Below, in pieces: positions 1 to 64,000 of a DNA stretch of 64,000 nucleotides. The first letter of the stretch is position 1; each line of letters opens with the position of its first letter. The notes beneath the pieces are model-generated. The model was given only the letters and a program-made list of their open reading frames with translations, did not search any database and was not told the DNA's origin. A program made the translations under genes and the position numbers. The DNA is from an uncultured Rhodocyclaceae bacterium (lineage in GTDB: Bacteria > Pseudomonadota > Gammaproteobacteria > Burkholderiales > Rhodocyclaceae), in the NCBI GenBank assembly GCA_907163225.1, contig OU015322.1, forward strand, positions 806,001 through 870,000, given 5' to 3'.

Positions 1-1
1 G

Positions 2-1375
2 GCAGGACTCGCCGTTCAGCCCAATATAGAACAGCAAGTAATGATGCTCAGCCGCACATTGATCAGCAGGCCAAATTTGGAAAAACTGATTCGAATGGCT
101 GACCTTGACCTTGAAATAAAAAACAAGGCTCAACAAGAGGCACTCATCGACTCGCTAACCGATACATTGAAAATTCAAGGTGTTGGCCGCGATAACCTTT
201 ACACCATTTCATCGCGCGACCCTGACCCAGCCAAGGCCCAGCGAGTCGTTCAGGCCCTTGTTTCAATTTTTATTGAATCCAGCCTAGGTGACAAGCGCCA
301 AGACTCAGACTCCGCAAGAAAATTTCTTGAAGAGCAAATTAGGAATTACGAAAAAAAGCTCGAAAGTGCAGAAAACAGGCTAAAGGAATTCAAATTAAGA
401 AATCTTGAGCTTGCTACTGCTGAAGGTAAAAGCGGCATTGACCGCCTTGGGGAACTGACCAACAAACTCAGCGCGGCCCGCCTTGAACTTCGTGAGGCAG
501 AGCAGTCTCGCGACGCACTTCGCAGACAAATAGTTGGGGAAGAGCCAGTTCTGCTTCCAGAAGCTAGCAGCGGGGATTCAAGTGTCTCTCTACCCGAGAT
601 CGATGGCCGAATCGACGTTCAGAAACGAAATCTAGACGCATTGCTTCAACGCTACACGGAGCAACATCCTGATGTCGTTGGCACACGACGATTAATCAAA
701 GATCTTGAAGAGCAAAAGAAACAGGAGCTTCTGGCGCGCAAGAAATTTGCTGCGGCAAACCCCAGTTCTTCTGTAAGCAACAACCCAGTATTTCAACAGC
801 TTAAGGTATCTCTCGCGGAAGCAGAAGCAAATGCTGCTTCGCTCCGTGCTCGCGTTAGCGAATATGAAGAACGCTATAAGCGCACGACATCAGTCATGAA
901 GTCCCAACCACAATTGGAGGCAGAATATACCCAACTGAATCGTGACTACGATCTGGATAAGAAAAACTATGAGCAATTGGTTTCTCGGCGGGACTCTGCC
1001 GAACTGTCTGGAGACCTAGATTCAGCGGGATCCATGGCTGACTTCAGGCTCATTGACCCACCCCGTGCATCTTCCAAGCCTGTCGCGCCGAATCGATTGC
1101 TACTGTTTCCTCTGGGGCTAGTGCTGGCTATTGCAGCGGGGCTCTTTGTCGCCTTTGCTGCTAGCCAAATCCAACCCGTTTTCTTTGACAGCAAAACTTT
1201 GCGCGAGGCTACCGATTTACCTATCTTAGGAACTGTTTCATTGATTCCAAACGAATCTCGACGGATTCTGGAGCGTGCAAGCCTCCGTCGGTTTTTCATT
1301 GCCACAAGCGGTTTGGTGCTGGCTTATGCAATTGGATTGGGGCTTCTTCTATATATGTCCCAGCGTGCCACCTGA
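2..1375 (+). CDS. XrtA-system polysaccharide chain-length determinant (Wzz/GNVR type), 5' end missing
   Basis: This is an inner-membrane polysaccharide co-polymerase that sets exopolysaccharide chain length together with the kinase encoded next. The reading frame is open from the first base of the window, so the N-terminal transmembrane segment and part of the Wzz domain lie outside. Visible are long coiled coils (for example EEQIRNYEKKLESAENRL), a GNVR-like segment near QPQLEAEYTQLNRDY, a Pro-rich stretch DPPRASSKPVAPNR ahead of a membrane helix, and a second hydrophobic helix at the extreme C terminus. The next gene starts 8 bases downstream behind a TGAGGT ribosome-binding site. The family call (XrtA-associated chain-length protein) rests on the domain pattern plus the exosortase neighbours. 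An internal ATG at 41 is not the true start. Confidence 0.9.
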   Translation, partial: AGLAVQPNIEQQVMMLSRTLISRPNLEKLIRMADLDLEIKNKAQQEALIDSLTDTLKIQGVGRDNLYTISSRDPDPAKAQRVVQALVSIFIESSLGDKRQDSDSARKFLEEQIRNYEKKLESAENRLKEFKLRNLELATAEGKSGIDRLGELTNKLSAARLELREAEQSRDALRRQIVGEEPVLLPEASSGDSSVSLPEIDGRIDVQKRNLDALLQRYTEQHPDVVGTRRLIKDLEEQKKQELLARKKFAAANPSSSVSNNPVFQQLKVSLAEAEANAASLRARVSEYEERYKRTTSVMKSQPQLEAEYTQLNRDYDLDKKNYEQLVSRRDSAELSGDLDSAGSMADFRLIDPPRASSKPVAPNRLLLFPLGLVLAIAAGLFVAFAASQIQPVFFDSKTLREATDLPILGTVSLIPNESRRILERASLRRFFIATSGLVLAYAIGLGLLLYMSQRAT

Positions 1376-1383
1376 GGTTCCCA

Positions 1384-2325
1384 ATGAATCTAATTGAACA
1401 AGCAGCCAAGCGACTAGAGCAATTGCGCCAAGCCGGCGCTGAACTCCCGGAAGATGAGGGGAACCTGAAGACCTTTTCTTCGGCCAATTCGCCCACCAAG
1501 CCAGCCCATCCGCTGCCGCCCCCGGCCACAGTACTCAAAAAACCTGAGCTTGACATAGTTAGTGAAAATACGCCCTCACCCAAGAGCGCCGAAACCACTT
1601 TGAACCTAGATGCAATCTCTGCCTCTGGTTTGCTTGTCCCAAATGCAGCACGCAGCCAACTTGCCGATGAGTTCAGAGTAATTAAGCGTCCATTGATTGC
1701 CAATGCCATGGGGCGCAGCACCACACCGATTGCCAACGGCAATCTGATCATGGTAACAAGCGCGCTCCCAGGTGAGGGGAAAAGCTTTACAGCCATCAAT
1801 CTGGCGATAAGTATCGCTATGGAACTCGACAATACCGTAATGCTTGTCGATGCAGACGTAGCTCGTCCATCTGTGTTGAATATGCTAGGTCTTCCGCCTA
1901 GCAAGGGATTGCTAGACGTTCTGCAAGAGAACTCCCTCGATATATCTGGCGTCTTGTTGAGAACCAATATCGAAAAGCTTTCGATTCTGCCGAGCGGCAC
2001 ACCTCACCCCAGAGCCACGGAGTTGCTGGCCAGTGACGTAATGATTCGCCTGCTCGATGACATGGCAAGCCGATACAATGATCGAATAATTGTTTTTGAC
2101 TCACCTCCTTTGCTGCTAACCACCGAAGCAAGAGTATTGGCAACCCATATGGGGCAGGTTGTAATGGTTGTAAATGCCGAAAACACGCTTCAGGCGGCCG
2201 TAAAACAAGCGATCACTACGATCCAGTCGTGCCCGGTCAAAATGATGGTTCTCAATCAAGTCAGGGCAGAAAAAATGGATGGCTATGGCTACGGGTACGG
2301 CTATGGATATGGGCATGAAAAATAG
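1384..2325 (+). CDS. XrtA-associated bacterial tyrosine autokinase
   Basis: This is a cytoplasmic BY-kinase that phosphorylates its own C-terminal tyrosines and controls the chain-length protein encoded upstream. The 313-residue protein has Walker A GEGKS (residues 130-134), Walker A' VDAD (155-158) and Walker B-like FDSPP around residue 238-242. It ends in a Gly-Tyr repeat (about residues 300-309) that supplies the tyrosine cluster expected of the family. It lacks membrane helices, as in proteobacterial split Wzc systems where the membrane activator is a separate protein. The start at 1384 has a TGAGGT motif upstream. Its 3' end overlaps the start of the outer-membrane protein gene. The family is well known; the partner assignment comes from gene order. 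Confidence 0.93.
   Translation: MNLIEQAAKRLEQLRQAGAELPEDEGNLKTFSSANSPTKPAHPLPPPATVLKKPELDIVSENTPSPKSAETTLNLDAISASGLLVPNAARSQLADEFRVIKRPLIANAMGRSTTPIANGNLIMVTSALPGEGKSFTAINLAISIAMELDNTVMLVDADVARPSVLNMLGLPPSKGLLDVLQENSLDISGVLLRTNIEKLSILPSGTPHPRATELLASDVMIRLLDDMASRYNDRIIVFDSPPLLLTTEARVLATHMGQVVMVVNAENTLQAAVKQAITTIQSCPVKMMVLNQVRAEKMDGYGYGYGYGYGHEK
2281..2310 (+). repeat. GGN-TAY hexamer repeat coding a Gly-Tyr tail
   Basis: Five consecutive glycine-tyrosine codon pairs form the tyrosine-rich tail of the kinase. In the next frame the same DNA contains several ATG codons, at least two of which (2309, 2315) can start the following outer-membrane protein. The repeat therefore carries both a phosphorylation tail and a translation-initiation region. 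Confidence 0.8.
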
Positions 2326-3970
2326 TTCGATTTGCCTGGCAAGAACCGCATGTTCAATTTTCACTTGTTTTGCCTTCGACGGCGCCTTTGCTCAGCAAGG
2401 CATCCCTGGTTCAACGATTCAAACTGACGCGGCTTCATCGTCGGGATATTCCTCAATATCAATAAACGCCGGGGCTAGTGACCCAAGTGGCCAACCCGTT
2501 CGGGCGATCGATATCAAACCTCGGATAAGGCTAACTGAAACATGGAGCGACAACTTAGCAATCAGTGGAGAAAAAAATGGCAAGGAAAGCGGCTTAATTA
2601 CGGAATTGGCACCCGGCATACGCGTAGATGCGAAATCAGCCCGACTGAAAGCTTATTTTGATTATTCGTTGGTCGGGCAATTTTATTCAACTTCGTCGGT
2701 TCAGAACCGCACTCAGAATGCTCTGAACAGCTTTGGTACTCTTGAAGCAGTGTCCAACTGGCTCTTTCTTGATTTCAGTGGCGTCATTGCTCAACAGGCA
2801 ATCTCCGCGTTCGGCGCCCAATCCCCCAGCAATGCAAATCTAAACAGCAATAATTCAGAAACATCCACCTATCGCCTGTCTCCCTATATTCGCGGACAAT
2901 TGAGCGGTGCTGTTGACTATTCTTTGCGTTACAACTGGTCAACAACCCAATCGAATATTTCTACCGCATCGGATATCGAACTGAGTGAATGGGCTGGCCA
3001 ATTGCGTGGCAGCACACCATTTCAAAATCTCAAATGGTCAGCCGATGCAACCCAGCAAACAGCAGATTACAGCAGAGGACGAACAACGGAGGCCGAGCGA
3101 ATGTACGCCACGGCAACCTACACCATTGTTCCGCAACTCCGTGTTTCCTTTAGCGGAGGTAGAGAGTCGAACAACTATGCTTCCCAAAATATGGAAGCGC
3201 ACCCCACGCATGGCTATGGTTTCGACTGGACTCCGTCAGAACGAACGCAAATTTCCGCCTTCAAGGAGCGCCGCTTCTTTGGTAACGGGCACCGTTACAG
3301 TATCAACCAACGCTTTCCGCTTAGTAGCATTCGCTATTCGGACACCAAGGATGTCTCGGTGCTGCCGAATCAGTTCACGTCGGTTGGTTTAGGTACGATT
3401 TTTGATCTCTTTCGCCAAATCTGTAACCAGCAGCTTTCAAGCTTATATACCGATCCCATTCAACTGGATCAAGCATCAAATGCGTGTGCAAACAATTTGT
3501 TGATCCAGTCTGGTGCATCTCCAAACACCCAAGTAACTAGTAGCTTTCTTACATCCAGAGCCACCATTCAGCGAACCCAACAATTGGCGCTTGCGATACA
3601 AGGCTCGAGAAACACGCTTACTTTAATGCTGAACCGGACTGAAAATCGTTCAATACTGGCCTCAACAGCAGTTAGCGATGATCCGTTGTTAAATAACACA
3701 AGCAACATTCGACAACGTGGTGCAAGCATCAACCTCTCGCATCAACTCAGTCCGTTATCGAGCATCAACCTAACGGCTGCGCGCCAGCAAAGTACCGGCC
3801 TAGGTAACTCTGCGCTCAAAGCCAAGACATCAACTTATCAGGCCAATCTGACCTCAAAAATTGGCGCCTACACCACGGGTGGCGTCACTTTCCGGAGAAC
3901 GGAATCTGACAACATCGGTAGCCCGTATACCGAAAATGCCCTCATCGGCACAATATCGGTGCTCTTCTAA
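2315..3970 (+). CDS. XrtA/PEP-CTERM system-associated outer-membrane beta-barrel protein
   Basis: This is a predicted outer-membrane protein of the exosortase A polysaccharide locus, of the family placed between the tyrosine kinase and the AAA ATPase in such loci. With the start at 2315 (MKNSS) the N terminus is a short signal peptide ending near AFAQQ. The start at 2309 is equally possible, and the upstream ATGs lie inside the kinase repeat. The remainder is rich in alternating polar/hydrophobic stretches and Ser/Thr/Asn, as expected for a barrel, and the last residue is Phe (ISVLF), the usual signal for outer-membrane assembly. It overlaps the kinase stop by about 11 bases, suggesting coupled translation. 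Its exact role (export pore or barrel scaffold) is not established. Confidence 0.87.
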   Translation: MKNSSICLARTACSIFTCFAFDGAFAQQGIPGSTIQTDAASSSGYSSISINAGASDPSGQPVRAIDIKPRIRLTETWSDNLAISGEKNGKESGLITELAPGIRVDAKSARLKAYFDYSLVGQFYSTSSVQNRTQNALNSFGTLEAVSNWLFLDFSGVIAQQAISAFGAQSPSNANLNSNNSETSTYRLSPYIRGQLSGAVDYSLRYNWSTTQSNISTASDIELSEWAGQLRGSTPFQNLKWSADATQQTADYSRGRTTEAERMYATATYTIVPQLRVSFSGGRESNNYASQNMEAHPTHGYGFDWTPSERTQISAFKERRFFGNGHRYSINQRFPLSSIRYSDTKDVSVLPNQFTSVGLGTIFDLFRQICNQQLSSLYTDPIQLDQASNACANNLLIQSGASPNTQVTSSFLTSRATIQRTQQLALAIQGSRNTLTLMLNRTENRSILASTAVSDDPLLNNTSNIRQRGASINLSHQLSPLSSINLTAARQQSTGLGNSALKAKTSTYQANLTSKIGAYTTGGVTFRRTESDNIGSPYTENALIGTISVLF

Positions 3971-3974
3971 AATC

Positions 3975-5069
3975 ATGTATAAATCATTCTTCGGCCTGAC
4001 CAGCAAGCCATTCCAGCTAAATCCGGATCCTGCCTTTTATTTCGGTAGCAAACAACACCTTCGTGCTCAAGCCTACCTTGAGTACGGAATGCATCAAAAC
4101 GAAGGGTTCATTGTCGTTACTGGTGAGGTTGGCGCTGGGAAAACAACGATCGTTCGCGGGCTTCTTGACGGGCTTGATCCTGAAAAGGTTGTTGCTGCTC
4201 AACTGGTCAGCACCCAGCTTGATGCCGACGATACCTTGCGTCTAGTGGGTGCAGCTTTTGGCTTGCGTACCAAGGACGTCGCGAAATCTGACGTATTGAT
4301 GTCGCTCGAAGCATTTTTGATCAGCATGACGGCAAAAGGTAAACGTTGCCTGCTAGTCGTCGATGAAGCGCAAAATCTGACAGCGCGTGCCGTCGAAGAA
4401 CTTCGAATGCTTTCAAATTTTCAGTATGGCAATCAAGCCTTGTTACAGAGTTTCCTGATCGGTCAACCTGAATTCCGTCAAATCTTGCAAAGTCCACACA
4501 TGATGCAGTTCCGCCAGCGCGTGATCGCTGCCTGTCATATTGGACCTCTGGACGTCAGCGAAACCCAGGCCTATATAGAACATCGTTTGCATCACGCTGG
4601 TGCAACGGACTCTCCGAGTATCACCGGAGCAGCATTTGAAGCTATTTTCAAGGCTAGCAGCGGTATTCCGAGACGGATCAATTCGGTCTGCGACAGGTTA
4701 CTGTTGTTTGGTTATCTCAACCAACAGAAAAACTTTGATATCGCAGATGTCGAAGAAGTTGCCCGAGAAATCTTCGAAGAAACGATCGGTGGCGAGACTC
4801 AAATCCCGCTCCAATACTCATTTAACTCCAGCAATGGCCCGTCACCCTATTCCACGACCTCCTCCGGTACAAACTGCGCCAATGCGCCTCGGGAACTGAT
4901 TGCCGCACTAAGTGCGGAACACGTTGCGGAACGTTTAGCCCGACTTGAGAGTAGCTTGGTTCAGTTGGAAAGAATCAATGGCGCGACGCTAACCCTTTTG
5001 CAGCAGTTCTTCAGCAAGAACGGCGCCACTGCCAATCCACCGCCAATCAGCGAGAAAGCAGATGCGTGA
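3975..5069 (+). CDS. XrtA-associated AAA+ ATPase (GspA/ExeA-like)
   Basis: This AAA ATPase of 364 residues is found beside the outer-membrane protein in exosortase A loci. Walker A is GEVGAGKTT (residues 50-58) and Walker B is LLVVDEAQ (Asp130-Glu131). The C-terminal third has a low-complexity linker followed by a heptad-rich helix around LARLESSLVQLERI. The start at 3975 (MYKSFFGLTSKPFQ) was chosen because this opening is typical of GspA-like ATPases and lies 5 bases after the previous stop. A longer frame reaching 3861 would overlap the barrel gene by over 100 bases. It probably energises assembly or control of the export machinery; this role is inferred. Confidence 0.9.
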   Translation: MYKSFFGLTSKPFQLNPDPAFYFGSKQHLRAQAYLEYGMHQNEGFIVVTGEVGAGKTTIVRGLLDGLDPEKVVAAQLVSTQLDADDTLRLVGAAFGLRTKDVAKSDVLMSLEAFLISMTAKGKRCLLVVDEAQNLTARAVEELRMLSNFQYGNQALLQSFLIGQPEFRQILQSPHMMQFRQRVIAACHIGPLDVSETQAYIEHRLHHAGATDSPSITGAAFEAIFKASSGIPRRINSVCDRLLLFGYLNQQKNFDIADVEEVAREIFEETIGGETQIPLQYSFNSSNGPSPYSTTSSGTNCANAPRELIAALSAEHVAERLARLESSLVQLERINGATLTLLQQFFSKNGATANPPPISEKADA

Positions 5070-5202
5070 ATACTGGCCCCTTCAAGCCAAATTCCGCCGT
5101 TTTTATATGATCATGTTCTCCCAGTTTCACGAGAGTGGCCGTATTTCCACCTCACTTGATTTGCCGGTCGAGCACAAAGTAAAAGTGAACATCCAGCAAT
5201 GA
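5062..5202 (+). CDS. Small ORF (46 aa) bridging ATPase and deacetylase
   Basis: A 46-codon ORF starts inside the ATPase stop region (ATGCGTGA, 8-base overlap) and ends in the TGA of an ATGA overlap with the deacetylase start. It therefore fills the 129-base gap exactly. A purine-rich GAGAAAG lies 5-6 bases upstream of the ATG. The product begins MREYWPLQAKF, is basic/aromatic in the first half, and has no clear signal peptide or membrane helix. It is in a different frame from both neighbours, so it is not an extension of either. I do not recognise a family. The packing is the only evidence for its being a gene. Confidence 0.5.
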   Translation: MREYWPLQAKFRRFYMIMFSQFHESGRISTSLDLPVEHKVKVNIQQ

Positions 5203-6044
5203 CGAATCAGAGCGCAGCAACGTGCAATGCGCTGACCATCGACGTTGAAGATTATTTTCAAGTCTCAGCCTTTGCACCTCACATACCTCGCACCGACTGG
5301 CCCATTCATGAATGCCGGGTAGAGCAGAATGTTGACCGCATTCTTCAGATGCTTGAGAACCATGGTGCTAAAGGTACTTTCTTCACCTTGGGATGGCTCG
5401 CCGAACGTTATCCGGAAGTTATCCGGAGGATTGTAGACAGCGGACACGAGCTGGCCAGCCATGGGTATGGCCATGAACGCGTTAGCGACCAGACACCTGA
5501 AAGTTTTTTCGCCGATATCAATGTCGCAAAGTTGATCCTAGAAGATCTTTCCGGACAAGAGATTAAGGGTTATCGGGCCCCTAGCTTTTCGATCGGTGAA
5601 AAAAACCTATGGGCCTTCGAAACACTGGAGAGAGCCGGTTACCAGTACAGCTCTAGCATCTACCCAATCCGCCACGATCATTACGGTATGCCAAATGCGC
5701 CCCGCCATCCCCATCTTGTCGGCAACCTTCTGGAAATACCTGCGACTACGCTACGTTTCTTCAATCGTAACTGGCCGGCCAGTGGCGGTGGTTATTTCCG
5801 TCTGATGCCCTACGAACTTTCACGCTGGATGATCCGCCACGTGAATGATGTCGACCGACTCTCCGCTGTTTTCTACTTCCACCCCTGGGAAATAGATAGC
5901 GGCCAACCGCGCATACCCGGCATTGGTGCCAAAACGCGATTTCGTCATTACGTCAATATTGATCGCATGGAAAGTCGTCTGCATCGTCTGCTTGCCGATT
6001 TTTCCTGGGGACGAATGGACGAGTTGTTCCTGAAGCAGGCGTGA
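5199..6044 (+). CDS. XrtA-associated polysaccharide deacetylase (NodB domain)
   Basis: This predicted metal-dependent deacetylase removes acetyl groups from N-acetylated sugars of the exopolysaccharide. The 281-residue protein opens with TIDVEDYFQ (Asp15, Asp18), the form of NodB motif 1 typical of the exosortase-associated family. It has SHGYGHE with His88 and His92 as metal ligands, YRAPSFSIG around Arg126, and a later FHPWEID motif. The length matches the family (about 280 residues) and there is no signal peptide, so it probably acts in the cytoplasm or by another route. It starts within an ATGA overlap with the preceding small ORF and is followed 4 bases later by the FemAB-like gene. Confidence 0.93.
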   Translation: MTNQSAATCNALTIDVEDYFQVSAFAPHIPRTDWPIHECRVEQNVDRILQMLENHGAKGTFFTLGWLAERYPEVIRRIVDSGHELASHGYGHERVSDQTPESFFADINVAKLILEDLSGQEIKGYRAPSFSIGEKNLWAFETLERAGYQYSSSIYPIRHDHYGMPNAPRHPHLVGNLLEIPATTLRFFNRNWPASGGGYFRLMPYELSRWMIRHVNDVDRLSAVFYFHPWEIDSGQPRIPGIGAKTRFRHYVNIDRMESRLHRLLADFSWGRMDELFLKQA

Positions 6045-6048
6045 ACCC

Positions 6049-7083
6049 ATGATCATCAAGCAGTTGCTCCCTTCCGACCAAGAAGGCATGAAGCGATGGA
6101 ACGATTTCGTCTTCTCTTGCCCCGAAGCTACCTTTTTTCATCGTGCTGAATGGCAGCAAATTATCAAGAGCGTTTTCCGACACCCGACCTTTTTTCTGTA
6201 TGCAGAACAGGCGGGCGAGATTGTAGGTGTTTTGCCGCTGGCGCATGTCAATAGTCGCCTCTTTGGAAACTCCCTCGTTTCATTACCTTTTGCTGTCTAT
6301 GCTGGGGTTGCGTCAAACAATCAGGAAGCCATCGCTGACCTGGAAACAGAGGCGCAAAAACGTGCCCTCGAACTAGGTGTCGACCACCTTGAATTCCGAA
6401 ACGTCATGGCGCAGCACACCGAGTGGCCGACTCAGGATTTATATGTCACTTTCCGCAAGGAAATTCTGCCTGAAGTCGAAGCCAACATGCTCGCCATCCC
6501 GCGCAAACAACGCGCCATGGTTCGGAAAGGCATCAAAAATGGACTTAAAAGTCAGGTCGACCGCAACACTGACCGATTTTTTTCCGTATTTGCCGATAAT
6601 GTCCATCGCCACGGCACACCAGCCTTGCCCAAGCGCTACTTCGACACCTTGCTCGAGGTTTTCGGCAACGATTGTGAAATCCTGACCGTCACCTCACCCG
6701 AGGGTAAGTTGCTGAGCAGCGTTCTATCTTTCTACTTCCGGGACGAAGTCCTCCCCTATTACGCTGGCGACGACGAAGCGGCCCGTGACCTTGCAGCAAA
6801 CGATTTCAAATATTGGGAACTCATGCGGCTCAGTTGCGAGCGCGGGCTCCGCGTATTCGACTACGGACGGAGCAAGATCGGTACTGGCCCCTACTCATTC
6901 AAGAAAAACTGGGGCTTCGAACCGCAACCGCTGCACTATGAGTACTGCCTCTACAAACGCGACAGCATCCCTCAGAACAATCCGAACAACACCAAATACA
7001 AATTGTTCATCGAGGCTTGGCGACGTATGCCGATCGGCCTTGCAAACTGGCTTGGTCCGCATATCGTGCGCAACCTGGGGTGA
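6049..7083 (+). CDS. FemAB-like protein, XrtA/PEP-CTERM associated
   Basis: This 344-residue protein has a GNAT/FemAB double-fold. Members of this exosortase-linked family are thought to transfer an amino acid or acyl group, but the substrate is unknown. Visible features are an N-terminal half around FFHRAEWQQIIKSVF, a basic RKQRAMVRKGIKNGL segment typical of FemAB-like acyltransferases, and the C-terminal motif DYGRSKIGTGPYSFKKNWGF, which is strongly characteristic of the family. It is followed directly (2 bases) by a sugar transferase gene. The name is supported by motifs and context; the chemistry is inferred. Confidence 0.9.
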   Translation: MIIKQLLPSDQEGMKRWNDFVFSCPEATFFHRAEWQQIIKSVFRHPTFFLYAEQAGEIVGVLPLAHVNSRLFGNSLVSLPFAVYAGVASNNQEAIADLETEAQKRALELGVDHLEFRNVMAQHTEWPTQDLYVTFRKEILPEVEANMLAIPRKQRAMVRKGIKNGLKSQVDRNTDRFFSVFADNVHRHGTPALPKRYFDTLLEVFGNDCEILTVTSPEGKLLSSVLSFYFRDEVLPYYAGDDEAARDLAANDFKYWELMRLSCERGLRVFDYGRSKIGTGPYSFKKNWGFEPQPLHYEYCLYKRDSIPQNNPNNTKYKLFIEAWRRMPIGLANWLGPHIVRNLG

Positions 7084-7085
7084 CG

Positions 7086-8297
7086 ATGGCGAATATTCTG
7101 TACCTCGTCCATCGCCTACCCTACCCGCCCAACAAAGGCGACAAGGTGCGTTCCTACCATCTGCTGAAGCACCTCGCTGCCCAGCATCAGGTCTTCCTCG
7201 GTACATTCGTCGATGATCCTTCCGATATGGAGCACATAGATACAGTTCGCAGCTTTTGTGGTGACCTTCATGTGGCACGACTTGACCCAAAAATTGCCAA
7301 AATTCGCAGTCTTACGGCACTTGCAACTAACGATCCGTTGAGTTTGGGTTACTACCGTAACGGAGTAATGCAGGCTTGGGTTGATCGTATCTGCAGGGAA
7401 CACAAAATTGATGCCGCCGTGGTTTTCAGTTCGCCCATGGCACAGTACGTCGAATCAATGCCGCAACTTCCAGTGGTGGTTGATTTCGTTGATGTCGACT
7501 CAGCCAAATGGACACAATACGCACCTAACCACCGCTGGCCAATGTCCTGGCTATATCGGCGTGAAGGTCGCACCTTACTCGCCTATGAGCGAAAAATAGC
7601 TGCCAGATCCATCCGTTCGTTCTTTGTCACCGCTGCCGAAACAGCGCTCTTCGCCGAAATGGCGCCGGAATGCGCAGATCGCGTCGCCCCCATATGCAAT
7701 GGCGTCGATGCTGACTTTTTTTCCCCTGACGCAGGGCGTCCAACTCCTTACTCGCCCAACGAAATCCCGGTAGTTTTCACAGGTGCGATGGATTACCTGC
7801 CAAATGTCGACGCAGTGCGCTGGTTCGCCGCCGAGATGTTGCCGGCACTCCTCGAACGCCGGCCACAGGTCCACTTTTACATCGTTGGCCGCAGTCCAAC
7901 GACTGAGGTTCTGGCATTGGCAAATGCAAATATCACCATTACTGGCACAGTTCCAGATGTCCGCCCATACATCCAGCACGCCGCGGTCGTAGTAGCTCCG
8001 CTACGTATCGCTCGAGGCATCCAGAACAAGATTTTAGAGGCAATGGCGATGTCAAGGGCAGTGGTTGCCTCGACGGAATGCGCGACTGCGGTCGACGCCA
8101 TTTTTGGTCAAGAATTGCTAACCGCCCAGACGCCCCTTGAATTTGTTGATGAGATTGACCGCCTGCTCATAGATGCAGATAGAAGGGCTCAGATAGGTCA
8201 CGCAGCTCGACAGCGCGTCCTGGCGCGCTACAGCTGGGACGCCCATCTTGGCGGCATGGACAAGTATCTTTCGTCCGTGAAGGCGGCCACGATATGA
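7086..8297 (+). CDS. XrtA-associated sugar transferase 1 (GT-B)
   Basis: This 403-residue glycosyltransferase has a GT4-like fold. The N-terminal Rossmann opening ILYLVHRLPYPPNKGDK is characteristic of the PEP-CTERM/EpsH-associated transferase family. The C-terminal nucleotide-sugar domain contains GIQNKILEAMAMSRAVVAS, the E-x7-E-type donor region. The start at 7086 (MANILYLVHRL) fits the family opening; a longer frame would overlap the FemAB gene by about 70 bases. Its TGA overlaps the ATG of exosortase A (ATGA). It is expected to add one sugar to the lipid-linked repeat unit at the cytoplasmic membrane face. Confidence 0.92.
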   Translation: MANILYLVHRLPYPPNKGDKVRSYHLLKHLAAQHQVFLGTFVDDPSDMEHIDTVRSFCGDLHVARLDPKIAKIRSLTALATNDPLSLGYYRNGVMQAWVDRICREHKIDAAVVFSSPMAQYVESMPQLPVVVDFVDVDSAKWTQYAPNHRWPMSWLYRREGRTLLAYERKIAARSIRSFFVTAAETALFAEMAPECADRVAPICNGVDADFFSPDAGRPTPYSPNEIPVVFTGAMDYLPNVDAVRWFAAEMLPALLERRPQVHFYIVGRSPTTEVLALANANITITGTVPDVRPYIQHAAVVVAPLRIARGIQNKILEAMAMSRAVVASTECATAVDAIFGQELLTAQTPLEFVDEIDRLLIDADRRAQIGHAARQRVLARYSWDAHLGGMDKYLSSVKAATI

Positions 8298-9820
8298 ACC
8301 AACATGTGGCAACTGCCAAAGTAAGTTGGAAAACTACTTTGATGGCAGTCCTGGCGATTCTCGGCTGGATCGGCTACTGGTATTGGGGCACTCTTGAGGC
8401 AATGGCGCAAATTTGGTGGAGATCGGAAACCTATGCTCACGGGTTGATTGTTCCGCCAATTTCGCTGTGGCTGATCTGGCGTGAAAGGCATCGTCTGGCC
8501 ACCGTTCAGCCGAGTCCAGCCTATGTTTTTGCCCTCGCAATCCCGTGCCTGGTATTTTGCTGGTGGCTTGGAGAACTGACTGCAGTCAACGCGCTGACCC
8601 AGTTCTCGGTCGTCGGCATCATCATTCTGGCCATCATGGCATTGGTTGGCCCATCGGCGAGCAAAGAGCTGGCGTTCCCGCTCATCTTTCTGCTATTCGC
8701 CGTCCCGATAGGCGATTTCCTGCTGCCGCGCCTGATGGAGTGGACTGCCGATTTCACCGTGCTGGCGTTGCGCCTGTCCGGGATACCCGTTTACCGCGAA
8801 GGTCAGAACTTCATCATCCCCAGCGGCCATTGGTCCGTCGTTGAAGCCTGTAGTGGCATCCGATACCTGATCGCATCGCTAACGGTGGGCACCTTGTATG
8901 CCTATCTGAACTATACCTCTCTCAAACGCCGCCTGACATTCATCCTTGTTGCGCTAATCGTGCCCATTGTTGCCAACTGGTTACGTGCCTACATTATCGT
9001 GATGCTTGGCCATCTCTCCGGCAACAAGCTGGCAGTCGGCGTAGACCACCTCATCTATGGCTGGATTTTTTTCGGCATCGTCATCGCCATCATGTTCGTG
9101 ATCGGCATGCGCTGGGCAGAGCCCGACGCATCGAATCAACCGAACAAGCAGGCTTTAGCCAGCCATCGTGAGTCGACGCAAACCCCATGGTTGTCAATGA
9201 CCATCATTGCGCTCATCGTCGCCGCCGCTCCAATTTACGAAAAATTTCGCCAGCAAACCAGCCTATCAGCCGATATTCAGCTTTCACCTGCAGCAACCGT
9301 TGGCCCATGGCAGGAAACCCCCTCACCCGTTAATTGGCAGCCACGATTCGTCAATCCATCAACGGAACTGCACTCTGCGTACAACAGCCCGGATGGGTGG
9401 GTCGGCCTTTACGTTGCCTACTACCAAAATCAGAACTACGACAGAAAATTAGTCACATCGACCAATGTGCTGGTGGCATCAAATGACCCGCAATGGCAAA
9501 TCGTCACAAGCCGATTGGCAAATGCAAATGTTGGCGGCTCAGCGCTAAGTATTCTGGAATCAGAATTGCTGAACAAAAAGAACAGCACCGATGATCGCTA
9601 TACGGTATGGCAGTGGTACTGGATCAACGGTCGCCTGACCAGTAGCGATATCGAGGCCAAATGGCTGTCGGCCTGGGGCAGGCTGACAGGCACTGGCGAT
9701 GACAGCGCCATCGTGGTCATTTACGCGCCCAAACCCACCGCCGACGTATTGTTACCCGCCTTCGCTAGCGAGCTAGGGGATAAAATTCATCGTAGTCTGG
9801 CCGAGGCACGGAAAAAATGA
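8294..9820 (+). CDS. xrtA: Exosortase A with C-terminal EpsI domain
   Basis: This is the membrane cysteine transpeptidase of the PEP-CTERM sorting system. It recognises C-terminal PEP-CTERM signals and transfers the cleaved protein, presumably to the exopolysaccharide made by this locus. The 508-residue protein has about eight hydrophobic helices in residues 15-280. The conserved catalytic residues are visible: Cys186 in VVEACSGIRYL, Arg231 in VANWLRAY, and His252 in VDHLIYGW. Residues from about 300 onward form the periplasmic EpsI-type domain, which is often fused in exosortase A. Start and stop both lie in ATGA overlaps with the flanking glycosyltransferases. Identification is very secure. 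Confidence 0.97.
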   Translation: MNQHVATAKVSWKTTLMAVLAILGWIGYWYWGTLEAMAQIWWRSETYAHGLIVPPISLWLIWRERHRLATVQPSPAYVFALAIPCLVFCWWLGELTAVNALTQFSVVGIIILAIMALVGPSASKELAFPLIFLLFAVPIGDFLLPRLMEWTADFTVLALRLSGIPVYREGQNFIIPSGHWSVVEACSGIRYLIASLTVGTLYAYLNYTSLKRRLTFILVALIVPIVANWLRAYIIVMLGHLSGNKLAVGVDHLIYGWIFFGIVIAIMFVIGMRWAEPDASNQPNKQALASHRESTQTPWLSMTIIALIVAAAPIYEKFRQQTSLSADIQLSPAATVGPWQETPSPVNWQPRFVNPSTELHSAYNSPDGWVGLYVAYYQNQNYDRKLVTSTNVLVASNDPQWQIVTSRLANANVGGSALSILESELLNKKNSTDDRYTVWQWYWINGRLTSSDIEAKWLSAWGRLTGTGDDSAIVVIYAPKPTADVLLPAFASELGDKIHRSLAEARKK

Positions 9821-10977
9821 ATGATCGGCGCCCCCTAGTCGCCCATGTCGTGCACCGCTTCGATACCGGCGGTCTTGAAAACGGCGTCGTCAACCTGATC
9901 AACCATATGCCAGCAGATGCCTATCGCCATGCCGTCATAGCACTCACCGAAATCACCGACTTCAAGAAGCGAATTGACCGTCCGGACGTCAAATTCATCG
10001 CATTAAGCAAGCGCCCAGGCCATGTGCTCTGGATCTATCCGCAACTCTACAAACTATTCCGACAACTTAAGCCAGCGATTGTTCACACGCGAAATCTGGC
10101 CGCACTCGAAACAGCCGTACCAGCCTGGGCCGCCCAGGTTCCAGTGCGTCTCCACGGCGAACACGGTCGTGATGTCGGTGATTTCGATGGCACCAGTAAA
10201 AAATACCAATGGGTGCGACGGATTTACAGTCCATTCGTGAAACATTACATAGCACTATCCAAGGATCTGGCACACTATCTGGTTCAACCCGTTGGCATTA
10301 ATGAGAAGCGCGTGACTCAGATATATAACGGGGTAGATGCCACCCGCTTCCACCCCGCCCCCGTTAGACAAATCGTTCCAGGATGCCCGTTCGACGCCCC
10401 AGGGCTTTGGCTGGTCGGCACAGTTGGCCGCATGCAGACGGTCAAGGATCAGACCAACCTCGCCCAAGCCTTCGTTCATGCCCTGAAAATTTCACCGGAA
10501 TTGCGTGACCAACTGCGTCTGGTCATGATCGGTGACGGCCCTTTGCGTCAAGATTCGTTGGCCATACTCCAAGCGGCTGGCCTCGCCGAACTGGCGTGGC
10601 TCCCCGGTGAACGCAGCGACATGCCCGAGATCATGCGCGGGCTGGATTGCTTTGTCCTTCCATCCCTCGGTGAAGGCATCTCGAACACTATCCTTGAGGC
10701 CATGGCCAGCGGCTTGCCAATCATCGCCACAGCCGTAGGCGGCAACGTCGAACTAGTCCAGAACGGGCAAAATGGTTGCCTAGTTCCACCAGCCAATCCT
10801 GAGGCCTTGGCGAAAGCTATCGTGGGTTTTGCACAACAGCGTGAATCAACCAAAAGCCTGGGCAAAAAAAGCCGCCAACTAGTGGAAAACCACTACAGCA
10901 TGACTGCGATGGTCACCAACTATCAACAACTATACGACCGCCTGCTTGGCCATAGCACGCGGCAACTCAACGCCTGA
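9817..10977 (+). CDS. XrtA-associated sugar transferase 2 (GT4)
   Basis: This is a GT-B glycosyltransferase of 386 residues. Its N terminus VAHVVHRFDTGGLENGV, with its Gly-Gly loop, is the acceptor-side signature of the exosortase-associated family 2 transferase. The donor-side motif GEGISNTILEAMASGLP contains the E-x7-E pair. The start overlaps the xrtA stop by ATGA. It is probably one of the repeat-unit transferases working on a polyprenol-linked intermediate; the sugar is not predictable. The gap to the amidotransferase gene is 16 bases, consistent with one operon. Confidence 0.92.
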   Translation: MNDRRPLVAHVVHRFDTGGLENGVVNLINHMPADAYRHAVIALTEITDFKKRIDRPDVKFIALSKRPGHVLWIYPQLYKLFRQLKPAIVHTRNLAALETAVPAWAAQVPVRLHGEHGRDVGDFDGTSKKYQWVRRIYSPFVKHYIALSKDLAHYLVQPVGINEKRVTQIYNGVDATRFHPAPVRQIVPGCPFDAPGLWLVGTVGRMQTVKDQTNLAQAFVHALKISPELRDQLRLVMIGDGPLRQDSLAILQAAGLAELAWLPGERSDMPEIMRGLDCFVLPSLGEGISNTILEAMASGLPIIATAVGGNVELVQNGQNGCLVPPANPEALAKAIVGFAQQRESTKSLGKKSRQLVENHYSMTAMVTNYQQLYDRLLGHSTRQLNA

Positions 10978-10993
10978 CAGAGAACAACACCCC

Positions 10994-12901
10994 ATGTGCG
11001 GAATCACCGGAATTTTTGACACTCGAGGCATACGCGACATCGATCGTGCAGTCCTCCACCGCATGAACGAATCGCAGTTCCATCGCGGTCCTGATGAAGG
11101 CGGGTTGCACATCGAACCCGGCGTTGGGCTTGGCCACCGTCGCCTTTCAATCATCGATCTCTCTACCGGCCAGCAACCGCTATACAACGAAGATCAAACC
11201 GTCTGCGTCGTCTTCAACGGCGAGATCTATAACTACCAGGAGCTCATCCCCGAGCTGCAGTCGCTGGGTCATACCTTCCATACCCGTAGCGACACTGAAG
11301 TGATCGTCCACGCCTGGGAAGCCTGGGGCGAAAAATGCGTGGATCGCTTTCGCGGCATGTTTGCCTTTGCCCTTTGGGACCGTAATCGCGAAACCCTTTT
11401 CCTTGCCCGTGACAGGCTGGGTGTCAAACCGCTCTACTACGCCCTGCTCGACGGCGGCACCTTCCTTTTCGGCTCCGAACTCAAGTCCATCCTGGCCCAC
11501 GGCGGCCTGAAGCGTGACATTGACCCCTGTGCCGTCGAAGAATACTTCGCACTAGGCTATGTGGCCGAACCACGGGCAATCTTCAAGCAAGCAAAAAAAC
11601 TCCCTCCTGCCCACACGCTGCTGCTGCGTCGTGGCCAGCCGGTTGGCCATCCCCGGGAATACTGGGACATAAATTTCACCCTAGACAATCCGATCAACGA
11701 TACCGACGCCTGCGCTGAACTCACGCACCGCCTCGAAGATTCGATCAAACTCCGGATGATCTCCGAAGTTCCCCTCGGCGCCTTCCTTTCTGGCGGTGTT
11801 GACTCAAGTGCCGTGGTCGCCATGATGGCCGGGCTCTCGAAAGCTGCGGTCAACACGTGTTCCATCGGTTTTTCCGACCCGGCCTTCAACGAATCTGAAT
11901 TCGCCAAGATGGTGGCGGACCGCTACAAAACCAACCACTATCTCGACATCGTCGAAAGTGACGACTTCGACCTCATCGACACCCTCGCCAAACTGTACGA
12001 CGAGCCCTACGCCGACAGTTCCGCCATCCCCACCTACCGCGTCTGCCAACTGGCGCGAAAGCACGTCACCGTCGCGCTTTCCGGAGATGGTGGCGACGAG
12101 AGCTTCGGCGGCTATCGCCGTTACAAACTGCACCTGATGGAAGAAAAGATGCGCTCAGCTCTGCCGCTGAGTCTGCGCCGCCCGATATTTGGTACCTTGG
12201 GCAAGCTCTATCCCAAAGCGGACTGGGCGCCGCGTGTATTTCGTGCCAAGACCACGTTTGAAGGTATTGCCCGTACCTCGGTAGAAGCTTACTTTCACTC
12301 CGTCTCAATCCTGCGCGCCCCGATGCGGAATCAACTGTTCAGCCCTGCCTTCAAATCAGCCCTTGGCGGCTACGATGCCATTGAGGTCTTCAATCAGTAC
12401 GCGGCCAAAGCCAAAACCGATGACCCGCTGGCGCTCATCCAATATCTCGATCTCAAGACCTACCTCGTGGGCGACATCAACACCAAGGTCGATCGCGCCA
12501 GCATGGCCCATTCGCTGGAAGTCCGCGAACCATTGATGGATCACGAACTGATTGAATGGCTGGCGACACTCAATTCCTCACAGAAAATTCGCGGCCAGGA
12601 AACCAAATACCTGCTCAAGAAATCGATGGAGCCCTACCTCCCCAACGACGTGCTATATCGGCCCAAAATGGGCTTTTCAGTACCACTCGCCCGCTGGTTC
12701 AGAGGCCCGCTCAAACAACGTGTTCAGGATGCGCTGCTCGGCTCCCGCCTTGCCGACACGGGCTGGTTCAATCGCGAATACCTGCAACATCTGGTCGATG
12801 CCCACAGCAATGGCAGCCGTGACTACAGCGCCAGCATCTGGACCATCCTGATGTTTGAAGCCTTTCTGCGCAACGTCATGGAACAAGGCGAACCCGCATG
12901 A
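10994..12901 (+). CDS. XrtA-associated amidotransferase (asparagine-synthetase family)
   Basis: This 635-residue class II glutamine amidotransferase is fused to an asparagine-synthetase-like ATP pyrophosphatase domain. The start at 10994 gives MCGITGIFD, leaving Cys2 as the N-terminal nucleophile. A longer frame from 10946 would destroy this, so 10994 is the biological start. The glutaminase part shows RGPDEGG and FNGEIYNYQE. The synthetase PP-loop SGGVDSS is at residues 266-272, followed by SGDGGDESFGGY. The family is a standard part of exosortase A loci and probably amidates a sugar acid or amino-acid substituent of the polysaccharide; the substrate is unknown. It ends in an ATGA overlap with the next transferase. 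Confidence 0.95.
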   Translation: MCGITGIFDTRGIRDIDRAVLHRMNESQFHRGPDEGGLHIEPGVGLGHRRLSIIDLSTGQQPLYNEDQTVCVVFNGEIYNYQELIPELQSLGHTFHTRSDTEVIVHAWEAWGEKCVDRFRGMFAFALWDRNRETLFLARDRLGVKPLYYALLDGGTFLFGSELKSILAHGGLKRDIDPCAVEEYFALGYVAEPRAIFKQAKKLPPAHTLLLRRGQPVGHPREYWDINFTLDNPINDTDACAELTHRLEDSIKLRMISEVPLGAFLSGGVDSSAVVAMMAGLSKAAVNTCSIGFSDPAFNESEFAKMVADRYKTNHYLDIVESDDFDLIDTLAKLYDEPYADSSAIPTYRVCQLARKHVTVALSGDGGDESFGGYRRYKLHLMEEKMRSALPLSLRRPIFGTLGKLYPKADWAPRVFRAKTTFEGIARTSVEAYFHSVSILRAPMRNQLFSPAFKSALGGYDAIEVFNQYAAKAKTDDPLALIQYLDLKTYLVGDINTKVDRASMAHSLEVREPLMDHELIEWLATLNSSQKIRGQETKYLLKKSMEPYLPNDVLYRPKMGFSVPLARWFRGPLKQRVQDALLGSRLADTGWFNREYLQHLVDAHSNGSRDYSASIWTILMFEAFLRNVMEQGEPA

Positions 12902-14109
12902 TTCGCACGCTGCACGTTCTCGATCACTCGATCCCCCTGCACAGCGGCTACACCTTTCGCACCGCCGCACTTTTGCGGGAACAACGCGCCCTGGGCTGGG
13001 AAACCTTTCATCTCACCTCGCCCAAGCAAGGTGAGATATCCGCCCCCTTCGAAGATGTTGACGGCCTGCGTTTCTATCGCACTCCGCTAGCAACCGGCAC
13101 CCTTGCCAAGCTCCCGCTGGGCAAGGAGCTAGCCTTGATGAAACGACTGGAACAAAGGCTTGAGGAAGTCGCCCTTGAAGTTCGCCCCGACATCATTCAC
13201 GCCCACTCTCCTGTCCTGAATGCACTCCCGGCCATCAAGGTCGCGCGCAAACTCGGCATCCCTGTGGTCTACGAAATCCGCGCTTTTTGGGAAGATGCAG
13301 CCGTTGACCATGGCACCACCAACGAAGGCAGCCTGCGCTATCGCGCCACCCGCAAGCTTGAAACCCGGGCCATCCAGCAAGTGGACCATGTCTTCACCAT
13401 TTGCGAAGGATTGCGCGCCGACATCGTAGCGCGAGGCGTTGCTGCTGAAAAAGTAACCGTCATCCCCAACGCAGTCGATATCGGTTCATTCAATCTGGCC
13501 AGCCCTCCAGATCCGGAACTGCAGAAAAAATGGGGTCTGACCGGCAAAACAGTCATCGGCTTCATCGGATCCTTCTACGCCTACGAAGGCCTTGATCTGC
13601 TGTTGGAAGCTCTCCCTGCCATCATAGAAAAAACCCCCGACATTCGCGTCCTGCTCGTCGGCGGTGGCCCGCAGGAAGCCAATCTGCGTCGGCAAGCGGA
13701 CAAACTGGGGTTGAACGATGTCGTTATCTTTACGGGCCGCGTCCCGCATAGTGAAGTCAGCCGCTATTACGACCTGATCAACGTCCTCGCCTACCCGCGC
13801 CACCCAATGCGCCTGACGGAACTCGTCACGCCCCTGAAGCCACTCGAAGCCATGGCGCAAGGCCAGCTTTTTGTCGCCTCGGACGTTGGCGGCCACAAGG
13901 AACTCGTCAAGCACAACAAGACCGGCATTCTCTTCAAGGCCGGAGACCGGCAATCGTTGGCACTCGCTATCCTGGAATTGCTCGGCAACCGCGACCACTG
14001 GCCAACGCTCAAAGCCAATGGCCGTCAATTCGTCGAAAACACGCGCAACTGGCGAAACAGCGTAGCCAACTATCGCGAGCCATATTCCCGCCTGGTGAAG
14101 CACGGATAA
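12898..14109 (+). CDS. Exosortase A-associated glycosyltransferase (GT4, Daro_2409-like)
   Basis: This GT-B glycosyltransferase of 403 residues opens with RTLHVLDHSIPLHSGYTFRT, a start typical of the exosortase A-associated family first noted in Dechloromonas. The middle has PVVYEIRAFWEDAAVDHGT and the donor domain has LTELVTPLKPLEAMAQGQ. The start overlaps the amidotransferase stop by ATGA, and its TAA shares one base with the ATG of the next transferase. It probably adds a sugar in repeat-unit synthesis. The close family match is one of the reasons for suggesting a Rhodocyclales host. Confidence 0.92.
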   Translation: MIRTLHVLDHSIPLHSGYTFRTAALLREQRALGWETFHLTSPKQGEISAPFEDVDGLRFYRTPLATGTLAKLPLGKELALMKRLEQRLEEVALEVRPDIIHAHSPVLNALPAIKVARKLGIPVVYEIRAFWEDAAVDHGTTNEGSLRYRATRKLETRAIQQVDHVFTICEGLRADIVARGVAAEKVTVIPNAVDIGSFNLASPPDPELQKKWGLTGKTVIGFIGSFYAYEGLDLLLEALPAIIEKTPDIRVLLVGGGPQEANLRRQADKLGLNDVVIFTGRVPHSEVSRYYDLINVLAYPRHPMRLTELVTPLKPLEAMAQGQLFVASDVGGHKELVKHNKTGILFKAGDRQSLALAILELLGNRDHWPTLKANGRQFVENTRNWRNSVANYREPYSRLVKHG

Positions 14110-15203
14110 TGGCAGATCAGCCGATGCACATTGGGCTGGTTGGCCCCTTGCCCCCACCATTCGGCGGCATGGCCAATCAGACCCGACAGCTGGCCGAACT
14201 TCTCCGCGGAGAAGGGCTAACGGTGTCCGTTGTCCAAACCAATGCAGAATACCGTCCATCTTGGGTTTCCGGCCTTCCCGTCATCCGTGCATTCTTTCGC
14301 CTTATTCCATACCTGTTCAAACTCTGGAACATCACCGGCCAGTGCAATCTTCTGCATGTCATGGCCAATTCCGGGTGGTCATGGCACCTCTTTGCGACGC
14401 CTGCCATCTGGATCGCCAAGCTCCGCAACACTCCGGTTATTGTCAATTACCGGGGCGGCGAAGCGGCAACATTCCTGGCTAATTCATCGCAATCAGTCGG
14501 GTTGAGCATGCGCCAGGCATCCGCACTGGTCGTTCCCTCAGGATTCCTGAAAACCGTATTTGCCAGCTTTAACATGGCAGCGAAAATCGTACCCAATATT
14601 GTCGACATCGAACATTTCAGCAACCCGACACCACACCGCCCTTCCCGGCGCCATCTCCTGATCGCCAGAAATCTCGAACCTATCTACGACAACGAAACTG
14701 CAATTCGGGCCTTTTTTACGGTTCACCGTAAGTATCCCGATGCAACGCTAACCATCGCAGGCTCAGGCCCGCTAGCCGCTTCACTCAAAGCCTTGGCCGA
14801 AAGCCTGAGCCTCGCCGATTCAATCACATTCGCCGGCCGCCTTGATAGAGATGCGATGGCCAAAGCCTATCGAAATGCCGACATCGCCATCAATCCAAGC
14901 CTCGTCGACAACATGCCTAATTCCGTCCTTGAAGCTTTGGCCAGCGCGGTACCCGTTGTCAGCACCAACGTCGGTGGCGTTCCTTTCATCGTCAAGGATG
15001 GCCAAACCGCTTTGCTGGTTCCCCCCGGTTCGCCAGACGCAATGGCCGAGGCCATACTCCGATTGATGAACGATGCAGCCCTGTCAGAACATCTGGTCAA
15101 AAATGGCCTGTCAGAAGTGCAACAATACACATGGCAGCGAGTATGGCCACTGCTATCCAGCGTGTATGAGCAAGCCAGCTACGCACGCCGTTTGACGACT
15201 TAA
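14109..15203 (+). CDS. Glycosyltransferase family 4 protein
   Basis: This is a 364-residue GT-B glycosyltransferase. The acceptor domain begins IGLVGPLPPPFGGMANQT, with the Gly-Gly loop that binds the lipid acceptor phosphate. The donor domain has LVDNMPNSVLEALASAVP, with two glutamates seven residues apart, and a following STNVGGVPF. It is translationally coupled to the previous gene (TAATG) and lies 10 bases before the CapK-like gene. The sugar and linkage cannot be predicted. It is not one of the named exosortase families that I recognise, so it is probably a strain-specific repeat-unit enzyme. Confidence 0.88.
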   Translation: MADQPMHIGLVGPLPPPFGGMANQTRQLAELLRGEGLTVSVVQTNAEYRPSWVSGLPVIRAFFRLIPYLFKLWNITGQCNLLHVMANSGWSWHLFATPAIWIAKLRNTPVIVNYRGGEAATFLANSSQSVGLSMRQASALVVPSGFLKTVFASFNMAAKIVPNIVDIEHFSNPTPHRPSRRHLLIARNLEPIYDNETAIRAFFTVHRKYPDATLTIAGSGPLAASLKALAESLSLADSITFAGRLDRDAMAKAYRNADIAINPSLVDNMPNSVLEALASAVPVVSTNVGGVPFIVKDGQTALLVPPGSPDAMAEAILRLMNDAALSEHLVKNGLSEVQQYTWQRVWPLLSSVYEQASYARRLTT

Positions 15204-15213
15204 GGAAATTTCC

Positions 15214-16563
15214 ATGGGACTCCAAACCGCGCTCGTCGCCAACATCCTGTTCCCTTTGCAGGAAAAGCTGAAAAAACACGACACCGTGGCAATTCGCCAG
15301 GCGATGGATAACTCCCAATGGTGGCCGGCCGAGAAACTGGAAGAACTCCGCCTCGAACGCCTGCGCACCCTTCTCACCAAAGTCGGCACTCACGTCCCCT
15401 ACTATCGCGACTGCATTAAGAATCTGGGCTTAGACCCGCAGAAGATTCAATCGCTGTCCGATCTTCAGAAACTTCCGCTGCTGACCAAATCAATCATCCG
15501 AAGCGAAGGCGACCGGATGAAGTCGGATATCGCTCAAGGCCTGGCCCGTTTCAACACCGGAGGCTCCTCCGGAGAACCCCTGATCTTTTTCATCGGCACC
15601 GAGCGCGTCAGCCACGACGTCGCGGCAAAATGGCGTGCGACCCGCTGGTGGGACGTCGACATCGGCGACCCGGAAATTGTCGTCTGGGGATCCCCGATCG
15701 AACTGGGCACCCAGGACAGGGTCCGTGCCATCCGCGACAAACTGATGCGCACCGAACTCATGCCAGCTTTCCTGATGAACGACACCAATCTGGATCAGTT
15801 CGTCGCTCGAATCCGCGAGCGACGCCCAAAGATGCTCTTCGGCTACCCGTCGGCAATCAGCCATATCGCCACTCATGCCCAAAAAAGAGGGATACCCCTA
15901 AACGATCTGGGTATCAAAGTCGTGTTCTGCACCTCCGAACGCTTGTACGAGCACCAGCGCGAAGCAATCTCCAGCGCATTCGCGTGTCCGGTAGCCAACG
16001 GCTACGGCGGACGTGATGCAGGATTCATCGCTCACGAATGCCCGGCCGGCGAGATGCATATCACTGCCGAAGACATCATCGTCGAAATAATCGATGAGCA
16101 AGGCAAGGTACAACCAGTTGGCACCTCAGGGGAGATTGTTGTAACCCACCTGGCAACCTCGGACTTCCCTTTTATACGCTACCGTACCGGCGACATCGGC
16201 ACACTCGGAAACACACCTTGCAGTTGTGGTCGCGGCCTGCCGCTGCTCAAGGAAATTCAAGGGCGGAGCACGGACTTTATGGTTGCCTCTGACGGCACAG
16301 TGATGCACGGACTTGCCCTCATTTATATCCTTCGTGACATGCCGGCCGTACGCGCCTTCAAGATCATCCAGGAAACACTGAGCCTGACTCGTGTTCAGGT
16401 CGTAGCAAACCCCACCTTCGGCATTGCCGATGAAAAGACAATCCGCGAAGGTCTGCAGGCCAGACTAGGAAGCAACGTAGAAATTGATATCCAGCTCTTG
16501 GCGGAAATCCCCCCCGAAAAATCCGGCAAACATCGATACGTTGTGAGCCAGGTCAAGCCCTGA
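15214..16563 (+). CDS. CapK / phenylacetate-CoA ligase-like adenylate-forming enzyme
   Basis: This 449-residue ANL-superfamily protein is related to CapK and phenylacetate-CoA ligase, types that are frequent in capsule and exopolysaccharide loci. Visible are the P-loop-like FNTGGSSGEP (about residues 113-122), NGYGGRDAGFIAHECP, the hinge-region RYRTGDIG and a cysteine pair in PCSCGRGLPLL typical of the CapK branch. An AAGGAAAT ribosome-binding site precedes the ATG. The enzyme probably activates an organic or amino acid as an adenylate for attachment to the polysaccharide; the substrate is unknown. It is the last gene of the core operon before a region with very small ORFs. Confidence 0.87.
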   Translation: MGLQTALVANILFPLQEKLKKHDTVAIRQAMDNSQWWPAEKLEELRLERLRTLLTKVGTHVPYYRDCIKNLGLDPQKIQSLSDLQKLPLLTKSIIRSEGDRMKSDIAQGLARFNTGGSSGEPLIFFIGTERVSHDVAAKWRATRWWDVDIGDPEIVVWGSPIELGTQDRVRAIRDKLMRTELMPAFLMNDTNLDQFVARIRERRPKMLFGYPSAISHIATHAQKRGIPLNDLGIKVVFCTSERLYEHQREAISSAFACPVANGYGGRDAGFIAHECPAGEMHITAEDIIVEIIDEQGKVQPVGTSGEIVVTHLATSDFPFIRYRTGDIGTLGNTPCSCGRGLPLLKEIQGRSTDFMVASDGTVMHGLALIYILRDMPAVRAFKIIQETLSLTRVQVVANPTFGIADEKTIREGLQARLGSNVEIDIQLLAEIPPEKSGKHRYVVSQVKP

Positions 16564-16611
16564 GAGCAACCCGGATTGAATTTGGGTACGACTGAATAGG
16601 AGTCAGGACAC

Positions 16612-16716
16612 ATGGAATCGATATTGTGGGTTTTTGATATTTTGGCGATGGTGATCCTCGTCAGTTGGAGCGCTCGCCTTGAAACAGCAAAGAATAAAAA
16701 GCAGGAACATGAATGA
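16612..16716 (+). CDS. Small single-pass membrane peptide (34 aa)
   Basis: This 34-codon ORF has a good ribosome-binding site (AGGAG about 8 bases before the ATG). The product starts MESILWVFDILAMVILVSW, one hydrophobic helix of about 16 residues, and ends in a highly charged tail rich in Lys, Glu and Gln. Such single-helix micropeptides often sit beside membrane enzymes. It precedes the O-glycosylation ligase gene and overlaps a following 20-codon ORF by ATGA. I recognise no family. The strong ribosome-binding site and membrane-plus-tail design support it as real. Confidence 0.55.
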   Translation: MESILWVFDILAMVILVSWSARLETAKNKKQEHE

Positions 16717-16775
16717 GCAAACTGACTTCATCATTGCAGCAGGAAAGCCACACCAAGAGATACAGGCATGCGTGA
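16713..16775 (+). CDS. Very small ORF (20 aa), possible coupling leader
   Basis: This 20-codon ORF begins in an ATGA overlap with the 34-residue membrane peptide and ends in an ATGCGTGA overlap with the O-glycosylation ligase start at 16768. The product is polar and basic, without a helix. It may only pass ribosomes from the small gene to the ligase gene. A peptide function is not supported by anything seen. Confidence 0.3.
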   Translation: MSKLTSSLQQESHTKRYRHA

Positions 16776-18087
16776 CATAGCCCTGTTCTTCGGATTTTTC
16801 GCCATGTTGGCGATGGGCCAGGTATTCCGCTATCCACACGTTGGCGTGCTGCTTTGGTGCTGGACTGCGCTTGTCATTCCGAATTTCTTTTCCTATGGCT
16901 TCGCAGCTGCAATCCCGTATAACAAAATCGTTGCGATCATTACACTTCTCGCTTGGCTAATCTCGCGAGAACCAAAAAAACTGCCACCAAATGCAACGCT
17001 ATTCCTGCTTGCATTGCTTGGCATATGGGGAACGATTTCCGCCCTAACGGGCATCTCGTCAACCGACGATGCCATGCGCGAATGGGGAAACTTTATCAAG
17101 GTTATCGTATTTGCCTTCGTGGTTGCCGGGCTTATGACATCCAAGGAGCGGATTATTGCCTTGCTTTATGCCTCGGTACTTTCACTTGGTTTCCATGGCG
17201 TCGTAAGTGGCGCCAAGTTTCTGGCATCAGGCGGGGCATCTCACATTTATGGTCCAGGCCTATCGATTATCGGTGACAACAACCACTTCGCTCTGGCCAT
17301 GATCGCCTTGATCCCCATAGTCTTCTATCTACATAACCAGTCCAGCCACAAGCTGGTGAAACTCGCGCTACTAGGGTCAATGCTTCTAATGTTAGCAACA
17401 ATCATGGGCACATTCTCCCGTGGCGGATTGTTAGGAATTATTGCTGTAGGCGGCCTCGCATTCATGCGTCACCCTAAGAAGATGAGGAACACCCTGCTAC
17501 TCATACCTTTGGTCGTTGCGGCACTTGCCTTTGCGCCTGAACGCTGGTCCAACCGCATGGATACAATTGCTGAGGCCAATCAGGATAACTCCTTTATGGG
17601 GAGAGTCATTGCCTGGAAGCAAAGCACATTGCTTGCGTTGGATCACCCAGTTTTTGGCGGGGGATTTCATGCCATACAGGATTTCGCAATATGGATGAAT
17701 TATGCCCAGGAGTTTCACAAGCTTAGCTTCATTCCGACGGATGAACCCAACCCAGTTCGGGCCTTTGCAGCCCATAGCATTTACTTTCAGACACTCGGCG
17801 ACCTCGGTTTTGTTGGGTTGGGTATTTTCCTCGCCATCCTGATTAGCTCCTGGCGCAATGCCTCGGCGACAATACGGGCGGCTCGTGATCAGCCGGAATG
17901 GCACTGGGCACGCGACCTGGCAAAGGCGCTGCAATACACACTCTTTGCCTATGTGGTTTCGGGAGCCGCGCTGAACATGGCATATTTCGACTTCATGTAT
18001 ATGATTTTTGCGGTTCTAGTCGCGCTACGTCATTTGGTATGCGGTCAAACCCAGAAAATGAATTCGAATGCCATGGCACTGGCATGA
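16768..18087 (+). CDS. Putative O-glycosylation ligase, exosortase A associated (Wzy/WaaL-like)
   Basis: This 439-residue polytopic inner-membrane protein (about 10-12 helices) belongs to the O-antigen ligase/polymerase class. The opening MRDIALFFGFFAMLAMGQVF and the following YPHVGVLLWCW are those of the exosortase A-associated ligase family. A large periplasmic loop around LDHPVFGGGFHAIQDFA and a conserved AAHSIYFQTLGDLGFVGLG segment near residue 335 fit the Wzy_C region. It is expected to polymerise the repeat unit or attach glycan to a protein acceptor. The gene is preceded by two small overlapping ORFs and ends in an ATGA overlap with the acyltransferase. Confidence 0.9.
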   Translation: MRDIALFFGFFAMLAMGQVFRYPHVGVLLWCWTALVIPNFFSYGFAAAIPYNKIVAIITLLAWLISREPKKLPPNATLFLLALLGIWGTISALTGISSTDDAMREWGNFIKVIVFAFVVAGLMTSKERIIALLYASVLSLGFHGVVSGAKFLASGGASHIYGPGLSIIGDNNHFALAMIALIPIVFYLHNQSSHKLVKLALLGSMLLMLATIMGTFSRGGLLGIIAVGGLAFMRHPKKMRNTLLLIPLVVAALAFAPERWSNRMDTIAEANQDNSFMGRVIAWKQSTLLALDHPVFGGGFHAIQDFAIWMNYAQEFHKLSFIPTDEPNPVRAFAAHSIYFQTLGDLGFVGLGIFLAILISSWRNASATIRAARDQPEWHWARDLAKALQYTLFAYVVSGAALNMAYFDFMYMIFAVLVALRHLVCGQTQKMNSNAMALA

Positions 18088-19181
18088 CAGTGAATCCCTA
18101 TGACACTCTCAAAAACTTGCTTGGGAGAAACTCGGAACGCATCAAAGGCATCCTCATTATCGTCGTTGCTGCCGACCACAATGACTGGTTCAGGCAACTT
18201 GTGCCTAACCTCTTTGATCCGTTGACCTTTCATGTCTTGGGATTCTTTCTTCTTGCATTCACTTTCGGCACAAAAGAATGGAGCCTAAGCTACATCAGTA
18301 ACCGTATTGCCCGATACATGATTCCGTACTGGTGGGCATTGTCAGCGACAACTCTGGCTTTTTTTCTGATGTACCGCAGTCACGCTAGCGCAAGTGACAG
18401 TCTATTGGCATGGGGGCTTGCAATGCTCATCGGAAACGCCCCATTTACGAAATCAGCCTCCGGACTACTGATGCTGTGGTTTTTACCCACCCTCTTCGGA
18501 CTGACTTGCCTATTGGCCATGTTTGACTCGCTTCGCTCAGATCGCATTAAGCTTGTCGGATTGGGAATCGCGCTTGTAGCCCATTTGACGACTCCACTAG
18601 TGCCGCGATCCATCCTGTTGTGGCTACCTTTCGGATTTGCCATTGCCATCAACATTTTTTTCCTTGGGCTAGTTTGGCGAGAGTTGTTGAATCGCCGATT
18701 GCCAAGATTGTGGGGTCCGATTGTCACATCAATTTTTATTTTGAGTTACGGTGTTTTGGTTTCGGGATCTACACATCTGGAAATAGCCACATTTGAACTT
18801 GTCGGAATAAACCAACCCGGAATCCTGTTTCTCCAGGACATATCGGGAATCATGGGCGTCCTGACAGTTGTTTGGCTCGCCTCTCTACCCAAACAGCTTC
18901 AGTGGGTTGAGGCCATCGGGAAAAATTCTCTATTGGTGTATTTGATGCACCCAGTTGCCTATGTGGTTATCGGCAAACTGATACCCCTTGTCTTTGGAAA
19001 TGTCACCTCACCTATTATGCTTCTCGTCTTCGGCTGCTTCACAACCCTCTTCGCGGTCGGTTCAGCATTTGCCCTATCAGATCTTGTGACCCGCCATTCG
19101 CAAATTTCAGCTTGGATCATCCCAAAATCATTGGAACAATGGCCTCCTGCAAGACTCTTTCCACGACTGGGCAGGCTGTAG
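18084..19181 (+). CDS. Acyltransferase 3 family membrane protein
   Basis: This 365-residue protein has about ten hydrophobic segments, as in acyltransferase-3 enzymes that move acetyl or succinyl groups onto extracytoplasmic sugars. The first helix contains GILIIVVAADHNDWF with His32, corresponding to the conserved His of the family, although the usual preceding Arg is less clear. The start at 18084 was chosen because it gives an ATGA overlap with the ligase gene; a longer frame back to 17898 lies inside that gene. Probably it O-acylates the polysaccharide. The call is by topology and first-helix motif, so it is moderately secure. Confidence 0.75.
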   Translation: MTVNPYDTLKNLLGRNSERIKGILIIVVAADHNDWFRQLVPNLFDPLTFHVLGFFLLAFTFGTKEWSLSYISNRIARYMIPYWWALSATTLAFFLMYRSHASASDSLLAWGLAMLIGNAPFTKSASGLLMLWFLPTLFGLTCLLAMFDSLRSDRIKLVGLGIALVAHLTTPLVPRSILLWLPFGFAIAINIFFLGLVWRELLNRRLPRLWGPIVTSIFILSYGVLVSGSTHLEIATFELVGINQPGILFLQDISGIMGVLTVVWLASLPKQLQWVEAIGKNSLLVYLMHPVAYVVIGKLIPLVFGNVTSPIMLLVFGCFTTLFAVGSAFALSDLVTRHSQISAWIIPKSLEQWPPARLFPRLGRL

Positions 19182-19303
19182 GTATGCGCCACCTACAATT
19201 TGCCCATAGCCCAGCATCTAAGTAAGAATTAACTATTGACTAGTACTTCGGGTTCCCACGAAATCACTTCTATGAGACCCGATAGACCAATCGGAGGAAT
19301 AAG

Positions 19304-19966
19304 ATGGTCAGTTTGATAAATAGGCTTGTTATCGATTGTTTTTATATAGCCCAACCATCTATTAAATTCTCGATGGTAACTTTCATGATTCTTGGCTGTC
19401 TCTTGGCCAATCTGGCCCAAGCCGTAGAAGTGACCAAGGAAGAGTATCAGTTGCTTCCAACCTACTGCAGAAATCAGGGCAATGTCGCGCCCAACTATTT
19501 CAAACCAGAACACGAGGCAGCCTGGCGTGATCGGCTTGGCAAAGACTTCCAACACATTCACCACTACTGCTGGGGCTTGGTTTCCCTCGCGAGGACGTAC
19601 AAAGCGGGACGAACTGCTGCAGAACGCAAGCATCGCCTAACTATGGCGATCCAAGATTTCAATTTCTCTATCGAGAGAGCAACTCCCGAATTTGTTCTGC
19701 TACCTGAAATTTATACCAAGGTCGGCCAAGCCTATCTCGGTTTGCAAGATGACCAGAACGCGGAAATCGCCTTCAAGAAAGCCTGGGAAGCGAACCCGGA
19801 ATATTGGCCAGCCTATCTTTGGTGGGCACAGCGCGTGATGAAACAAGGGAGACAGCGCGAAGCTCTGGCTGTTGCGGAAGAGGGTCTGAAAAATGCTCCA
19901 GGTTCCAAGCCACTAGAACGACTGATCGCTGAAATGCGTGGCTCCGGCAAGGCTGCCAGGAAATGA
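19304..19966 (+). CDS. Exported TPR-containing hypothetical protein
   Basis: This is a 220-residue protein with a hydrophobic export segment (about residues 22-40, ending near LAQAVE). The mature domain has tetratricopeptide-like helical pairs, for example KVGQAYLGLQDDQNAEIAFK and EALAVAEEGLKNAPG. A strong GGAGGAAT ribosome-binding site lies just upstream of the ATG, fixing the start. The 122-base gap before it suggests a new transcript. The gene overlaps the next deacetylase by ATGA. Similar proteins occur next to deacetylases in exosortase loci as probable periplasmic scaffolds, but the function here is inferred from fold and position only. Confidence 0.8.
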   Translation: MVSLINRLVIDCFYIAQPSIKFSMVTFMILGCLLANLAQAVEVTKEEYQLLPTYCRNQGNVAPNYFKPEHEAAWRDRLGKDFQHIHHYCWGLVSLARTYKAGRTAAERKHRLTMAIQDFNFSIERATPEFVLLPEIYTKVGQAYLGLQDDQNAEIAFKKAWEANPEYWPAYLWWAQRVMKQGRQREALAVAEEGLKNAPGSKPLERLIAEMRGSGKAARK

Positions 19967-20922
19967 TTCCGAGCCTGATGAAGCCAATCTTTAACCGCCT
20001 TTCACCGGGAGGTTCCCGTGGAAAGCTTCAGGTTTTCATTTTTCACCGTGTCCTGGCCAAGCTGGATCCATTGTTGCCGGGCGAACCTGATGCCAAGCAA
20101 TTTGACTGGATGGTTCGTCTGATCGGCAGGAATTTCAACGTACTACCTTTCGGTCGAGCAGTCAGCCTTTTGAAGAGCGGGTCGCTACCAAAAGCAGCTG
20201 CATGCATCACCTTTGACGATGGATACAAGGACAATTTTTCGGTTGCACTACCGATACTCCAGCGACATGGCCTGACCGCGACCTTCTTCATTGCCACAAG
20301 CTTTCTTGACGGGGGGAGAATGTGGAACGATGACATCATCGAGGCTATCCGGCTTTTTCCGGACGAAGCTTTCGACTTGAAAGAGTTTGGACTAGACCAA
20401 TACGACTTGACGACACCGACAAATCAGATCAGTGCCATCGGTACGATATTGGGCAAACTCAAGTACCTTCCGCACGGCCAGCGCGAAGCTACGGCTCGAG
20501 AAATAGCACAGCGTGCCGGCGTCGATGACCGTTCCGGGTTGATGATGGGCGCTGATGAAGTCAGAGCTACGCGCGCTGCCGGAATGGAACTTGGCGGGCA
20601 CACTCACTCGCATCCGATCCTTAAATCACTCACCGACGACGACGCCTATTCAGAAATAACACGCGGAAAGATCGAGTTGGAAACGATTTTGTCAGAACCG
20701 GTTAACGTATTCGCCTATCCAAATGGCAATCCGCAACTTGACCTATCTTCTCGGCACGCCGAGATGCTCTGTCAAGCAGGTTTTGTTGCGGCGGCCACGA
20801 CTCAGCAGGCTATAGCGACGGTCAATACCGATCCTTTCATGATGCCTCGCTTTACACCTTGGGATCGCACTCCCACGAGATTCGGTATCCGTTGTGCTTT
20901 TGCCTTGGCAGGCAGACCTTAG
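19963..20922 (+). CDS. Polysaccharide deacetylase family protein
   Basis: This second NodB-type deacetylase has 319 residues. NodB motif 1 is CITFDDGYKDN with Asp85 and Asp86; motif 2 is GGHTHSHP, giving the two metal-binding histidines. Residues FAYPNGNPQ correspond to the later catalytic-site motif. There is no signal peptide. The overlap with the TPR gene (ATGA) indicates joint expression. It differs clearly from the exosortase-type deacetylase earlier in the window, so the two probably act on different sugars or stages. Confidence 0.88.
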   Translation: MIPSLMKPIFNRLSPGGSRGKLQVFIFHRVLAKLDPLLPGEPDAKQFDWMVRLIGRNFNVLPFGRAVSLLKSGSLPKAAACITFDDGYKDNFSVALPILQRHGLTATFFIATSFLDGGRMWNDDIIEAIRLFPDEAFDLKEFGLDQYDLTTPTNQISAIGTILGKLKYLPHGQREATAREIAQRAGVDDRSGLMMGADEVRATRAAGMELGGHTHSHPILKSLTDDDAYSEITRGKIELETILSEPVNVFAYPNGNPQLDLSSRHAEMLCQAGFVAAATTQQAIATVNTDPFMMPRFTPWDRTPTRFGIRCAFALAGRP

Positions 20923-20934
20923 GGTGGATTTATT

Positions 20935-21981
20935 TTGAATAAGATATCAGCACTGGAGACCGTTGATTCGACGCGCTGGAACCAGCGGATAGCATCCCAA
21001 AACGGTCCAATGCAACTGACAACCGAGTGGGCATCCTTCGTCTGCACCCAGAACAACTTGCGGCCGTTGTTTCTGGAGAGCAGCCAAGGGGACGATTCCT
21101 TTGCAGCTATCGTGTACCTCTCAGCGTCAGGCAAATGGCCTATGTCTCGCTGGCCTAGCGCCTCCGCCGATTGCATTCCCCTCGCCATTGACCGGGTAGG
21201 TGCGATTGCTGATGTTGAGTGGGCCTTACGCAGTCGGGGTGTCAGCCAGTTTCAACTCAACTCGTTTGCCTATGATGGCGCATCCCCGATCCAACTGGCA
21301 CCCTTGGGATACGTGGAGAATTCAAGATGTGAGTTTGTCTTGTCGCTTGAACCGGGTCTGGAAGCAACCTGGAATGGCATGCGACCAACATTGCGCAACG
21401 ACATTCGACGTTTCGAGCGTTCGGGTGTCGAATGCCGCGTTCGATCTGATGACGGAGTCGTCTCTGCGCTGCATGGCATTGAACAGGAAACAGCGTTGCG
21501 ACACAGAGCTCAGGGAAAATCGGGGAATCCAATGCGTGAAGCCACCTATCAAGCCCTGCAGGAGCAACTTGTCAAAACGGGGCGTGCTCGCGTCTATCTG
21601 GCTGAAGAAAATGGAGTAGCCATCGCCTCCGTGGTGGTCGGAGTGTTTGGTGCAAATGCGTACTATCTATACGGAGGGGCAACACCTGATGGGCTATCGC
21701 GTAATGCCCCGAAAGGTCTGCTCTGGTTCGCCATCCAGCAGGAATTTGCGGTAGGCGTGCGCGAATTTAATCTGGGGGGAATGTCAGCCTCCGCAGCGGA
21801 ACCAAAATCACTTGATCACGGCCTTTACAAATTTAAGACAGGGTTTGGTGCTATTGAACGCTCGTGTATTAGTGGGCAAAAGACGTTGCGGCCCCGTTTG
21901 GTTGCGGCAAAAATTGGACTGCTTAACTTTGCCCGCCGAGTGCGGAGTTTTGTACTCAGCAATGGACGCAACAAACATTGA
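20935..21981 (+). CDS. GNAT/FemAB-like acyltransferase, TTG start
   Basis: This is a 348-residue protein with a FemAB/GNAT-type fold. Recognisable parts are LRNDIRRFERSGVECRV (the basic helix before the second GNAT domain), AIASVVVGVFGANAYYLYGG and GLLWFAIQQEFAVGVREFNL, the usual acetyl-CoA/aminoacyl-tRNA fold region. The start is taken as TTG at 20935, with AGGGTGG 6-8 bases upstream and the previous stop 12 bases away. It resembles peptidoglycan-bridge or polysaccharide-decorating enzymes. Its substrate is unknown; position suggests modification of an amino sugar. Confidence 0.78.
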   Translation: MNKISALETVDSTRWNQRIASQNGPMQLTTEWASFVCTQNNLRPLFLESSQGDDSFAAIVYLSASGKWPMSRWPSASADCIPLAIDRVGAIADVEWALRSRGVSQFQLNSFAYDGASPIQLAPLGYVENSRCEFVLSLEPGLEATWNGMRPTLRNDIRRFERSGVECRVRSDDGVVSALHGIEQETALRHRAQGKSGNPMREATYQALQEQLVKTGRARVYLAEENGVAIASVVVGVFGANAYYLYGGATPDGLSRNAPKGLLWFAIQQEFAVGVREFNLGGMSASAAEPKSLDHGLYKFKTGFGAIERSCISGQKTLRPRLVAAKIGLLNFARRVRSFVLSNGRNKH

Positions 21982-22880
21982 TCCCCGCTCCACTTGATTT
22001 GCGCGTCCAGCGCCTTTCATTGTCATTTCGACAGGGCTATTGGACGCGACACCCTGACGAGCCTGATGCGCCCATTTTGTGGTTAGGCATCCGGCAGGAA
22101 GTCGGGCGCTGGCTCGCTGGTGAGTCTACGATTGTGATCGGTGCGCTTGCAAAGTCTGATCAGGAAATCGTTGCATCGCGGTCGGTTTTCTCCCAGTCTT
22201 CTACATGCCGTGACCTTTGGTACTACGGGTACTTCTATACCCTGCCGAATTTTCGCAGATTGGGTCTTGGTGAACGTGTCATGCGTGAGGGCTTGGCTGA
22301 AATTACCAAGGCTGGGGCACGCAACTGTAGCTGTTACGTGGCCGAGAGCAATCATGCTTCTGCCGATCTTGCAATCAAACTTGGTTTCAAGAAACTACCC
22401 TTCGTTCGAGTTGTATTTCGCAGCGCTGGGGAGGGTACACCTAATTCCGTCCATTGTCATTTGGCGGAAACAAGCGATGTCAGGTTGCTGGCCGGAGCGA
22501 TATCCTTGATCAACCCGATTGTTGGTAGTACACAAGAAGCGCCAGTCATCACGGACGAGCTATTTGTTCGCCCACCTTGGCTGCCATGGAAAACAGCCGA
22601 TAGTCAGCTCATCTGGCTTGAGCACGAGCAGAGCGGAAAACTTGGTATTGCACGGATTGGGCCTCACAAAGCGGTATTCTTGCCAAATCTGGATGCTCTG
22701 ACTAACGACCAAGTGACCCCGGTCCTTTCAGCGGTATCCGCGTTGTCCGCCAAGAAACAACGTCCTGTCTTTACGTTTCTTCCTCGCCAGATTGCCAACT
22801 TGCTGCGAAAAACCACACATACCGGACAGTGCGAAATTTATGACGTTTATTTGCACGATCACTTGCAAGAAAGTGGTTGA
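21978..22880 (+). CDS. GNAT-family N-acetyltransferase, probable TTG start
   Basis: This is a 300-residue protein with a GNAT domain in the first half: YTLPNFRRLGLGERVMREGL gives the acetyl-CoA pyrophosphate loop (R-x-x-G-x-G/A type), followed by AESNHASADLAIKLGFKK. The C-terminal half is not recognised. The TTG at 21978 overlaps the preceding stop by TTGA; other in-frame TTG codons at 21999 and 22020 are possible starts. It ends 11 bases from the convergent flippase gene. It probably acetylates an amino sugar or a carrier-bound intermediate. Confidence 0.75.
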   Translation: MIPAPLDLRVQRLSLSFRQGYWTRHPDEPDAPILWLGIRQEVGRWLAGESTIVIGALAKSDQEIVASRSVFSQSSTCRDLWYYGYFYTLPNFRRLGLGERVMREGLAEITKAGARNCSCYVAESNHASADLAIKLGFKKLPFVRVVFRSAGEGTPNSVHCHLAETSDVRLLAGAISLINPIVGSTQEAPVITDELFVRPPWLPWKTADSQLIWLEHEQSGKLGIARIGPHKAVFLPNLDALTNDQVTPVLSAVSALSAKKQRPVFTFLPRQIANLLRKTTHTGQCEIYDVYLHDHLQESG

Positions 22881-22891
22881 ACGTTACTTTT

Positions 22892-24334
22892 TCAATTTGC
22901 CCTGTACTTCAATAATCCCCGTATTTCTTCCACCCCCTGACGATTGAAGGCAAAGGTAAATGCAACATAGGCGATTGCGCCAACAACAATCAGTATACAT
23001 AGGGTGCTGAAGCCTCCTGGCCAAGGAAGTATTTGGCGAACCAACACCACGGAGGCATACATAAACCCACAGGATAGGGCAGGCTTGCTCAAGGTTGTTG
23101 CAAGCTCCAGAGCCTTAACATCCATGTGCTTACAGGATCTCAGCAAATTGAATAGAAACGCCCCAGGGAAGACGATAAGCCATGCGAGGCTAAGCCCAAT
23201 CAGCCCAAATTGAGTCCCCACCAAAAAAGCGCTGCACATGGCTATTGCTGTAATGCAAGTAATCCTGAAACTGACATCTGCACGCCCAACAGCGTGCAGT
23301 CCAGCGTGCAATAGTGGCGAAAGGACACGCAACGGCATGATTAGGCATAGGAGTGCTAGTGGCAGCACAGCCTCTGTCCATTTCTCCCCCAACAGCACTT
23401 GGACAAGTTCCGGGGAAATACTAGAAATGCCCCACATCACGGGAAACGACAACAAACTTACACTCCTCACTCCCTTAAGAAGGTAGGGCCCCACCGAACC
23501 ACCTTCTCTTTTTACCCTCGACAACGACGGAAAAACGATCTGATTCAGAATTGCCGAAACTCGCGAGGCTGGCAGGGAGGCCAAATCCATCGAGACCGAA
23601 TAAATACCCAAGTCGTGCTTGCCAAGTAACTTGCCGACGATAAATGAATCGGCCTGCGAATAGAAGAACCAGACCAACTGAGTCGCTGCGACATTTCGGC
23701 CAAAATTGAACATGTTGCCGCAACCGGCAAATTCAAAAAGAGGCCGCCCGGGACATTGGCCAACAATATTCAATCCGATTGACCGGATACACGACTGAGA
23801 CACAGCACCCCACGCCAAGGCGAATACCCCATAGCCGTGATAGGCCAGAAAGAGCGTTATTGACGCCCCCACCACCGTCGATACAAGATCAATAAGGGCT
23901 CTGCCGCGGAACTTCATATCGCGCTCCAACAAGGCAGCGGGAACCACAGCAAACGCAGCTGGAAGAAATTGAAGTGCGATGACTTGGATGACCAGTTCAA
24001 GACGTACATCGCCAAAGAACCATGCCGCCGTCGGGGCTACGAGCACTGCCATGAATAGGCAAACGGCCCCATTGGATAGAAGAATGAGTCCAAAAATCTG
24101 CCGAAGTCTTTGCGGTGGCAAGTCCTTGGTCTGTACCAAAGTTGGGCCAAGCCCAATTTCCGCGACCAAGGCAAACAGGGCGCTAAATATGGCCGCAAGA
24201 GCCATCAGCCCGTAGTCTTCTGGGCTGAGCAAGCGAATCACATAAATTGTTATTGCCCAGGTAACCACTTGCGAGCTCAGGCGGCCCATGACAGTCCACT
24301 TGAGCCCTGCAAGAACTTGACTGCGAAGCGTCAC
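22892..24334 (-). CDS. Lipopolysaccharide/oligosaccharide flippase (Wzx, MOP superfamily)
   Basis: This 480-residue polytopic membrane protein has about 12-14 hydrophobic helices. The opening QVLAGLKWTVMGRLSSQ and the segment YVIRLLSPEDYGLMALA are typical of Polysacc_synt flippases, which move lipid-linked oligosaccharide across the inner membrane. It starts with GTG inside a GTGA overlap with the methyltransferase. The gene is the last of the minus-strand block and converges with the acetyltransferase. It is the natural translocase for the repeat unit built by the glycosyltransferases of the locus. Confidence 0.92.
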   Translation of the reverse strand: MTLRSQVLAGLKWTVMGRLSSQVVTWAITIYVIRLLSPEDYGLMALAAIFSALFALVAEIGLGPTLVQTKDLPPQRLRQIFGLILLSNGAVCLFMAVLVAPTAAWFFGDVRLELVIQVIALQFLPAAFAVVPAALLERDMKFRGRALIDLVSTVVGASITLFLAYHGYGVFALAWGAVSQSCIRSIGLNIVGQCPGRPLFEFAGCGNMFNFGRNVAATQLVWFFYSQADSFIVGKLLGKHDLGIYSVSMDLASLPASRVSAILNQIVFPSLSRVKREGGSVGPYLLKGVRSVSLLSFPVMWGISSISPELVQVLLGEKWTEAVLPLALLCLIMPLRVLSPLLHAGLHAVGRADVSFRITCITAIAMCSAFLVGTQFGLIGLSLAWLIVFPGAFLFNLLRSCKHMDVKALELATTLSKPALSCGFMYASVVLVRQILPWPGGFSTLCILIVVGAIAYVAFTFAFNRQGVEEIRGLLKYRAN

Positions 24335-25002
24335 GAGCGCAGGCCTTTAGTGGCTGATTTTCGTACGTGGCCTAACAGGACCGACATCGCGAAGTTGGCA
24401 TCCTTGACGATTTCTACCGAAACATCGTCAAAATGGCGGTTAAGAAATGATTCAAAGGTCTTCCGGTTGTACTTTATGACGTGTTCTGGCTCATCGATTG
24501 GGCCAAGACAATCATTGGGGACGAATATAAAGGCTTGCCCCCCGGGCTTCATGATTCGTGAAATTTCAGAAGCGAAAGTATTTCTCCGGATGATATGTTC
24601 GAGTACCTGCGAGGCAATTACTGTGTCGAAACTCTGATCAGGTACAGGAATGCGCGGCAAGGTACCTTGAAACATGGTAAAGCCCTCTTCGCGCAAGCGA
24701 TTGACGGCGTATTTCGAGATTTCTAGACCTGATAGGTTCTGAAAGCCTAGCTTGCGAAGATCCCTGAGAATACTGCCATTGCCGCAGGCAATGTCGATTA
24801 GCGCTCCCGCCGGATCGCATCGCTCTGAGATGATTTTGGACTTGGTTGGCCAGCGACGAACGTCGTGTTCCCACCATTCAGCAAGGTTCTTATCCCAATA
24901 TTCCGCACCTTCACGCTTGCGGAACAGATTCGATGTGAGGTGGTAAGCCAGCGGGAAGTGATTTGAAATTGCAGCTCTTACACGCCAAGGAATAATATTC
25001 AT
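24331..25002 (-). CDS. Class I SAM-dependent methyltransferase
   Basis: This is a 223-residue Rossmann-fold methyltransferase. Motif I is LIDIACGNGSILRDL, followed by GLEISKYAVNRL (acidic residue binding the ribose), VIASQVLEHI and a later IMKPGGQAFIFVPND. It probably methylates a sugar hydroxyl or carboxyl group in the polysaccharide building block. It overlaps the flippase by GTGA and is separated by 58 bases from the alpha-toroid gene. Substrate assignment is not possible from sequence. Confidence 0.87.
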   Translation of the reverse strand: MNIIPWRVRAAISNHFPLAYHLTSNLFRKREGAEYWDKNLAEWWEHDVRRWPTKSKIISERCDPAGALIDIACGNGSILRDLRKLGFQNLSGLEISKYAVNRLREEGFTMFQGTLPRIPVPDQSFDTVIASQVLEHIIRRNTFASEISRIMKPGGQAFIFVPNDCLGPIDEPEHVIKYNRKTFESFLNRHFDDVSVEIVKDANFAMSVLLGHVRKSATKGLRS

Positions 25003-25060
25003 CGTGAGGCTCTCTGGAAATATAGGCTGAAATTTTTAGAAATACTATCCGACACGAAGG

Positions 25061-26254
25061 CTAACGGAGTCGGTCGACAACGGCCATTTCCATGAGTTGG
25101 GAATCGACGCAAAACTTTGCCGCCCAGTTCAGGTATTCATACCGACCGTATTCCCCATTGACAGGATATGCTCCACGAACCCCGCCAACAACATCGGGGC
25201 TTCCAGTAAGGAAGACTGTACGGCGGACATATCGGTTGGCAAGCTTTGCAGCTTCCAAATATTCCGCCTTACCCGTGACGGAATACAGTAGGAACCAGCA
25301 GGCGGCAATTTGAACGCTACCGGTCAGGCAAACCCAGTCAACCGCGGGTTTCCATTCATGGTCGAGACGCCCGGCAATGCGACCATCTGCTTCAATTGCA
25401 TTGAGCAATGCATCTGCGGCTCGTTGAGCAGCCACCAGCAGATTGGCATCCCCGGAGAACTTGTAGGCCTCGATCACTCCACGCAGCACATAGCCGATGG
25501 TGTGTGTGAGTGGCATATCGGGTAGTTCGAGGCAATTGCTGGCGAACCAGCCATTCTTTCGCTGCTTGGTCAGCGCCCAACCAACCTGCTTTAGGCCGGC
25601 TTCGCCAAAACCTTGATCAGGTGTCAAACGTGCCGCTTCAAAAAGCCCCCAGGCGACATGTGTTTCATATGCTTTCTCACCAGGAGCTGCAAACGGGGTC
25701 GCGTACTTGCGCCAGCAACCATCTGCGTCAAGGGTGTCGCGCAGCCATGACGCAGCCGAATTCATTGGGGCGCGATAGGCATCGCCAAATCTGCGAACAC
25801 CTGCGGCCAAACCCATCAGGATCTGCCCGGTATTAAAGGTCACTGGAACATGGGGATTGGCATCAACTTTGCCCCCCTGAAATCCGCCCTCGGGGAATTG
25901 AATAGACACCAACCAGTCGAGCATACGTTTGGCTCGCTCCAGCAGTTCCTGATCGTTAGTCCTGTCGGCATAATCGATGAGCGTCGGCACGATATAGCCC
26001 GAAGTCTCTGGATATGAACTGGCCCAACCTTTGACCAGACTGTAATCCCGCGCCGAACCTCCATCTTGGTGCAGGGAGTTATCTTGTGAGCGTTTCAGCC
26101 ATTGGATGCCTGCAGCGGCGACTGCTTCAGGCCCGGCATCGATCTCAGGCAAGCCTGAGCGATCCAGTTCCAGTTGCTGTTTGGCCTCATTTGGCAGTTG
26201 CCGTTCGTCGATGTAACGCTCTTTGAGGCGTGATGCAATATTCATGAGTCCCAT
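25061..26254 (-). CDS. Alpha/alpha-toroid protein of polysaccharide locus, function unknown
   Basis: This 397-residue protein is built of repeated helical hairpins with aromatic and DG motifs such as GIQWLKRSQDN, LDWLVSIQFPEGGFQGG and WLRDTLDADGCW, the pattern of six-hairpin toroids (terpene-cyclase-like or glycosidase-like). No signal peptide is present. The start at 26254 (MGLMNIASRL) was chosen because AGGAG lies 5 bases upstream; the longer TTG frame would overlap the preceding gene. Similar proteins occur in heteropolysaccharide clusters without known role; an uronate epimerase or lyase activity is possible but not shown. Confidence 0.75.
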   Translation of the reverse strand: MGLMNIASRLKERYIDERQLPNEAKQQLELDRSGLPEIDAGPEAVAAAGIQWLKRSQDNSLHQDGGSARDYSLVKGWASSYPETSGYIVPTLIDYADRTNDQELLERAKRMLDWLVSIQFPEGGFQGGKVDANPHVPVTFNTGQILMGLAAGVRRFGDAYRAPMNSAASWLRDTLDADGCWRKYATPFAAPGEKAYETHVAWGLFEAARLTPDQGFGEAGLKQVGWALTKQRKNGWFASNCLELPDMPLTHTIGYVLRGVIEAYKFSGDANLLVAAQRAADALLNAIEADGRIAGRLDHEWKPAVDWVCLTGSVQIAACWFLLYSVTGKAEYLEAAKLANRYVRRTVFLTGSPDVVGGVRGAYPVNGEYGRYEYLNWAAKFCVDSQLMEMAVVDRLR

Positions 26255-26268
26255 GTTTGCTCCTGGCT

Positions 26269-27522
26269 TCAAGCTGTGAGTTTATTCAATAGATTTGCAA
26301 GCTCCGCACTTCTTGATTTGCGGGAATTCTTGGCCGCCGCATTTTTTGCAACACCTGCTCGCCGGCCCTCTTTCAGGGCTGACATGAGGGCAAGAAGGGT
26401 GTCTGCAATATGTTCAGCATTTGCGATATCGGCGATATCCGGAACCCCGACTTCTCGAAGCATATTGGCCGAGATACCGCTAGGGTCGACCAGCGCAAGA
26501 ATGGGTTTTCCGGCGCGATAGTATTCATAGATCTTGGCAGGAATTTGATGATTGCATACGCTCCCCTGCAAGAGGAGCAAGCCATCGGCTCGCAACATTT
26601 CGCGTAACGCATCCCGATAGGCGACAACAGGCTCAAGGCGAACGATGTCGCTTATGCCCAATTCGGCAATCATTGGCTGATAAAGCCCGTCGTTTCCTGT
26701 CGCCCGCAAAACGATCTGAAGATTCCGAGCACCAATTTTTCCGGCCCGCTTTAGCGTAGCAAGCGCGGCAAAAAATGGTCGGGGATCCCGCTCCTGGGGA
26801 TATAGCACGCCACTATGGACTAGCGTAATTTGCCCGTCCGCCCCCAATGGGGTGGCATCAAGCTCTGTCTCTGCGTCGATGAAATTTTCTTCATCGAAAC
26901 CGTTCTCGATAACTGCCCAGCGCGTATCGTCGTACTCCGGATAACGTTCCGCATACATCTGCCGCGTTGGCTCGGTGGTAAAGACAGCTTTTGTACAGTG
27001 TTTTACTACCTGCTCTTCAAGTTTCCGCTGAATTTTCCACGTCACCGGGTCGCGCGGATAGCCCGGCTCTGTCATCGAGTCACGGAAATCAGCAACCCAC
27101 GGGAGTCCACTTCGTTTTTGCAGGCTCAAACCAATCCGATGTGCGGTAGCAATTGGGAAAGTAGACATGATGGCGTCCGGCTTGTAGCGCTTGATCATAC
27201 GCATGCCTGTCCATACCGCACCTGGCCACCAGCTGATCCAGCGGTCTGGCTGTGCCATCCGATGGAAATACTTGCCGGCGATCGCCAGATGACGCGAGGT
27301 GTCCAGACCGAAGGCGCGCTCGACAACTACATCCTCCGGGACTTCCTTCATTTGGTCGGGACTGGTGATCTCGTAAGCATTTGGAGAGATCGTCAGAACC
27401 AATGGATCCCACCCATATTCTCGAAGATAGGTGCAGAACTTCAGCGTACGCTGAATGCCGCTACTAACCCTGACTGGAGGGAAATGGTATGCAACAATCA
27501 GCACCCGTTTGTTATTGCTCAT
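26269..27522 (-). CDS. Glycosyltransferase family 4 protein
   Basis: This is a 417-residue GT-B enzyme. The N terminus is RVLIVAYHFPPVRVSSGIQR, with the loop of acceptor-binding residues found in large GT4 polysaccharide enzymes. PWVADFRDSMTEPGY follows, and the donor domain contains PAKIYEYYRAGKPILAL, where the acidic donor-binding residues are less standard. It heads a minus-strand group (this gene, toroid, methyltransferase, flippase) with short gaps. The AT-rich 300-base region upstream probably carries its promoter. Confidence 0.87.
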   Translation of the reverse strand: MSNNKRVLIVAYHFPPVRVSSGIQRTLKFCTYLREYGWDPLVLTISPNAYEITSPDQMKEVPEDVVVERAFGLDTSRHLAIAGKYFHRMAQPDRWISWWPGAVWTGMRMIKRYKPDAIMSTFPIATAHRIGLSLQKRSGLPWVADFRDSMTEPGYPRDPVTWKIQRKLEEQVVKHCTKAVFTTEPTRQMYAERYPEYDDTRWAVIENGFDEENFIDAETELDATPLGADGQITLVHSGVLYPQERDPRPFFAALATLKRAGKIGARNLQIVLRATGNDGLYQPMIAELGISDIVRLEPVVAYRDALREMLRADGLLLLQGSVCNHQIPAKIYEYYRAGKPILALVDPSGISANMLREVGVPDIADIANAEHIADTLLALMSALKEGRRAGVAKNAAAKNSRKSRSAELANLLNKLTA

Positions 27523-27822
27523 GAATCGACAAACTTTCGAAAATCATCAGGGCTCGTAAAATTACGGCACCGTGGACTTAAATAGAGAAATAAATGGCAT
27601 ATATTAAATAAAAAATCTGCCCAGATATTTCGAGACCTTTTGTATCCACAAATCCAGTTATCATACCTGTTCACAAAAAATCATTCTGGTCAAAATAGTA
27701 GCTTGTGCGAACAATTTCACGTCTACTCACATTGACCACCGCATGGAATATCTACCACTGCATGGATCACCAATCGGAAAAAATTATCTCACGCCATTTT
27801 GTCAAAGAAATTCGACGTTTCA
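27523..27822 (-). other. AT-rich intergenic region, probable promoter side of the GT-flippase group
   Basis: This 300-base stretch has no ORF of note. It is clearly richer in A and T than its neighbours, with runs such as ATATTAAATAAAAAAT. It must contain the promoter of the minus-strand glycosyltransferase gene, but I see no convincing -35/-10 pair with correct spacing. No repeat, tRNA or hairpin terminator was recognised. Confidence 0.4.
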
Positions 27823-28256
27823 TTACTTCGTGACGCGCAACTCGGCAGCAATTTTTTCAGCAACGACCTGAACAGCAGAGCGGTTCCAATGTCGATCATA
27901 GGGCCCGACCTCTAGTGCCGATCCGGACTTTGAAACAAACTCACGGAATGCAGCCTCTGGATCGATAACATTCGCATGGACCGACCGAGCCGTTCTTTTG
28001 AAGGCCCGAAGTTCGTCGCTGTCAGCATCCATTTGGTCAAAAAGGTGGGTGCGATCAGTGTCGATCAAAAAGTAAAATGATGCGTTTTCAATTGTTGCCA
28101 ATTGTTTGAAGAAGCGCTCCATCACCTGTTCGATAGCTAACGACGGAGGCCTTTGGACGGGGGTGCCAACATTCTGTTTGACTTCAGGAGCGAGCGATTT
28201 CCCGAAGGCTTTTGCCAGATCAAATTTCAATTGAGAAAATATATGTCGGCGCGCGT
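27823..28256 (-). pseudogene. C-terminal remnant of an SGNH-hydrolase-like gene
   Basis: The open frame continues to a normal stop and ends with VGPYDRHWNRSAVQVVAEKI, which resembles the C-terminal Asp-x-x-His block of SGNH/GDSL esterases followed by the last helix. No Gly-Asp-Ser block or N terminus is present. Upstream, the frame runs straight into the terminal repeats of an IS21-type remnant, so the first part of the gene was lost at that junction. It was probably an O-acetyl esterase or acyltransferase-associated protein of the polysaccharide cluster. It is unlikely to be functional. Confidence 0.6.
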
Positions 28257-28690
28257 TTAATTTTGACCACCTGTGCTCGTTGAATTTTGACCAGGTGTGA
28301 TAGCCACCTGACATAGGTTGGCTTGTGGATAAGTGTAGCTCATAACTATCGATTTCCGGGCCACGATGAATGCGTAGGGGAAGCCGTGGAGGACGAAGTC
28401 CGGAACGGATTTCCCTACGCGGCCCCGATCAGAATGCGCCCTCCTCGGGTGGATTTCCCCGCTTGCTCTGCTCCCTTGCCTAGATCCTCGACTTGGCCGT
28501 TGCCGTGCCTCTTTCTGTCGGGATTCGCGCTCGGCCAGTTCGCTGCCAATGAGCAGACCGAGGCGTTCCTCGAAGGAGAGTTGGCTGATGTCGGCCTGCT
28601 GGGCCTGGCTGGCCAGCGCCTTGGCCATGCCGGTCAGGCGGAGCTGATGCAGTTGGTCGACGGTCGGGTGATGGAGCACGGGTAGCCGTA
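28257..28690 (-). mobile_element. IS21-family remnant (istB start plus right terminal region)
   Basis: This is a short, internally deleted element. The upper part encodes the beginning of an IstB-type helper ATPase. The lower part is the noncoding right terminus, where GGTCAAAATTCAACGAG and GGTGGTCAAAATTAA occur in direct succession like the multiple terminal repeats of IS21 elements. istA, the ATPase motifs of istB and the opposite terminus are missing, so it cannot move by itself. Its end abuts the truncated SGNH-type gene. The outer boundary near 28690 is approximate. Confidence 0.65.
28518..28679 (-). pseudogene. istB fragment (IS21 transposition helper)
   Basis: GTG-started reading gives MLHHPTVDQLHQLRLTGMAK, then ISQLSFEERLGLLIGSELAE, the N-terminal helical part of IstB. 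After about residue 54 the similarity stops and the frame continues into noncoding IS terminus. The Walker motifs of IstB are absent, so the gene is nonfunctional. Confidence 0.7.
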
Positions 28691-28751
28691 GAAAAAGGCT
28701 TAACTGGTAAAAAGCATGAATGGCTATTGGTTTGGAGACAGGCTCTGGGAT

Positions 28752-30428
28752 CTAGTTTCTTGAAACGGAGAATGCAGGAGCGTGCGCCCGCAGCCACTGC
28801 TCCAGCATCATGGAGATCCAGATCATCTCGCCAAAATATCCTGGGTGTTGGTGAAGGCGCTTGGTCAGGAGATCGTCAACAAAATCGGCACGCAGGATGC
28901 CACGGTCAACCAAACTACGGACTGATTCCGAGGCCAGCTTTAGCAGGGCTTCATTTCGGATAGCCCAGACGCCAAAGGGTAGCCCGAAGCCTTGTTTTTT
29001 CTTGGTGATGATTTCATCAGGCAGGAACCCACGCAGTGCTTCCTTGAAAAACCAGCGTAGTTTCAGGCCCTTGAGTTTGTGGTCGACTGGCAAACGCAAC
29101 GAGAATGCCAGAAGGTCGTCGTCCAGCATGGGAAAACCAACCTCCAACCCGGCGAGACGGGTGGTGCCGCAGACTTTCGGTAGATCACTTTCGGCCAGCG
29201 TGTATCGCCAATCGAATGACAGTTCGCGGTTGGTATTGTTGGCGGTTTGCGCACTGGCCCACACTTTGCGTTGATGTTGCAACGGCGAGGAAATATCGAC
29301 TTTCCCCAAGAATCCTGCGGTTAGCGTCTGATCGATACCCAAACGGGTAATCAGGTTGTACATTTGCAAACGGTCCGGCATCGGGACGCTGGCTTGCTCG
29401 ATGTAGCTCGATGCCTTGCTCACCAATGGCAGACTGCCGGCGAGACGGGTGTTCAAAAGAGGCTCCATCAGGCCTGTGCGAATAGGCTTTGGAATATATT
29501 GATACCAATCGAACATGCGTTGCTTGGCATAGCGGGAATTGCCGCCGAAGAGTTCGTCGCCGCCATCACCGGCAAGGATGCGGGTTACACCGTCATCCTT
29601 TGCCATTTTGGCGCAATAATAGGCTGGTAGCGCCGAAGAGTTGCCAAACGGCTGGTCATAGCTTGCGGCGACCATGGGGATGCTACGCACCAGATCCGCG
29701 GGGGTTACGTAATACTCGTGGTGCTCGGTATTGAAACGCTTGGCAGCGATGCGAGCGAACTCCATTTCATCGTAGCCTTCGGCTTCAAAGCCGATGGAGT
29801 ACGTTGCTGCCGGGGTGCCATGCGCCAGCCCGATCATGCCGGCGACCGTTGAGCTGTCCGTGCCACCACTTAAGAAGCACCCTGCTTTGCCACCGTTCAA
29901 CTGGCGAGCGGTTGCTTGTTGCAGAAGGGCTCTGAATTCGTCGCGTAGCTGATCGAATGAAGGGGCCGACACCTCTTCAAAGGCCGGCGTCCAGTAGGGT
30001 GCTACGGTCAACCGGGAATTTTCGTATAAAACGTAATGCGCTGGCGGAACTCGGTAGATACCTTTGTAGATAGTTCTCGGCGAAGGGATAGCGTGCGAGT
30101 AGAGGTAGTCGAAGATTGCTTGCGGATCGATTTCAGTGGCCGCATCTGCCAGGTCGTCAGCACGTTCGGCAAACAGTAGGTGATCGCCCACCTGACGATA
30201 GCAAAGTGTGCGGATTGCAAAACGGTCTATGGCGAGGAAAGTCCTGCCGTTTGGCTCTTTGATTGCAATCGCGAAATCGCCGGATACAGTCTCTGGAGAC
30301 TTGACGCCCTTTGCGCGAAATGCCTGAAGCCAGGCGGCCAAGGCGCCCTCTCGTGCCGCAGTTTGCATTAGCGCCGAGTCGTTGAAACGGGGCTTTCCGA
30401 GGAAAAGGCAATCAGTATTGCTAGTCAT
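28752..30428 (-). CDS. Asparagine-synthetase-like protein lacking the N-terminal Cys
   Basis: This is a 558-residue protein of asparagine-synthetase class. The start at 30428 gives MTSNTDCLFLGKPRF: the class II glutaminase fold appears to be there (VSGDFAIAIKEP, LFAERADDLA), but residue 2 is not Cys, so glutamine hydrolysis is unlikely. The C-terminal domain has the ATP PP-loop FLSGGTDSSTV (SGGTDSS at 187-193) and ILAGDGGDELFGGNSRY. It may use free ammonia or form another amide/ester bond, as known for some peptide-cyclising relatives. It lies next to the VanZ-ligase fusion and upstream of the broken SGNH-type gene. Confidence 0.87.
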   Translation of the reverse strand: MTSNTDCLFLGKPRFNDSALMQTAAREGALAAWLQAFRAKGVKSPETVSGDFAIAIKEPNGRTFLAIDRFAIRTLCYRQVGDHLLFAERADDLADAATEIDPQAIFDYLYSHAIPSPRTIYKGIYRVPPAHYVLYENSRLTVAPYWTPAFEEVSAPSFDQLRDEFRALLQQATARQLNGGKAGCFLSGGTDSSTVAGMIGLAHGTPAATYSIGFEAEGYDEMEFARIAAKRFNTEHHEYYVTPADLVRSIPMVAASYDQPFGNSSALPAYYCAKMAKDDGVTRILAGDGGDELFGGNSRYAKQRMFDWYQYIPKPIRTGLMEPLLNTRLAGSLPLVSKASSYIEQASVPMPDRLQMYNLITRLGIDQTLTAGFLGKVDISSPLQHQRKVWASAQTANNTNRELSFDWRYTLAESDLPKVCGTTRLAGLEVGFPMLDDDLLAFSLRLPVDHKLKGLKLRWFFKEALRGFLPDEIITKKKQGFGLPFGVWAIRNEALLKLASESVRSLVDRGILRADFVDDLLTKRLHQHPGYFGEMIWISMMLEQWLRAHAPAFSVSRN

Positions 30429-30543
30429 AAATGGGGCCGATTTGGTTTGTGAATGCACATTTCCAAGCTGCAAAAAAGATGCCGTGCAGTCTACCGTGGC
30501 CATCTGCATATGCCATCAAAATTTTAAGCGGCAGTAGGTATTA

Positions 30544-33500
30544 TTACCGCCCTCGTGAATCTTTGACGTTTCTGAACCCGCAGAACCACCCGAGAAGTAG
30601 AAAAAGTAGTAGGAAGCGAGGTCCGTCAATCAGCGTGTCAAACAGGCCGACTACCAAAAAACTGCTAAAGGCTGCCAGCGCAGCTGCTGCGCTCAGATCT
30701 CCTCGCCATGCACGCCCTGCCGCACGCTTTATGGTGAGAATCGAAAATATGGACAGTGTCAGCAAACCAAACCAACCTTGGTCGAAAAGAACGGAGACTG
30801 GGAGGCTCTTGGCGTGCCATTGCAAGTGGCTGTCGGCTGAAAAGAACCAGTGATCCATTTCCTTAGAAAAATCGCCGTTCACCAGCAGATTATCGCCCTG
30901 AACGGGTTCCAGTCGGACGTTATCCACGTCAACAGTGACCTTGTTGTTGCCGTTGTAGAGTCCGAGTTTGATTGGCCGCCTGGAATACCAAGGGCTAACA
31001 CTCAAAGGATCAGTTTTGATCTGAACTTCAAAGTGGCGCCAGCCACCTGTTTCCTTACCAATCTCTACCGAAGTCGAGACACAGTAGTTGAACGATGCGA
31101 GCAGCCATTTTTCACAAATGGGGATCGCGAACGTTGCGTCAGGGACGTTGGCCCGGACATCGAATTTCAACGTGTATTTCTGTTGCGGTTGAACAGGAAC
31201 CAGTTGCTCTACGTAAATTGAACTCCCGGGGAGCAGCCTGAGAAATGTTTCTTGAGCTTCGGATATCAACTGGTACGTGCCCGAGTGGGTATCTTCCCGA
31301 CTTAGCAAATAATGAGTTTCGGGATAACGGCCCAAACCCATTCCAAACAAGGTGGTGAGCAAGTTTGGTGTGCGGGTGTCGAGCGCATCCTCCCAGTGGG
31401 CTTGGCGAACCACGTAGTCCCTGCCAACAGTGGCGATTCGATCCTGGGCAAACTGGCCGGTGAATACTGGCAGAGCTACGGCCAGTATTGCGCCAGCCAG
31501 TACGGCAACGAGGATACTGCGTTGTTGCCATCGCCCGGATTTGAATGCAACGAAAAACAGGATGGTGGCCAAAGCAAGGCCAAATGCCGCGTAGCCGTTG
31601 CGTGAGAATGTTACCATCAGGGCGTATGTGGTGGCGAGCAATAGCAATACTCCAAGCAGTCTGCTTGTCCAACTCCTGGTTTGTACAACGAGTAGCACCA
31701 GGAACGGGGTTGCAAGCGCCAGAAAGCACTCGATGTAGGCGCCACCAGTGTGCATTGACGAGAACGGCCCCGTGATGCGGTAATCGCTGGAGAAATTGAA
31801 CAGGCCACTAAATGCCATGCGCTCCCAAAGCACCACAGCAACCGTAAGAATCAACCCCGTGACCAATCCCCAGGCGAATGGCCGTTGCACGCTGACTCCC
31901 GCAGCGACCAGACGCCGCAGCAACCCGTAGACCAGGAAGGCCCACAGCGCACCCTTGAATATGCGAATAGCATTGAACGGACTGTAGTAGTTTGTGAAAG
32001 CGTTGGCATTGGGTGTTTGCCACGGAGTCAAGCCACGAATGGCGCCAATGGCAAAACTGATGGCGACCAGGCTGCTTGCTAGTGCAAAGTACGTATCCAT
32101 GGGTTGCTTTCCACGAAGGGCGGGCGGAATACGGGTGTAACCGATGGCGAGACTGACAACCGTCAGCAGATCAAATTCATCCAGGTAAAAACGTCCGCTC
32201 CATGGAGCAAGATCAAGTACCGGCAAGGCTGCCGGAATGATGGCAACGAGTAGTACGGGACGGAGCCAGATGATTGCCGCACAGGCGGCCAGGAGAAGGA
32301 CGAGCAATGTAGGTTGAGTCGGGAAGGTTGCTGCCCAGAATGCAGCAAACGCCAGCACGGCAAACATGACGGAATTTGGCGAGCGGTTGTCAGCCTTAAT
32401 ACGAACTTTCAGGAGTGTATTCCATGCAGGCGCAGGGCGCTGTTCGGCTTGTGCTTCTAGAAATTGAGCAGGTGCCGGTGTCTTAGCAAGCTCACGCGCC
32501 AAAAAAACGACGCCCGAGCTTGCTAACGTGCCGATTACGAGATTGGTCGGATCGGGGTGCAAATCTTGCAGAAACAGTTTGCCCGCTTCAAGAATGCCAG
32601 TGGCGAAGAAGGCATAACAAAAGGCTTGAAACGGTGATCCACCTTTTGACCATATAAGTAGCCCAATCGGTAGATACATCAAGCAAACGCTGGCTAGACT
32701 AAAAAGCGCCTTCGCTTCTGTAGTGAAGTAATGATAATAAAAGGGCAAAAAATGCAATTCCTTGAATTGGGAAACGGCAAAATCTGCTCCATTCCATTCG
32801 TGGGTAAACCACCCATTCACTTGCAGGAGAGCCAAAACATAAATTACGACAACAGGAATTGCATAGCGACTTACAAGTTCGGCGACTCGTTCCGGCGACC
32901 AGCTCGTACGATGGCTCCACAGAACCACTCCACCGCACACACCTAGAATGCGGGTTACTACCGAGAGCCCCTGACTGACGCCACTAGCGGTAAAGAATTG
33001 TGCAATTTCGATGAAGCAGCCGAGCCCCAAGCCCCACCAGGCAGCCTGTTTTAAAGTGGCAGATGGGCCCGATGCCCGGTAGCCAAGTAATAGTCCAAAA
33101 GGCAGTGTTAGAATTATTTCGGCGATCAATTTTAGGGCAACCAGGACTTTTCCGTGCTCATCGTCGGCGAGCAGCAGCCCCCAACTTCCATCCAGGATTT
33201 TTTGCTCTAATTCGCCGATGGAAAGCAGTATGTCAAAAGGGAAAAGGCTGAAGGCGACGTACGCGGCAAGATAGGCCTCTACAAGACGCAATGCCAGCCA
33301 CCCTGGATTGCCAAAAAATGCGTGCATGAGTACTTTGAACCAGTCTGAGTAACGTGCAGCAAGTATCAGACCAATCAGACTCCCAACACATTCGGCAAAA
33401 ATATCATTTTGAGAAACCGTCCGCGGGGGGAAAAACAACTGAGTGAACTCAACGCCAAATGCAAGTGAAAACGAAAATAATGCACTAAGAAACAATAGGG

Positions 33501-33765
33501 AAAACCGCCAGGCGTCGGAAAATTTTTCTATCAGCAGGTGTGCGGTCAAAAAACCAACCGGAACATAGAGTACGCCATTGGCTATCCAGTCGGCACGTGA
33601 CTCGACCCCGAGTTTGTACATTTGGATGTGCTGAAAGGCGGCCCAGGCCTGACCTAAGGGTATCGGTTTGAAATCCAGGGGAACTAGACTCCCGTAGATC
33701 ACCAAAAATACATAGCAAAACCAGATCGAGAGTGTGAGGGTGCGCCGAGATTCCAGAGAATGCAT
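30544..33765 (-). CDS. VanZ-like / O-antigen-ligase-like / carbohydrate-binding fusion protein
   Basis: This 1073-residue membrane protein has three parts. Residues about 1-440 carry repeated VanZ-like helices with short motifs such as IYGSLVPLDF, ADWIANGVLYVPVGFL and FPFDILLS. Residues about 455-810 form a second polytopic part resembling O-antigen ligases or polymerases (SSMHTGGAYIECFLALATPF). Residues about 840-1010 are a soluble beta-rich segment like a carbohydrate-binding module (YTLKFDVRANVPDATF, NLLVNGDFSKEMDHWFF). Final helices end in the membrane. It probably polymerises or transfers glycan outside the membrane. The continuous frame and absence of internal stops support a single gene. 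Domain boundaries are estimates by eye. Confidence 0.82.
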   Translation of the reverse strand: MHSLESRRTLTLSIWFCYVFLVIYGSLVPLDFKPIPLGQAWAAFQHIQMYKLGVESRADWIANGVLYVPVGFLTAHLLIEKFSDAWRFSLLFLSALFSFSLAFGVEFTQLFFPPRTVSQNDIFAECVGSLIGLILAARYSDWFKVLMHAFFGNPGWLALRLVEAYLAAYVAFSLFPFDILLSIGELEQKILDGSWGLLLADDEHGKVLVALKLIAEIILTLPFGLLLGYRASGPSATLKQAAWWGLGLGCFIEIAQFFTASGVSQGLSVVTRILGVCGGVVLWSHRTSWSPERVAELVSRYAIPVVVIYVLALLQVNGWFTHEWNGADFAVSQFKELHFLPFYYHYFTTEAKALFSLASVCLMYLPIGLLIWSKGGSPFQAFCYAFFATGILEAGKLFLQDLHPDPTNLVIGTLASSGVVFLARELAKTPAPAQFLEAQAEQRPAPAWNTLLKVRIKADNRSPNSVMFAVLAFAAFWAATFPTQPTLLVLLLAACAAIIWLRPVLLVAIIPAALPVLDLAPWSGRFYLDEFDLLTVVSLAIGYTRIPPALRGKQPMDTYFALASSLVAISFAIGAIRGLTPWQTPNANAFTNYYSPFNAIRIFKGALWAFLVYGLLRRLVAAGVSVQRPFAWGLVTGLILTVAVVLWERMAFSGLFNFSSDYRITGPFSSMHTGGAYIECFLALATPFLVLLVVQTRSWTSRLLGVLLLLATTYALMVTFSRNGYAAFGLALATILFFVAFKSGRWQQRSILVAVLAGAILAVALPVFTGQFAQDRIATVGRDYVVRQAHWEDALDTRTPNLLTTLFGMGLGRYPETHYLLSREDTHSGTYQLISEAQETFLRLLPGSSIYVEQLVPVQPQQKYTLKFDVRANVPDATFAIPICEKWLLASFNYCVSTSVEIGKETGGWRHFEVQIKTDPLSVSPWYSRRPIKLGLYNGNNKVTVDVDNVRLEPVQGDNLLVNGDFSKEMDHWFFSADSHLQWHAKSLPVSVLFDQGWFGLLTLSIFSILTIKRAAGRAWRGDLSAAAALAAFSSFLVVGLFDTLIDGPRFLLLFLLLGWFCGFRNVKDSRGR

Positions 33766-33832
33766 AGTTCAAGCTAAGTTGTATTTGGCGGTTCGAAACA
33801 CAGATAGTGTTTCCATGATTAGGAGAACGGCC

Positions 33833-35356
33833 TAGCAGCCTGCCGGACTTGAGCCGACCGGATCAAAAGAATTGAGTTTGCGAGGCCGAAATTCGCTTAT
33901 TTTTACTTGAAGACGCACGAATCCCCCTTGCTTTCGCTACTGCGGACGCAATACGGCCATGCGCTTCAAATTCCATGCGAGGCAAACCAGCATCCACTCC
34001 CCCGTGACTTTCTTCAGGCCGCGTAGGGAGAACTGGCGAAAGCCCAGCACAGACTTGATGATGCCGAACACGGGTTCGACGGTTTGCTTGCGCAGGGCGT
34101 AGAGCGCCCGCCCAGCTTTGGTTTTCAGCTTGTGCGCCATGGCCTGGACGGGCGTTGCATCCGCTGGCAACGCCACCAGCTCGGTAAAGCTTTTCTCCGG
34201 CCCAGGATGATGCTCGTCCCACTTCACCGCAATGAACGGGTCAATCCCCTGCGCCTCACAGGCGTCGACATTCCTGGCGCTATAAAAGCCCGTGTCCGCC
34301 ACGAGCGCCTTCAGCTGCCCCAATGAGGCAGGCAGCGCCGCCAACTGCTTGAGCATCGGCAATACCTGTTCCTTGTCGTTGCAGGCTTGTTTCACGCCGG
34401 GTACAACAACCAGCATACTGCCCGTATCGACCGCGGCCTGTGCGTTATAGGCTTGCTCAAAGCCACCGCCGGCGACCGGCATGATCCGCGATTGCTCATC
34501 CGTCAGATTCAGTTGGTCTTCCGCCTTCGGTCCGGCTGTCGGTGGTTTCGGCGGCTTGCCACCGGGTCTCTTGCCGCTTTCCTTCGCCTTGGCTTCGCGA
34601 TGCGCCAACTTGCGCTCGTACTCGGCTTGCTCTTTCTCGAAACGGACTTGGGCACGTTCCTCGATCTTGGCCTTGGCAGCCGCCATGGCCTCCAGTCGTG
34701 CCTGGCGGCGGGCAATTTCCGCCGGTAGATTCTTGCCGTCCAGCACCGCAGATTGGTCAGCCTGCGCCAGGAAGGATTCGACTTCTGCCTTGAGCTGGAT
34801 TTCCAGGTGTTCAATGTGGCCGTGTGACAGGGCGCTGAGGCGGGAGGCATTCGCCTTGACCTTGGTGCCGTCCAGGCTGATGGTGCCCAGCTTCAGGAGC
34901 TTCATTTCCCGCGCCATCTCAAGCACCTGCACGAATAGGTCGGCTAACTCGTCGAGAAAGCGTCGGCGAAAGGTCGCCAGCGTGTCATGGTCAGGGTGCG
35001 TACCGGCCGCAATGAAGCAAAAGGCCACCGAATCATAGGTCGCCCGCTCAATCTTCCGGCTTGAGAACACCCCGTTGGCGTAGCCATAAACCAGAAACGC
35101 CAACAACACGGAGGGGTGATATGCCGCACTGCCACGACCCGCGTAGGCTGTCTCCAACGCACTGACATCGGGCCCATCAACCACCTCAACAATAAACCGG
35201 GCAAGGTGGTCTTCCGGCAGCCATTCATCGACTGAAGGAGGAAGCAGGTAGCCGGTCTGGCGGTCAACGGGATGGAAGCGGCTCATTTCTCAAGAAGAAT
35301 TCAGTGGGCAAGCGAACATTATCCCATTGGCAATGCGTTAGTCCGACAGGCTGCTA
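33833..35356 (-). mobile_element. IS1182-family insertion sequence with 18-bp inverted repeats
   Basis: The element is about 1.52 kb. Left end 33833-33850 and right end 35339-35356 are inverted repeats of the form TAGCAGCCTGYCGGACTW with two mismatches. A CTAG tetranucleotide lies at each outer edge (33832-33835 and 35354-35357) and may be either the target duplication or part of the palindromic end. One full-length transposase gene is inside. No host gene seems interrupted: it sits between the VanZ-fusion promoter side and the 3' end of the acyl-cassette GNAT gene. Confidence 0.88.
33937..35286 (-). CDS. IS1182-type DDE transposase
   Basis: This 449-residue transposase has an N-terminal DUF772-like DNA-binding part (SRFHPVDRQTGYLLPPSVDE, FSSRKIERATYDSVAFCFIA), a LGTISLDGTKVKANAS segment with the first catalytic Asp, and a central charged insertion. 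VADTGFYSARNVDACEAQG carries the second Asp, and a C-terminal segment VEPVFGIIKSVLGFRQFSLR carries the Glu. The length and motifs are complete, so it could be active. It is enclosed by the inverted repeats described for the element. Confidence 0.93.
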   Translation of the reverse strand: MSRFHPVDRQTGYLLPPSVDEWLPEDHLARFIVEVVDGPDVSALETAYAGRGSAAYHPSVLLAFLVYGYANGVFSSRKIERATYDSVAFCFIAAGTHPDHDTLATFRRRFLDELADLFVQVLEMAREMKLLKLGTISLDGTKVKANASRLSALSHGHIEHLEIQLKAEVESFLAQADQSAVLDGKNLPAEIARRQARLEAMAAAKAKIEERAQVRFEKEQAEYERKLAHREAKAKESGKRPGGKPPKPPTAGPKAEDQLNLTDEQSRIMPVAGGGFEQAYNAQAAVDTGSMLVVVPGVKQACNDKEQVLPMLKQLAALPASLGQLKALVADTGFYSARNVDACEAQGIDPFIAVKWDEHHPGPEKSFTELVALPADATPVQAMAHKLKTKAGRALYALRKQTVEPVFGIIKSVLGFRQFSLRGLKKVTGEWMLVCLAWNLKRMAVLRPQ

Positions 35357-35461
35357 GGTTTTACCCTGATATGCGGAACGAGAAGTGATGAACAGGGGGG
35401 GGAAAGGAGCGGAGAATCCCCCGCAGCCGATTTCAAAGCCAAGTATAGTCCGCTGAAAACC

Positions 35462-36310
35462 TTACAAATCGAAAGCTACAGTCTCGGAATACAAATAATC
35501 AATATCCGCGGAATCAAGCGTCTGACTGAGAAACTGCTTTGGATTAAATCCGGTTCGTACTCGAGCCAGCTTTGGTAGTCGCCCCAGCACCCTTCTCTCA
35601 ATATGCGTTGTCATTATGCCTTGCCAGAAAAAATGCCAACCCAGACGGTTCAGATATTTGCCAAATATACATCCGTCACTGATGTAGATGATATTTGCAC
35701 AAGCCATGCCCTTGAATCGCCCTGGCTTGTAAATAACGTGACACCAATCGGCCTGCCCACCAACAACCAAGTGCTTCAACCAGGGAAAGGACGAATGATC
35801 CCGCCAAATATTGGCCATCGAGTCGGAAAGCACTCTCTCGATCTGGTCAGAGTCGGTCACCACACGTCCGCGAAAGGGATGAATGGGCAAATTGGGAACT
35901 ACCGCAACCCCTTCTTCCAATGCCTTGAATTTGAGGAACTGAAGTGCGCCGGCAACAATCTTAGTCGGGGAAAAATCAGTAAAGTGATACCCCGCCTGTC
36001 CAACGACACTCATTGCCAATTGCATGCTGTATTTGCGATGGCTATCTAGAACGCACCAACTGGTAATATTACAAAAACTTTCTTTCTGGCCACGGATAGT
36101 CCGGTCGGCATAGAGCGCGCCGATTCCTCCAACAACCTTCCCTTCATCCCGCATCAGGAAGCCGTAGTTAGGGCGAACAGCTCCCCAGTTGGCCTTTAAG
36201 CCCGAAATCCAGTCTTTGGCCGTCCGCTTCGCAGGCATATGTTCTTCGAGAAAGGCCGCAAACTCTGGCAGAGTCGCGTCAAAAATTGGTTCGATAATCG
36301 GTTTTGCCAT
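35462..36310 (-). CDS. GNAT-like protein at the end of the acyl-carrier cassette
   Basis: This 282-residue protein has weak similarity to GNAT-fold acyltransferases: NYGFLMRDEGKVVGGIGALY resembles the central strand pair, followed by CVLDSHRKYSMQLAMSVV at the place of the acyl-CoA loop. The canonical R/Q-x-x-G-x-G/A signature is not intact, so the donor may differ (for example acyl-ACP). The start at 36310 (MAKPIIEP) lies 13 bases after the hydrolase 1 stop; a longer TTG frame would overlap it deeply. It is probably the last gene of the minus-strand cassette containing two ACPs and the E1/E2 enzymes. Confidence 0.65.
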   Translation of the reverse strand: MAKPIIEPIFDATLPEFAAFLEEHMPAKRTAKDWISGLKANWGAVRPNYGFLMRDEGKVVGGIGALYADRTIRGQKESFCNITSWCVLDSHRKYSMQLAMSVVGQAGYHFTDFSPTKIVAGALQFLKFKALEEGVAVVPNLPIHPFRGRVVTDSDQIERVLSDSMANIWRDHSSFPWLKHLVVGGQADWCHVIYKPGRFKGMACANIIYISDGCIFGKYLNRLGWHFFWQGIMTTHIERRVLGRLPKLARVRTGFNPKQFLSQTLDSADIDYLYSETVAFDL

Positions 36311-36323
36311 GATATTCAATACG

Positions 36324-37229
36324 CTACTTGCTGTCTTTGACGATGCCTTGACTTGGCGCCAGAGCCAGAAGCCAATCGATTCCCCACTCGGCAACTTGAT
36401 CGCGCCATTCTCTGCTTGAAAATGTATGGTCAGCGTATTTAAGATCGTGGCGAACCAAGGAGCGCGCAGCAAGGTGTTTGCGCCATGCTGGTACGGCTTG
36501 CAGCAGATCATCAAACTCCCTGGAGATCAGATCCCGTCCGCTCATCACCAGCATGATCCGGCCGTTGAACCGTGATAGTCCATCAAGCATCCGGTCGGGA
36601 AGTGGCCTGAGATCTAAATCAGGTGCAGCACTCCGTTCGGCCTTATCCTGCCCTCCCTCAACCTGTCCACGAGCGAGGGAGATCATCTGCAAGGCAGAGC
36701 GAATCGAATCAAGAAAGTCGAATTTCAGGCTAACCACCTTTGCCCAGAATGACCGTTGGGTAAGCCTGTTCAAGTAGTAGTGTTTCACAACCGCTTTTGC
36801 CTGCCCCTGCTCGGTTCGCACCCATGGATTGAGCATGACGATGCCATTGACGCGTGGATCCTTGTGGGCATAGACCAATGATGCAGAGCAGGCATTGCAC
36901 TCGCCCCAAAGAACGACTTGTTTCAGCGAAGGCGTTTCTTCAAAAAACCGATTGAGGGCTGCGCCGATATCGTCTTCGGTATTTTCAAAATCGAGGTATT
37001 CACCGTAGCTGTCTCCCATCCCGCTGAAGTCGAACCGGAATACTGGGAAGCCTTGGGCCGATATTTTCCGCGCCCAAAGCACCAGTTGCCGGTGGCCACC
37101 GATGCGGTATTGAGGACCACCGGCAACCATTACCAGTACGCCGACTTCCTGATTACCCGCAGCAGGATGAAGCATGCCCACCAAAGGTGACCCGCCTGCA
37201 CGTTCTATAACTATGGGTTTTTCGTTCAT
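36324..37229 (-). CDS. Exosortase A-associated hydrolase 1 (alpha/beta hydrolase)
   Basis: This 301-residue alpha/beta-hydrolase belongs to a family known only beside exosortase A. The strand-turn VLVMVAGGPQYRIGGHRQ is followed by FRFDFSGMGDSYGEY, and the nucleophile elbow reads WGECNACSAS, placing Cys111 where Ser is usual. The C terminus has KYADHTFSSREWRDQ, giving a candidate catalytic His. It starts in an ATGA overlap with hydrolase 2. A thioesterase or acyl-transfer role on the neighbouring acyl carrier proteins is plausible, but the substrate is unknown. Confidence 0.87.
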   Translation of the reverse strand: MNEKPIVIERAGGSPLVGMLHPAAGNQEVGVLVMVAGGPQYRIGGHRQLVLWARKISAQGFPVFRFDFSGMGDSYGEYLDFENTEDDIGAALNRFFEETPSLKQVVLWGECNACSASLVYAHKDPRVNGIVMLNPWVRTEQGQAKAVVKHYYLNRLTQRSFWAKVVSLKFDFLDSIRSALQMISLARGQVEGGQDKAERSAAPDLDLRPLPDRMLDGLSRFNGRIMLVMSGRDLISREFDDLLQAVPAWRKHLAARSLVRHDLKYADHTFSSREWRDQVAEWGIDWLLALAPSQGIVKDSK

Positions 37230-38077
37230 TTCTCTGGCCGCAACAGTTCTACCCAGTCAGATGTTTTTTTCACAAGATCGGGAGCAAGAAACCGTTCATA
37301 GAGTGCCCAGAATGCGGCGCCGTCAAAAGGAATGACCTCAGCGGTTCTTCCCGATGACTTCCAAGCGGTAAGAAGTTTTTCGCTGGCAGGAGATATCGTA
37401 TTTTCTTCCCCATTACCTTTTTCAAGCCAGGCTATTGACACCGACTCGGATGGAAACGACTCGCTTACTCGCAGATTCTCGATGGACGTGGCTAGTTCAG
37501 GGTGAATGTCGTAACCAGCCACTTCAATGCTATTACCTTCTGCCAATTGTGCCCGCATTCCTGCCGTAGTGTCTTTCGGTATATCGGTTCGGTCCATATT
37601 GGCAGCGATCCGCATACGCATGAATTGGGTGAGGCACGATTTGCCGTCTACGACGGGTTGCCAGGCGATTAATGTTCGCTTTTTTTGATCCAGATGTAGT
37701 GCGTTGAGGGCCAATGCAACTCCTAAACGAATACCGAGAAGTCCTATACATCCACCTGGCTGTGCGTCAAGCCATTCAATTCCTTGACGCACATTTTCAA
37801 TCCAGATGTCCCAACGTGCATCACCATGCTCACCATCACTCTCGCCGGTACCATACAGATCGATGACCAGCGTACCAACCCCAAGTTGTGCCAGAGCCTG
37901 AGCTTGCGTGGTGACCATGCTGCGGCAGCGATTCATCTCCTCATTGAAAGCGGGGACGACAAGTACGTTGCCCCAAGGCTCTGCGTCGCCGTTAGGTGCA
38001 TGATAAAGAGCGAAAATCCGCCCAATGCCGCTGGACAGAAAAAAGGGGCGCAGTGAAGATGCTGTGGTTACCAACAA
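37226..38077 (-). CDS. Exosortase A-associated hydrolase 2 (alpha/beta hydrolase)
   Basis: This 283-residue alpha/beta-hydrolase fold protein is paired with hydrolase 1. LVVPAFNEEMNRCRSM and VIDLYGTGESDGEHGDARW match the family; the elbow is LLGIRLGVAL, with Arg117 at the nucleophile position, so classical Ser hydrolysis is unlikely. No ATG fits: the frame can extend to a TTG at 38131, overlapping the ACP gene, but the TTG at 38077 (or 38074), with GAG about 9 bases upstream, agrees better with the family N terminus RPFFLSSG. The two hydrolases overlap by ATGA. They may form a complex. Confidence 0.82.
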   Translation of the reverse strand: MLVTTASSLRPFFLSSGIGRIFALYHAPNGDAEPWGNVLVVPAFNEEMNRCRSMVTTQAQALAQLGVGTLVIDLYGTGESDGEHGDARWDIWIENVRQGIEWLDAQPGGCIGLLGIRLGVALALNALHLDQKKRTLIAWQPVVDGKSCLTQFMRMRIAANMDRTDIPKDTTAGMRAQLAEGNSIEVAGYDIHPELATSIENLRVSESFPSESVSIAWLEKGNGEENTISPASEKLLTAWKSSGRTAEVIPFDGAAFWALYERFLAPDLVKKTSDWVELLRPEK

Positions 38078-38102
38078 AATAGTGATCTCGTGTTGCAGTG
38101 GA

Positions 38103-38372
38103 CTAAATGAGTCCTTTTTTTCGGAGTACAAACTCAGCCATTCGCGTCAGCGTACCGAGGTTGTCGATATTGATTTCCTCTTGTGCCAGAGGAATTTCGT
38201 AAGTTTTTTCGTACCAGGCAATTAATTCGAGGAGGCCCGTCGAGTCGATAAGGCCGGTTGCTGGGATGATGTCGTCGAGTCCCAGTTCGGAAGCATCATC
38301 TCCGGTCTGCGCTGCGATTTCGACGACTTTGGCCTTGATTTCAGCTTCAATCGATTCTTTATTTAGTGCCAT
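38103..38372 (-). CDS. Acyl carrier protein (cassette ACP 1)
   Basis: This 89-residue acidic helical protein carries the phosphopantetheine attachment motif GLIDSTGLLEL with Ser44. Four-helix ACP spacing is visible, from IEAEIKAKVVEIAAQ to TLTRMAEFVLRKK. It is encoded 15 bases after the E2 gene, suggesting that it accepts or passes on the acyl group made by the dehydrogenase. Small dedicated ACPs are common in exosortase A loci. Loading by the phosphopantetheinyl transferase of the host is assumed. Confidence 0.9.
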   Translation of the reverse strand: MALNKESIEAEIKAKVVEIAAQTGDDASELGLDDIIPATGLIDSTGLLELIAWYEKTYEIPLAQEEINIDNLGTLTRMAEFVLRKKGLI

Positions 38373-38387
38373 CTCTGTTCCCTTGAG

Positions 38388-39497
38388 TCAGTTATTTTTT
38401 GGCAGTGCGATTTTCTTTAGCGCTGCGACGACCTGCCCGCCGTTCAAGACACGGTGGTCGTAACTCGCCCCTAGCACCCCCTTCCCGCCTTGCCCTGCAG
38501 CATGCGCGACCATGAACGCAGTATGTGGCGGCAAAATCGGAATGTGCCGTGTCACCTTCCAGCGCTCCATACTGGAAAACCCGATCGTGGCTCCTGAGGC
38601 CTCCGATTCACGCAGATTGTGACCTGCAGCACGGCGCAGCACATCGCCGAGTGCGTTGACGAAGCCGAACTCGTCCTGCTCCTGAGCGTCCCGGACCACC
38701 GCCAAATACAGCGCGTCCCCAGCCTGAATGGTGAAACCCAGGTTGACCGGAGCGTATTCGAAACGCTTGTTGCCAACCATGGTTGCGTTCAAGCGCGGGA
38801 TTTTCCGTGCGACTTCCACCATGCGCCATGCCATCAGTGGCAACAAGGGCGGCATCAGCAAGCCTTTGGCATCCTGAAACTGCTTGGCGTACTCAGCCCA
38901 CGGCGCGAGATCGTAGTCGATCTCAATATAACCGGGCACGGCGAAATCGCGATGCCAGGTTACCGTGGCCGCCATGCCTTTTTCTTCGCGGGTAAGATTG
39001 ACCGGGTTGCCTTGAACATCAGGCAGCCCGTCGACCAGTTGCGTCGCGCCAGCATCTTTTGGTTCTGTCTTTGCACCACCGAGTACCGACAAATAGCGCT
39101 CGACAGCCTCGACAGTGATTCTTCCATCTACCGGCGGTATGACATCGGCTTGCAGCCCGTTTTTTTGCAGGAGCAAACGAGCCTTGGACGTAATTTGAGA
39201 ACTGCGGGAAGCAGATTGCCCGACTGCAACCTCCTCAAGCGCCGGGATTGCCTCGTCCTTGGTATTACCAAGCCAGAGCATGATGCTGCCGACCCGAACA
39301 ACTTCCTCAGCCTTAGCGACGAAACCAAGGACAAAGCCAGCCGAGGGGGCGGTTACATCGAGAACGGCCTTGTCAGTCTCGACCTGACCAACAACCTGGT
39401 CAGCCTGGACCTTGTCACCAATGCTCACGTCAAAGGACAGGACTTTGACTTCGTCATCATTATTGTTAATTCGCGGTACGTAAATTGGAGTTGCCAT
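38388..39497 (-). CDS. 2-oxo-acid dehydrogenase E2 (lipoyl acyltransferase)
   Basis: This 369-residue E2-type protein has an N-terminal lipoyl domain with GQVETDKAVLDV (lipoyl Lys43) and a subunit-binding segment around SRSSQITSKARLLLQKNG. The catalytic acetyltransferase domain starts near residue 165. The active-site block reads SYDHRVLNGGQVV: the His is kept but the usual Asp of H-x-x-x-D-G is Asn. It follows the fused E1 gene by 17 bases and precedes an ACP gene. No E3 is encoded nearby, so lipoamide dehydrogenase must come from elsewhere. The acyl acceptor may be CoA or the neighbouring ACP. Confidence 0.9.
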   Translation of the reverse strand: MATPIYVPRINNNDDEVKVLSFDVSIGDKVQADQVVGQVETDKAVLDVTAPSAGFVLGFVAKAEEVVRVGSIMLWLGNTKDEAIPALEEVAVGQSASRSSQITSKARLLLQKNGLQADVIPPVDGRITVEAVERYLSVLGGAKTEPKDAGATQLVDGLPDVQGNPVNLTREEKGMAATVTWHRDFAVPGYIEIDYDLAPWAEYAKQFQDAKGLLMPPLLPLMAWRMVEVARKIPRLNATMVGNKRFEYAPVNLGFTIQAGDALYLAVVRDAQEQDEFGFVNALGDVLRRAAGHNLRESEASGATIGFSSMERWKVTRHIPILPPHTAFMVAHAAGQGGKGVLGASYDHRVLNGGQVVAALKKIALPKNN

Positions 39498-39514
39498 TTA
39501 TTTGCTTCCTGAAA

Positions 39515-41500
39515 CTACAGTAAGTCCATAACTGCCAAGACGATTGCATCCTCGTCCGGCAGCTGGGCGCTTTCCATGCTGCGAGCCGAGGCAATCGGCA
39601 CCGGCGCGCTGCCCAGGCGACCAACTTTGCCGTTATAGCCATTCTCGGTAAGCGTTGCCAATACTTCAGCGCTGAAACCAAATTGATGGTGCGCCTCTTC
39701 AATGACAAGAATCCGCGGCCGATTCAACAAGATATTCAACAGCGAAAAACGCGGAAGCGGAGCCAGCAGCGCCGGCGCTATGATTTCCACGGTCAACTCT
39801 TCATTTTCTTCCAAAATGCGTGCCGCTTTTTCAGCGATCGGCAGCATGCCACCATACGACAACAAGGTGATGTCAGGATCGAGGCTTCCGCTGCGGAGGG
39901 TCGGAAACAGTTCGGCGCCAAGATCAGCGACGTCGCAAGGAATCGCTTCGTACAGCTGTACATCCAGTTTTTCCCCGTAGAGCAATTTGTGCTCAAGAAA
40001 CAGTGTTGGATTGGGCCAACGAGTCGATGCGTCGATCAGCAACTGACCAATATTGTGCCGATGGCTGCCGAAGAGCACCGTTAAACCGGGTACCGAGACA
40101 AATATATTTTCAGGGCTTTGGCTATGGGTCGGCCCATAGCCGCGCCGGCCACCGCATGGCGCTCGAATGATGATGGGCACCGGCGACTCGGCGAACATGC
40201 TGGGAAACTTCACGGCATGGTTGTAGATCTGATCCATACACAGGGTCAGGAAATCCGCAAACATGATCTCGACGATCGGCTTTTTCCCCGCCATCGCCAA
40301 GCCGATACCCGCCCCAGTAATGCCCGCCTCGCTAATTGGAGTGGAAATGACTCGACCCTTGAATTTCTCCGATAGCCCGGCGGTGACCTTGAAGGCACCA
40401 CCATAGGGATCGTGCAGATCCTCGCCAAGGAGCACGACGTTTTGGTCATGCTCGAGAAGTTTATGGAGCGCATCATTGAGAGCCATTCTGACGTTCGACG
40501 AACTTGAATCGGCCTTGGGAAAATTGATGCTAACCGACGGAATGAATGAATGCTCAGGCACCTGATCAAAACTTGCCAAACTTGACGCAAGCGCCTTTTT
40601 CTCAACTTCAGCCAGGAACGACTTGCATGCCGATTCAATTGCTGCAACCTGTTCATCGGAAAGCTGCTTCCGTAACGCCATTAGCGGATCGGCTGCAGAA
40701 AGCTCTTCTCGTTCAAGGGCATCCCTGAGGTCATCGCCCTTGCTGTGCGGCCCGAGGCGGCCCGTGTCGATGACCAGCATTCCGGGGCGTCCACTGTTGC
40801 GGGTGTCCTGAACAACACGTTCGACCTGTTCTGAGAAGTTCTCATCGCGATCACTCAGGCGCCAAGCGGCGAGCCCGAATGCTTTTCCTCGCGCCACTAT
40901 ATCGCCGCCAATGGTGTCACGAGTATAGGTGGTCTGTGCAATACCGTTATGTTCGACGACGAAAAGTACCGGTGCATTCCAGATTGAAGCCAGGTTCATG
41001 CTCTCATAGAGCATGCCCTCACCTAGCGTGCCGTCACCGATGATGACGGCCACGACTCCTTGACTGGACCTTGAATTCACTTCTGTCGCCAAACCAACGC
41101 CAATGCCGGTCATCCCAGCCTGGACGCCATTGCTATGAAAATTGCGATAAGCCAAATGCTGACTTCCGCCATAGCCCGAACAGACACCAGCCTGACGCCC
41201 CACGATTTCCGCAACCAGGCCAAGAAAATCCCCGGAATACGTCAGAAAATGACCGTGGTTTCGGTGATTCGAAAGGACATAGTCATCCGGGTGATTCAAC
41301 GCCCGGACTACGGACATTTGACACAGCTCCTGACCGAGACACGTATGTGTCGTACCGGAAACCAAGCCCCGCCCAAACAAGTCAAGGATCAGCTTTTCGG
41401 TTTCCCGAATCAGGTAGCCATATGAAAACAAGCCAAGAGGGGAGCGATCGATTACAGGCTTTCCCCATGTATCGAAACGTACAATTTCGGAAATATCCAT
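39515..41500 (-). CDS. Fused E1 alpha-beta subunit of a 2-oxo-acid dehydrogenase
   Basis: This 661-residue thiamin-diphosphate enzyme joins E1-alpha (about residues 20-330) and E1-beta (about 345-661). The ThDP motif is GDGTLGEG (GDG at 155-157) with Asn185 in VVEHNG. The beta part contains VVLLGEDLHDPYGGAF and PISEAGITGAGIGLAM. The start at 41500 (MDISEIVRF) avoids overlap with the upstream ACP gene, which a longer frame would invade. It decarboxylates a 2-oxo acid and passes the acyl group to E2. Substrate pocket residues cannot be read confidently; pyruvate, branched-chain oxo acids or acetoin are options. Confidence 0.9.
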   Translation of the reverse strand: MDISEIVRFDTWGKPVIDRSPLGLFSYGYLIRETEKLILDLFGRGLVSGTTHTCLGQELCQMSVVRALNHPDDYVLSNHRNHGHFLTYSGDFLGLVAEIVGRQAGVCSGYGGSQHLAYRNFHSNGVQAGMTGIGVGLATEVNSRSSQGVVAVIIGDGTLGEGMLYESMNLASIWNAPVLFVVEHNGIAQTTYTRDTIGGDIVARGKAFGLAAWRLSDRDENFSEQVERVVQDTRNSGRPGMLVIDTGRLGPHSKGDDLRDALEREELSAADPLMALRKQLSDEQVAAIESACKSFLAEVEKKALASSLASFDQVPEHSFIPSVSINFPKADSSSSNVRMALNDALHKLLEHDQNVVLLGEDLHDPYGGAFKVTAGLSEKFKGRVISTPISEAGITGAGIGLAMAGKKPIVEIMFADFLTLCMDQIYNHAVKFPSMFAESPVPIIIRAPCGGRRGYGPTHSQSPENIFVSVPGLTVLFGSHRHNIGQLLIDASTRWPNPTLFLEHKLLYGEKLDVQLYEAIPCDVADLGAELFPTLRSGSLDPDITLLSYGGMLPIAEKAARILEENEELTVEIIAPALLAPLPRFSLLNILLNRPRILVIEEAHHQFGFSAEVLATLTENGYNGKVGRLGSAPVPIASARSMESAQLPDEDAIVLAVMDLL

Positions 41501-41579
41501 CAAGCAAATCCAACGTTGACTAAGTGAATCATGGGCTGTGATTGTGAAAGCTCCGGGATTGTCGATAGCCCACAGCCTG

Positions 41580-41834
41580 TCATTTCCCGTCCGCCTTTCG
41601 CTGCACAAAAGCGATCAACGACCCCAAGGTAGCAAAAACTGCTCCGTCAATCTCATCGTCTTCAACCGAGCACCCGAAGCGCTCTTCGATGGCTGAAATA
41701 ATAGCGATGACTGCCATTGAATCCAATTCCGGAACACTGCCCAGCAATATAGTATCTTCGTCAAACGTAGAGGCTCTTCCTTCCAGGTGAAGAACATCGT
41801 CGAGCATAGAAACTACTTCACGCTTAAAATTCAT
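41580..41834 (-). CDS. Acyl carrier protein, exosortase A system type (cassette ACP 2)
   Basis: This 84-residue ACP has the attachment motif VPELDSMAVIAII with Ser39. The start at 41834 (MNFKREVVSML) has AGGA 7 bases upstream; the GTG further upstream gives only a 10-residue extension. It heads the minus-strand acyl cassette and is divergent from the acyl-CoA ligase gene, its likely loading enzyme in the exosortase-associated pathway. The sequence is clearly different from ACP 1 (different acidic surface and length), so they are not recent duplicates. Confidence 0.9.
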   Translation of the reverse strand: MNFKREVVSMLDDVLHLEGRASTFDEDTILLGSVPELDSMAVIAIISAIEERFGCSVEDDEIDGAVFATLGSLIAFVQRKADGK

Positions 41835-41910
41835 TTTTATTCCTGATGGAAGTTCAGCAACCACTGTATCCGAGTCCCCTACAGAACTCCGTGAGATACT
41901 TCACAAGACG

Positions 41911-41947
41911 TCGCCCTAGTTATGTGTCATCGTAATTCACAGGGCGA
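41911..41947. promoter_or_regulatory. Inverted repeat in the divergent ACP / ligase promoter region
   Basis: TCGCCCT (41911-41917) and AGGGCGA (41941-41947) form a 7-bp inverted repeat with a 23-base spacer, placed between the divergent ACP 2 and acyl-CoA ligase starts. It could be a shared operator, or a chance repeat. No clear sigma-70 promoter with good spacing was found on either strand. Confidence 0.35.
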
Positions 41948-41973
41948 AGTTTAACATTTGACACGAGCTATTG

Positions 41974-43590
41974 ATGACTGAATCTACCCTTTTACATGAA
42001 CTGATTTTCAACGCGAGAGATCGATCAGAAGAGACTCCTGCGCTCAGCGATGGGAAAGTCACGCTATGTTATCGAGAGCTGGCTGCACTTACATCGCGGT
42101 TTGCTTCTGCGTTGAGCGGTTTTGGCCTTGCGCGCGGGGAACGTGTTGCCATCTACCTTGAAAAACGCGTTGAAACCGTTGTAGCCAGTTTTGGCTCGCC
42201 GGCGGCAGGTGGGGTATTTGTACCGATCAATCCTATACTGAAGCCAGAACAGGTGGGCTACATCCTGCGCGATTGCAACGTGCGCATACTGGTCACTTCG
42301 ACCGAACGTTTGAACCTGCTGCAAGACACGCTAGCTACCTGCCACGACTTGCGTCTTGTCGTGGTTTTGGACAGCAAAGGGGTGCTCCCAACGCATTCAC
42401 CGGTCAAACTTTTCTGGTGGAGCGAGTTCCTGGAGCAGGACTGCCCGGTAACGAACCGCGTGATTGACGCTGACCCTGCTAGCATCCTCTACACCTCCGG
42501 CAGTACTGGCAAACCGAAAGGGGTCGTGCTTTCGCATAGAAACATGGTTGCAGGTGCCAAAAGTGTGGCGAGCTACCTTGAAAATCGTGCGGATGACACG
42601 CTTTTGGCTGCCCTACCCCTGTCTTTTGATGCCGGATTCAGCCAGCTGACAACTGCATTCCACGCAGGTGCACGGGTTGTCTTACTGAATTACCTCTTGC
42701 CCAGAGATGTGCTTAAGGCAATCGAGCGCGAAAAGGTCACTGGTCTGACGGCGGTTCCACCGCTCTATATTCAGCTAACGCAGCTAACCTGGCCTGAAAG
42801 CATCACCGAGCATCTGCGCTACTTCGCCAACACCGGCGGCCGCATGCCACGCGAAACGCTGGAGGCATTGCGCCGTCATCTGCCAAAAACCAAGCCTTTC
42901 CTTATGTACGGGTTGACCGAGGCGTTCCGCTCGACATTTTTGCCGCCGGAAGAGGTTGACCGTAGGCCGGACTCAATAGGCAAGGCAATTCCGAATGCCG
43001 AAATTCTGGTGCTGCGCGAGGACGGCTCTCCCAGCGCCCCGAACGAGCCAGGCGAATTGGTGCACCGTGGCGCCTTGGTCGGCATGGGTTACTGGAACGA
43101 TCCGGAAAAAACGGCTGAACGCTACAAACCGCTACCGGTCCATGCGCCTGGCCGCGAGGCCGGGTTGGTCCTGCCCGAGATGGCAGTATTCTCGGGCGAT
43201 ACCGTACGAATGGACGAAGAAGGTTTTCTGTATTTCATTGGCCGTCGCGACGAAATGATGAAGACATCCGGCTACCGGGTCAGCCCGACTGAGGTCGAAG
43301 AAATCCTTTACGCAACTAAGCTGGTCGGCGAATGCGTCGCCTTTGGCGTGGACGACGACCGATTGGGGCATGCCATTCAAGTAATCGCCACCCCGCCTGC
43401 TGGCGGGATTCTTGACGCGAACGCATTGCTGAACGAATGCAGAGTCCGCATGCCAGCCTATATGGTGCCCAGTGGCATCGAGGTGCGGGAAGGCCCGTTG
43501 CCTCGAAACCCGAACGGCAAAATTGACCGAAAAACGCTGTCGACCGCGTGGGTCGAGCAGAAAATCAATAAACTCTCTCATTTAGCCTGA
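41974..43590 (+). CDS. Acyl-CoA ligase (AMP-forming), exosortase A associated
   Basis: This 538-residue ANL-superfamily adenylating enzyme has the P-loop motif LYTSGSTGKPKGVV, then LPLSFDAGFSQLTTAF, the YGLTEAFRST motif, and SGDTVRMDEEGFLYFIGRRD with the hinge. The C-terminal catalytic Lys region is NPNGKIDRKTL. It activates a carboxylic or amino acid and probably loads it onto the divergently encoded ACP. The family is specific to exosortase A loci. The start at 41974 (MTESTLLHEL) is preferred over the TTG one codon earlier. The PLP decarboxylase follows 7 bases later. Confidence 0.92.
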   Translation: MTESTLLHELIFNARDRSEETPALSDGKVTLCYRELAALTSRFASALSGFGLARGERVAIYLEKRVETVVASFGSPAAGGVFVPINPILKPEQVGYILRDCNVRILVTSTERLNLLQDTLATCHDLRLVVVLDSKGVLPTHSPVKLFWWSEFLEQDCPVTNRVIDADPASILYTSGSTGKPKGVVLSHRNMVAGAKSVASYLENRADDTLLAALPLSFDAGFSQLTTAFHAGARVVLLNYLLPRDVLKAIEREKVTGLTAVPPLYIQLTQLTWPESITEHLRYFANTGGRMPRETLEALRRHLPKTKPFLMYGLTEAFRSTFLPPEEVDRRPDSIGKAIPNAEILVLREDGSPSAPNEPGELVHRGALVGMGYWNDPEKTAERYKPLPVHAPGREAGLVLPEMAVFSGDTVRMDEEGFLYFIGRRDEMMKTSGYRVSPTEVEEILYATKLVGECVAFGVDDDRLGHAIQVIATPPAGGILDANALLNECRVRMPAYMVPSGIEVREGPLPRNPNGKIDRKTLSTAWVEQKINKLSHLA

Positions 43591-43597
43591 ATACAGA

Positions 43598-44842
43598 ATG
43601 ACCATACCCATGCCCGTTGCACCGACCCATACGACGATGAATCAGTTTGTCTCAGCTGGCAACCAATTGCTGGTTGGCGGCATGCCCATTTCACGGTTGG
43701 CAGAGCAAGTAGGGCAAACACCTTTCTACGCCTACGACCGAAATTTGCTGCGATCACGTGTTGCTGAATTGCGTGCCGCATTGCCTGAGAACGTGAAGTT
43801 GCATTTCGCAATGAAAGCGAACCCAATGCCGGCTGTCGTTGGCTTCATGGCTGGCCAGGTTGACGGGATCGATGTTGCTTCCGCCGGCGAATTGAAGATT
43901 GCCCTCGATGCCGGCGCCAACCCAAGCGAAATCAGTTTCGCCGGCCCAGGAAAGCGCAACTCCGAACTTCGGCAAGCTGTAGCTGCAGGCGTTCTCATCA
44001 ACATAGAGTCATTTCGGGAAATCGATATCCTTGCGGATATTTCGCATGAGCTTGAACTGGCGGCCCGAGTGGCCGTTCGTGTTAATCCCGATTTCGAGCT
44101 CAAAGGGTCGGGAATGAAAATGGGCGGCGGCCCCAAGCAGTTCGGCGTTGATGCTGAACTGGTTCCGGAGTTGCTCGAAAGAGTCGGCGAGAAAAAACTG
44201 GCATTCGAAGGCTTCCACCTATTTGCCGGCTCACAAAATCTCAAGCCAGAATCGATCTGCGAGGCACAGCAAAAATCCTATGATCTGGCACTCGCACTTT
44301 CTCGCCACGCCCCCTCTCCGGTGCGTTTCCTGAACCTCGGCGGCGGTTTTGGTATTCCCTATTTTCCGGGTGAAAAACGCCTCGATCTGGCACCGATTGG
44401 TGACAATCTGAAACAACTCAGCCATCGAGCAAAGACAGATTTTCCCAACGCCAGCTTGGTGATCGAGCTTGGACGCTACCTGGTGGGCGAAGCCGGAATT
44501 TATGTCTCCAGAATCGTCGACCGCAAGATTTCGCGCGGTCACACCTTTCTGGTGGTTGACGGCGGACTCAACCACCATCTCTCCGCGTCTGGAAATTTCG
44601 GGCAAGTCATCCGAAAAAACTACCCAGTCACGATTGGCAATCATGTAAACGCCGACCAAACTGAAATCGCCAGTGTGGTCGGTCCACTCTGCACGCCGCT
44701 TGATATTTTGGCTGACCGCATGACGTTGGCGGTATCGGTTCCAGGCGATCTCGTCGTGGTATTTCAATCCGGTGCGTATGGTGCGAGCGCGAGTCCGCAG
44801 CGATTTTTAGGGCACCCCGAGGTCATCGAGGTTCTTGTTTAA
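43598..44842 (+). CDS. PLP-dependent decarboxylase, exosortase A associated
   Basis: This 414-residue fold-type III PLP enzyme is related to diaminopimelate and ornithine decarboxylases. The PLP-lysine motif is FAMKANP (Lys73). Gly-rich FLNLGGGFGIPYF is the phosphate loop, and VVGPLCTPLDILADR carries the Cys near the other subunit's active site. It follows the acyl-CoA ligase closely and belongs to the same exosortase-linked pathway. It probably decarboxylates an amino acid, perhaps while bound to the ACP, giving an amine substituent. Substrate unknown. Confidence 0.92.
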   Translation: MTIPMPVAPTHTTMNQFVSAGNQLLVGGMPISRLAEQVGQTPFYAYDRNLLRSRVAELRAALPENVKLHFAMKANPMPAVVGFMAGQVDGIDVASAGELKIALDAGANPSEISFAGPGKRNSELRQAVAAGVLINIESFREIDILADISHELELAARVAVRVNPDFELKGSGMKMGGGPKQFGVDAELVPELLERVGEKKLAFEGFHLFAGSQNLKPESICEAQQKSYDLALALSRHAPSPVRFLNLGGGFGIPYFPGEKRLDLAPIGDNLKQLSHRAKTDFPNASLVIELGRYLVGEAGIYVSRIVDRKISRGHTFLVVDGGLNHHLSASGNFGQVIRKNYPVTIGNHVNADQTEIASVVGPLCTPLDILADRMTLAVSVPGDLVVVFQSGAYGASASPQRFLGHPEVIEVLV

Positions 44843-45035
44843 GCGCCCAGAGCATCCGCTAAAATAAAGGCGTCCCTCACCAATCGACACATTGATTCAT
44901 GCTCAATGTGAAATAGAGCACGGGCATAATATGCCTCTGCAAATAATATGAATGCTCTCCAAATGCCAACTGATTCGCTTCCGTGCGGAAGTCAGGTACA
45001 GCGTTGGCAGCAAAATTTCTGGGAGCACTAACTAA
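44843..45035 (+). promoter_or_regulatory. Probable promoter region of the initiating-transferase/prsKRT group
   Basis: This 193-base gap holds two dyads: CACATTGA/TCAATGTG (44888-44910, 8-bp arms, 7-base spacer) and CTTCCG-TG-CGGAAG (44978-44991). The second is close to the 45036 start. An AT-rich GCATAATATGC lies between them. No convincing -35/-10 or sigma-54 pair was found. The dyads are the best regulatory candidates. Confidence 0.4.
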
Positions 45036-46418
45036 ATGATCAGAGTGTTTAATCACTGGCTTACTTGGCGCAGCGTAGCCGGGATTCTGTTCGATTTTTC
45101 GTTTCTGATCGTTAGCCTTTTCATTTCGCTAATGTGGATCAACAGCGGCCTTCCAATCAACGTGACGCAAGTTCTCACATTTGCTGTGATTTTTGGGATC
45201 GTAATGCTGGCAATCAACGCGTTTTTAGGCCTATATCAACGCGTTGCCGGGCGCACCTCCGCCGAAACACGAGCCCGCGCGGTACTTTCCCTCTACCTGG
45301 CCATACCGGTAGCTTACGGACTCTATGCCCTGCTTCCCATTTCTACGGTCAACCGCGATTTGATCCAACTGTCTGCAATGTCAGCTGCTTTCGGTATGCT
45401 TGTGACCCGCGTTGGCGCCAGTCACAACACTGCGACTAAAATGTTGCGTCGTCGCATTATGGTGTTTGGAACCGGACAGCACGCCCTGGCAGTTAAACAA
45501 GCTTTGGATCGCTCAGATCCTTCAGCACAGATTATCGGTTTTTTCCCGGGCAGTAACGAGGACCAGCCACAGGTATCACCAAACTTGATTCTCAGCCGCG
45601 ACAACTCCCTGACCGATACGGCCCGGAATTTAAATATCGATGAAATAGTGGTAGCACTCAGTGAGCGCCGTGGTGGAGCCATGCCTTTGCGCGAACTGCT
45701 CGACTGCAAACTGCAGGGCGTTCGGGTATTGGACCTGGCAAGCCACTTTGAGCAGACCCTCGGACAAATACGCCTTGATTCACTGTATGCAGGTTGGCTA
45801 ATTTTTGGCGACGGCTTCGGTCAAGGCATGATCCGAACGGTCGTCAAACGTCTGTTCGATATCGTTTGTGCCAGCATCCTGATCATCTTGGCTCTTCCGG
45901 TAATGTTCGTGGTCGCCATTCTCATTGCGCTTGAGGATGGCTTTCCACTGCTCTATCGGCAGGAACGTGTTGGACTCAACGGTCGCCTCTTCAACGTTAT
46001 CAAGTTTCGCAGCATGCGACGTGATGCCGAAAAGGACGGTAAACCTATTTGGGCTCAAGCCAAAGACAATCGTGTAACCCGGCTCGGCCAAATTATTCGC
46101 AAACTTCGGGTCGACGAACTCCCCCAGTTGTTCAGCGTCTTGAAGGGTGATATGAGCCTGGTTGGTCCGCGCCCGGAACGCCCTTTCTTCGTTGATCAAT
46201 TAACCAAGGAAATCCCGTTTTACGCCGTACGACATAGCGTAAAACCGGGGGTTACCGGCTGGGCGCAGGTAAGATACCACTATGGTGCAACAGTCGAAGA
46301 CTCGGCCGAAAAGCTTCAATACGATTTATATTACGTAAAAAATCACTCCCTGTTTCTAGACATCGTGGTGCTCTTTGAAACCGTAGGTGTCGTCCTGACC
46401 GGCAAGGGCGCTCATTAA
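45036..46418 (+). CDS. Initiating sugar transferase (polyprenyl phosphoglycosyltransferase), XrtA type
   Basis: This 460-residue membrane protein has about five N-terminal helices, a central nucleotide-fold region (GTGQHALAVKQALDRSDP) and a C-terminal bacterial sugar-transferase domain. In the latter, RQERVGLNGRLFNVIKFRSM, LRVDELPQLFSVLKGDMSLV and VGPRPERPFF are the standard motifs. It transfers a sugar-1-phosphate to undecaprenyl phosphate, the first step of repeat-unit assembly. It is placed upstream of prsK, separated by 42 bases, with a 193-base regulatory region before it. Confidence 0.93.
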   Translation: MIRVFNHWLTWRSVAGILFDFSFLIVSLFISLMWINSGLPINVTQVLTFAVIFGIVMLAINAFLGLYQRVAGRTSAETRARAVLSLYLAIPVAYGLYALLPISTVNRDLIQLSAMSAAFGMLVTRVGASHNTATKMLRRRIMVFGTGQHALAVKQALDRSDPSAQIIGFFPGSNEDQPQVSPNLILSRDNSLTDTARNLNIDEIVVALSERRGGAMPLRELLDCKLQGVRVLDLASHFEQTLGQIRLDSLYAGWLIFGDGFGQGMIRTVVKRLFDIVCASILIILALPVMFVVAILIALEDGFPLLYRQERVGLNGRLFNVIKFRSMRRDAEKDGKPIWAQAKDNRVTRLGQIIRKLRVDELPQLFSVLKGDMSLVGPRPERPFFVDQLTKEIPFYAVRHSVKPGVTGWAQVRYHYGATVEDSAEKLQYDLYYVKNHSLFLDIVVLFETVGVVLTGKGAH

Positions 46419-46460
46419 TCATAGGCAGCGCTGACATTGGTGACCTAATAAGTCCTTTGC

Positions 46461-48572
46461 ATGGATATTTCAAGTACGTCATTGATTGCCTGGGGTTTCG
46501 GTCTCGCCGCCTTAGGATATCTATCTCTCTCGATATACCTGCTTTCGTTTGGTAGCGATTGGCGCAGTGGGGCGCGTCCACGAAGAATGGTTCTTGTCGC
46601 CACACTTTCTGCTATTTGGGCTTTAGCAGGTCTGCTTTATGCACTGAGCGGCCAGGCGATACTCCTGCTTACTTCTGCATTCGCAGATGTCATCAGGTAC
46701 GGAGCTTGGTACGCGTTTGTAATTGCTCTGCTCGGCCCAACCGCTGATTCAAAAGCAAAACCATTGCTACCCTCCTGGTTGCCGTTGACTTGTTGGCTAT
46801 TGGTCGCATCCGGGATCGCGCTCCAAATTTCGCTTGCCTTGGGCTGGCTATCTCCACTCGAGTGGTTACGCACCCTAATCTTCCATGGATTGGCAGAAGC
46901 GGTGATCGGTCTTGTTCTTGTCGAACAACTGTTCCGAACCGTCTCCGAAGACTCCCGTTGGAACGTAAAGCCGCTCTGCCTCGCATTGCTGTTCCAATTC
47001 GTTTTCGATGTCTATCTCTTTTCTGACGCGATGATGTTCAATCGTATTGACGGGGATGCCTTGACAGTTCGCGGTTTCGTTCACGCGATAAGTTTACCGT
47101 TGCTGCTGCTGGCAACCGAGCGAAGCCGAGACTGGACCTCAAAAATCCGGTTATCCCAAAAGGCTGCATTTCACTCGGCTACGCTACTTTTCGCGGGACT
47201 GTACCTTCTGTTCATGGCGGGAGTGGGCTACTACGTACGCTACTTCGGCGGAGAATGGGGCAGAGCCTTCCAACTCGCGTTAGTTTTTGCTGCAATGCTT
47301 GTCTTGGGTGCATTGCTGATTTCTGGTTCAATCCGGGCAAAAATCAAGGTCTTGATAGGTAAGCATTTTTTTAGCTATCGCTACGATTATCGCGAAGAAT
47401 GGCTGCGCTTTACGCAAGCCTTAAGCGTGGAGGATTCCCCACAGACCATGGGGCAACAGGTCGTTCGGGGCCTGGCAAACATGGTGGAAAGTCCAGGCGG
47501 GACTTTATGGCTGCGAGAAGCCGGTGCATCCTTTTATAGGCAGCATGCGCGCTGGAATCTCCCTGAATGCGTCGCCGAAGTTCAACAAAACTCTCCGCTC
47601 TGCCGTTTCCTGCTTGCCAGCGGGTGGGTCATCAATATGGAAGAGTTCCGCTGTTTTCCCGCTCGCTACAGTGATTTGGAAATTCCCGCTTGGCTATCCG
47701 AGCTACCAAACGCCTGGTTGATCGTTCCGCTGATGGCAGGAAATGAAATGCACGGTTTTGTCATTCTTGCAAGGTCGCGCACACCTATCAGTGTCAACTG
47801 GGAAGTTAACGACCTACTCCGTACAGCCGGCTGCCAGGCCGCCAGTTTTCTTGCCAGAATGCAGGCAACCGAAGCCTTGCTAGAAGTCCGGAAATTTGAC
47901 GCCTTCAACAAGATGTCCGCTTTTGTCGTTCATGACCTCAAAAACATCATTACACAACTTTCTTTGATGCTGAAAAATGCAGAGCGTCACCACGGCAATC
48001 CAGAATTTCAGCAGGACATGCTGATGACCGTAGATCACTCTGTCGAGCGCATGCGCCAGTTGATGATGCAGCTAAGGGAAGGGGCCGCCCCCCCAGGGGG
48101 CATCTGCGGTGTTAATCTTGCTGATGTCATCCAACGCCTTCAGAAAGACAAAATGAATCAGGGAAGAGCGATCGAAATTCACATGCAAGATCGATTGATT
48201 GCTCGCGGCCACGAAGAACGACTTGAAAGAGTCATTGGACACCTTGTGCAAAATGCCTTGGATGCTTCCTCTCCATCTGACAGGGTGTGGATTTCTCTAG
48301 AACGTCAGAACGACAAGGCTGCCATTGAGGTGGGAGACACAGGGCACGGGATGACCCCGGAATTCATCCGCGATCGCCTTTTCAAACCTTTTCAAAGTAC
48401 CAAGGATGCTGGCATGGGAATCGGTGCTTACGAAAGCGCGCAATACATTAATGAATTAGGGGGAGAAATGCAGGTTGAGAGCGAAAAAGGCAAGGGAACC
48501 CGAATTACAGTCACACTCCCCTTGTTCTTAATTCGCACTGATTCGGATCTTCGCGAGCAGGAGGCGGCATGA
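46461..48572 (+). CDS. prsK: PEP-CTERM system histidine kinase PrsK
   Basis: This 703-residue sensor kinase has an N-terminal membrane part with about 8 helices (to residue ~295), a GAF-like sensor region around 320-470, the dimerisation His in VVHDLKNIITQL (His491), and a GHKL ATPase domain with VQNALDASSPSD, VGDTGHGMT and STKDAGMGIGAYES. The architecture and neighbours (prsR, prsT) identify the PrsK family, thought to control PEP-CTERM protein genes. The stop overlaps the prsR start by ATGA. Confidence 0.95.
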   Translation: MDISSTSLIAWGFGLAALGYLSLSIYLLSFGSDWRSGARPRRMVLVATLSAIWALAGLLYALSGQAILLLTSAFADVIRYGAWYAFVIALLGPTADSKAKPLLPSWLPLTCWLLVASGIALQISLALGWLSPLEWLRTLIFHGLAEAVIGLVLVEQLFRTVSEDSRWNVKPLCLALLFQFVFDVYLFSDAMMFNRIDGDALTVRGFVHAISLPLLLLATERSRDWTSKIRLSQKAAFHSATLLFAGLYLLFMAGVGYYVRYFGGEWGRAFQLALVFAAMLVLGALLISGSIRAKIKVLIGKHFFSYRYDYREEWLRFTQALSVEDSPQTMGQQVVRGLANMVESPGGTLWLREAGASFYRQHARWNLPECVAEVQQNSPLCRFLLASGWVINMEEFRCFPARYSDLEIPAWLSELPNAWLIVPLMAGNEMHGFVILARSRTPISVNWEVNDLLRTAGCQAASFLARMQATEALLEVRKFDAFNKMSAFVVHDLKNIITQLSLMLKNAERHHGNPEFQQDMLMTVDHSVERMRQLMMQLREGAAPPGGICGVNLADVIQRLQKDKMNQGRAIEIHMQDRLIARGHEERLERVIGHLVQNALDASSPSDRVWISLERQNDKAAIEVGDTGHGMTPEFIRDRLFKPFQSTKDAGMGIGAYESAQYINELGGEMQVESEKGKGTRITVTLPLFLIRTDSDLREQEAA

Positions 48573-49927
48573 GCACAGAGAAATCCCGCTCTCTCCTCAT
48601 AGTCGAAGATGATCTCGCCTTGCAAAAGCAGCTTCGCTGGTCTTTTGATCAATTTGAGACGTTGACCGCAGCAGATCGAGAAAGCGCGCTAGCGCAAATA
48701 CACCGTCACTCACCACCGGTAGTCACCATGGATCTCGGTTTGCCTCCTGACGCAGACTCAGTTTCAGAGGGATTCAGACTACTTGAGCAGATTCTGGCTG
48801 CTGCACCCGGCACCAAGGTGATCGTCCTTACAGGTCAGAATGACCGAACAAACGCCCTGCGCGCTATCGCCCTCGGTGCATACGATTTTTTTGCCAAACC
48901 TTTTGAACCTGAGTTGCTGGCACTAACAATAGACCGAGCGTTTCGACTACACGATCTACAACAAGAAAACCATCGCCTAGTTGCCACGCAGCACCCCCTG
49001 GCACTTGCCGGCTTGCTGACACGCGACGCTGGAATGCAACGGGTGTGCCGGACTATTGAGAAAGTTGCCAACAGTAGTGCGACGGTCCTTCTGTTAGGAG
49101 AAAGCGGTACTGGCAAGGAGCTATTGGCCCGTGGCCTTCATGAGTCTTCACCACGTAGAGATGAGCGCTTTGTCGCCATCAACTGTGCGGCGATTCCTGA
49201 AAATCTCCTGGAAAGTGAATTATTTGGATATGAAAAAGGTGCATTCACCGGCGCCACCAAAACCACACTGGGAAAAATAGAGACTGCGAACGGTGGCACC
49301 CTAATGCTTGATGAGATTGGTGACCTGCCCATGCCGCTTCAAGCAAAATTGCTGCGTTTTCTTCAAGAGCGAGTGGTTGAACGCCTTGGCGGGCGCCAGG
49401 AAATCCCAGTAGATGTTCGTATCGTCTGCGCAACGCATCAGGATTTAAAAGCGCAAATCACCAATGGCGGCTTCCGAGAAGATCTGTATTACCGATTGGC
49501 AGAAATTGTCGTACCGATACCCCCGTTGCGCCAGCGCAGCGGTGACGCAGCGCTGATGGCACATGCATTTGTGCATCGGTTTTCGGATGAGCAAAAACGC
49601 GGCAATATGACCCTCTGCGAAGAGGCAGTTCGATCCATCGAAGCGCATCAGTGGCCAGGAAATGTGCGAGAACTGGAAAACTGCATCAAACGAGCGGTGA
49701 TCATGGCCGATGGCTCGCGAATTACCCGCGAAGATATCGGCTTGGACGGTACTGCCCCCGACGAGACCGGATTCATCGATCTGCGCAAGGTTAGAGACGA
49801 AGCAGAGCGCCAGGCAATCGTCACTGCACTGGGAAGAGCCAACGGAAATCTACTTCGCACCTCCGAGATCCTTGGTATCAGCCGACCAACCTTATATGAC
49901 CTGATGCATCGTCTTGGCTTGAAATAG
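48569..49927 (+). CDS. prsR: PEP-CTERM system sigma-54 response regulator PrsR
   Basis: This 452-residue NtrC-type activator has a receiver domain with phospho-acceptor Asp55 in VTMDLGLPP, AAA+ motifs LLGESGTGKELLARGL (Walker A), the GAFTGA loop that contacts sigma-54, and GGTLMLDEIGDLP (Walker B). A C-terminal Fis-type helix-turn-helix has SEILGISRPTLYDLMHRL. It is expected to activate sigma-54 promoters of PEP-CTERM genes when phosphorylated by PrsK. The overlap with prsK (ATGA) supports a shared transcript. Confidence 0.96.
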   Translation: MSTEKSRSLLIVEDDLALQKQLRWSFDQFETLTAADRESALAQIHRHSPPVVTMDLGLPPDADSVSEGFRLLEQILAAAPGTKVIVLTGQNDRTNALRAIALGAYDFFAKPFEPELLALTIDRAFRLHDLQQENHRLVATQHPLALAGLLTRDAGMQRVCRTIEKVANSSATVLLLGESGTGKELLARGLHESSPRRDERFVAINCAAIPENLLESELFGYEKGAFTGATKTTLGKIETANGGTLMLDEIGDLPMPLQAKLLRFLQERVVERLGGRQEIPVDVRIVCATHQDLKAQITNGGFREDLYYRLAEIVVPIPPLRQRSGDAALMAHAFVHRFSDEQKRGNMTLCEEAVRSIEAHQWPGNVRELENCIKRAVIMADGSRITREDIGLDGTAPDETGFIDLRKVRDEAERQAIVTALGRANGNLLRTSEILGISRPTLYDLMHRLGLK

Positions 49928-49952
49928 ACATACTTCTGAGAAGGCAAAAATC

Positions 49953-52727
49953 ATGAAAACCTCCCGCCCCAAGTTCAACAAGGCCATTTCGGCCCTATTT
50001 CTGACATTGCTCCTTGCTGCGTGTGGTGGAGAGTCACCTGAGAGCCTAATCGCCTCAAGCAAGGCGTATATGGCAAAAAACGACACGAAGGCTGCCGTCA
50101 TCCAATTAAAAAATGCGCTGCAGCAAAATCCAACGCTCGCGGAGGCACGGTTCCTACTCGGATCAGCGTTACTCGAAACCGGTGATATTGCCGGGGCTGA
50201 AGTCGAACTGCGCAAAGCACTAGAACTCAAGCACCCTGCTGACGAGGTTGTGCCGTTGCTTGCCCGTACGCTATTGGCAGGCGGCAAGGCAAAAAAATTG
50301 TTGGAGGAATTCGGAAAAACAAAACTGACTGCAGGAGAGCCTCTTGCAGCCATGAACACAACTCTAGCCGCAGCGAATGCTTCGCTTGGCAAGCGCGAAG
50401 TGGCAAAAGAGCTATTGGCTGAAGCGCTAGCAACCCAACCGGATTATGTCCCTGCGCGGCTCGCAGATATCCGGGAAGCGGCCTCAAGCCAAGATCTGAC
50501 TGGAGCTCGATCAAAAATTGACACTCTGTTGTTGAAACACCCTAGCAATCCCGAAGCCTTGTTAATAAAGGGAAGCTTGCTGAGTTTTGATGGCGACGCC
50601 AGCGGTGCCCTTGTAGAGTACCGGAAAGCCATTGATGCGAAACCCTCCTACTTGGCAGCCCATTCCGCGGCAATCACCTCGTTGCTAGCTGCCAACAAGG
50701 TCGATGATGCAGTAAAGCAACTAGAAGCACTCAAAACGGTTGCCCCCAAGCATCCCCAAACTTTTTACTTTGATGGCCAGGTTAACTATCAACGTAAGGA
50801 ATTTAAAGCTGCTCGCGAACCTGCACAGCAACTCCTTCGAATTGCACCAAACAATCCATTGGCGCTCCAACTAGCTGGCGCCATCGAATTCCAACTACGC
50901 TCCTACCTTCAGGCCGAAACCTACCTAACCAAGGCATTGCAAATAGCGCCAGGACTTAGGCTTGCCAGGCAAATGTTGATCGCCAGCTACCTGCGAGCGG
51001 GGCAACCAGGCAAGGCTTTGGATGCACTGCAACCTGTACTCGGCAGCATCGAGAAGGACTCGGCACTGTTGGCACTTGCAGGCGAAGCATATTTGCAACA
51101 TGGTGACTCCAACAAGGCTACAGAGTACTTGGCAAAAGCCAGCAAACTCGAACCGGACAATGCTGCGAAAAAGACCTCCCTGGCCGTTGCGCACATGGCT
51201 CAAGGCAATTCAGAAAACGGGCTTCAGGAACTGGAACAAATTTCCATTTCAGACAAAGGCATAACAGCCGACCTTGCCCTGATCGCCGCGCATCTGCGAA
51301 GCAACCAGCTAGACAAGGCTCTGAAGGCGATTGACGGCCTAGAAAAGAAGCAGCCTGAAAATCCGGCAACGTACAACCTACGTGCCCGCGCCCTACTCGC
51401 CCGAAAGGATGTAGATGGTGCCCGCAAGAACTTTGAAAAGGCACTATCCGTCAACCCGACTTTCTTTCCTGCAGTTGCTAGTCTGGCGAGCCTGGACATT
51501 ATCAACAAAAAGCCAGACGACGCACGAAAGCGCTTTGAGACTTTGCTTGCGGTCGACCCAAAAAATATTCAAGCCCTGCTAGCCCTCGCCGAATTAAAAG
51601 CAGCCAACGGCGGTACGGCAGATGAGATAACCTCAGCCATAGGAAAAGCGATTAGCGCCAATCCCAGCGAAATTGCCCCTAGGCTTGCACTTATTCAATA
51701 CCACCTGAAGAACAAGGACGTAAAAAAAGCACTGGGCGCAGCCAATGAAGCAGCCACGTCCATTCCCGACAAGGCGGAAATTCTCGATGCACTCGGAAGA
51801 ACTCAGCAATTGTCAGGCGACCTCAATCAAGCACTGATCACTTATGGAAAGTTGTCATCTCTTCAACCGGGCTCGCCACTACCTTTGCTTCGATCAGCGG
51901 AAATCCAGTTTGCGAACAAAAACAAGGATGAGGGTGTAAAAAACCTGAAAAAAGCGCTTGAAATCAAACCAGACAATGTTGATGCACAGCGTGTCCTCAT
52001 TCAGGTTGCAATGGAAAACAAAAACCCGAGCAATGCACTTGAAATTGCTAGGACGATTCAAAAGCAACGCCCGAAAGAAGCGGTTGGCTATCTCCTTGAA
52101 AGCGACATTCAAGCCTTCAATAAAGCATGGGCTGAGGCAGTCAACTCCGTTCGCAACGGTCTAAAGCAAACCCCTGCCCCAGAGCTTGCAATCAAGCTGC
52201 ATACGCTCCAGCGGGCATCGGGAAGTGCTACAGATGCAGATCAAACTGCCACGTCGTGGCTAAAGGATCACCCCAAAGATGTTGCCTTCAGAATGTACTT
52301 GGGTGACTTGGCCGCCTCGCAAAAAAGCTACCCCCAAGCGGTAAACCACTACCAAAGCGCCCTCGGTTTGCAGCCAAACAATGCACTAATCCTCAACAAC
52401 CTTGCATGGGCAAGTGGGCAGAGCAAAGCGCCTAAGGCACTTGAGTACGCCGAAAAGGCCAACCAGCTAGCTCCAAAACAACCCGCATTCATGGACACAT
52501 TGGCCATGCTCCTTGCTGAGAAGGGCGATACAAATAAGGCAATCGAACTCTTAAGGGAGGCGTTGGTGCTCTCACCACAAGCAAGCACCATCCAGCTAAA
52601 TCTAGCCAAGGTTCTTATTGCCACCGGGAAAAAGGACGACGCACGGAAAGAACTTGAGGCCTTGGCAAAGATTGGGGAGAAATTTCCGGGTCAAGCAGAG
52701 GTCAATCAGTTGCTGAAATCACTTTGA
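49953..52727 (+). CDS. prsT: PEP-CTERM system TPR-repeat lipoprotein PrsT
   Basis: This 924-residue lipoprotein has a signal peptide ending in the lipobox LLLAACGG (lipidated Cys24), followed by more than 15 tetratricopeptide-like repeats across the whole length (for example AGAEVELRKALELKHPADE and QPNNALILNNLAWASGQSK). It is the third gene of the prsKRT set and probably anchors or scaffolds the polysaccharide export assembly in the periplasm. It starts 25 bases after prsR, with GAGAAGG ahead of the ATG. Confidence 0.95.
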   Translation: MKTSRPKFNKAISALFLTLLLAACGGESPESLIASSKAYMAKNDTKAAVIQLKNALQQNPTLAEARFLLGSALLETGDIAGAEVELRKALELKHPADEVVPLLARTLLAGGKAKKLLEEFGKTKLTAGEPLAAMNTTLAAANASLGKREVAKELLAEALATQPDYVPARLADIREAASSQDLTGARSKIDTLLLKHPSNPEALLIKGSLLSFDGDASGALVEYRKAIDAKPSYLAAHSAAITSLLAANKVDDAVKQLEALKTVAPKHPQTFYFDGQVNYQRKEFKAAREPAQQLLRIAPNNPLALQLAGAIEFQLRSYLQAETYLTKALQIAPGLRLARQMLIASYLRAGQPGKALDALQPVLGSIEKDSALLALAGEAYLQHGDSNKATEYLAKASKLEPDNAAKKTSLAVAHMAQGNSENGLQELEQISISDKGITADLALIAAHLRSNQLDKALKAIDGLEKKQPENPATYNLRARALLARKDVDGARKNFEKALSVNPTFFPAVASLASLDIINKKPDDARKRFETLLAVDPKNIQALLALAELKAANGGTADEITSAIGKAISANPSEIAPRLALIQYHLKNKDVKKALGAANEAATSIPDKAEILDALGRTQQLSGDLNQALITYGKLSSLQPGSPLPLLRSAEIQFANKNKDEGVKNLKKALEIKPDNVDAQRVLIQVAMENKNPSNALEIARTIQKQRPKEAVGYLLESDIQAFNKAWAEAVNSVRNGLKQTPAPELAIKLHTLQRASGSATDADQTATSWLKDHPKDVAFRMYLGDLAASQKSYPQAVNHYQSALGLQPNNALILNNLAWASGQSKAPKALEYAEKANQLAPKQPAFMDTLAMLLAEKGDTNKAIELLREALVLSPQASTIQLNLAKVLIATGKKDDARKELEALAKIGEKFPGQAEVNQLLKSL

Positions 52728-52922
52728 GTTCGGATTGAACACTATTGCAGTCGTTGATTTGGCGATTGCCAGCTAACAAAAAATCCAATCGAAGCCCTTT
52801 TCACTATGGAATTCGTGACTAGACTGAAAATTGTAGTGTTATTTCTGACATCAAATGTACACATTTTGGCGACGTCGGAACCGAGGCTCTTGCCGCGGTC
52901 GTGCTGTTTTTAAGGATAGGCC

Positions 52923-53834
52923 ATGAAGCGCACAAGGATCATCCAAAAGAAGTATCGCCCCTGGGCGCTATATCTGCTAGTTGCTAGTAGCACCATCTGT
53001 AGGCCTTCGTTTGCCGCTGATGCCAACGCCCTCAAGGAGCGCGCTGTCAATTTGCGAACAGAGGCGAAAGCCTTCGAGCACGGAAATGGCACCCCACGAA
53101 ATCCAGAAAAAGCAGCCGAACTCTATTGTGAAGCATCGCGCCTCGGTGATGTCGAAGCCCAATACAATCTTGGCTGGATGTATGCAATGGGTCGTGGAAT
53201 CACGCGTGACGATGCTACAGCTGCCTATTTTTTCACGATGGCATCCAAACAGGGAGATGCACTCGCCGAACGTATGTTGCGCCAGGTAGGCTCGCCGGTT
53301 GCGGAAACCCCCTCCTGCCTAGCGGAACCGGATGTTCACGATACAGCAGGGAAAGATATTGTCGCCAGAGCTACGCCTGAACATCGCAAGGTAATGGATC
53401 TTGTCCAGAAGCTTGCACCGGAATATGGAATCTATCCACGGCTTGCCATGGCCATTATTCGCGCTGAATCCAATTTCAACCCAGCCGCGCTATCACCAAA
53501 GAACGCCCAAGGTCTGATGCAGCTAATCCCGGAAACTGCCGAGCGCTTCAATGTCAAAAAGCCGTTTGACCCCGAACAAAATATACGCGGCGGACTGTCC
53601 TACTTGCGTTGGCTACTTGCCTATTTCCAGGGCAATATCACTTTGGTAGCCGCCGCATATAATGCAGGAGAAGGGACGGTTAACCGATATGCAGGAATTC
53701 CGCCGTACCTCGAAACTCAAGGCTACGTGCAACGAATTCGGAACATCTATCAACGCGACGAGCATCCTTTTGACGCAAAAATTACCTCCCCATCGCCGGC
53801 GCTTCCAAAAATTACTTTACGCAGGGCCATGTGA
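52923..53834 (+). CDS. Sel1-repeat / lytic transglycosylase (SLT) protein
   Basis: This 303-residue exported protein has a signal peptide ending near PSFAAD. Sel1-like repeats follow (AELYCEASRLGDVEAQYNLG, then AMGRGITRDDATAAYFF) and then a SLT domain: AIIRAESNFNP with catalytic Glu182, GLMQLIPETAERF, and the AAAYNAGEGTV motif. Such enzymes cut peptidoglycan to make room for envelope complexes, which fits its place beside the polysaccharide export genes. A 195-base gap separates it from prsT, so it may have its own promoter. A rho-independent terminator follows. Confidence 0.93.
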   Translation: MKRTRIIQKKYRPWALYLLVASSTICRPSFAADANALKERAVNLRTEAKAFEHGNGTPRNPEKAAELYCEASRLGDVEAQYNLGWMYAMGRGITRDDATAAYFFTMASKQGDALAERMLRQVGSPVAETPSCLAEPDVHDTAGKDIVARATPEHRKVMDLVQKLAPEYGIYPRLAMAIIRAESNFNPAALSPKNAQGLMQLIPETAERFNVKKPFDPEQNIRGGLSYLRWLLAYFQGNITLVAAAYNAGEGTVNRYAGIPPYLETQGYVQRIRNIYQRDEHPFDAKITSPSPALPKITLRRAM

Positions 53835-53858
53835 GGCTCTTAAGTCGAGCTTTTTTTT
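53834..53858 (+). terminator. Rho-independent terminator after the transglycosylase gene
   Basis: AGGCTC and GAGCTT arms (one G-T pair, 7-base loop) are followed by a run of eight T. This ends the plus-strand transcript before the convergent minus-strand cassette. Confidence 0.7.
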
Positions 53859-53886
53859 ACACGCATCAAAGTATTTAGCGCGTAGG

Positions 53887-54969
53887 TTATAGCTGCGCTT
53901 GTTCTACGCGCTGCCTCTTTGCAGCGACGCTAAACAATTCGGACGCTTTATGGATCAGATGCACTGCCAACAGTCGGTCGGGTAGACGCATATACATTTC
54001 CCTATAGCTTAGCAATACATCTGCGACCCATTGCCACTGGGGTCTCGTATCTAAATGCCGGGTTGACGCAGCACATCCAATTAAGCGTACAAATATCCCA
54101 TCTTGTTTGCAAATGGCCCACGGAGGAATAGGCGTTCCGAAGAAGTGCCTGGCAAGGAACAAGGCCTGCTGCGTAATTTTCTCCAGACCAACGTCAGCAG
54201 CCCTCTCCATTAGTGAACAAATAAAACTTGCCGAGTTTTCGGAAAATTCCCGAAATAGGAGATCAATATCCCAAAGGTCTCTAAGGCCACGATCAAACTC
54301 TGAGTTCAACATCAAATGACAGGCTGCATGAAGCAGCATGTCCTCGTCCTTAAGGCGCCACCAAAAGCCAGTTCCGTCGACTGGGATGGCGTCCCTGACC
54401 ATTTTGTCCGAATTGATGTGAATCCTGCAGGTTGGCATTGCCAAAGCGTGATGCAAATCAATAGTCGTACCACGACGTCGATTCGTCATGGGCGGCACTT
54501 CGTGTGACCACTCTCTGTAATAGCGCTGGTCATACGGATCAAGCTCACCGGTTTGCCAGCCGCCAAGCATCAGCGAAGCCTCGGCATGCCCGACCCTGTC
54601 TTTTGTAACGAGAATGTCGACATCGCTGAAAATTCGCCCCATGGCAGCCTTAAGACCCATGCGGACGTAGCAAGCACCCTTTAGTAAAAGCACCGGGGTT
54701 GCAAGCCCAGCCAAGGCACGTTCAATGTGATCCAACTCTCGGAGCACATCCCGCTGGAAAGCAGCCACTTCAACCAAGGATGATGAAACATGGTTTTTTA
54801 GGCGCGCGGGGATGCTTGCCTCAATAGGCCCTAAACTCGAACTCAAGCGACCCAGTAGCCCAACTCTCCGTGCCTCAGAGAACATCAGGCTCCATTGTTC
54901 TGGGCCGAAATCTTCAATCGATGTCGTCGGTTCCGCCAAATATTTCAACAACGGCGATTTATTGGCCAC
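53887..54969 (-). CDS. Nucleotidyltransferase family protein (HPr-rel-A cassette)
   Basis: This 360-residue protein resembles the NTP_transf_5 family. The nucleotidyltransferase core shows LLKGACYVRMGLKAAMGRIF followed by SDVDILVTKDR (metal-binding Asp pair), TIDLHHALAMPT, and a C-terminal helical part LLHAACHLMLNSEFDRGL. Proteins of this type accompany HprK-related kinases in exosortase-bearing proteobacteria. It probably transfers a nucleotide or activates a small molecule or peptide; the target is unknown. Its start overlaps the kinase gene stop by about 11 bases. Confidence 0.82.
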   Translation of the reverse strand: MANKSPLLKYLAEPTTSIEDFGPEQWSLMFSEARRVGLLGRLSSSLGPIEASIPARLKNHVSSSLVEVAAFQRDVLRELDHIERALAGLATPVLLLKGACYVRMGLKAAMGRIFSDVDILVTKDRVGHAEASLMLGGWQTGELDPYDQRYYREWSHEVPPMTNRRRGTTIDLHHALAMPTCRIHINSDKMVRDAIPVDGTGFWWRLKDEDMLLHAACHLMLNSEFDRGLRDLWDIDLLFREFSENSASFICSLMERAADVGLEKITQQALFLARHFFGTPIPPWAICKQDGIFVRLIGCAASTRHLDTRPQWQWVADVLLSYREMYMRLPDRLLAVHLIHKASELFSVAAKRQRVEQAQL

Positions 54970-55876
54970 ACTCTTCTACCAATGTCTCAAGCGCTTCTCG
55001 CGCCTCGTCCAAGGAGGAATATTCGATTTCCCAAGCCTCGGCATTGCGTACCAAGGCGACAAGACGCTGGAAGCCTTCGGTACCGAGGATAGCGTAATTG
55101 AAGGCCTGGTCAATTAACCGCATTGCAGCCTGACCGCCTCCCACCGGCACCACTCGAAGCGGCGAACCTGCGCTCCATTTAGGAAACACGATCAGCTTTG
55201 GGATGGCTGGTCGCTGGTACTGAGCAATCGATTCACCAGAGATTTTTAGGTGCCCGACCGTACCTTTGTGCGTATCCCTCGCCAATGGCCCAATTTCTGC
55301 TGATGGGTGCCTGGAACGAATCAGATCGATTGAACTGTTCTTCAAACTAACGGGGCGAGCCAGCGAAATCAGATTCAGTTCATCGTCAAGCAATGCCAAT
55401 TCATCCGAGAGCAAACGCCAACCCTGCAATGACAGCTCTGCCGAGAGGGTGCTTTTTCCACTTCCTGAGACCGCTGAAAGCAGTACACCTTTGCCTTTCC
55501 ATTCCACGACTGCGGAATGAAGAATCAAATGGTTGTGCAAAAACGATGCGACAGCCCAATTGAGGCCCCACTCGAACATGGCATATGCATGTCCAACCTC
55601 CATCGGAAGGAAAGGTGCATCCCCGCAAAACTCAAAGGTCGCGTTGCGTCGGATCCAGCGGCGAAAAAAAGATGGGGGGCGAACTGCAAGATCGAAATCG
55701 TACTCACCACCGTTCAAACTAACGGGGTGATCGCCGTAAAGTTGCCGAAATATGGAAAAAAACTCTGGAATATCGCATGAAATCTTGAGTATCAGAGGCC
55801 CAAGGTGAAGTCTGAAGCGCCCAGCCTCAAATGCATCGCTCAACTCAGTAGATGAGCACCCAGATAGGGTCAGCAC
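54959..55876 (-). CDS. HprK-related kinase A
   Basis: This 305-residue relative of HPr kinase has VLLSAVSGSGKSTLSAELSL (P-loop at about 136-143) and GWRLLSDELALLDDELNL (acidic block after the P-loop). It lacks the HprK C-terminal signature of Gram-positive regulators, agreeing with the HPr-rel-A family. The GTG start at 55876 overlaps the PqqD-like gene by 7 bases. It presumably phosphorylates a small protein or peptide handled by the PqqD-like chaperone; the true substrate is not known. Confidence 0.88.
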   Translation of the reverse strand: MLTLSGCSSTELSDAFEAGRFRLHLGPLILKISCDIPEFFSIFRQLYGDHPVSLNGGEYDFDLAVRPPSFFRRWIRRNATFEFCGDAPFLPMEVGHAYAMFEWGLNWAVASFLHNHLILHSAVVEWKGKGVLLSAVSGSGKSTLSAELSLQGWRLLSDELALLDDELNLISLARPVSLKNSSIDLIRSRHPSAEIGPLARDTHKGTVGHLKISGESIAQYQRPAIPKLIVFPKWSAGSPLRVVPVGGGQAAMRLIDQAFNYAILGTEGFQRLVALVRNAEAWEIEYSSLDEAREALETLVEECGQ

Positions 55877-56121
55877 CGAAAAACAAGTCGAGACGCCTCA
55901 AGTGAAGCCAAAATACTTGAAAGCTCTGAACCATCTTCACGCATTTTGCTGCAAAGCTCAACAAGATTCGGTTCATCAACCGTACCTAGGCGAGACATCG
56001 AATCAAGGAGAAGTTTGGCGTTTTGGCCAATCAAAGTGGTCGCCCCAGAAGTTGAATCAAAAACCAACGCACCCTCATCTACTTCCTCGATATGGAGCTG
56101 ACCGCAAACAGAAAACGTCAT
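55870..56121 (-). CDS. PqqD-family peptide chaperone (HPr-rel-A system)
   Basis: This 83-residue PqqD-like protein has the LHIEEVDEGALVFDSTSGAT opening strand pattern and the LIGQNAKLLLDSM helix typical of RiPP recognition elements that bind a leader peptide. The gene lies between the unknown exported protein and the kinase. In the HPr-rel-A system this protein is thought to present a peptide to the kinase. It overlaps the kinase by 7 bases and follows the 184-residue ORF by 37 bases. Confidence 0.85.
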   Translation of the reverse strand: MTFSVCGQLHIEEVDEGALVFDSTSGATTLIGQNAKLLLDSMSRLGTVDEPNLVELCSKMREDGSELSSILASLEASRLVFRC

Positions 56122-56158
56122 ATTCTTCTGAGAGTGCCTTGTTTCACTCGTGATAGCT

Positions 56159-56713
56159 TCAATTCGTCCAAGTATCGATCAAATAATCAATAATCTGCAG
56201 CTGGTTCCAATTGACCGTCGTATCGCTCGCAACTGGATGATATGTACCAGACGGCCCGTATTGCCACATATCTTTGAGATTTTGCAAGGTATAACACACG
56301 CCAATTGCTGGCTCTTTTCCCAGATTCACATATGCGGCAGCAATATAGCTCGCGAACGTCGAAGTGGGGACTTGTTGTATCAGCACCTGCCGCATCGACA
56401 AATTCGGCCCACCAAATCCAAAGGTGGTTAGAAAATTTCTATTGACGCCGGTGAAATAGGCGGGATTCTGCGCAGCCAAGTAGATTGGCGTCTGTGCATT
56501 GTTGGTTATACCGACATCTGTCGTTGAATTATGGCTATTCGTCAGATTAATCGAGGCGTGCGCAGATACGACATTACATGTCGCAGCCATTGTCGAACGC
56601 GCTGTCACGGTTAACGCAACAGGAACAGCAACGCCAACCGCCCGAACAAAACGCCTACGTCCCTTTTTTTCATTCAGTTCAGCAAATTTGGCTTGTTCAT
56701 CTTGTGTGTTCAT
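56159..56713 (-). CDS. Exported hypothetical protein with Tat-like leader, head of HPr-rel-A cassette
   Basis: This 184-residue protein has no family I recognise. The N terminus KKGRRRFVRAVGVAVPVALT resembles a twin-arginine leader, with a cleavable end near STMAAT. The mature part is rich in Asn, Thr, Ala and aromatic residues with two Cys (one near the mature start, one in GVCYTLQNL). The start at 56713 has GCGGA upstream; a longer frame reaches 56770. It is the first gene of the minus-strand cassette, so it may be the substrate or product of the PqqD/HprK pair, or an associated surface protein. It does not have a PEP-CTERM tail. Confidence 0.75.
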   Translation of the reverse strand: MNTQDEQAKFAELNEKKGRRRFVRAVGVAVPVALTVTARSTMAATCNVVSAHASINLTNSHNSTTDVGITNNAQTPIYLAAQNPAYFTGVNRNFLTTFGFGGPNLSMRQVLIQQVPTSTFASYIAAAYVNLGKEPAIGVCYTLQNLKDMWQYGPSGTYHPVASDTTVNWNQLQIIDYLIDTWTN

Positions 56714-56770
56714 TTCAATTCCGCTCAAAAGGCAACGACGATCGGGTGCTAGATACCAAAGACCATGCAA

Positions 56771-56989
56771 AATTCACGCCAAATATAATTTATTGTTTAA
56801 ATACATATAATTATATATGTCGCAAAGACTAAAGACTGGCTCACCGCTAGCCGCTGTAAATTATTCCGACACAAGTCAAGTCGCGGTGCAATTCAAACAC
56901 CACTTTATCCAAGACAGATGATGCAGCAAAGGAAATATTCCTCACTTGGCATGCAGGAGGAAAACCACGAAGTGCCATGGGGTTGTTTT
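56771..56989 (-). other. AT-rich intergenic region upstream of the HPr-rel-A cassette
   Basis: Very AT-rich around 56785-56830, with TATAAT-like hexamers on both strands but no convincing -35 at proper distance. It probably holds the cassette promoter. No ORF or hairpin terminator of note is seen. Confidence 0.4.
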
Positions 56990-57066
56990 TGGTGTGCCCG
57001 GAGGGACTCGAACCCCCGACCTGCTGCTTAGAAGGCAGCTGCTCTATCCAGTTGAGCTACGGGCAC
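56990..57066 (-). tRNA. tRNA-Arg (anticodon TCT)
   Basis: On the minus strand a complete cloverleaf is present: acceptor arms GTGCCCG and CGGGCAC, anticodon loop CTTCTAA on a 5-bp GCTGC/GCAGC stem, T-loop GGTTCGAGTCC, and an encoded CCA at the 3' end. It reads AGA codons. A tRNA-Pro gene lies 23 bases upstream. Confidence 0.95.
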
Positions 57067-57089
57067 TTGAGGGTGAAACAAGGAGGAAT

Positions 57090-57166
57090 TGGTCGGGGCG
57101 GTGGGATTCGAACTCACGACCCTCTGCTCCCAAAGCAGATGCGCTACCAGACTGCGCTACGCCCCG
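57090..57166 (-). tRNA. tRNA-Pro (anticodon TGG)
   Basis: Minus-strand cloverleaf with acceptor arms CGGGGCG and CGCCCCG, anticodon loop TTTGGGA on a TCTGC/GCAGA stem, T-loop GAGTTCGAATCCC, and an encoded CCA. It reads CCA codons. It is probably cotranscribed with tRNA-Arg. Confidence 0.95.
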
Positions 57167-57179
57167 ACACGAGAACTGC

Positions 57180-57188
57180 ATTTTAACA
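57180..57188 (-). promoter_or_regulatory. Extended -10 candidate upstream of the tRNA pair
   Basis: On the minus strand TGTTAAAAT (TG extension plus TAAAAT) lies about 14 bases before the tRNA-Pro 5' end, at a suitable distance for transcription start. No good -35 is seen. Confidence 0.4.
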
Positions 57189-57304
57189 CCGCTCGGAAAA
57201 CCGCGCCAGATCAAGAGCCTATCTTTATGCAAGAAAGACTTCTTGCTTCGATAGTGCCTTCATGATATTTAATCGCTTTTTTCGTCACCAGGACGCACAA
57301 GAAC

Positions 57305-57730
57305 ATGGCAGAAGAACTGCTCCACAAGCACTTCGCTCCTTACCAACCGAAAGCCGGTGAGGATTACATGAGCGCGAAGCAACTGACTCATTTCCGCAAG
57401 ATTCTCGAGACGCTCAAAAAGGAGTTGGGCGAGGATATTGACCGCACAGTTCACACCATGCAGGACGAAGCAACGGTGTTTGCCGACCCGAATGATCGGG
57501 CCAGCCAGGAAACCGACATGGCCATCGAATTGCGTAACCGCGACCGCGAACGCAAGCTGATCAAGAAGATCGAAGAGACGCTCGCCAGCATCGAAAGTGG
57601 CGATTATGGCTTCTGCAACAAATGTGGTGTAGAGATCGGCATCAAGCGCCTGGAAGCACGTCCGACGGCAACGCTGTGCATCGATTGCAAGACGCTGGAT
57701 GAGCTCAAGGAAAAGCAGATGGCGAAGTAA
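57305..57730 (+). CDS. dksA: RNA polymerase-binding transcription factor DksA
   Basis: This 141-residue DksA, a secondary-channel factor of RNA polymerase, acts with ppGpp in the stringent response. The long coiled coil runs from about residue 24 to 95 with the tip motif MQDEATVFADPNDRASQETD, whose acidic residues enter the channel. The zinc finger is FCNKCG and LCIDCK. Length is normal. It is followed by a strong bidirectional terminator shared with pnp. Confidence 0.97.
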   Translation: MAEELLHKHFAPYQPKAGEDYMSAKQLTHFRKILETLKKELGEDIDRTVHTMQDEATVFADPNDRASQETDMAIELRNRDRERKLIKKIEETLASIESGDYGFCNKCGVEIGIKRLEARPTATLCIDCKTLDELKEKQMAK

Positions 57731-57780
57731 TTTGCCCTTTTCCGGGATTGCTACGGTCAACCGGAAAAAATGCAAAAAAG

Positions 57781-57804
57781 AAAGGGCGCCGCTAGGCGCC
57801 CTTT
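57781..57804. terminator. Bidirectional terminator between dksA and pnp
   Basis: A perfect 10-bp stem (AAAGGGCGCC with GGCGCCCTTT, loop GCTA) lies between the convergent dksA and pnp genes. A/T ends are present on both sides, allowing termination in both directions. Confidence 0.85.
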
Positions 57805-57827
57805 GTACGTTCAGGCCAGGCTGAAAT

Positions 57828-59972
57828 TTATTGCTGGGGTTCTTGAGCCGCTTCGGCAGCTACCGGCTGAGCAGCGGCTGTACCTTCTTCAGAAGCAGCA
57901 GCCTTCATCGACAGCTTGACGCGGCCACGATCGTCAGTCTCCAGAACCTTGACGCGAACGATCTGGCCTTCCTTGACGTAGTCTTCGACCTTGTTGACGC
58001 GCTCCTGAGCGATCTGGGAGATGTGCAGCAGACCATCCTTGCCCGGCAGCACGGAAACGATTGCACCGAAATCAAGAATCTTGAGGACGGTACCTTCGTA
58101 GATCTTGCCGATTTCGACTTCAGCCGTAATCGCATCAATACGCGCACGGGCAGCAGCAGCGGCTTCTCCACTGCTCGAGGCAATGGTGATGGTGCCATCG
58201 TCCTGGATGTCGATCGTGGTGCCGGTTTCTTCGGTCAGGGCGCGGATAACAGCACCGCCCTTGCCGATGACGTCACGAATCTTTTCCGGATTGATCTTGA
58301 AGGTGTACAGACGCGGTGCGTAGGCCGACATTTCTTCACGCGGACCGGCAGCAGCTTCCTGCATCAGGTTCAGGATGTGAATACGGGCATCCTTGGCTTG
58401 GGCCAGTGCAACCTGCATGATTTCCTTGGTGATGCCCTGGATCTTGATGTCCATCTGCAGCGCGGTGATACCGCTGGTCGAACCAGCCACCTTGAAGTCC
58501 ATGTCGCCGAGGTGATCTTCGTCGCCCAGAATGTCGGTCAGCACGGCGAAACGGTTGCCGTCCTTGATCAGACCCATGGCGATACCAGCAACGTGCGCCT
58601 TGAGCGGCACGCCAGCGTCCAGCAGGGCCAGACAGCCGCCGCAAACGGAAGCCATCGAGGACGAACCGTTGGATTCGGTGATTTCCGACACCAGACGCAT
58701 CGAGTAGGAGAAATCTTCCGGCTTCGGCAGCACGGCGAGCAGCGCGCGCTTGGCCAGACGACCGTGACCGATTTCGCGACGCTTCGGCGTACCGACACGA
58801 CCACATTCGCCGGTGGCGTACGGGGGCATGTTGTAGTGCAGCATGAAGCGGTCACGGTATTCGCCGGCCAGTGCGTCGATAATCTGCTCGTCGCGGTTGG
58901 TGCCGAGCGTGGCAACTGCCAGCGCCTGGGTTTCGCCACGGGTAAACAGGGCCGAACCGTGGGTACGCGGCAGAACGCCGGAACGCATGGTGATCGGACG
59001 CACGGTACGCGTGTCGCGACCGTCGATACGCGGGGCGCCGCTCAGGATGCGGCCGCGAACGATGGAAGCTTCGATTTCGTGGAACAGGTTGCCGACGGTA
59101 TTTTCGTCCGGAGCACCCTCACCCTGGCACAAGGCAGCAATGGCTTCAGCACGAATGACCTTGACGGCCTGGCTGCGCGTTTGCTTGACGGTGATGTTGT
59201 AGGCCTCTTCAAGCTTGGCACCGACCAATGCGGTCAAGCTGGCGACCAGCGCTTCGTCCTTCGGTGCAGCCTCCCATTCCCATTCCGGCTTGCCGGCTTC
59301 TTCGACCAGTTCGTTGATGGCGTTGATCGCCTTCTGCATTTCGGTGTGACCGAAAACAACAGCGCCGAGCATGACTTCTTCGGACAGCTGGTCGGCTTCG
59401 GACTCAACCATCAGCACGGCAGCTTCAGTACCGGCGACGACGAGGTCGAGCTGGCTACCCTTGAGCTGGCTCAGGGTCGGGCACAGGACGTACTGGCCGT
59501 CGATGTAACCAACGCGGGCGGCACCGATCGGGCCGTTGAACGGCACGCCGGAGATGGCCAGGGCGGCGGAGGCGCCGATCAGGGCCGGGATATCGGAATC
59601 AATTTCCGGGTTCAGGGACATCACGGTGGCGATGACCTGAACTTCGTTGTAGAAGCCATCCGGGAACAGCGGGCGGATCGGGCGATCGATCAGGCGGCAG
59701 GTCAGCGTTTCCTTTTCGGAAGGACGGCCTTCGCGCTTGAAGAAACCACCGGGGATACGGCCGGCAGCGTAGGTTTTTTCCTGATAATCAACGGTCAGCG
59801 GGAAGAAATCCTGGCCCGGCTTGGCACTCTTGGCGGCCACAACGGTAACCAGAACGACAGTTTCTTCCATGGAAACGAGGACGGCACCGCCAGCCTGGCG
59901 GGCAACTTCACCGGTTTCGATGGTGACCTGATGGGCACCATAGGCGAAGGTTTTTTTCACGACATTAAACAT
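57828..59972 (-). CDS. pnp: Polynucleotide phosphorylase
   Basis: This 714-residue exoribonuclease degrades RNA 3'-5' with phosphate and is part of the degradosome. It has two RNase PH-like domains (about residues 10-220 and 310-540), a KH domain around [20 protein letters not shown] and a C-terminal S1 domain ([20 protein letters not shown]), then a short acidic/Ala-rich tail. The start has GAAAGGAAAAT upstream. It is the last gene of the infB-rbfA-truB-rpsO-pnp order, the common proteobacterial arrangement. Confidence 0.98.
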
Positions 59973-60047
59973 ATTTTCCTTTCACTCTCAACACAATAAA
60001 CAACGATTTATCAACAACTTACAATAGACAACAACAAACAGGACTGC

Positions 60048-60086
60048 AAAAAAAGAAAAAAGCGGCCGGGAAAACTCCGGGCCGCT
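60048..60086 (-). terminator. Terminator/attenuator between rpsO and pnp
   Basis: On the minus strand a GC-rich hairpin (60061-60086, 7-bp AGCGGCC/GGCCGCT stem plus a short inner stem) is followed by a T-rich run broken by one C. It lies after rpsO and before pnp, so it probably cuts part of the transcript and may also mark an mRNA processing site. Confidence 0.75.
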
Positions 60087-60107
60087 CTTTCGTGGCGTCG
60101 ATCTCGC

Positions 60108-60377
60108 TTACTTGCGCAGACCGAGCTTGGTGATCAGGGTGCGGTAAGAATCGATGTTCTTGCCCTTGAGGTAATCCAGCAGCTTACGACGCTGATTGAC
60201 CATGCGCAGCAGACCACGACGGGAGTGGTGATCCTTCTTGTGCTCTTTGAAGTGCGGGGTCAGATCGTTGATGCGAGCGGTCAGCAGTGCGACCTGGACT
60301 TCCGGAGAACCGGTATCGCCCTTGGCGCGCTGGAATTCGGCGACGACGCCGGCTTTGACTTCAGTAGTGAATGCCAT
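60108..60377 (-). CDS. rpsO: 30S ribosomal protein S15
   Basis: This 89-residue S15 is typical in length and sequence: [20 protein letters not shown] and [20 protein letters not shown] are the conserved rRNA-binding helices. It binds 16S rRNA early in small-subunit assembly. It is located between truB and pnp as in many proteobacteria. Confidence 0.98.
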
Positions 60378-60443
60378 TTCAAACTCTCTTTCATGAAAAC
60401 GACGCCGCCCCGGTTTGATAGAGCCAGCGCCAGTGGATAAAAT

Positions 60444-60462
60444 TTTCCGTTGGCGACGGAAA
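60444..60462 (-). terminator. Hairpin between truB and rpsO
   Basis: TTTCCGT/ACGGAAA arms (7 bp, 5-base loop) are followed on the minus strand by ATTTTA. It could be a weak terminator or an mRNA processing site before rpsO. The T-run is short, so confidence is moderate. Confidence 0.4.
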
Positions 60463-60470
60463 GCGTTGGA

Positions 60471-61379
60471 TTATAGCAGCGAATCAGCAAGCTGAACCAG
60501 CCGTTTTGGCCATAATCGATCTCCTGATCCCGGTTCGCCGACACCAATCAGCATACCGTTCTCATAGACACGGATTTTGCCGCTCAAGCCGGCGGGCAAA
60601 TCAACGGGATTTCCGTGGCGGAAACGCTGTGCCGCCTCCCCCTCGACGTTCAGGATCGGCAGCGTGTGCAAGAGCGCGTCGACTGGCTTCAACCGAGCCA
60701 CGCGCCCAGCTTCGTCTAGCGCGTCGAGTTCGGTCAGGGTAACAGCCCCTTCCAGATCGAGATCGCCAACCCGCGTCCTGCGCAAGGCAGTCAGGTGCGC
60801 GCCGCAACCTAGCGCCGCGCCGATGTCGGCGGCCAGCACGCGAATGTAGGTACCCTTGCTGCAGGCCACCCGCAGCGTCAGGCTATCGCCAACGAAATCA
60901 AGCAGGTCGATGGCATGAATCGTCACCGCTCTCGCCTCGCGTTCCACCTCGATACCTTGGCGGGCCAGTTCGTAAAGCGGGCGGCCATTGCGCTTCAGGG
61001 CAGAATGCATCGGGGGAATCTGCTGAATATCGCCGGTGAACTGCGGCAGCAACTTCAAAATTGCCGCTTTTTCCGGGTTGACCGTGGAAGTTGCCGTCAC
61101 CTTGCCTTCGGCGTCACCAGAGTCAGTAGTCACGCCAAGCTTGAGGGCGGCCTCGTAGGTTTTGTCGGCATCGAGCAGGTCAGCCGAGAACTTTGTCGCT
61201 TCGCCAAAACACAGCGGCAACAAGCCCGTCGCCAGCGGGTCGAGCGTGCCGGTATGGCCGCCCTTGGCCGCAGAAAACATACGGCGCGCCTTTTGCAGTG
61301 CGTCGTTCGACGTGAATCCGATGGGTTTGTCGAGCAAGAGCACACCATCGACCTGTTTCCAGGTCTTCTTGACTTGCAT
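60471..61379 (-). CDS. truB: tRNA pseudouridine-55 synthase
   Basis: This 302-residue TruB makes pseudouridine 55 in the T-loop of tRNAs. The catalytic Asp47 is in GGHTGTLDPLATGLLP. VDGVLLLDKPIGFTSND is the usual N-terminal motif and SKGTYIRVLAADIGAALGCG is also typical. The C terminus has the small PUA-like region. It follows rbfA by 7 bases in the infB operon. Confidence 0.97.
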   Translation of the reverse strand: MQVKKTWKQVDGVLLLDKPIGFTSNDALQKARRMFSAAKGGHTGTLDPLATGLLPLCFGEATKFSADLLDADKTYEAALKLGVTTDSGDAEGKVTATSTVNPEKAAILKLLPQFTGDIQQIPPMHSALKRNGRPLYELARQGIEVEREARAVTIHAIDLLDFVGDSLTLRVACSKGTYIRVLAADIGAALGCGAHLTALRRTRVGDLDLEGAVTLTELDALDEAGRVARLKPVDALLHTLPILNVEGEAAQRFRHGNPVDLPAGLSGKIRVYENGMLIGVGEPGSGDRLWPKRLVQLADSLL

Positions 61380-61386
61380 GGGGCGC

Positions 61387-61758
61387 TTAGTCTTCCGGCG
61401 TCAAATCGCTCAGCGCATTGGCCTGATCGATCAGCAACGACATGCTGGCACCGTGCTCGATGGAGTTGTCGTAAACAAAATGCAACTCGGGCAAAGTATG
61501 AATGTGAATGCGACGGCCCAACTCGCGCCGAAGGAAGCCGGAAGCCCGCTTGAGGCCACGCTCGATCTCTTCCAGATGTTCTGAATTGAGCGTTGCGTAA
61601 AACACCTTGGCATGGGCGTAATCCGGCGTCAGCTCGACAGCCGTCAGGCTGATCATGCCGACGCGCGGATCCTTCAACTCCGTCCGAATCAGATCGGCAA
61701 GGTCGCGGCGAACCTGCTCCGCGACCCGGTCACTACGCTGAAATCCTTTTTTCTTCAT
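61387..61758 (-). CDS. rbfA: Ribosome-binding factor A
   Basis: This 123-residue KH-fold protein is needed for 16S rRNA maturation and cold adaptation. It has the opening RSDRVAEQVRRDLADLIRTE, then DPRVGMISLTAVELTPDYAH, and the RELGRRIHIHTLPELHFVYD segment. Its ATG shares one base with the infB stop (TAATG), indicating translational coupling. Confidence 0.97.
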   Translation of the reverse strand: MKKKGFQRSDRVAEQVRRDLADLIRTELKDPRVGMISLTAVELTPDYAHAKVFYATLNSEHLEEIERGLKRASGFLRRELGRRIHIHTLPELHFVYDNSIEHGASMSLLIDQANALSDLTPED

Positions 61759-63998
61759 TACAGCGAGCGTGCAACTTCCTGGATTTCGTAAGCTTCGAGC
61801 TGGTCACCCACCTGAATGTCGTTATTGCCGCGCAGCGACAGACCGCATTCGAAGTTGGAACGCACTTCCTTGGCATCGTCCTTGAAACGCTTGAGCGAAT
61901 CGAGCTCGCCGTCCCACTGAACCACGTGGTTGCGCAGAAGACGGACACGAGAATTGCGCTTGATGAAGCCTTCCAGCACGTAACAGCCAGCGATGGCACC
62001 AACCTTGGAAACCTGGAAGACCTGACGGATTTCCACCATACCGGTGATCTGTTCGCGCTTCTCCGGAGACAACATGCCAGACAGTGCCGATTTGACTTCG
62101 TCGACCGCATCGTAAATCACGTTGTAGTAACGGATGTCGACGCCAAAGTTTTCAGCCAGCTTGCGCGAACCCGCATCAGCCCGGATATTGAAGCCAATGA
62201 TGACGGCTCCCGAGGCCTGCGCCAGATTGACGTCGGATTCGCTGATCGCACCGACGGCACCATGGATAATCTGAACACGGACTTCCTCGTTGGAAAGCTT
62301 GGACAGTGTCTGCACCAGCGCTTCCTGCGAACCTTGGACGTCGGCTTTGACGATCAGCGGCAAGGTCTTGACCTCGCCCTCTTCCATCTGCTGGAACATA
62401 TTTTCTAGCTTGGCCGCCTGTTGCTTGGCCAGCTTGACGTCGCGGAACTTGCCTTGACGGAACAAGGCGATTTCACGCGCCTTCTTCTCGTCGGTCAGCA
62501 CGATTGCCTCTTCGCCAGCGGCCGGCACGTCGGACAGACCGAGAATTTCGACCGGAATGGACGGGCCTGCCTCGTTGATCGGCTTACCGTTCTCGTCAAG
62601 CATGGCACGAACGCGACCAAACACTTGACCGGCCAACACGACATCGCCGCGCTTGAGCGTACCGGACTGAACAAGCATGGTCGCCACGGCACCGCGCCCC
62701 TTGTCGAGGCGTGCTTCGATGATCAAACCCTTGGCCGGCGCATCCTTCTGCGCCGTCAGTTCAAGTACTTCTGCCTGCAACAGAACCTGCTCAAGCAGTT
62801 CGTCGATGCCGGTACCCTTCTTGGCTGACACCGGGCAGAACGGCGAATCGCCGCCGTACTCTTCCGGAATCACACCTTCCGCCACCAGTTCCTGCTTGAC
62901 GCGATCCGGATTGGAATCCGGCTTGTCGATCTTGTTGACCGCAACCACCAGCGGCACACCGGCCGCCTTGGCGTGGTGGATCGCTTCCTTGGTCTGCGGC
63001 ATCACGCCATCGTCGGCTGCGACGACCAGAATGACGATGTCGGTCGCCTTCGCACCGCGAGCACGCATGGCCGTAAAGGCTTCGTGACCGGGGGTGTCGA
63101 GGAAGGTGATCATGCCGCGATCAGTTTCGACGTGGTAAGCACCGATGTGCTGGGTGATGCCACCGGCTTCGCCAGCAGCCACCTTGGCGCGGCGAATGTG
63201 GTCGAGCAGTGAGGTCTTGCCGTGGTCGACGTGACCCATCACGGTGACCACCGGAGCACGCGGCTCGAGTGGCACATCCTTATGTTCGGCCGACTCTTCA
63301 AGGAAGGCATCAGGATCGTCCAGCTTGGCGGCAAGCGCCTTGTGACCCATTTCCTCGACCACGATCATGGCCGTTTCCTGATCCAGAACCTGGTTGATGG
63401 TAACCATCGAACCCATCTTCATCATGACCTTGATAATTTCAACAGCCTTGATGGCCATTTTGTGCGCCAGATCGGACACCGAAATGGTTTCCGGGATATG
63501 AACTTCACGAACGACCTGCTCGGTCGGTGCCTGGAAGCTACCCTGGCCATCATCGTCCTTGTGCGAACGCTTGTGACCACCACGGCCGCTCTTCCAGGAG
63601 TTGCCGATATCGGAGCCGCGGGTCTTGATACCACCCTTTTTCTTGCCATCATCGGCTGGACGACCCTTGTCGCCCTTTTTGCCTACTGCATCCGGCTTCT
63701 TGTGCAAAGTACCTTTGTCTGCAGGGGCCGGAGCAGCGCCTTCACCTGACTTGGCGGCAGCAGCAGCCTGTTGCCTCGCCAACTCGGCAACCTTGGCTGC
63801 AGCTGAAGCGGCTTCTGCCTGCTGACGCATACGAACCAATTCAGCTTCCCTGGCCTGCTTTTCGCGAAGTTCGCGCTCTTGAATTTCGCGCAGTGTCGTA
63901 TAACGGCGAGACTCAACCTCGCGAGCCTTCAACTCTTTTGCGCCAATAATTGCGGCACGATCATGAATGATCGGGCCAGTCTTTTCGGGAGGCGCTTC
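61758..63998 (-). CDS. infB: Translation initiation factor IF-2, N-terminal part missing
   Basis: IF-2 brings initiator tRNA to the ribosome. The frame is open to the window edge, so the true start is outside. The first visible residues belong to the charged linker rich in Ala, Glu and Arg. The G domain has [13 protein letters not shown] (G1), DTPGHEAF (G3) and VNKIDK (G4). The C-terminal part contains the domains that bind fMet-tRNA and the ribosome ([20 protein letters not shown] and following). A TTG at 63932 is internal and not the start. Confidence 0.96.
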
Positions 63999-64000
63999 AA

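Follow-up and report, generated by a model that had tools for sequence, protein, structure and literature searches.

An E1-E2 and carrier-protein cassette in an exosortase A locus may deliver a small acyl group to an amine

Introduction

What does an E1-E2 pair, homologous to the subunits of pyruvate dehydrogenase (PDH), do among the companions of exosortase A? To our knowledge, the product of the exosortase-A ligase, decarboxylase, ACP and hydrolase genes is not established. We examined a locus of this kind in a 64,000-nucleotide stretch of DNA from an uncultured Rhodocyclaceae bacterium (contig OU015322.1, positions 806,001 to 870,000), referred to here as the window. No E1-E2 in exosortase loci was found among the exosortase titles listed or in the available portions of PMC2907700 and PMC9850573, and none of six gene words is present in Haft 2006 (PMC1569441). 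Among the titles listed on N-glycolyl polysaccharides, nothing was to the point.

An earlier note on this DNA had proposed that E1-E2 turns a 2-oxo acid into an acyl group and passes it to an ACP, from which the GNAT-like protein or the hydrolases would transfer it as a decoration. Our results partly support that reading. We propose that a small acyl group, of which glycolyl (hydroxyacetyl) is the most likely, is formed by the cassette and brought to an amine via carrier proteins, and we give this proposal a probability of roughly 0.55.

Results

A seven-gene cassette is divergent from the XrtA ligase and decarboxylase

The cassette occupies the minus strand, in the transcription order ACP1 (41580-41864), E1 (39515-41500), E2 (38388-39497), ACP2 (38103-38372), hydrolase 2 (37226-38131), hydrolase 1 (36324-37229) and GNAT (35462-36310). 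The XrtA ligase (41971-43590; TIGR03098, 778.6 bits) and the BtrK-like XrtA PLP decarboxylase (43598-44842; TIGR03099, 620.8 bits), both over curated cut-offs, lie on the plus strand and are divergent from it. Hydrolase 2 (TIGR03101, 248.9 bits; cut-off 202.75) and hydrolase 1 (TIGR03100, 295.6 bits; cut-off 168.45) complete the four exosortase-A companion families, and exosortase A itself (8294-9820, plus strand; TIGR03109, 343 bits, cut-off 208) is in the same cluster. Thus, coordinates, strands and family scores confirm the arrangement described previously: E1 and E2 flanked on both sides by ACPs, followed by two hydrolases and a GNAT-like gene, all divergent from the ligase and decarboxylase. 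What had been called fused E1 and E2 are separate genes, the fusion being that of the alpha and beta halves of E1, and the alignment moves the GNAT start from 36514 to 36310.

An XrtA system polysaccharide deacetylase (5199-6044, plus strand; TIGR03006, 447.1 bits, cut-off 276.2) is a possible source of free amines. Eight of 16 relatives carry a third ACP after the GNAT; at that place the window has an ORF that we take to be transposase-like (33937-35286, minus strand), and no remnant of a third ACP was found in the window. An NCBIfam scan of 30 proteins of the window showed no multidomain NRPS. In agreement with the earlier note, a scan of the genes between 35.4 and 46.4 kb found no E3. Elsewhere in the genome, a 607-aa lipoyl-bearing frame lies 3' of a 552-aa two-lipoyl frame (C1:1675601-1677463), and these are probably Lpd after AceF.

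The E1 shares a clade with E1s of antibiotic-type clusters

The E1 is a fused alpha-beta, TPP-dependent acyl-forming subunit (PF00676, PF02779 and PF02780) of 661 aa from its ATG start, or 697 aa from the listed TTG start, and its GDGT...N and THSQ motifs are invariant across 16 rows. Its NCBIfam scores with PDH-, BCDH- and acetoin-type families are below cut-off (168.8 against 393.85 and 175.9 against 321). The E1 does not group with canonical E1s in the tree, where a branch of 100/100 separates 30 rows from 15 comparison E1s, five with a record annotation and ten that are lower-scoring matches of the E1 searches. The 30-row side holds 14 XrtA E1s, those of three relatives (L035-L037), Hoeflea, RenH, seven from L090-L096, a Streptomyces NRPS cluster, a Paenibacillus cluster and two unannotated actinomycete relatives; L061 and L063 lie in unannotated DNA. 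Note that the clade is anchored by RenH together with two clusters, an annotated Streptomyces NRPS cluster and one of Paenibacillus, that the tree contains no Qnc, Nap or Scl sequences, and that the E1 trees omit L012, L017, L048, L050 and a G320 copy that is split (L068, L088, L089).

Five motifs, chosen after the alignment had been seen, follow the same division: HTCxG[QE]E, S[NG]HRxHGH and HSK[GS]DD occur in 30/30 clade E1s, and YGGAFK and R[GA]YG[PA]THSQ in 28/28, compared with 0/15 comparison E1s in every case. Judged from its sequence, the cassette E1 is not an ordinary pyruvate, branched-chain or acetoin E1. Since its clade contains the E1s of antibiotic-type clusters but none of the 15 comparison E1s, a ketose phosphate would be a more likely donor than a 2-oxo acid. 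The earlier note was probably right that the pair makes an acyl group for an ACP, and less likely to be right about the donor.

E2 and its carrier proteins

The E2 carries a lipoyl and an acyltransferase domain (PF00364 and PF00198), and its NCBIfam score is 75.3 (cut-off 722). The alignment shows that it keeps lipoyl Lys43 and His348, with Asn352 replacing the usual Asp of DHRxxD; the Asp of DHRxxDG is absent from all XrtA-type E2 rows except Hoeflea. By eye, a subunit-binding-like segment lies between the two domains. The E2 tree, in which 14 of the 20 XrtA-type rows were used, separates 18 rows from four (100/99), the comparison side being this small because a search for the genome's own AceF found none.

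E1 is thus linked both to an E2 that bears a lipoyl domain and to a discrete ACP. The LDSM serine of ACP1 (PF00550, 26.5 bits; cut-off 20.8) is conserved in the alignment, as is the IDS serine of ACP2 in 24/24 rows, the latter protein scoring 18.4 bits, below the same cut-off. ACP2 travels with E1-E2: it directly follows E2 in 14 of the 16 further loci with this E2 and in L035-L037, and in L016 and L017 it is in the same cluster as E2 but 9.4 kb away. This supports an acyl relay ending on an ACP. An ACP1-type carrier stands directly before E1 in 8/16 further loci, two loci ending at a contig edge. ACP1 is also present in XrtA loci without E1-E2, beside the ligase or hydrolases, and in L020 and L025 it adjoins genes of 233-234 aa with no Pfam match.

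An ACP alone proves nothing, since a true PDH-type E1-E2 of Leisingera (L074) also has one. An ACP adjoins both the annotated Streptomyces and Paenibacillus E1-E2 sets, and an ACPS-domain protein (PF01648) comes after the E2 of L092 and L093. Three relatives (L094-L096), found in loci of the sialic-acid type, for pseudaminic acid and for flagellin, have a lipoyl domain joined in one chain with a sugar acyltransferase of the NeuD/PglD type, which supports decoration as the purpose. A profile of 24 ACPs found no ACP in these three. Wide occurrence of E1-E2 elsewhere without ACP partners, which the earlier note had considered contrary to its reading, is thus seen in part outside the cassette; however, with a sugar acyltransferase on the same chain as the lipoyl domain, this fits decoration rather than acylation of CoA.

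The cassette is conserved and rare

Exosortase-A companion genes were present in 15 of the 16 further E2 loci. The gene order across exosortase A loci, a comparison suggested earlier, is E1-E2-ACP2-hydrolase 2-hydrolase 1 in 12 of the 16, with the GNAT next in 11 of these 12, and is conserved across genera. Note that the 16 loci represent fewer independent cases, because the L003 and L005 genomes are G683 and G671, and L004/L012 and L016/L017 are near-copies. Among 300 genomes of the order, with at most 6 or 4 candidates scored per genome, an E2 of more than 400 bits was found in four; TIGR03098 was over cut-off in 54, of which only G000 also has the E2. An E1-E2 amid exosortase-A companions is indeed unusual, as had been noted. 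Two genomes with an E2 of the XrtA kind, Hoeflea (L018) and G320, gave no exosortase match, and the GNAT-like gene beside the Hoeflea E2 is of another kind (PF13527, at 23.1 bits below its cut-off).

The trees of hydrolase 1 and hydrolase 2 split by cassette presence, whereas those of the ligase and decarboxylase do not, and the cassette thus swaps as a unit. These trees used 13 of the 16 further loci, without L011 and L018 (no hydrolases in the available DNA) and L012 (nearly identical to L004), together with 10 of the 17 loci lacking E1-E2. Those left out (L024, L026, L030-L033 and L038) had no ACP1 or hydrolase match within 20 kb; L019 was kept though it has none either. Hydrolase 2 was represented in five of these ten loci and hydrolase 1 in eight (L023 covers 20% of the columns). 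As far as sequence comparison goes, the cassette is conserved yet rare, and is exchanged as a unit within the XrtA locus.

The GNAT-like protein, the hydrolases and the ligase-decarboxylase pair

The GNAT-like protein (282 aa), for which there was no Pfam or NCBIfam match, was assigned by alignment, a predicted model (mean pLDDT 91.0) and Foldseek, which matched the model to the tandem-GNAT structures 2ozg (6.9e-10) and Eis2 (1.2e-9); NMT also matched. The model indicates a GNAT fold. The family is present in 15/16 further loci, and L035-L037 keep it beside E1-E2-ACP2 with no XrtA ligase over cut-off. It was matched in 6/300 genomes, including all four with E2; in a fifth (G015), a 35%-identical GNAT has as neighbours a MaoC-SDR protein, an ACP and an FkbH that exceeds its cut-off (TIGR01686, 315.3 bits). 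FkbH is a maker of small hydroxyacyl-ACP.

The nucleophile elbow of hydrolase 1 (GxCx[AG]) contains Cys111, with conserved Asp233 and His268, and this Cys is found in all 21 rows that cover the site (22 rows in all). Hydrolase 2, of the alpha/beta-hydrolase family, has GxRxG in place of the elbow, with Arg in 19/19 rows. A Cys and an Arg at the nucleophile place make these odd hydrolases. Of the two candidates for the transferring enzyme in the earlier note, we consider the GNAT-like protein the likely one.

The nearest solved chains to the ligase (at 1e-60) are those of linear gramicidin synthase subunit A (238 bits), and the ligase is NRPS adenylation-domain-like. The nearest solved structure to the decarboxylase is BtrK, which scores 276.4 bits where the best diaminopimelate decarboxylase reaches 165.6. 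BtrK acts on a glutamyl-S-carrier, according to the available portion of PMC7857480.

Discussion

Proposed pathway and its alternatives

In the pathway that we propose, a ketose phosphate, for example xylulose 5-phosphate, would give up a two-carbon ketol unit to E1 with TPP, as the clade of this E1 suggests. The unit would be oxidised onto the E2 lipoyl arm, whose Lys is present, giving glycolyl-dihydrolipoyl-E2. Gene linkage and related systems suggest that E2 would then pass the glycolyl group to the phosphopantetheine of ACP2, not to CoA, and E2 would be re-oxidised by the cell's own lipoamide dehydrogenase, the gene for which is presumably present. From ACP2, the tandem GNAT may transfer the group to one of two amines, that of an XrtA polysaccharide amino sugar freed by a deacetylase or one that the ligase and BtrK-like decarboxylase would generate on ACP1. 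The hydrolases, a Cys-nucleophile enzyme and a nucleophile-less partner, could be a matched transfer or editing pair.

E1 could instead decarboxylate a 2-oxo acid (pyruvate, 2-oxobutyrate or hydroxypyruvate), giving acetyl-, propionyl- or glycolyl-ACP2. All of these E1s are homologous to PDH and BCDH, and neither the TPP motif nor the HSQ-motif His has been lost from them; the pepteridine E1/E2/carrier set uses 2-oxo acids (PMC5384830, from the portion available), and hydroxypyruvate would yield the same glycolyl product. We consider this donor less likely, because the clade and the five motifs are shared with antibiotic-type-cluster E1s and absent from the 15 comparison E1s, and the E1 falls far below the PDH cut-offs. 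A CoA product is more doubtful still: E1-E2 would make ordinary glycolyl- or acetyl-CoA, with ACP2 serving another step. The E2 acyltransferase domain is still recognisable (PF00198) and L094-L096 gave no ACP, but this reading sits poorly with the position of ACP2 directly after E2 in most loci and in all of L035-L037, with the ACPS-domain protein in L092 and L093, and with the ACP beside the Streptomyces and Paenibacillus sets, none being annotated for Ren in the stretch examined. That the genes are an ordinary second pyruvate or branched-chain dehydrogenase copy, lying by chance beside the XrtA genes, is highly improbable; it has the homology to PDH E1 and E2 in its favour, but gene order conserved across genera argues against it, as do all listed NCBIfam PDH, SucB and AcoDH scores of E1 and E2, which are below cut-off. 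We rejected it on the trees, motifs and family cut-offs.

A further alternative concerns the acceptor. Rather than a sugar, it could be an amine carried by ACP1: the ligase would load an amino acid on this carrier, the BtrK-like decarboxylase would convert it to an amine such as GABA-ACP1, the GNAT would cap it and the hydrolase pair pass the capped unit on. We consider this somewhat less likely than not. It would accord with the closeness of the decarboxylase to BtrK and with the action of the latter on a carrier-bound substrate, with the adenylation-domain likeness of the ligase and with the ACP1-type carrier directly before E1 in half of the loci. However, L035-L037 keep E1-E2-ACP2-GNAT in the absence of a ligase over cut-off, and L094-L096 are in sugar loci. 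An ACP1 amine is compatible with the glycolyl relay, which allows for either acceptor.

Relation to known systems

SclQ1-4/Qnc (PMC6335953) and NapB/NapD/Din (PMC7570522) take a C2 unit off a ketose phosphate and load it on an ACP, as described in the available portions of these papers. By those descriptions, the Qnc, Nap, Scl and Din sets (QncN/QncL/QncM, NapB/C/D, SclQ1-4) share with the cassette TPP-dependent E1 halves, a lipoyl-E2 and a discrete ACP. Unlike them, the cassette has E1 as one fused chain, a GNAT as the likely receiver and exosortase/exopolysaccharide surroundings, and since there is no NRPS receiver among the window genes scanned, we class it with Qnc/Nap/Scl by its presumed mode of action but do not count it in the NRPS set. 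On the renieramycin plasmid (MK748464), RenH/RenI carry the same motifs, with a fused E1 that shares 38.7% identity across 95% of the query and an E2 that shares 20% across 99%, but belong to an alkaloid cluster with no ACP annotated in the 13 kb examined. In pepteridine biosynthesis, going by the part of PMC5384830 available, Plu2796/Plu2797 also load a carrier domain, lead to an amide and have no E3 of their own, but there E2 is fused to a carrier and a condensation domain and the donor is a 2-oxo acid; this comparison is by description. The butirosin BtrI/BtrK pair, as far as the available description goes, resembles the neighbouring ligase-ACP1-decarboxylase set in decarboxylase family and carrier logic, but the ligase here is adenylation-domain-like and that description contains no E1-E2.

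Conversion of a ketose to glycolyl-ACP is thus known chemistry, so far mainly from antibiotic pathways, here placed by hypothesis in an exosortase-A locus. The hypothesis names a small acyl group and a transferring enzyme for a locus that takes up swappable donor cassettes. It is about an even bet that a more general, CoA-independent acylation route for bacterial surface glycans exists, in which E1s of a transketolase-like clade load a small acyl group, probably glycolyl, onto a lipoyl domain. The group would then go either through an ACP and tandem GNAT (exosortase-A polysaccharides, the branch of the window) or directly to a lipoyl-fused sugar acyltransferase (sialic-acid-type, pseudaminic-acid and flagellin loci). 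Should these fusions do what their make-up suggests, sugars would receive acyl groups from lipoyl domains with no need of CoA. From the open-licence literature, PMC4875605 does not describe such donation in the text available, where "lipoyl" refers to fatty acids.

The GNAT neighbour in L035-L037 has what we take to be a WalW-like look; it has no family match and its model is poor (mean pLDDT 44.3), and for these reasons its status as a proven deacetylase was dropped. FeeM-type N-acyl amino acid synthases, which are said to use long acyl chains and to be linked to PEP-CTERM/exosortase loci, are, like the cassette GNAT, GNAT-fold N-acyltransferases near XrtA genes; but they form a different family (PF21926), which was found in L019 and L072 and is not part of the cassette of the window.

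A conserved E1-E2 cassette at exosortase A loci

The seven minus-strand genes (in transcription order ACP1, E1, E2, ACP2, hydrolase 2, hydrolase 1 and GNAT; 35462-41864) and the two divergent plus-strand genes described in the earlier note were all found, with the families expected of them. The ligase (41971-43590; TIGR03098), the PLP decarboxylase (43598-44842; TIGR03099) and the hydrolases (TIGR03100 and TIGR03101) each scored above the family cut-off, E1 carries PF00676, PF02779 and PF02780 on one chain, E2 combines PF00364 and PF00198, and two PP-binding proteins are present, with ACP2 slightly below the cut-off. Since only 17 bp separate E1 from E2 and 15 bp E2 from ACP2, with a 4-bp overlap between hydrolases 2 and 1, the cassette is likely transcribed as a single unit. 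Upstream of it are exosortase A, the XrtA deacetylase, a FemAB protein, an amidotransferase, glycosyltransferases and chain-length and kinase genes; thus, this is a full exosortase A exopolysaccharide locus. Note that two other genes of the window resemble the DVU_1553 AMP ligase (15214-16563) and DVU_1556 methyltransferase (24331-25002) families, both below cut-off.

An E2 search of one genome per species identified 16 distinct loci beyond that of the window, and in 15 of them the DNA examined around E2 contains exosortase A companion genes. The ligase is present at nine of these 15, exosortase A itself immediately precedes the cassette at one (L011), and L004, L008, L009, L012 and L014 have the corresponding hydrolases, alone or together with further genes known from the window's locus. 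The sole further E2 locus lacking such companions is that of Hoeflea (L018). Exosortase scored above cut-off in five of the six genomes searched (those of L008, L009, L010, L011 and L015), and none was found in that of Hoeflea. A comparison of gene order across exosortase A loci, suggested earlier, revealed that the cassette order is kept: E1-E2-ACP2-hydrolase 2-hydrolase 1 occurs in 12 of the 16 further loci, GNAT coming next in 11 of those 12. ACP2 immediately follows E2 in 14/16, and lies 9.4 kb away in the same cluster in L016 and L017. The GNAT family was found at 15/16 loci, an ACP1-type carrier immediately before E1 at 8/16 (two cut by a contig end) and a third ACP behind GNAT at 8/16.

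Among 300 genomes of the window's order, E2 (>400 bits) was present in four and the XrtA ligase (above cut-off) in 54, both occurring together only in the window's own genome. Within its genus, E1 (>1000 bits) was found in 3/36 genomes. The remaining E2-positive genomes (G088, G129 and G201) have GNAT, E1, E2 and ACP2 side by side, no ligase above cut-off, and an exosortase on a different contig. GNAT is tied to E1-E2: among the 300 genomes, all four with the E2 have it, as do two others. A further surveyed genome, G320, has an E2 at 341 bits, and the exosortase search of this genome gave no match. Besides its locus L093, G320 encodes at a contig start (L068, 1-2346) an XrtA-like E1beta-E2 as a single open frame, with an ACP2 match behind it.

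Hydrolase trees and the ligase-decarboxylase core

For comparison, five loci of the same genus or family that lack E1-E2 (L019-L023) were used. L021 and L023 have ACP1-hydrolase 2-hydrolase 1, as does L020 with a 233-aa gene in between; L022 has ACP1 and hydrolase 1, and in L019 no ACP1, hydrolase 2 or hydrolase 1 was found within 20 kb. The hydrolase 2 tree (14 sequences with and five without E1-E2) splits exactly by E1-E2 presence (100/100), as does the hydrolase 1 tree (14 and eight; 100/99). By contrast, two changes are needed in the ligase tree (10 and 10) and three in that of the decarboxylase (nine and 10). Moreover, the same-genus L019 and L020 are nested in the ligase tree among loci that have E1-E2 (97/95). 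The ACP1 tree needs four changes, but is weakly supported. Because the hydrolase trees follow E1-E2 and those of the ligase and decarboxylase do not, the donor genes, ACP2, the hydrolases and GNAT appear to come and go as one set, while the ligase-decarboxylase core stays constant.

In hydrolase 1, the nucleophile position is occupied by Cys in 21/21 rows covering it, and one Asp and one His are also conserved. The equivalent residue of hydrolase 2 is Arg (19/19 rows), so that this protein is no usual hydrolase. In L027 and L028 a single longer frame (~590 aa) stands where both hydrolases would be (window counterpart 36324-38131).

An E1 clade with antibiotic-type relatives

E1 retains the TPP motif, the THSQ His and the other His and Arg positions that are catalytic in PDH; it has His where the YR motif of PDH has Tyr, as do several comparison E1s. 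In E2 the lipoyl Lys is kept, as is the DHR His, and the Asp of DHRxxDG is missing from all XrtA-type rows but Hoeflea. Both proteins score far below the NCBIfam cut-offs for pyruvate, 2-oxoglutarate and acetoin dehydrogenase parts. In plasmid records, the E2 relatives at 1e-10 were RenI only (three records), and the top E1 relatives were RenH (38.7% identity, 95% query coverage), actinomycete E1s (43-44%, 76-79% coverage) and a Paenibacillus E1 (38.8%, 84% coverage); E1s annotated as ordinary matched at 31-35% with 90-100% coverage. The annotated Streptomyces match lies in an NRPS cluster with the order ACP-E1alpha-E1beta-E2, and the cluster around the Paenibacillus match includes genes for a ketosynthase and a thioester reductase as well as an E2 and two ACPs. 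At the corresponding place, the records of S. cattleyicolor and Nonomuraea are unannotated.

In a 45-row E1 tree, which followed a 32-row version, a 100/100 branch parts a clade (14 XrtA E1s, L018, L035-L037, five antibiotic-type relatives and seven further relatives) from 15 comparison E1s, 10 of which are unannotated lower-scoring matches. Five motifs, picked after the alignment was viewed, occur in every clade row covering them (30/30 or 28/28) and in 0/15 comparison rows. The E2 tree agrees (18 vs 4, 100/99), and an N-terminal ND/NE motif is common to the clade lipoyl domains and absent from the four comparison domains. A true PDH-type E1-E2 accompanied by an ACP occurs on a Leisingera plasmid; its E1 scores above cut-off and groups on the comparison side, so the presence of an ACP is not enough to define the clade. 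The operon (L074, 295-5432) comprises an acetate-CoA ligase, the fused E1, E2 and ACP.

Relatives of the E1 in glycan loci

In a phylum survey, 8/398 genomes had an E1 scoring 465 bits or more, that of the window among them; the loci of the other seven are L090-L096. L090 and L091 read E1-E2-methyltransferase-like-ACP-GNAT (GNAT 35-36%), followed by a gene like one neighbouring GNAT in L035-L037. This gene (333-355 aa; L035 5184-6251, L090 13754-14755) gave no family match and looks deacetylase-like by eye only, with a poor model. In L092 and L093, E1-E2 is followed by an ACPS-domain protein whose N-terminus is carrier-like by eye.

In L094 (9019-12121), L095 (8206-13572) and L096 (7819-10869), the gene after E1 encodes a lipoyl domain joined to NeuD/PglD-type hexapeptide repeats. 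All three fusions score above cut-off for PF00364 and PF00132, and L096 alone for PglD_N; the L095 fusion scores 140.5 bits for TIGR03570, under its 160.8 cut-off. The ACP profile search gave no match in these loci. L095 is surrounded by NeuC (above cut-off), NeuB-like and PseF-like genes (below), its own dihydrolipoamide dehydrogenase E3 (TIGR01350, 447.1 bits, above cut-off) and a polysaccharide deacetylase; L096 by PseB, PseC and PseF, each above cut-off; and L094 is preceded by two flagellin-like genes (by eye). These fusions, from relatives and not from the window, give the strongest indication that the clade's acyl group can end on sugars.

Donor, acyl group and acceptor

GNAT matched no sequence family; its predicted model (pLDDT 91.0) folds as a tandem GNAT, resembling 2ozg, Eis and N-myristoyltransferase. 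A 35% GNAT relative in genome G015 adjoins FkbH, an ACP and a MaoC-SDR protein in one run (L070, 8084-12602); an exosortase is also present in that genome. FkbH proteins make glyceryl-ACP, so here too GNAT would encounter an ACP carrying a small hydroxyacyl group. Another relative (29%), in G099, adjoins an NRPS.

According to the available passages of PMC6335953, QncN, QncL and QncM direct how a C2 glycolicacyl unit is made and attached, and SclQ1-4 are proposed to convert a ketose phosphate. Likewise, the accessible parts of PMC7570522 have DinS/DinU, homologues of NapB/NapD, pass the hydroxyethyl unit of xylulose 5-phosphate to an ACP, and those of PMC9268379 describe a like transfer in related clusters. 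In the portion available of PMC5384830, an E1 and an E2-carrier fusion take 2-oxo acids as input and give an amide as output. On analogy with these clusters, glycolyl-ACP2 would be the likeliest product of E1-E2. An acyl relay onto ACP2 is very probable, and glycolyl as the acyl group moderately so. The main rival to the ketose phosphate route is a 2-oxo acid as donor, on which the pair of PMC5384830 works. This rival, and transfer to CoA, gain slightly in strength, since two of the five antibiotic-type E1s that anchor the tree are located in unannotated DNA and no account of the role of RenH or RenI was found in the literature searched. The best explanation, that E1-E2 makes glycolyl-ACP2 and the tandem GNAT N-acylates an amine, is slightly weakened for the same reason, and we give it as a whole a probability of about 0.55.

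There are two candidate acceptors, an ACP1-bound amine and amino sugars. The closest relative of the decarboxylase is BtrK, whose substrate, so far as the source describes it, is a glutamyl-S-carrier, and that of the ligase is an NRPS adenylation domain; because of this kinship (41971-44842), ACP1 is probably where the XrtA core forms an amine. The same kinship suggests that XrtA loci in general load an amino acid onto ACP1 and decarboxylate it there. That the polysaccharide is the acceptor stands at about even odds. Finally, no FeeM-type N-acyl amino acid synthase (PF21926) was seen in the window's cassette; such synthases lie near the XrtA genes of relatives (L019 7024-8343; L072 14641-16011).
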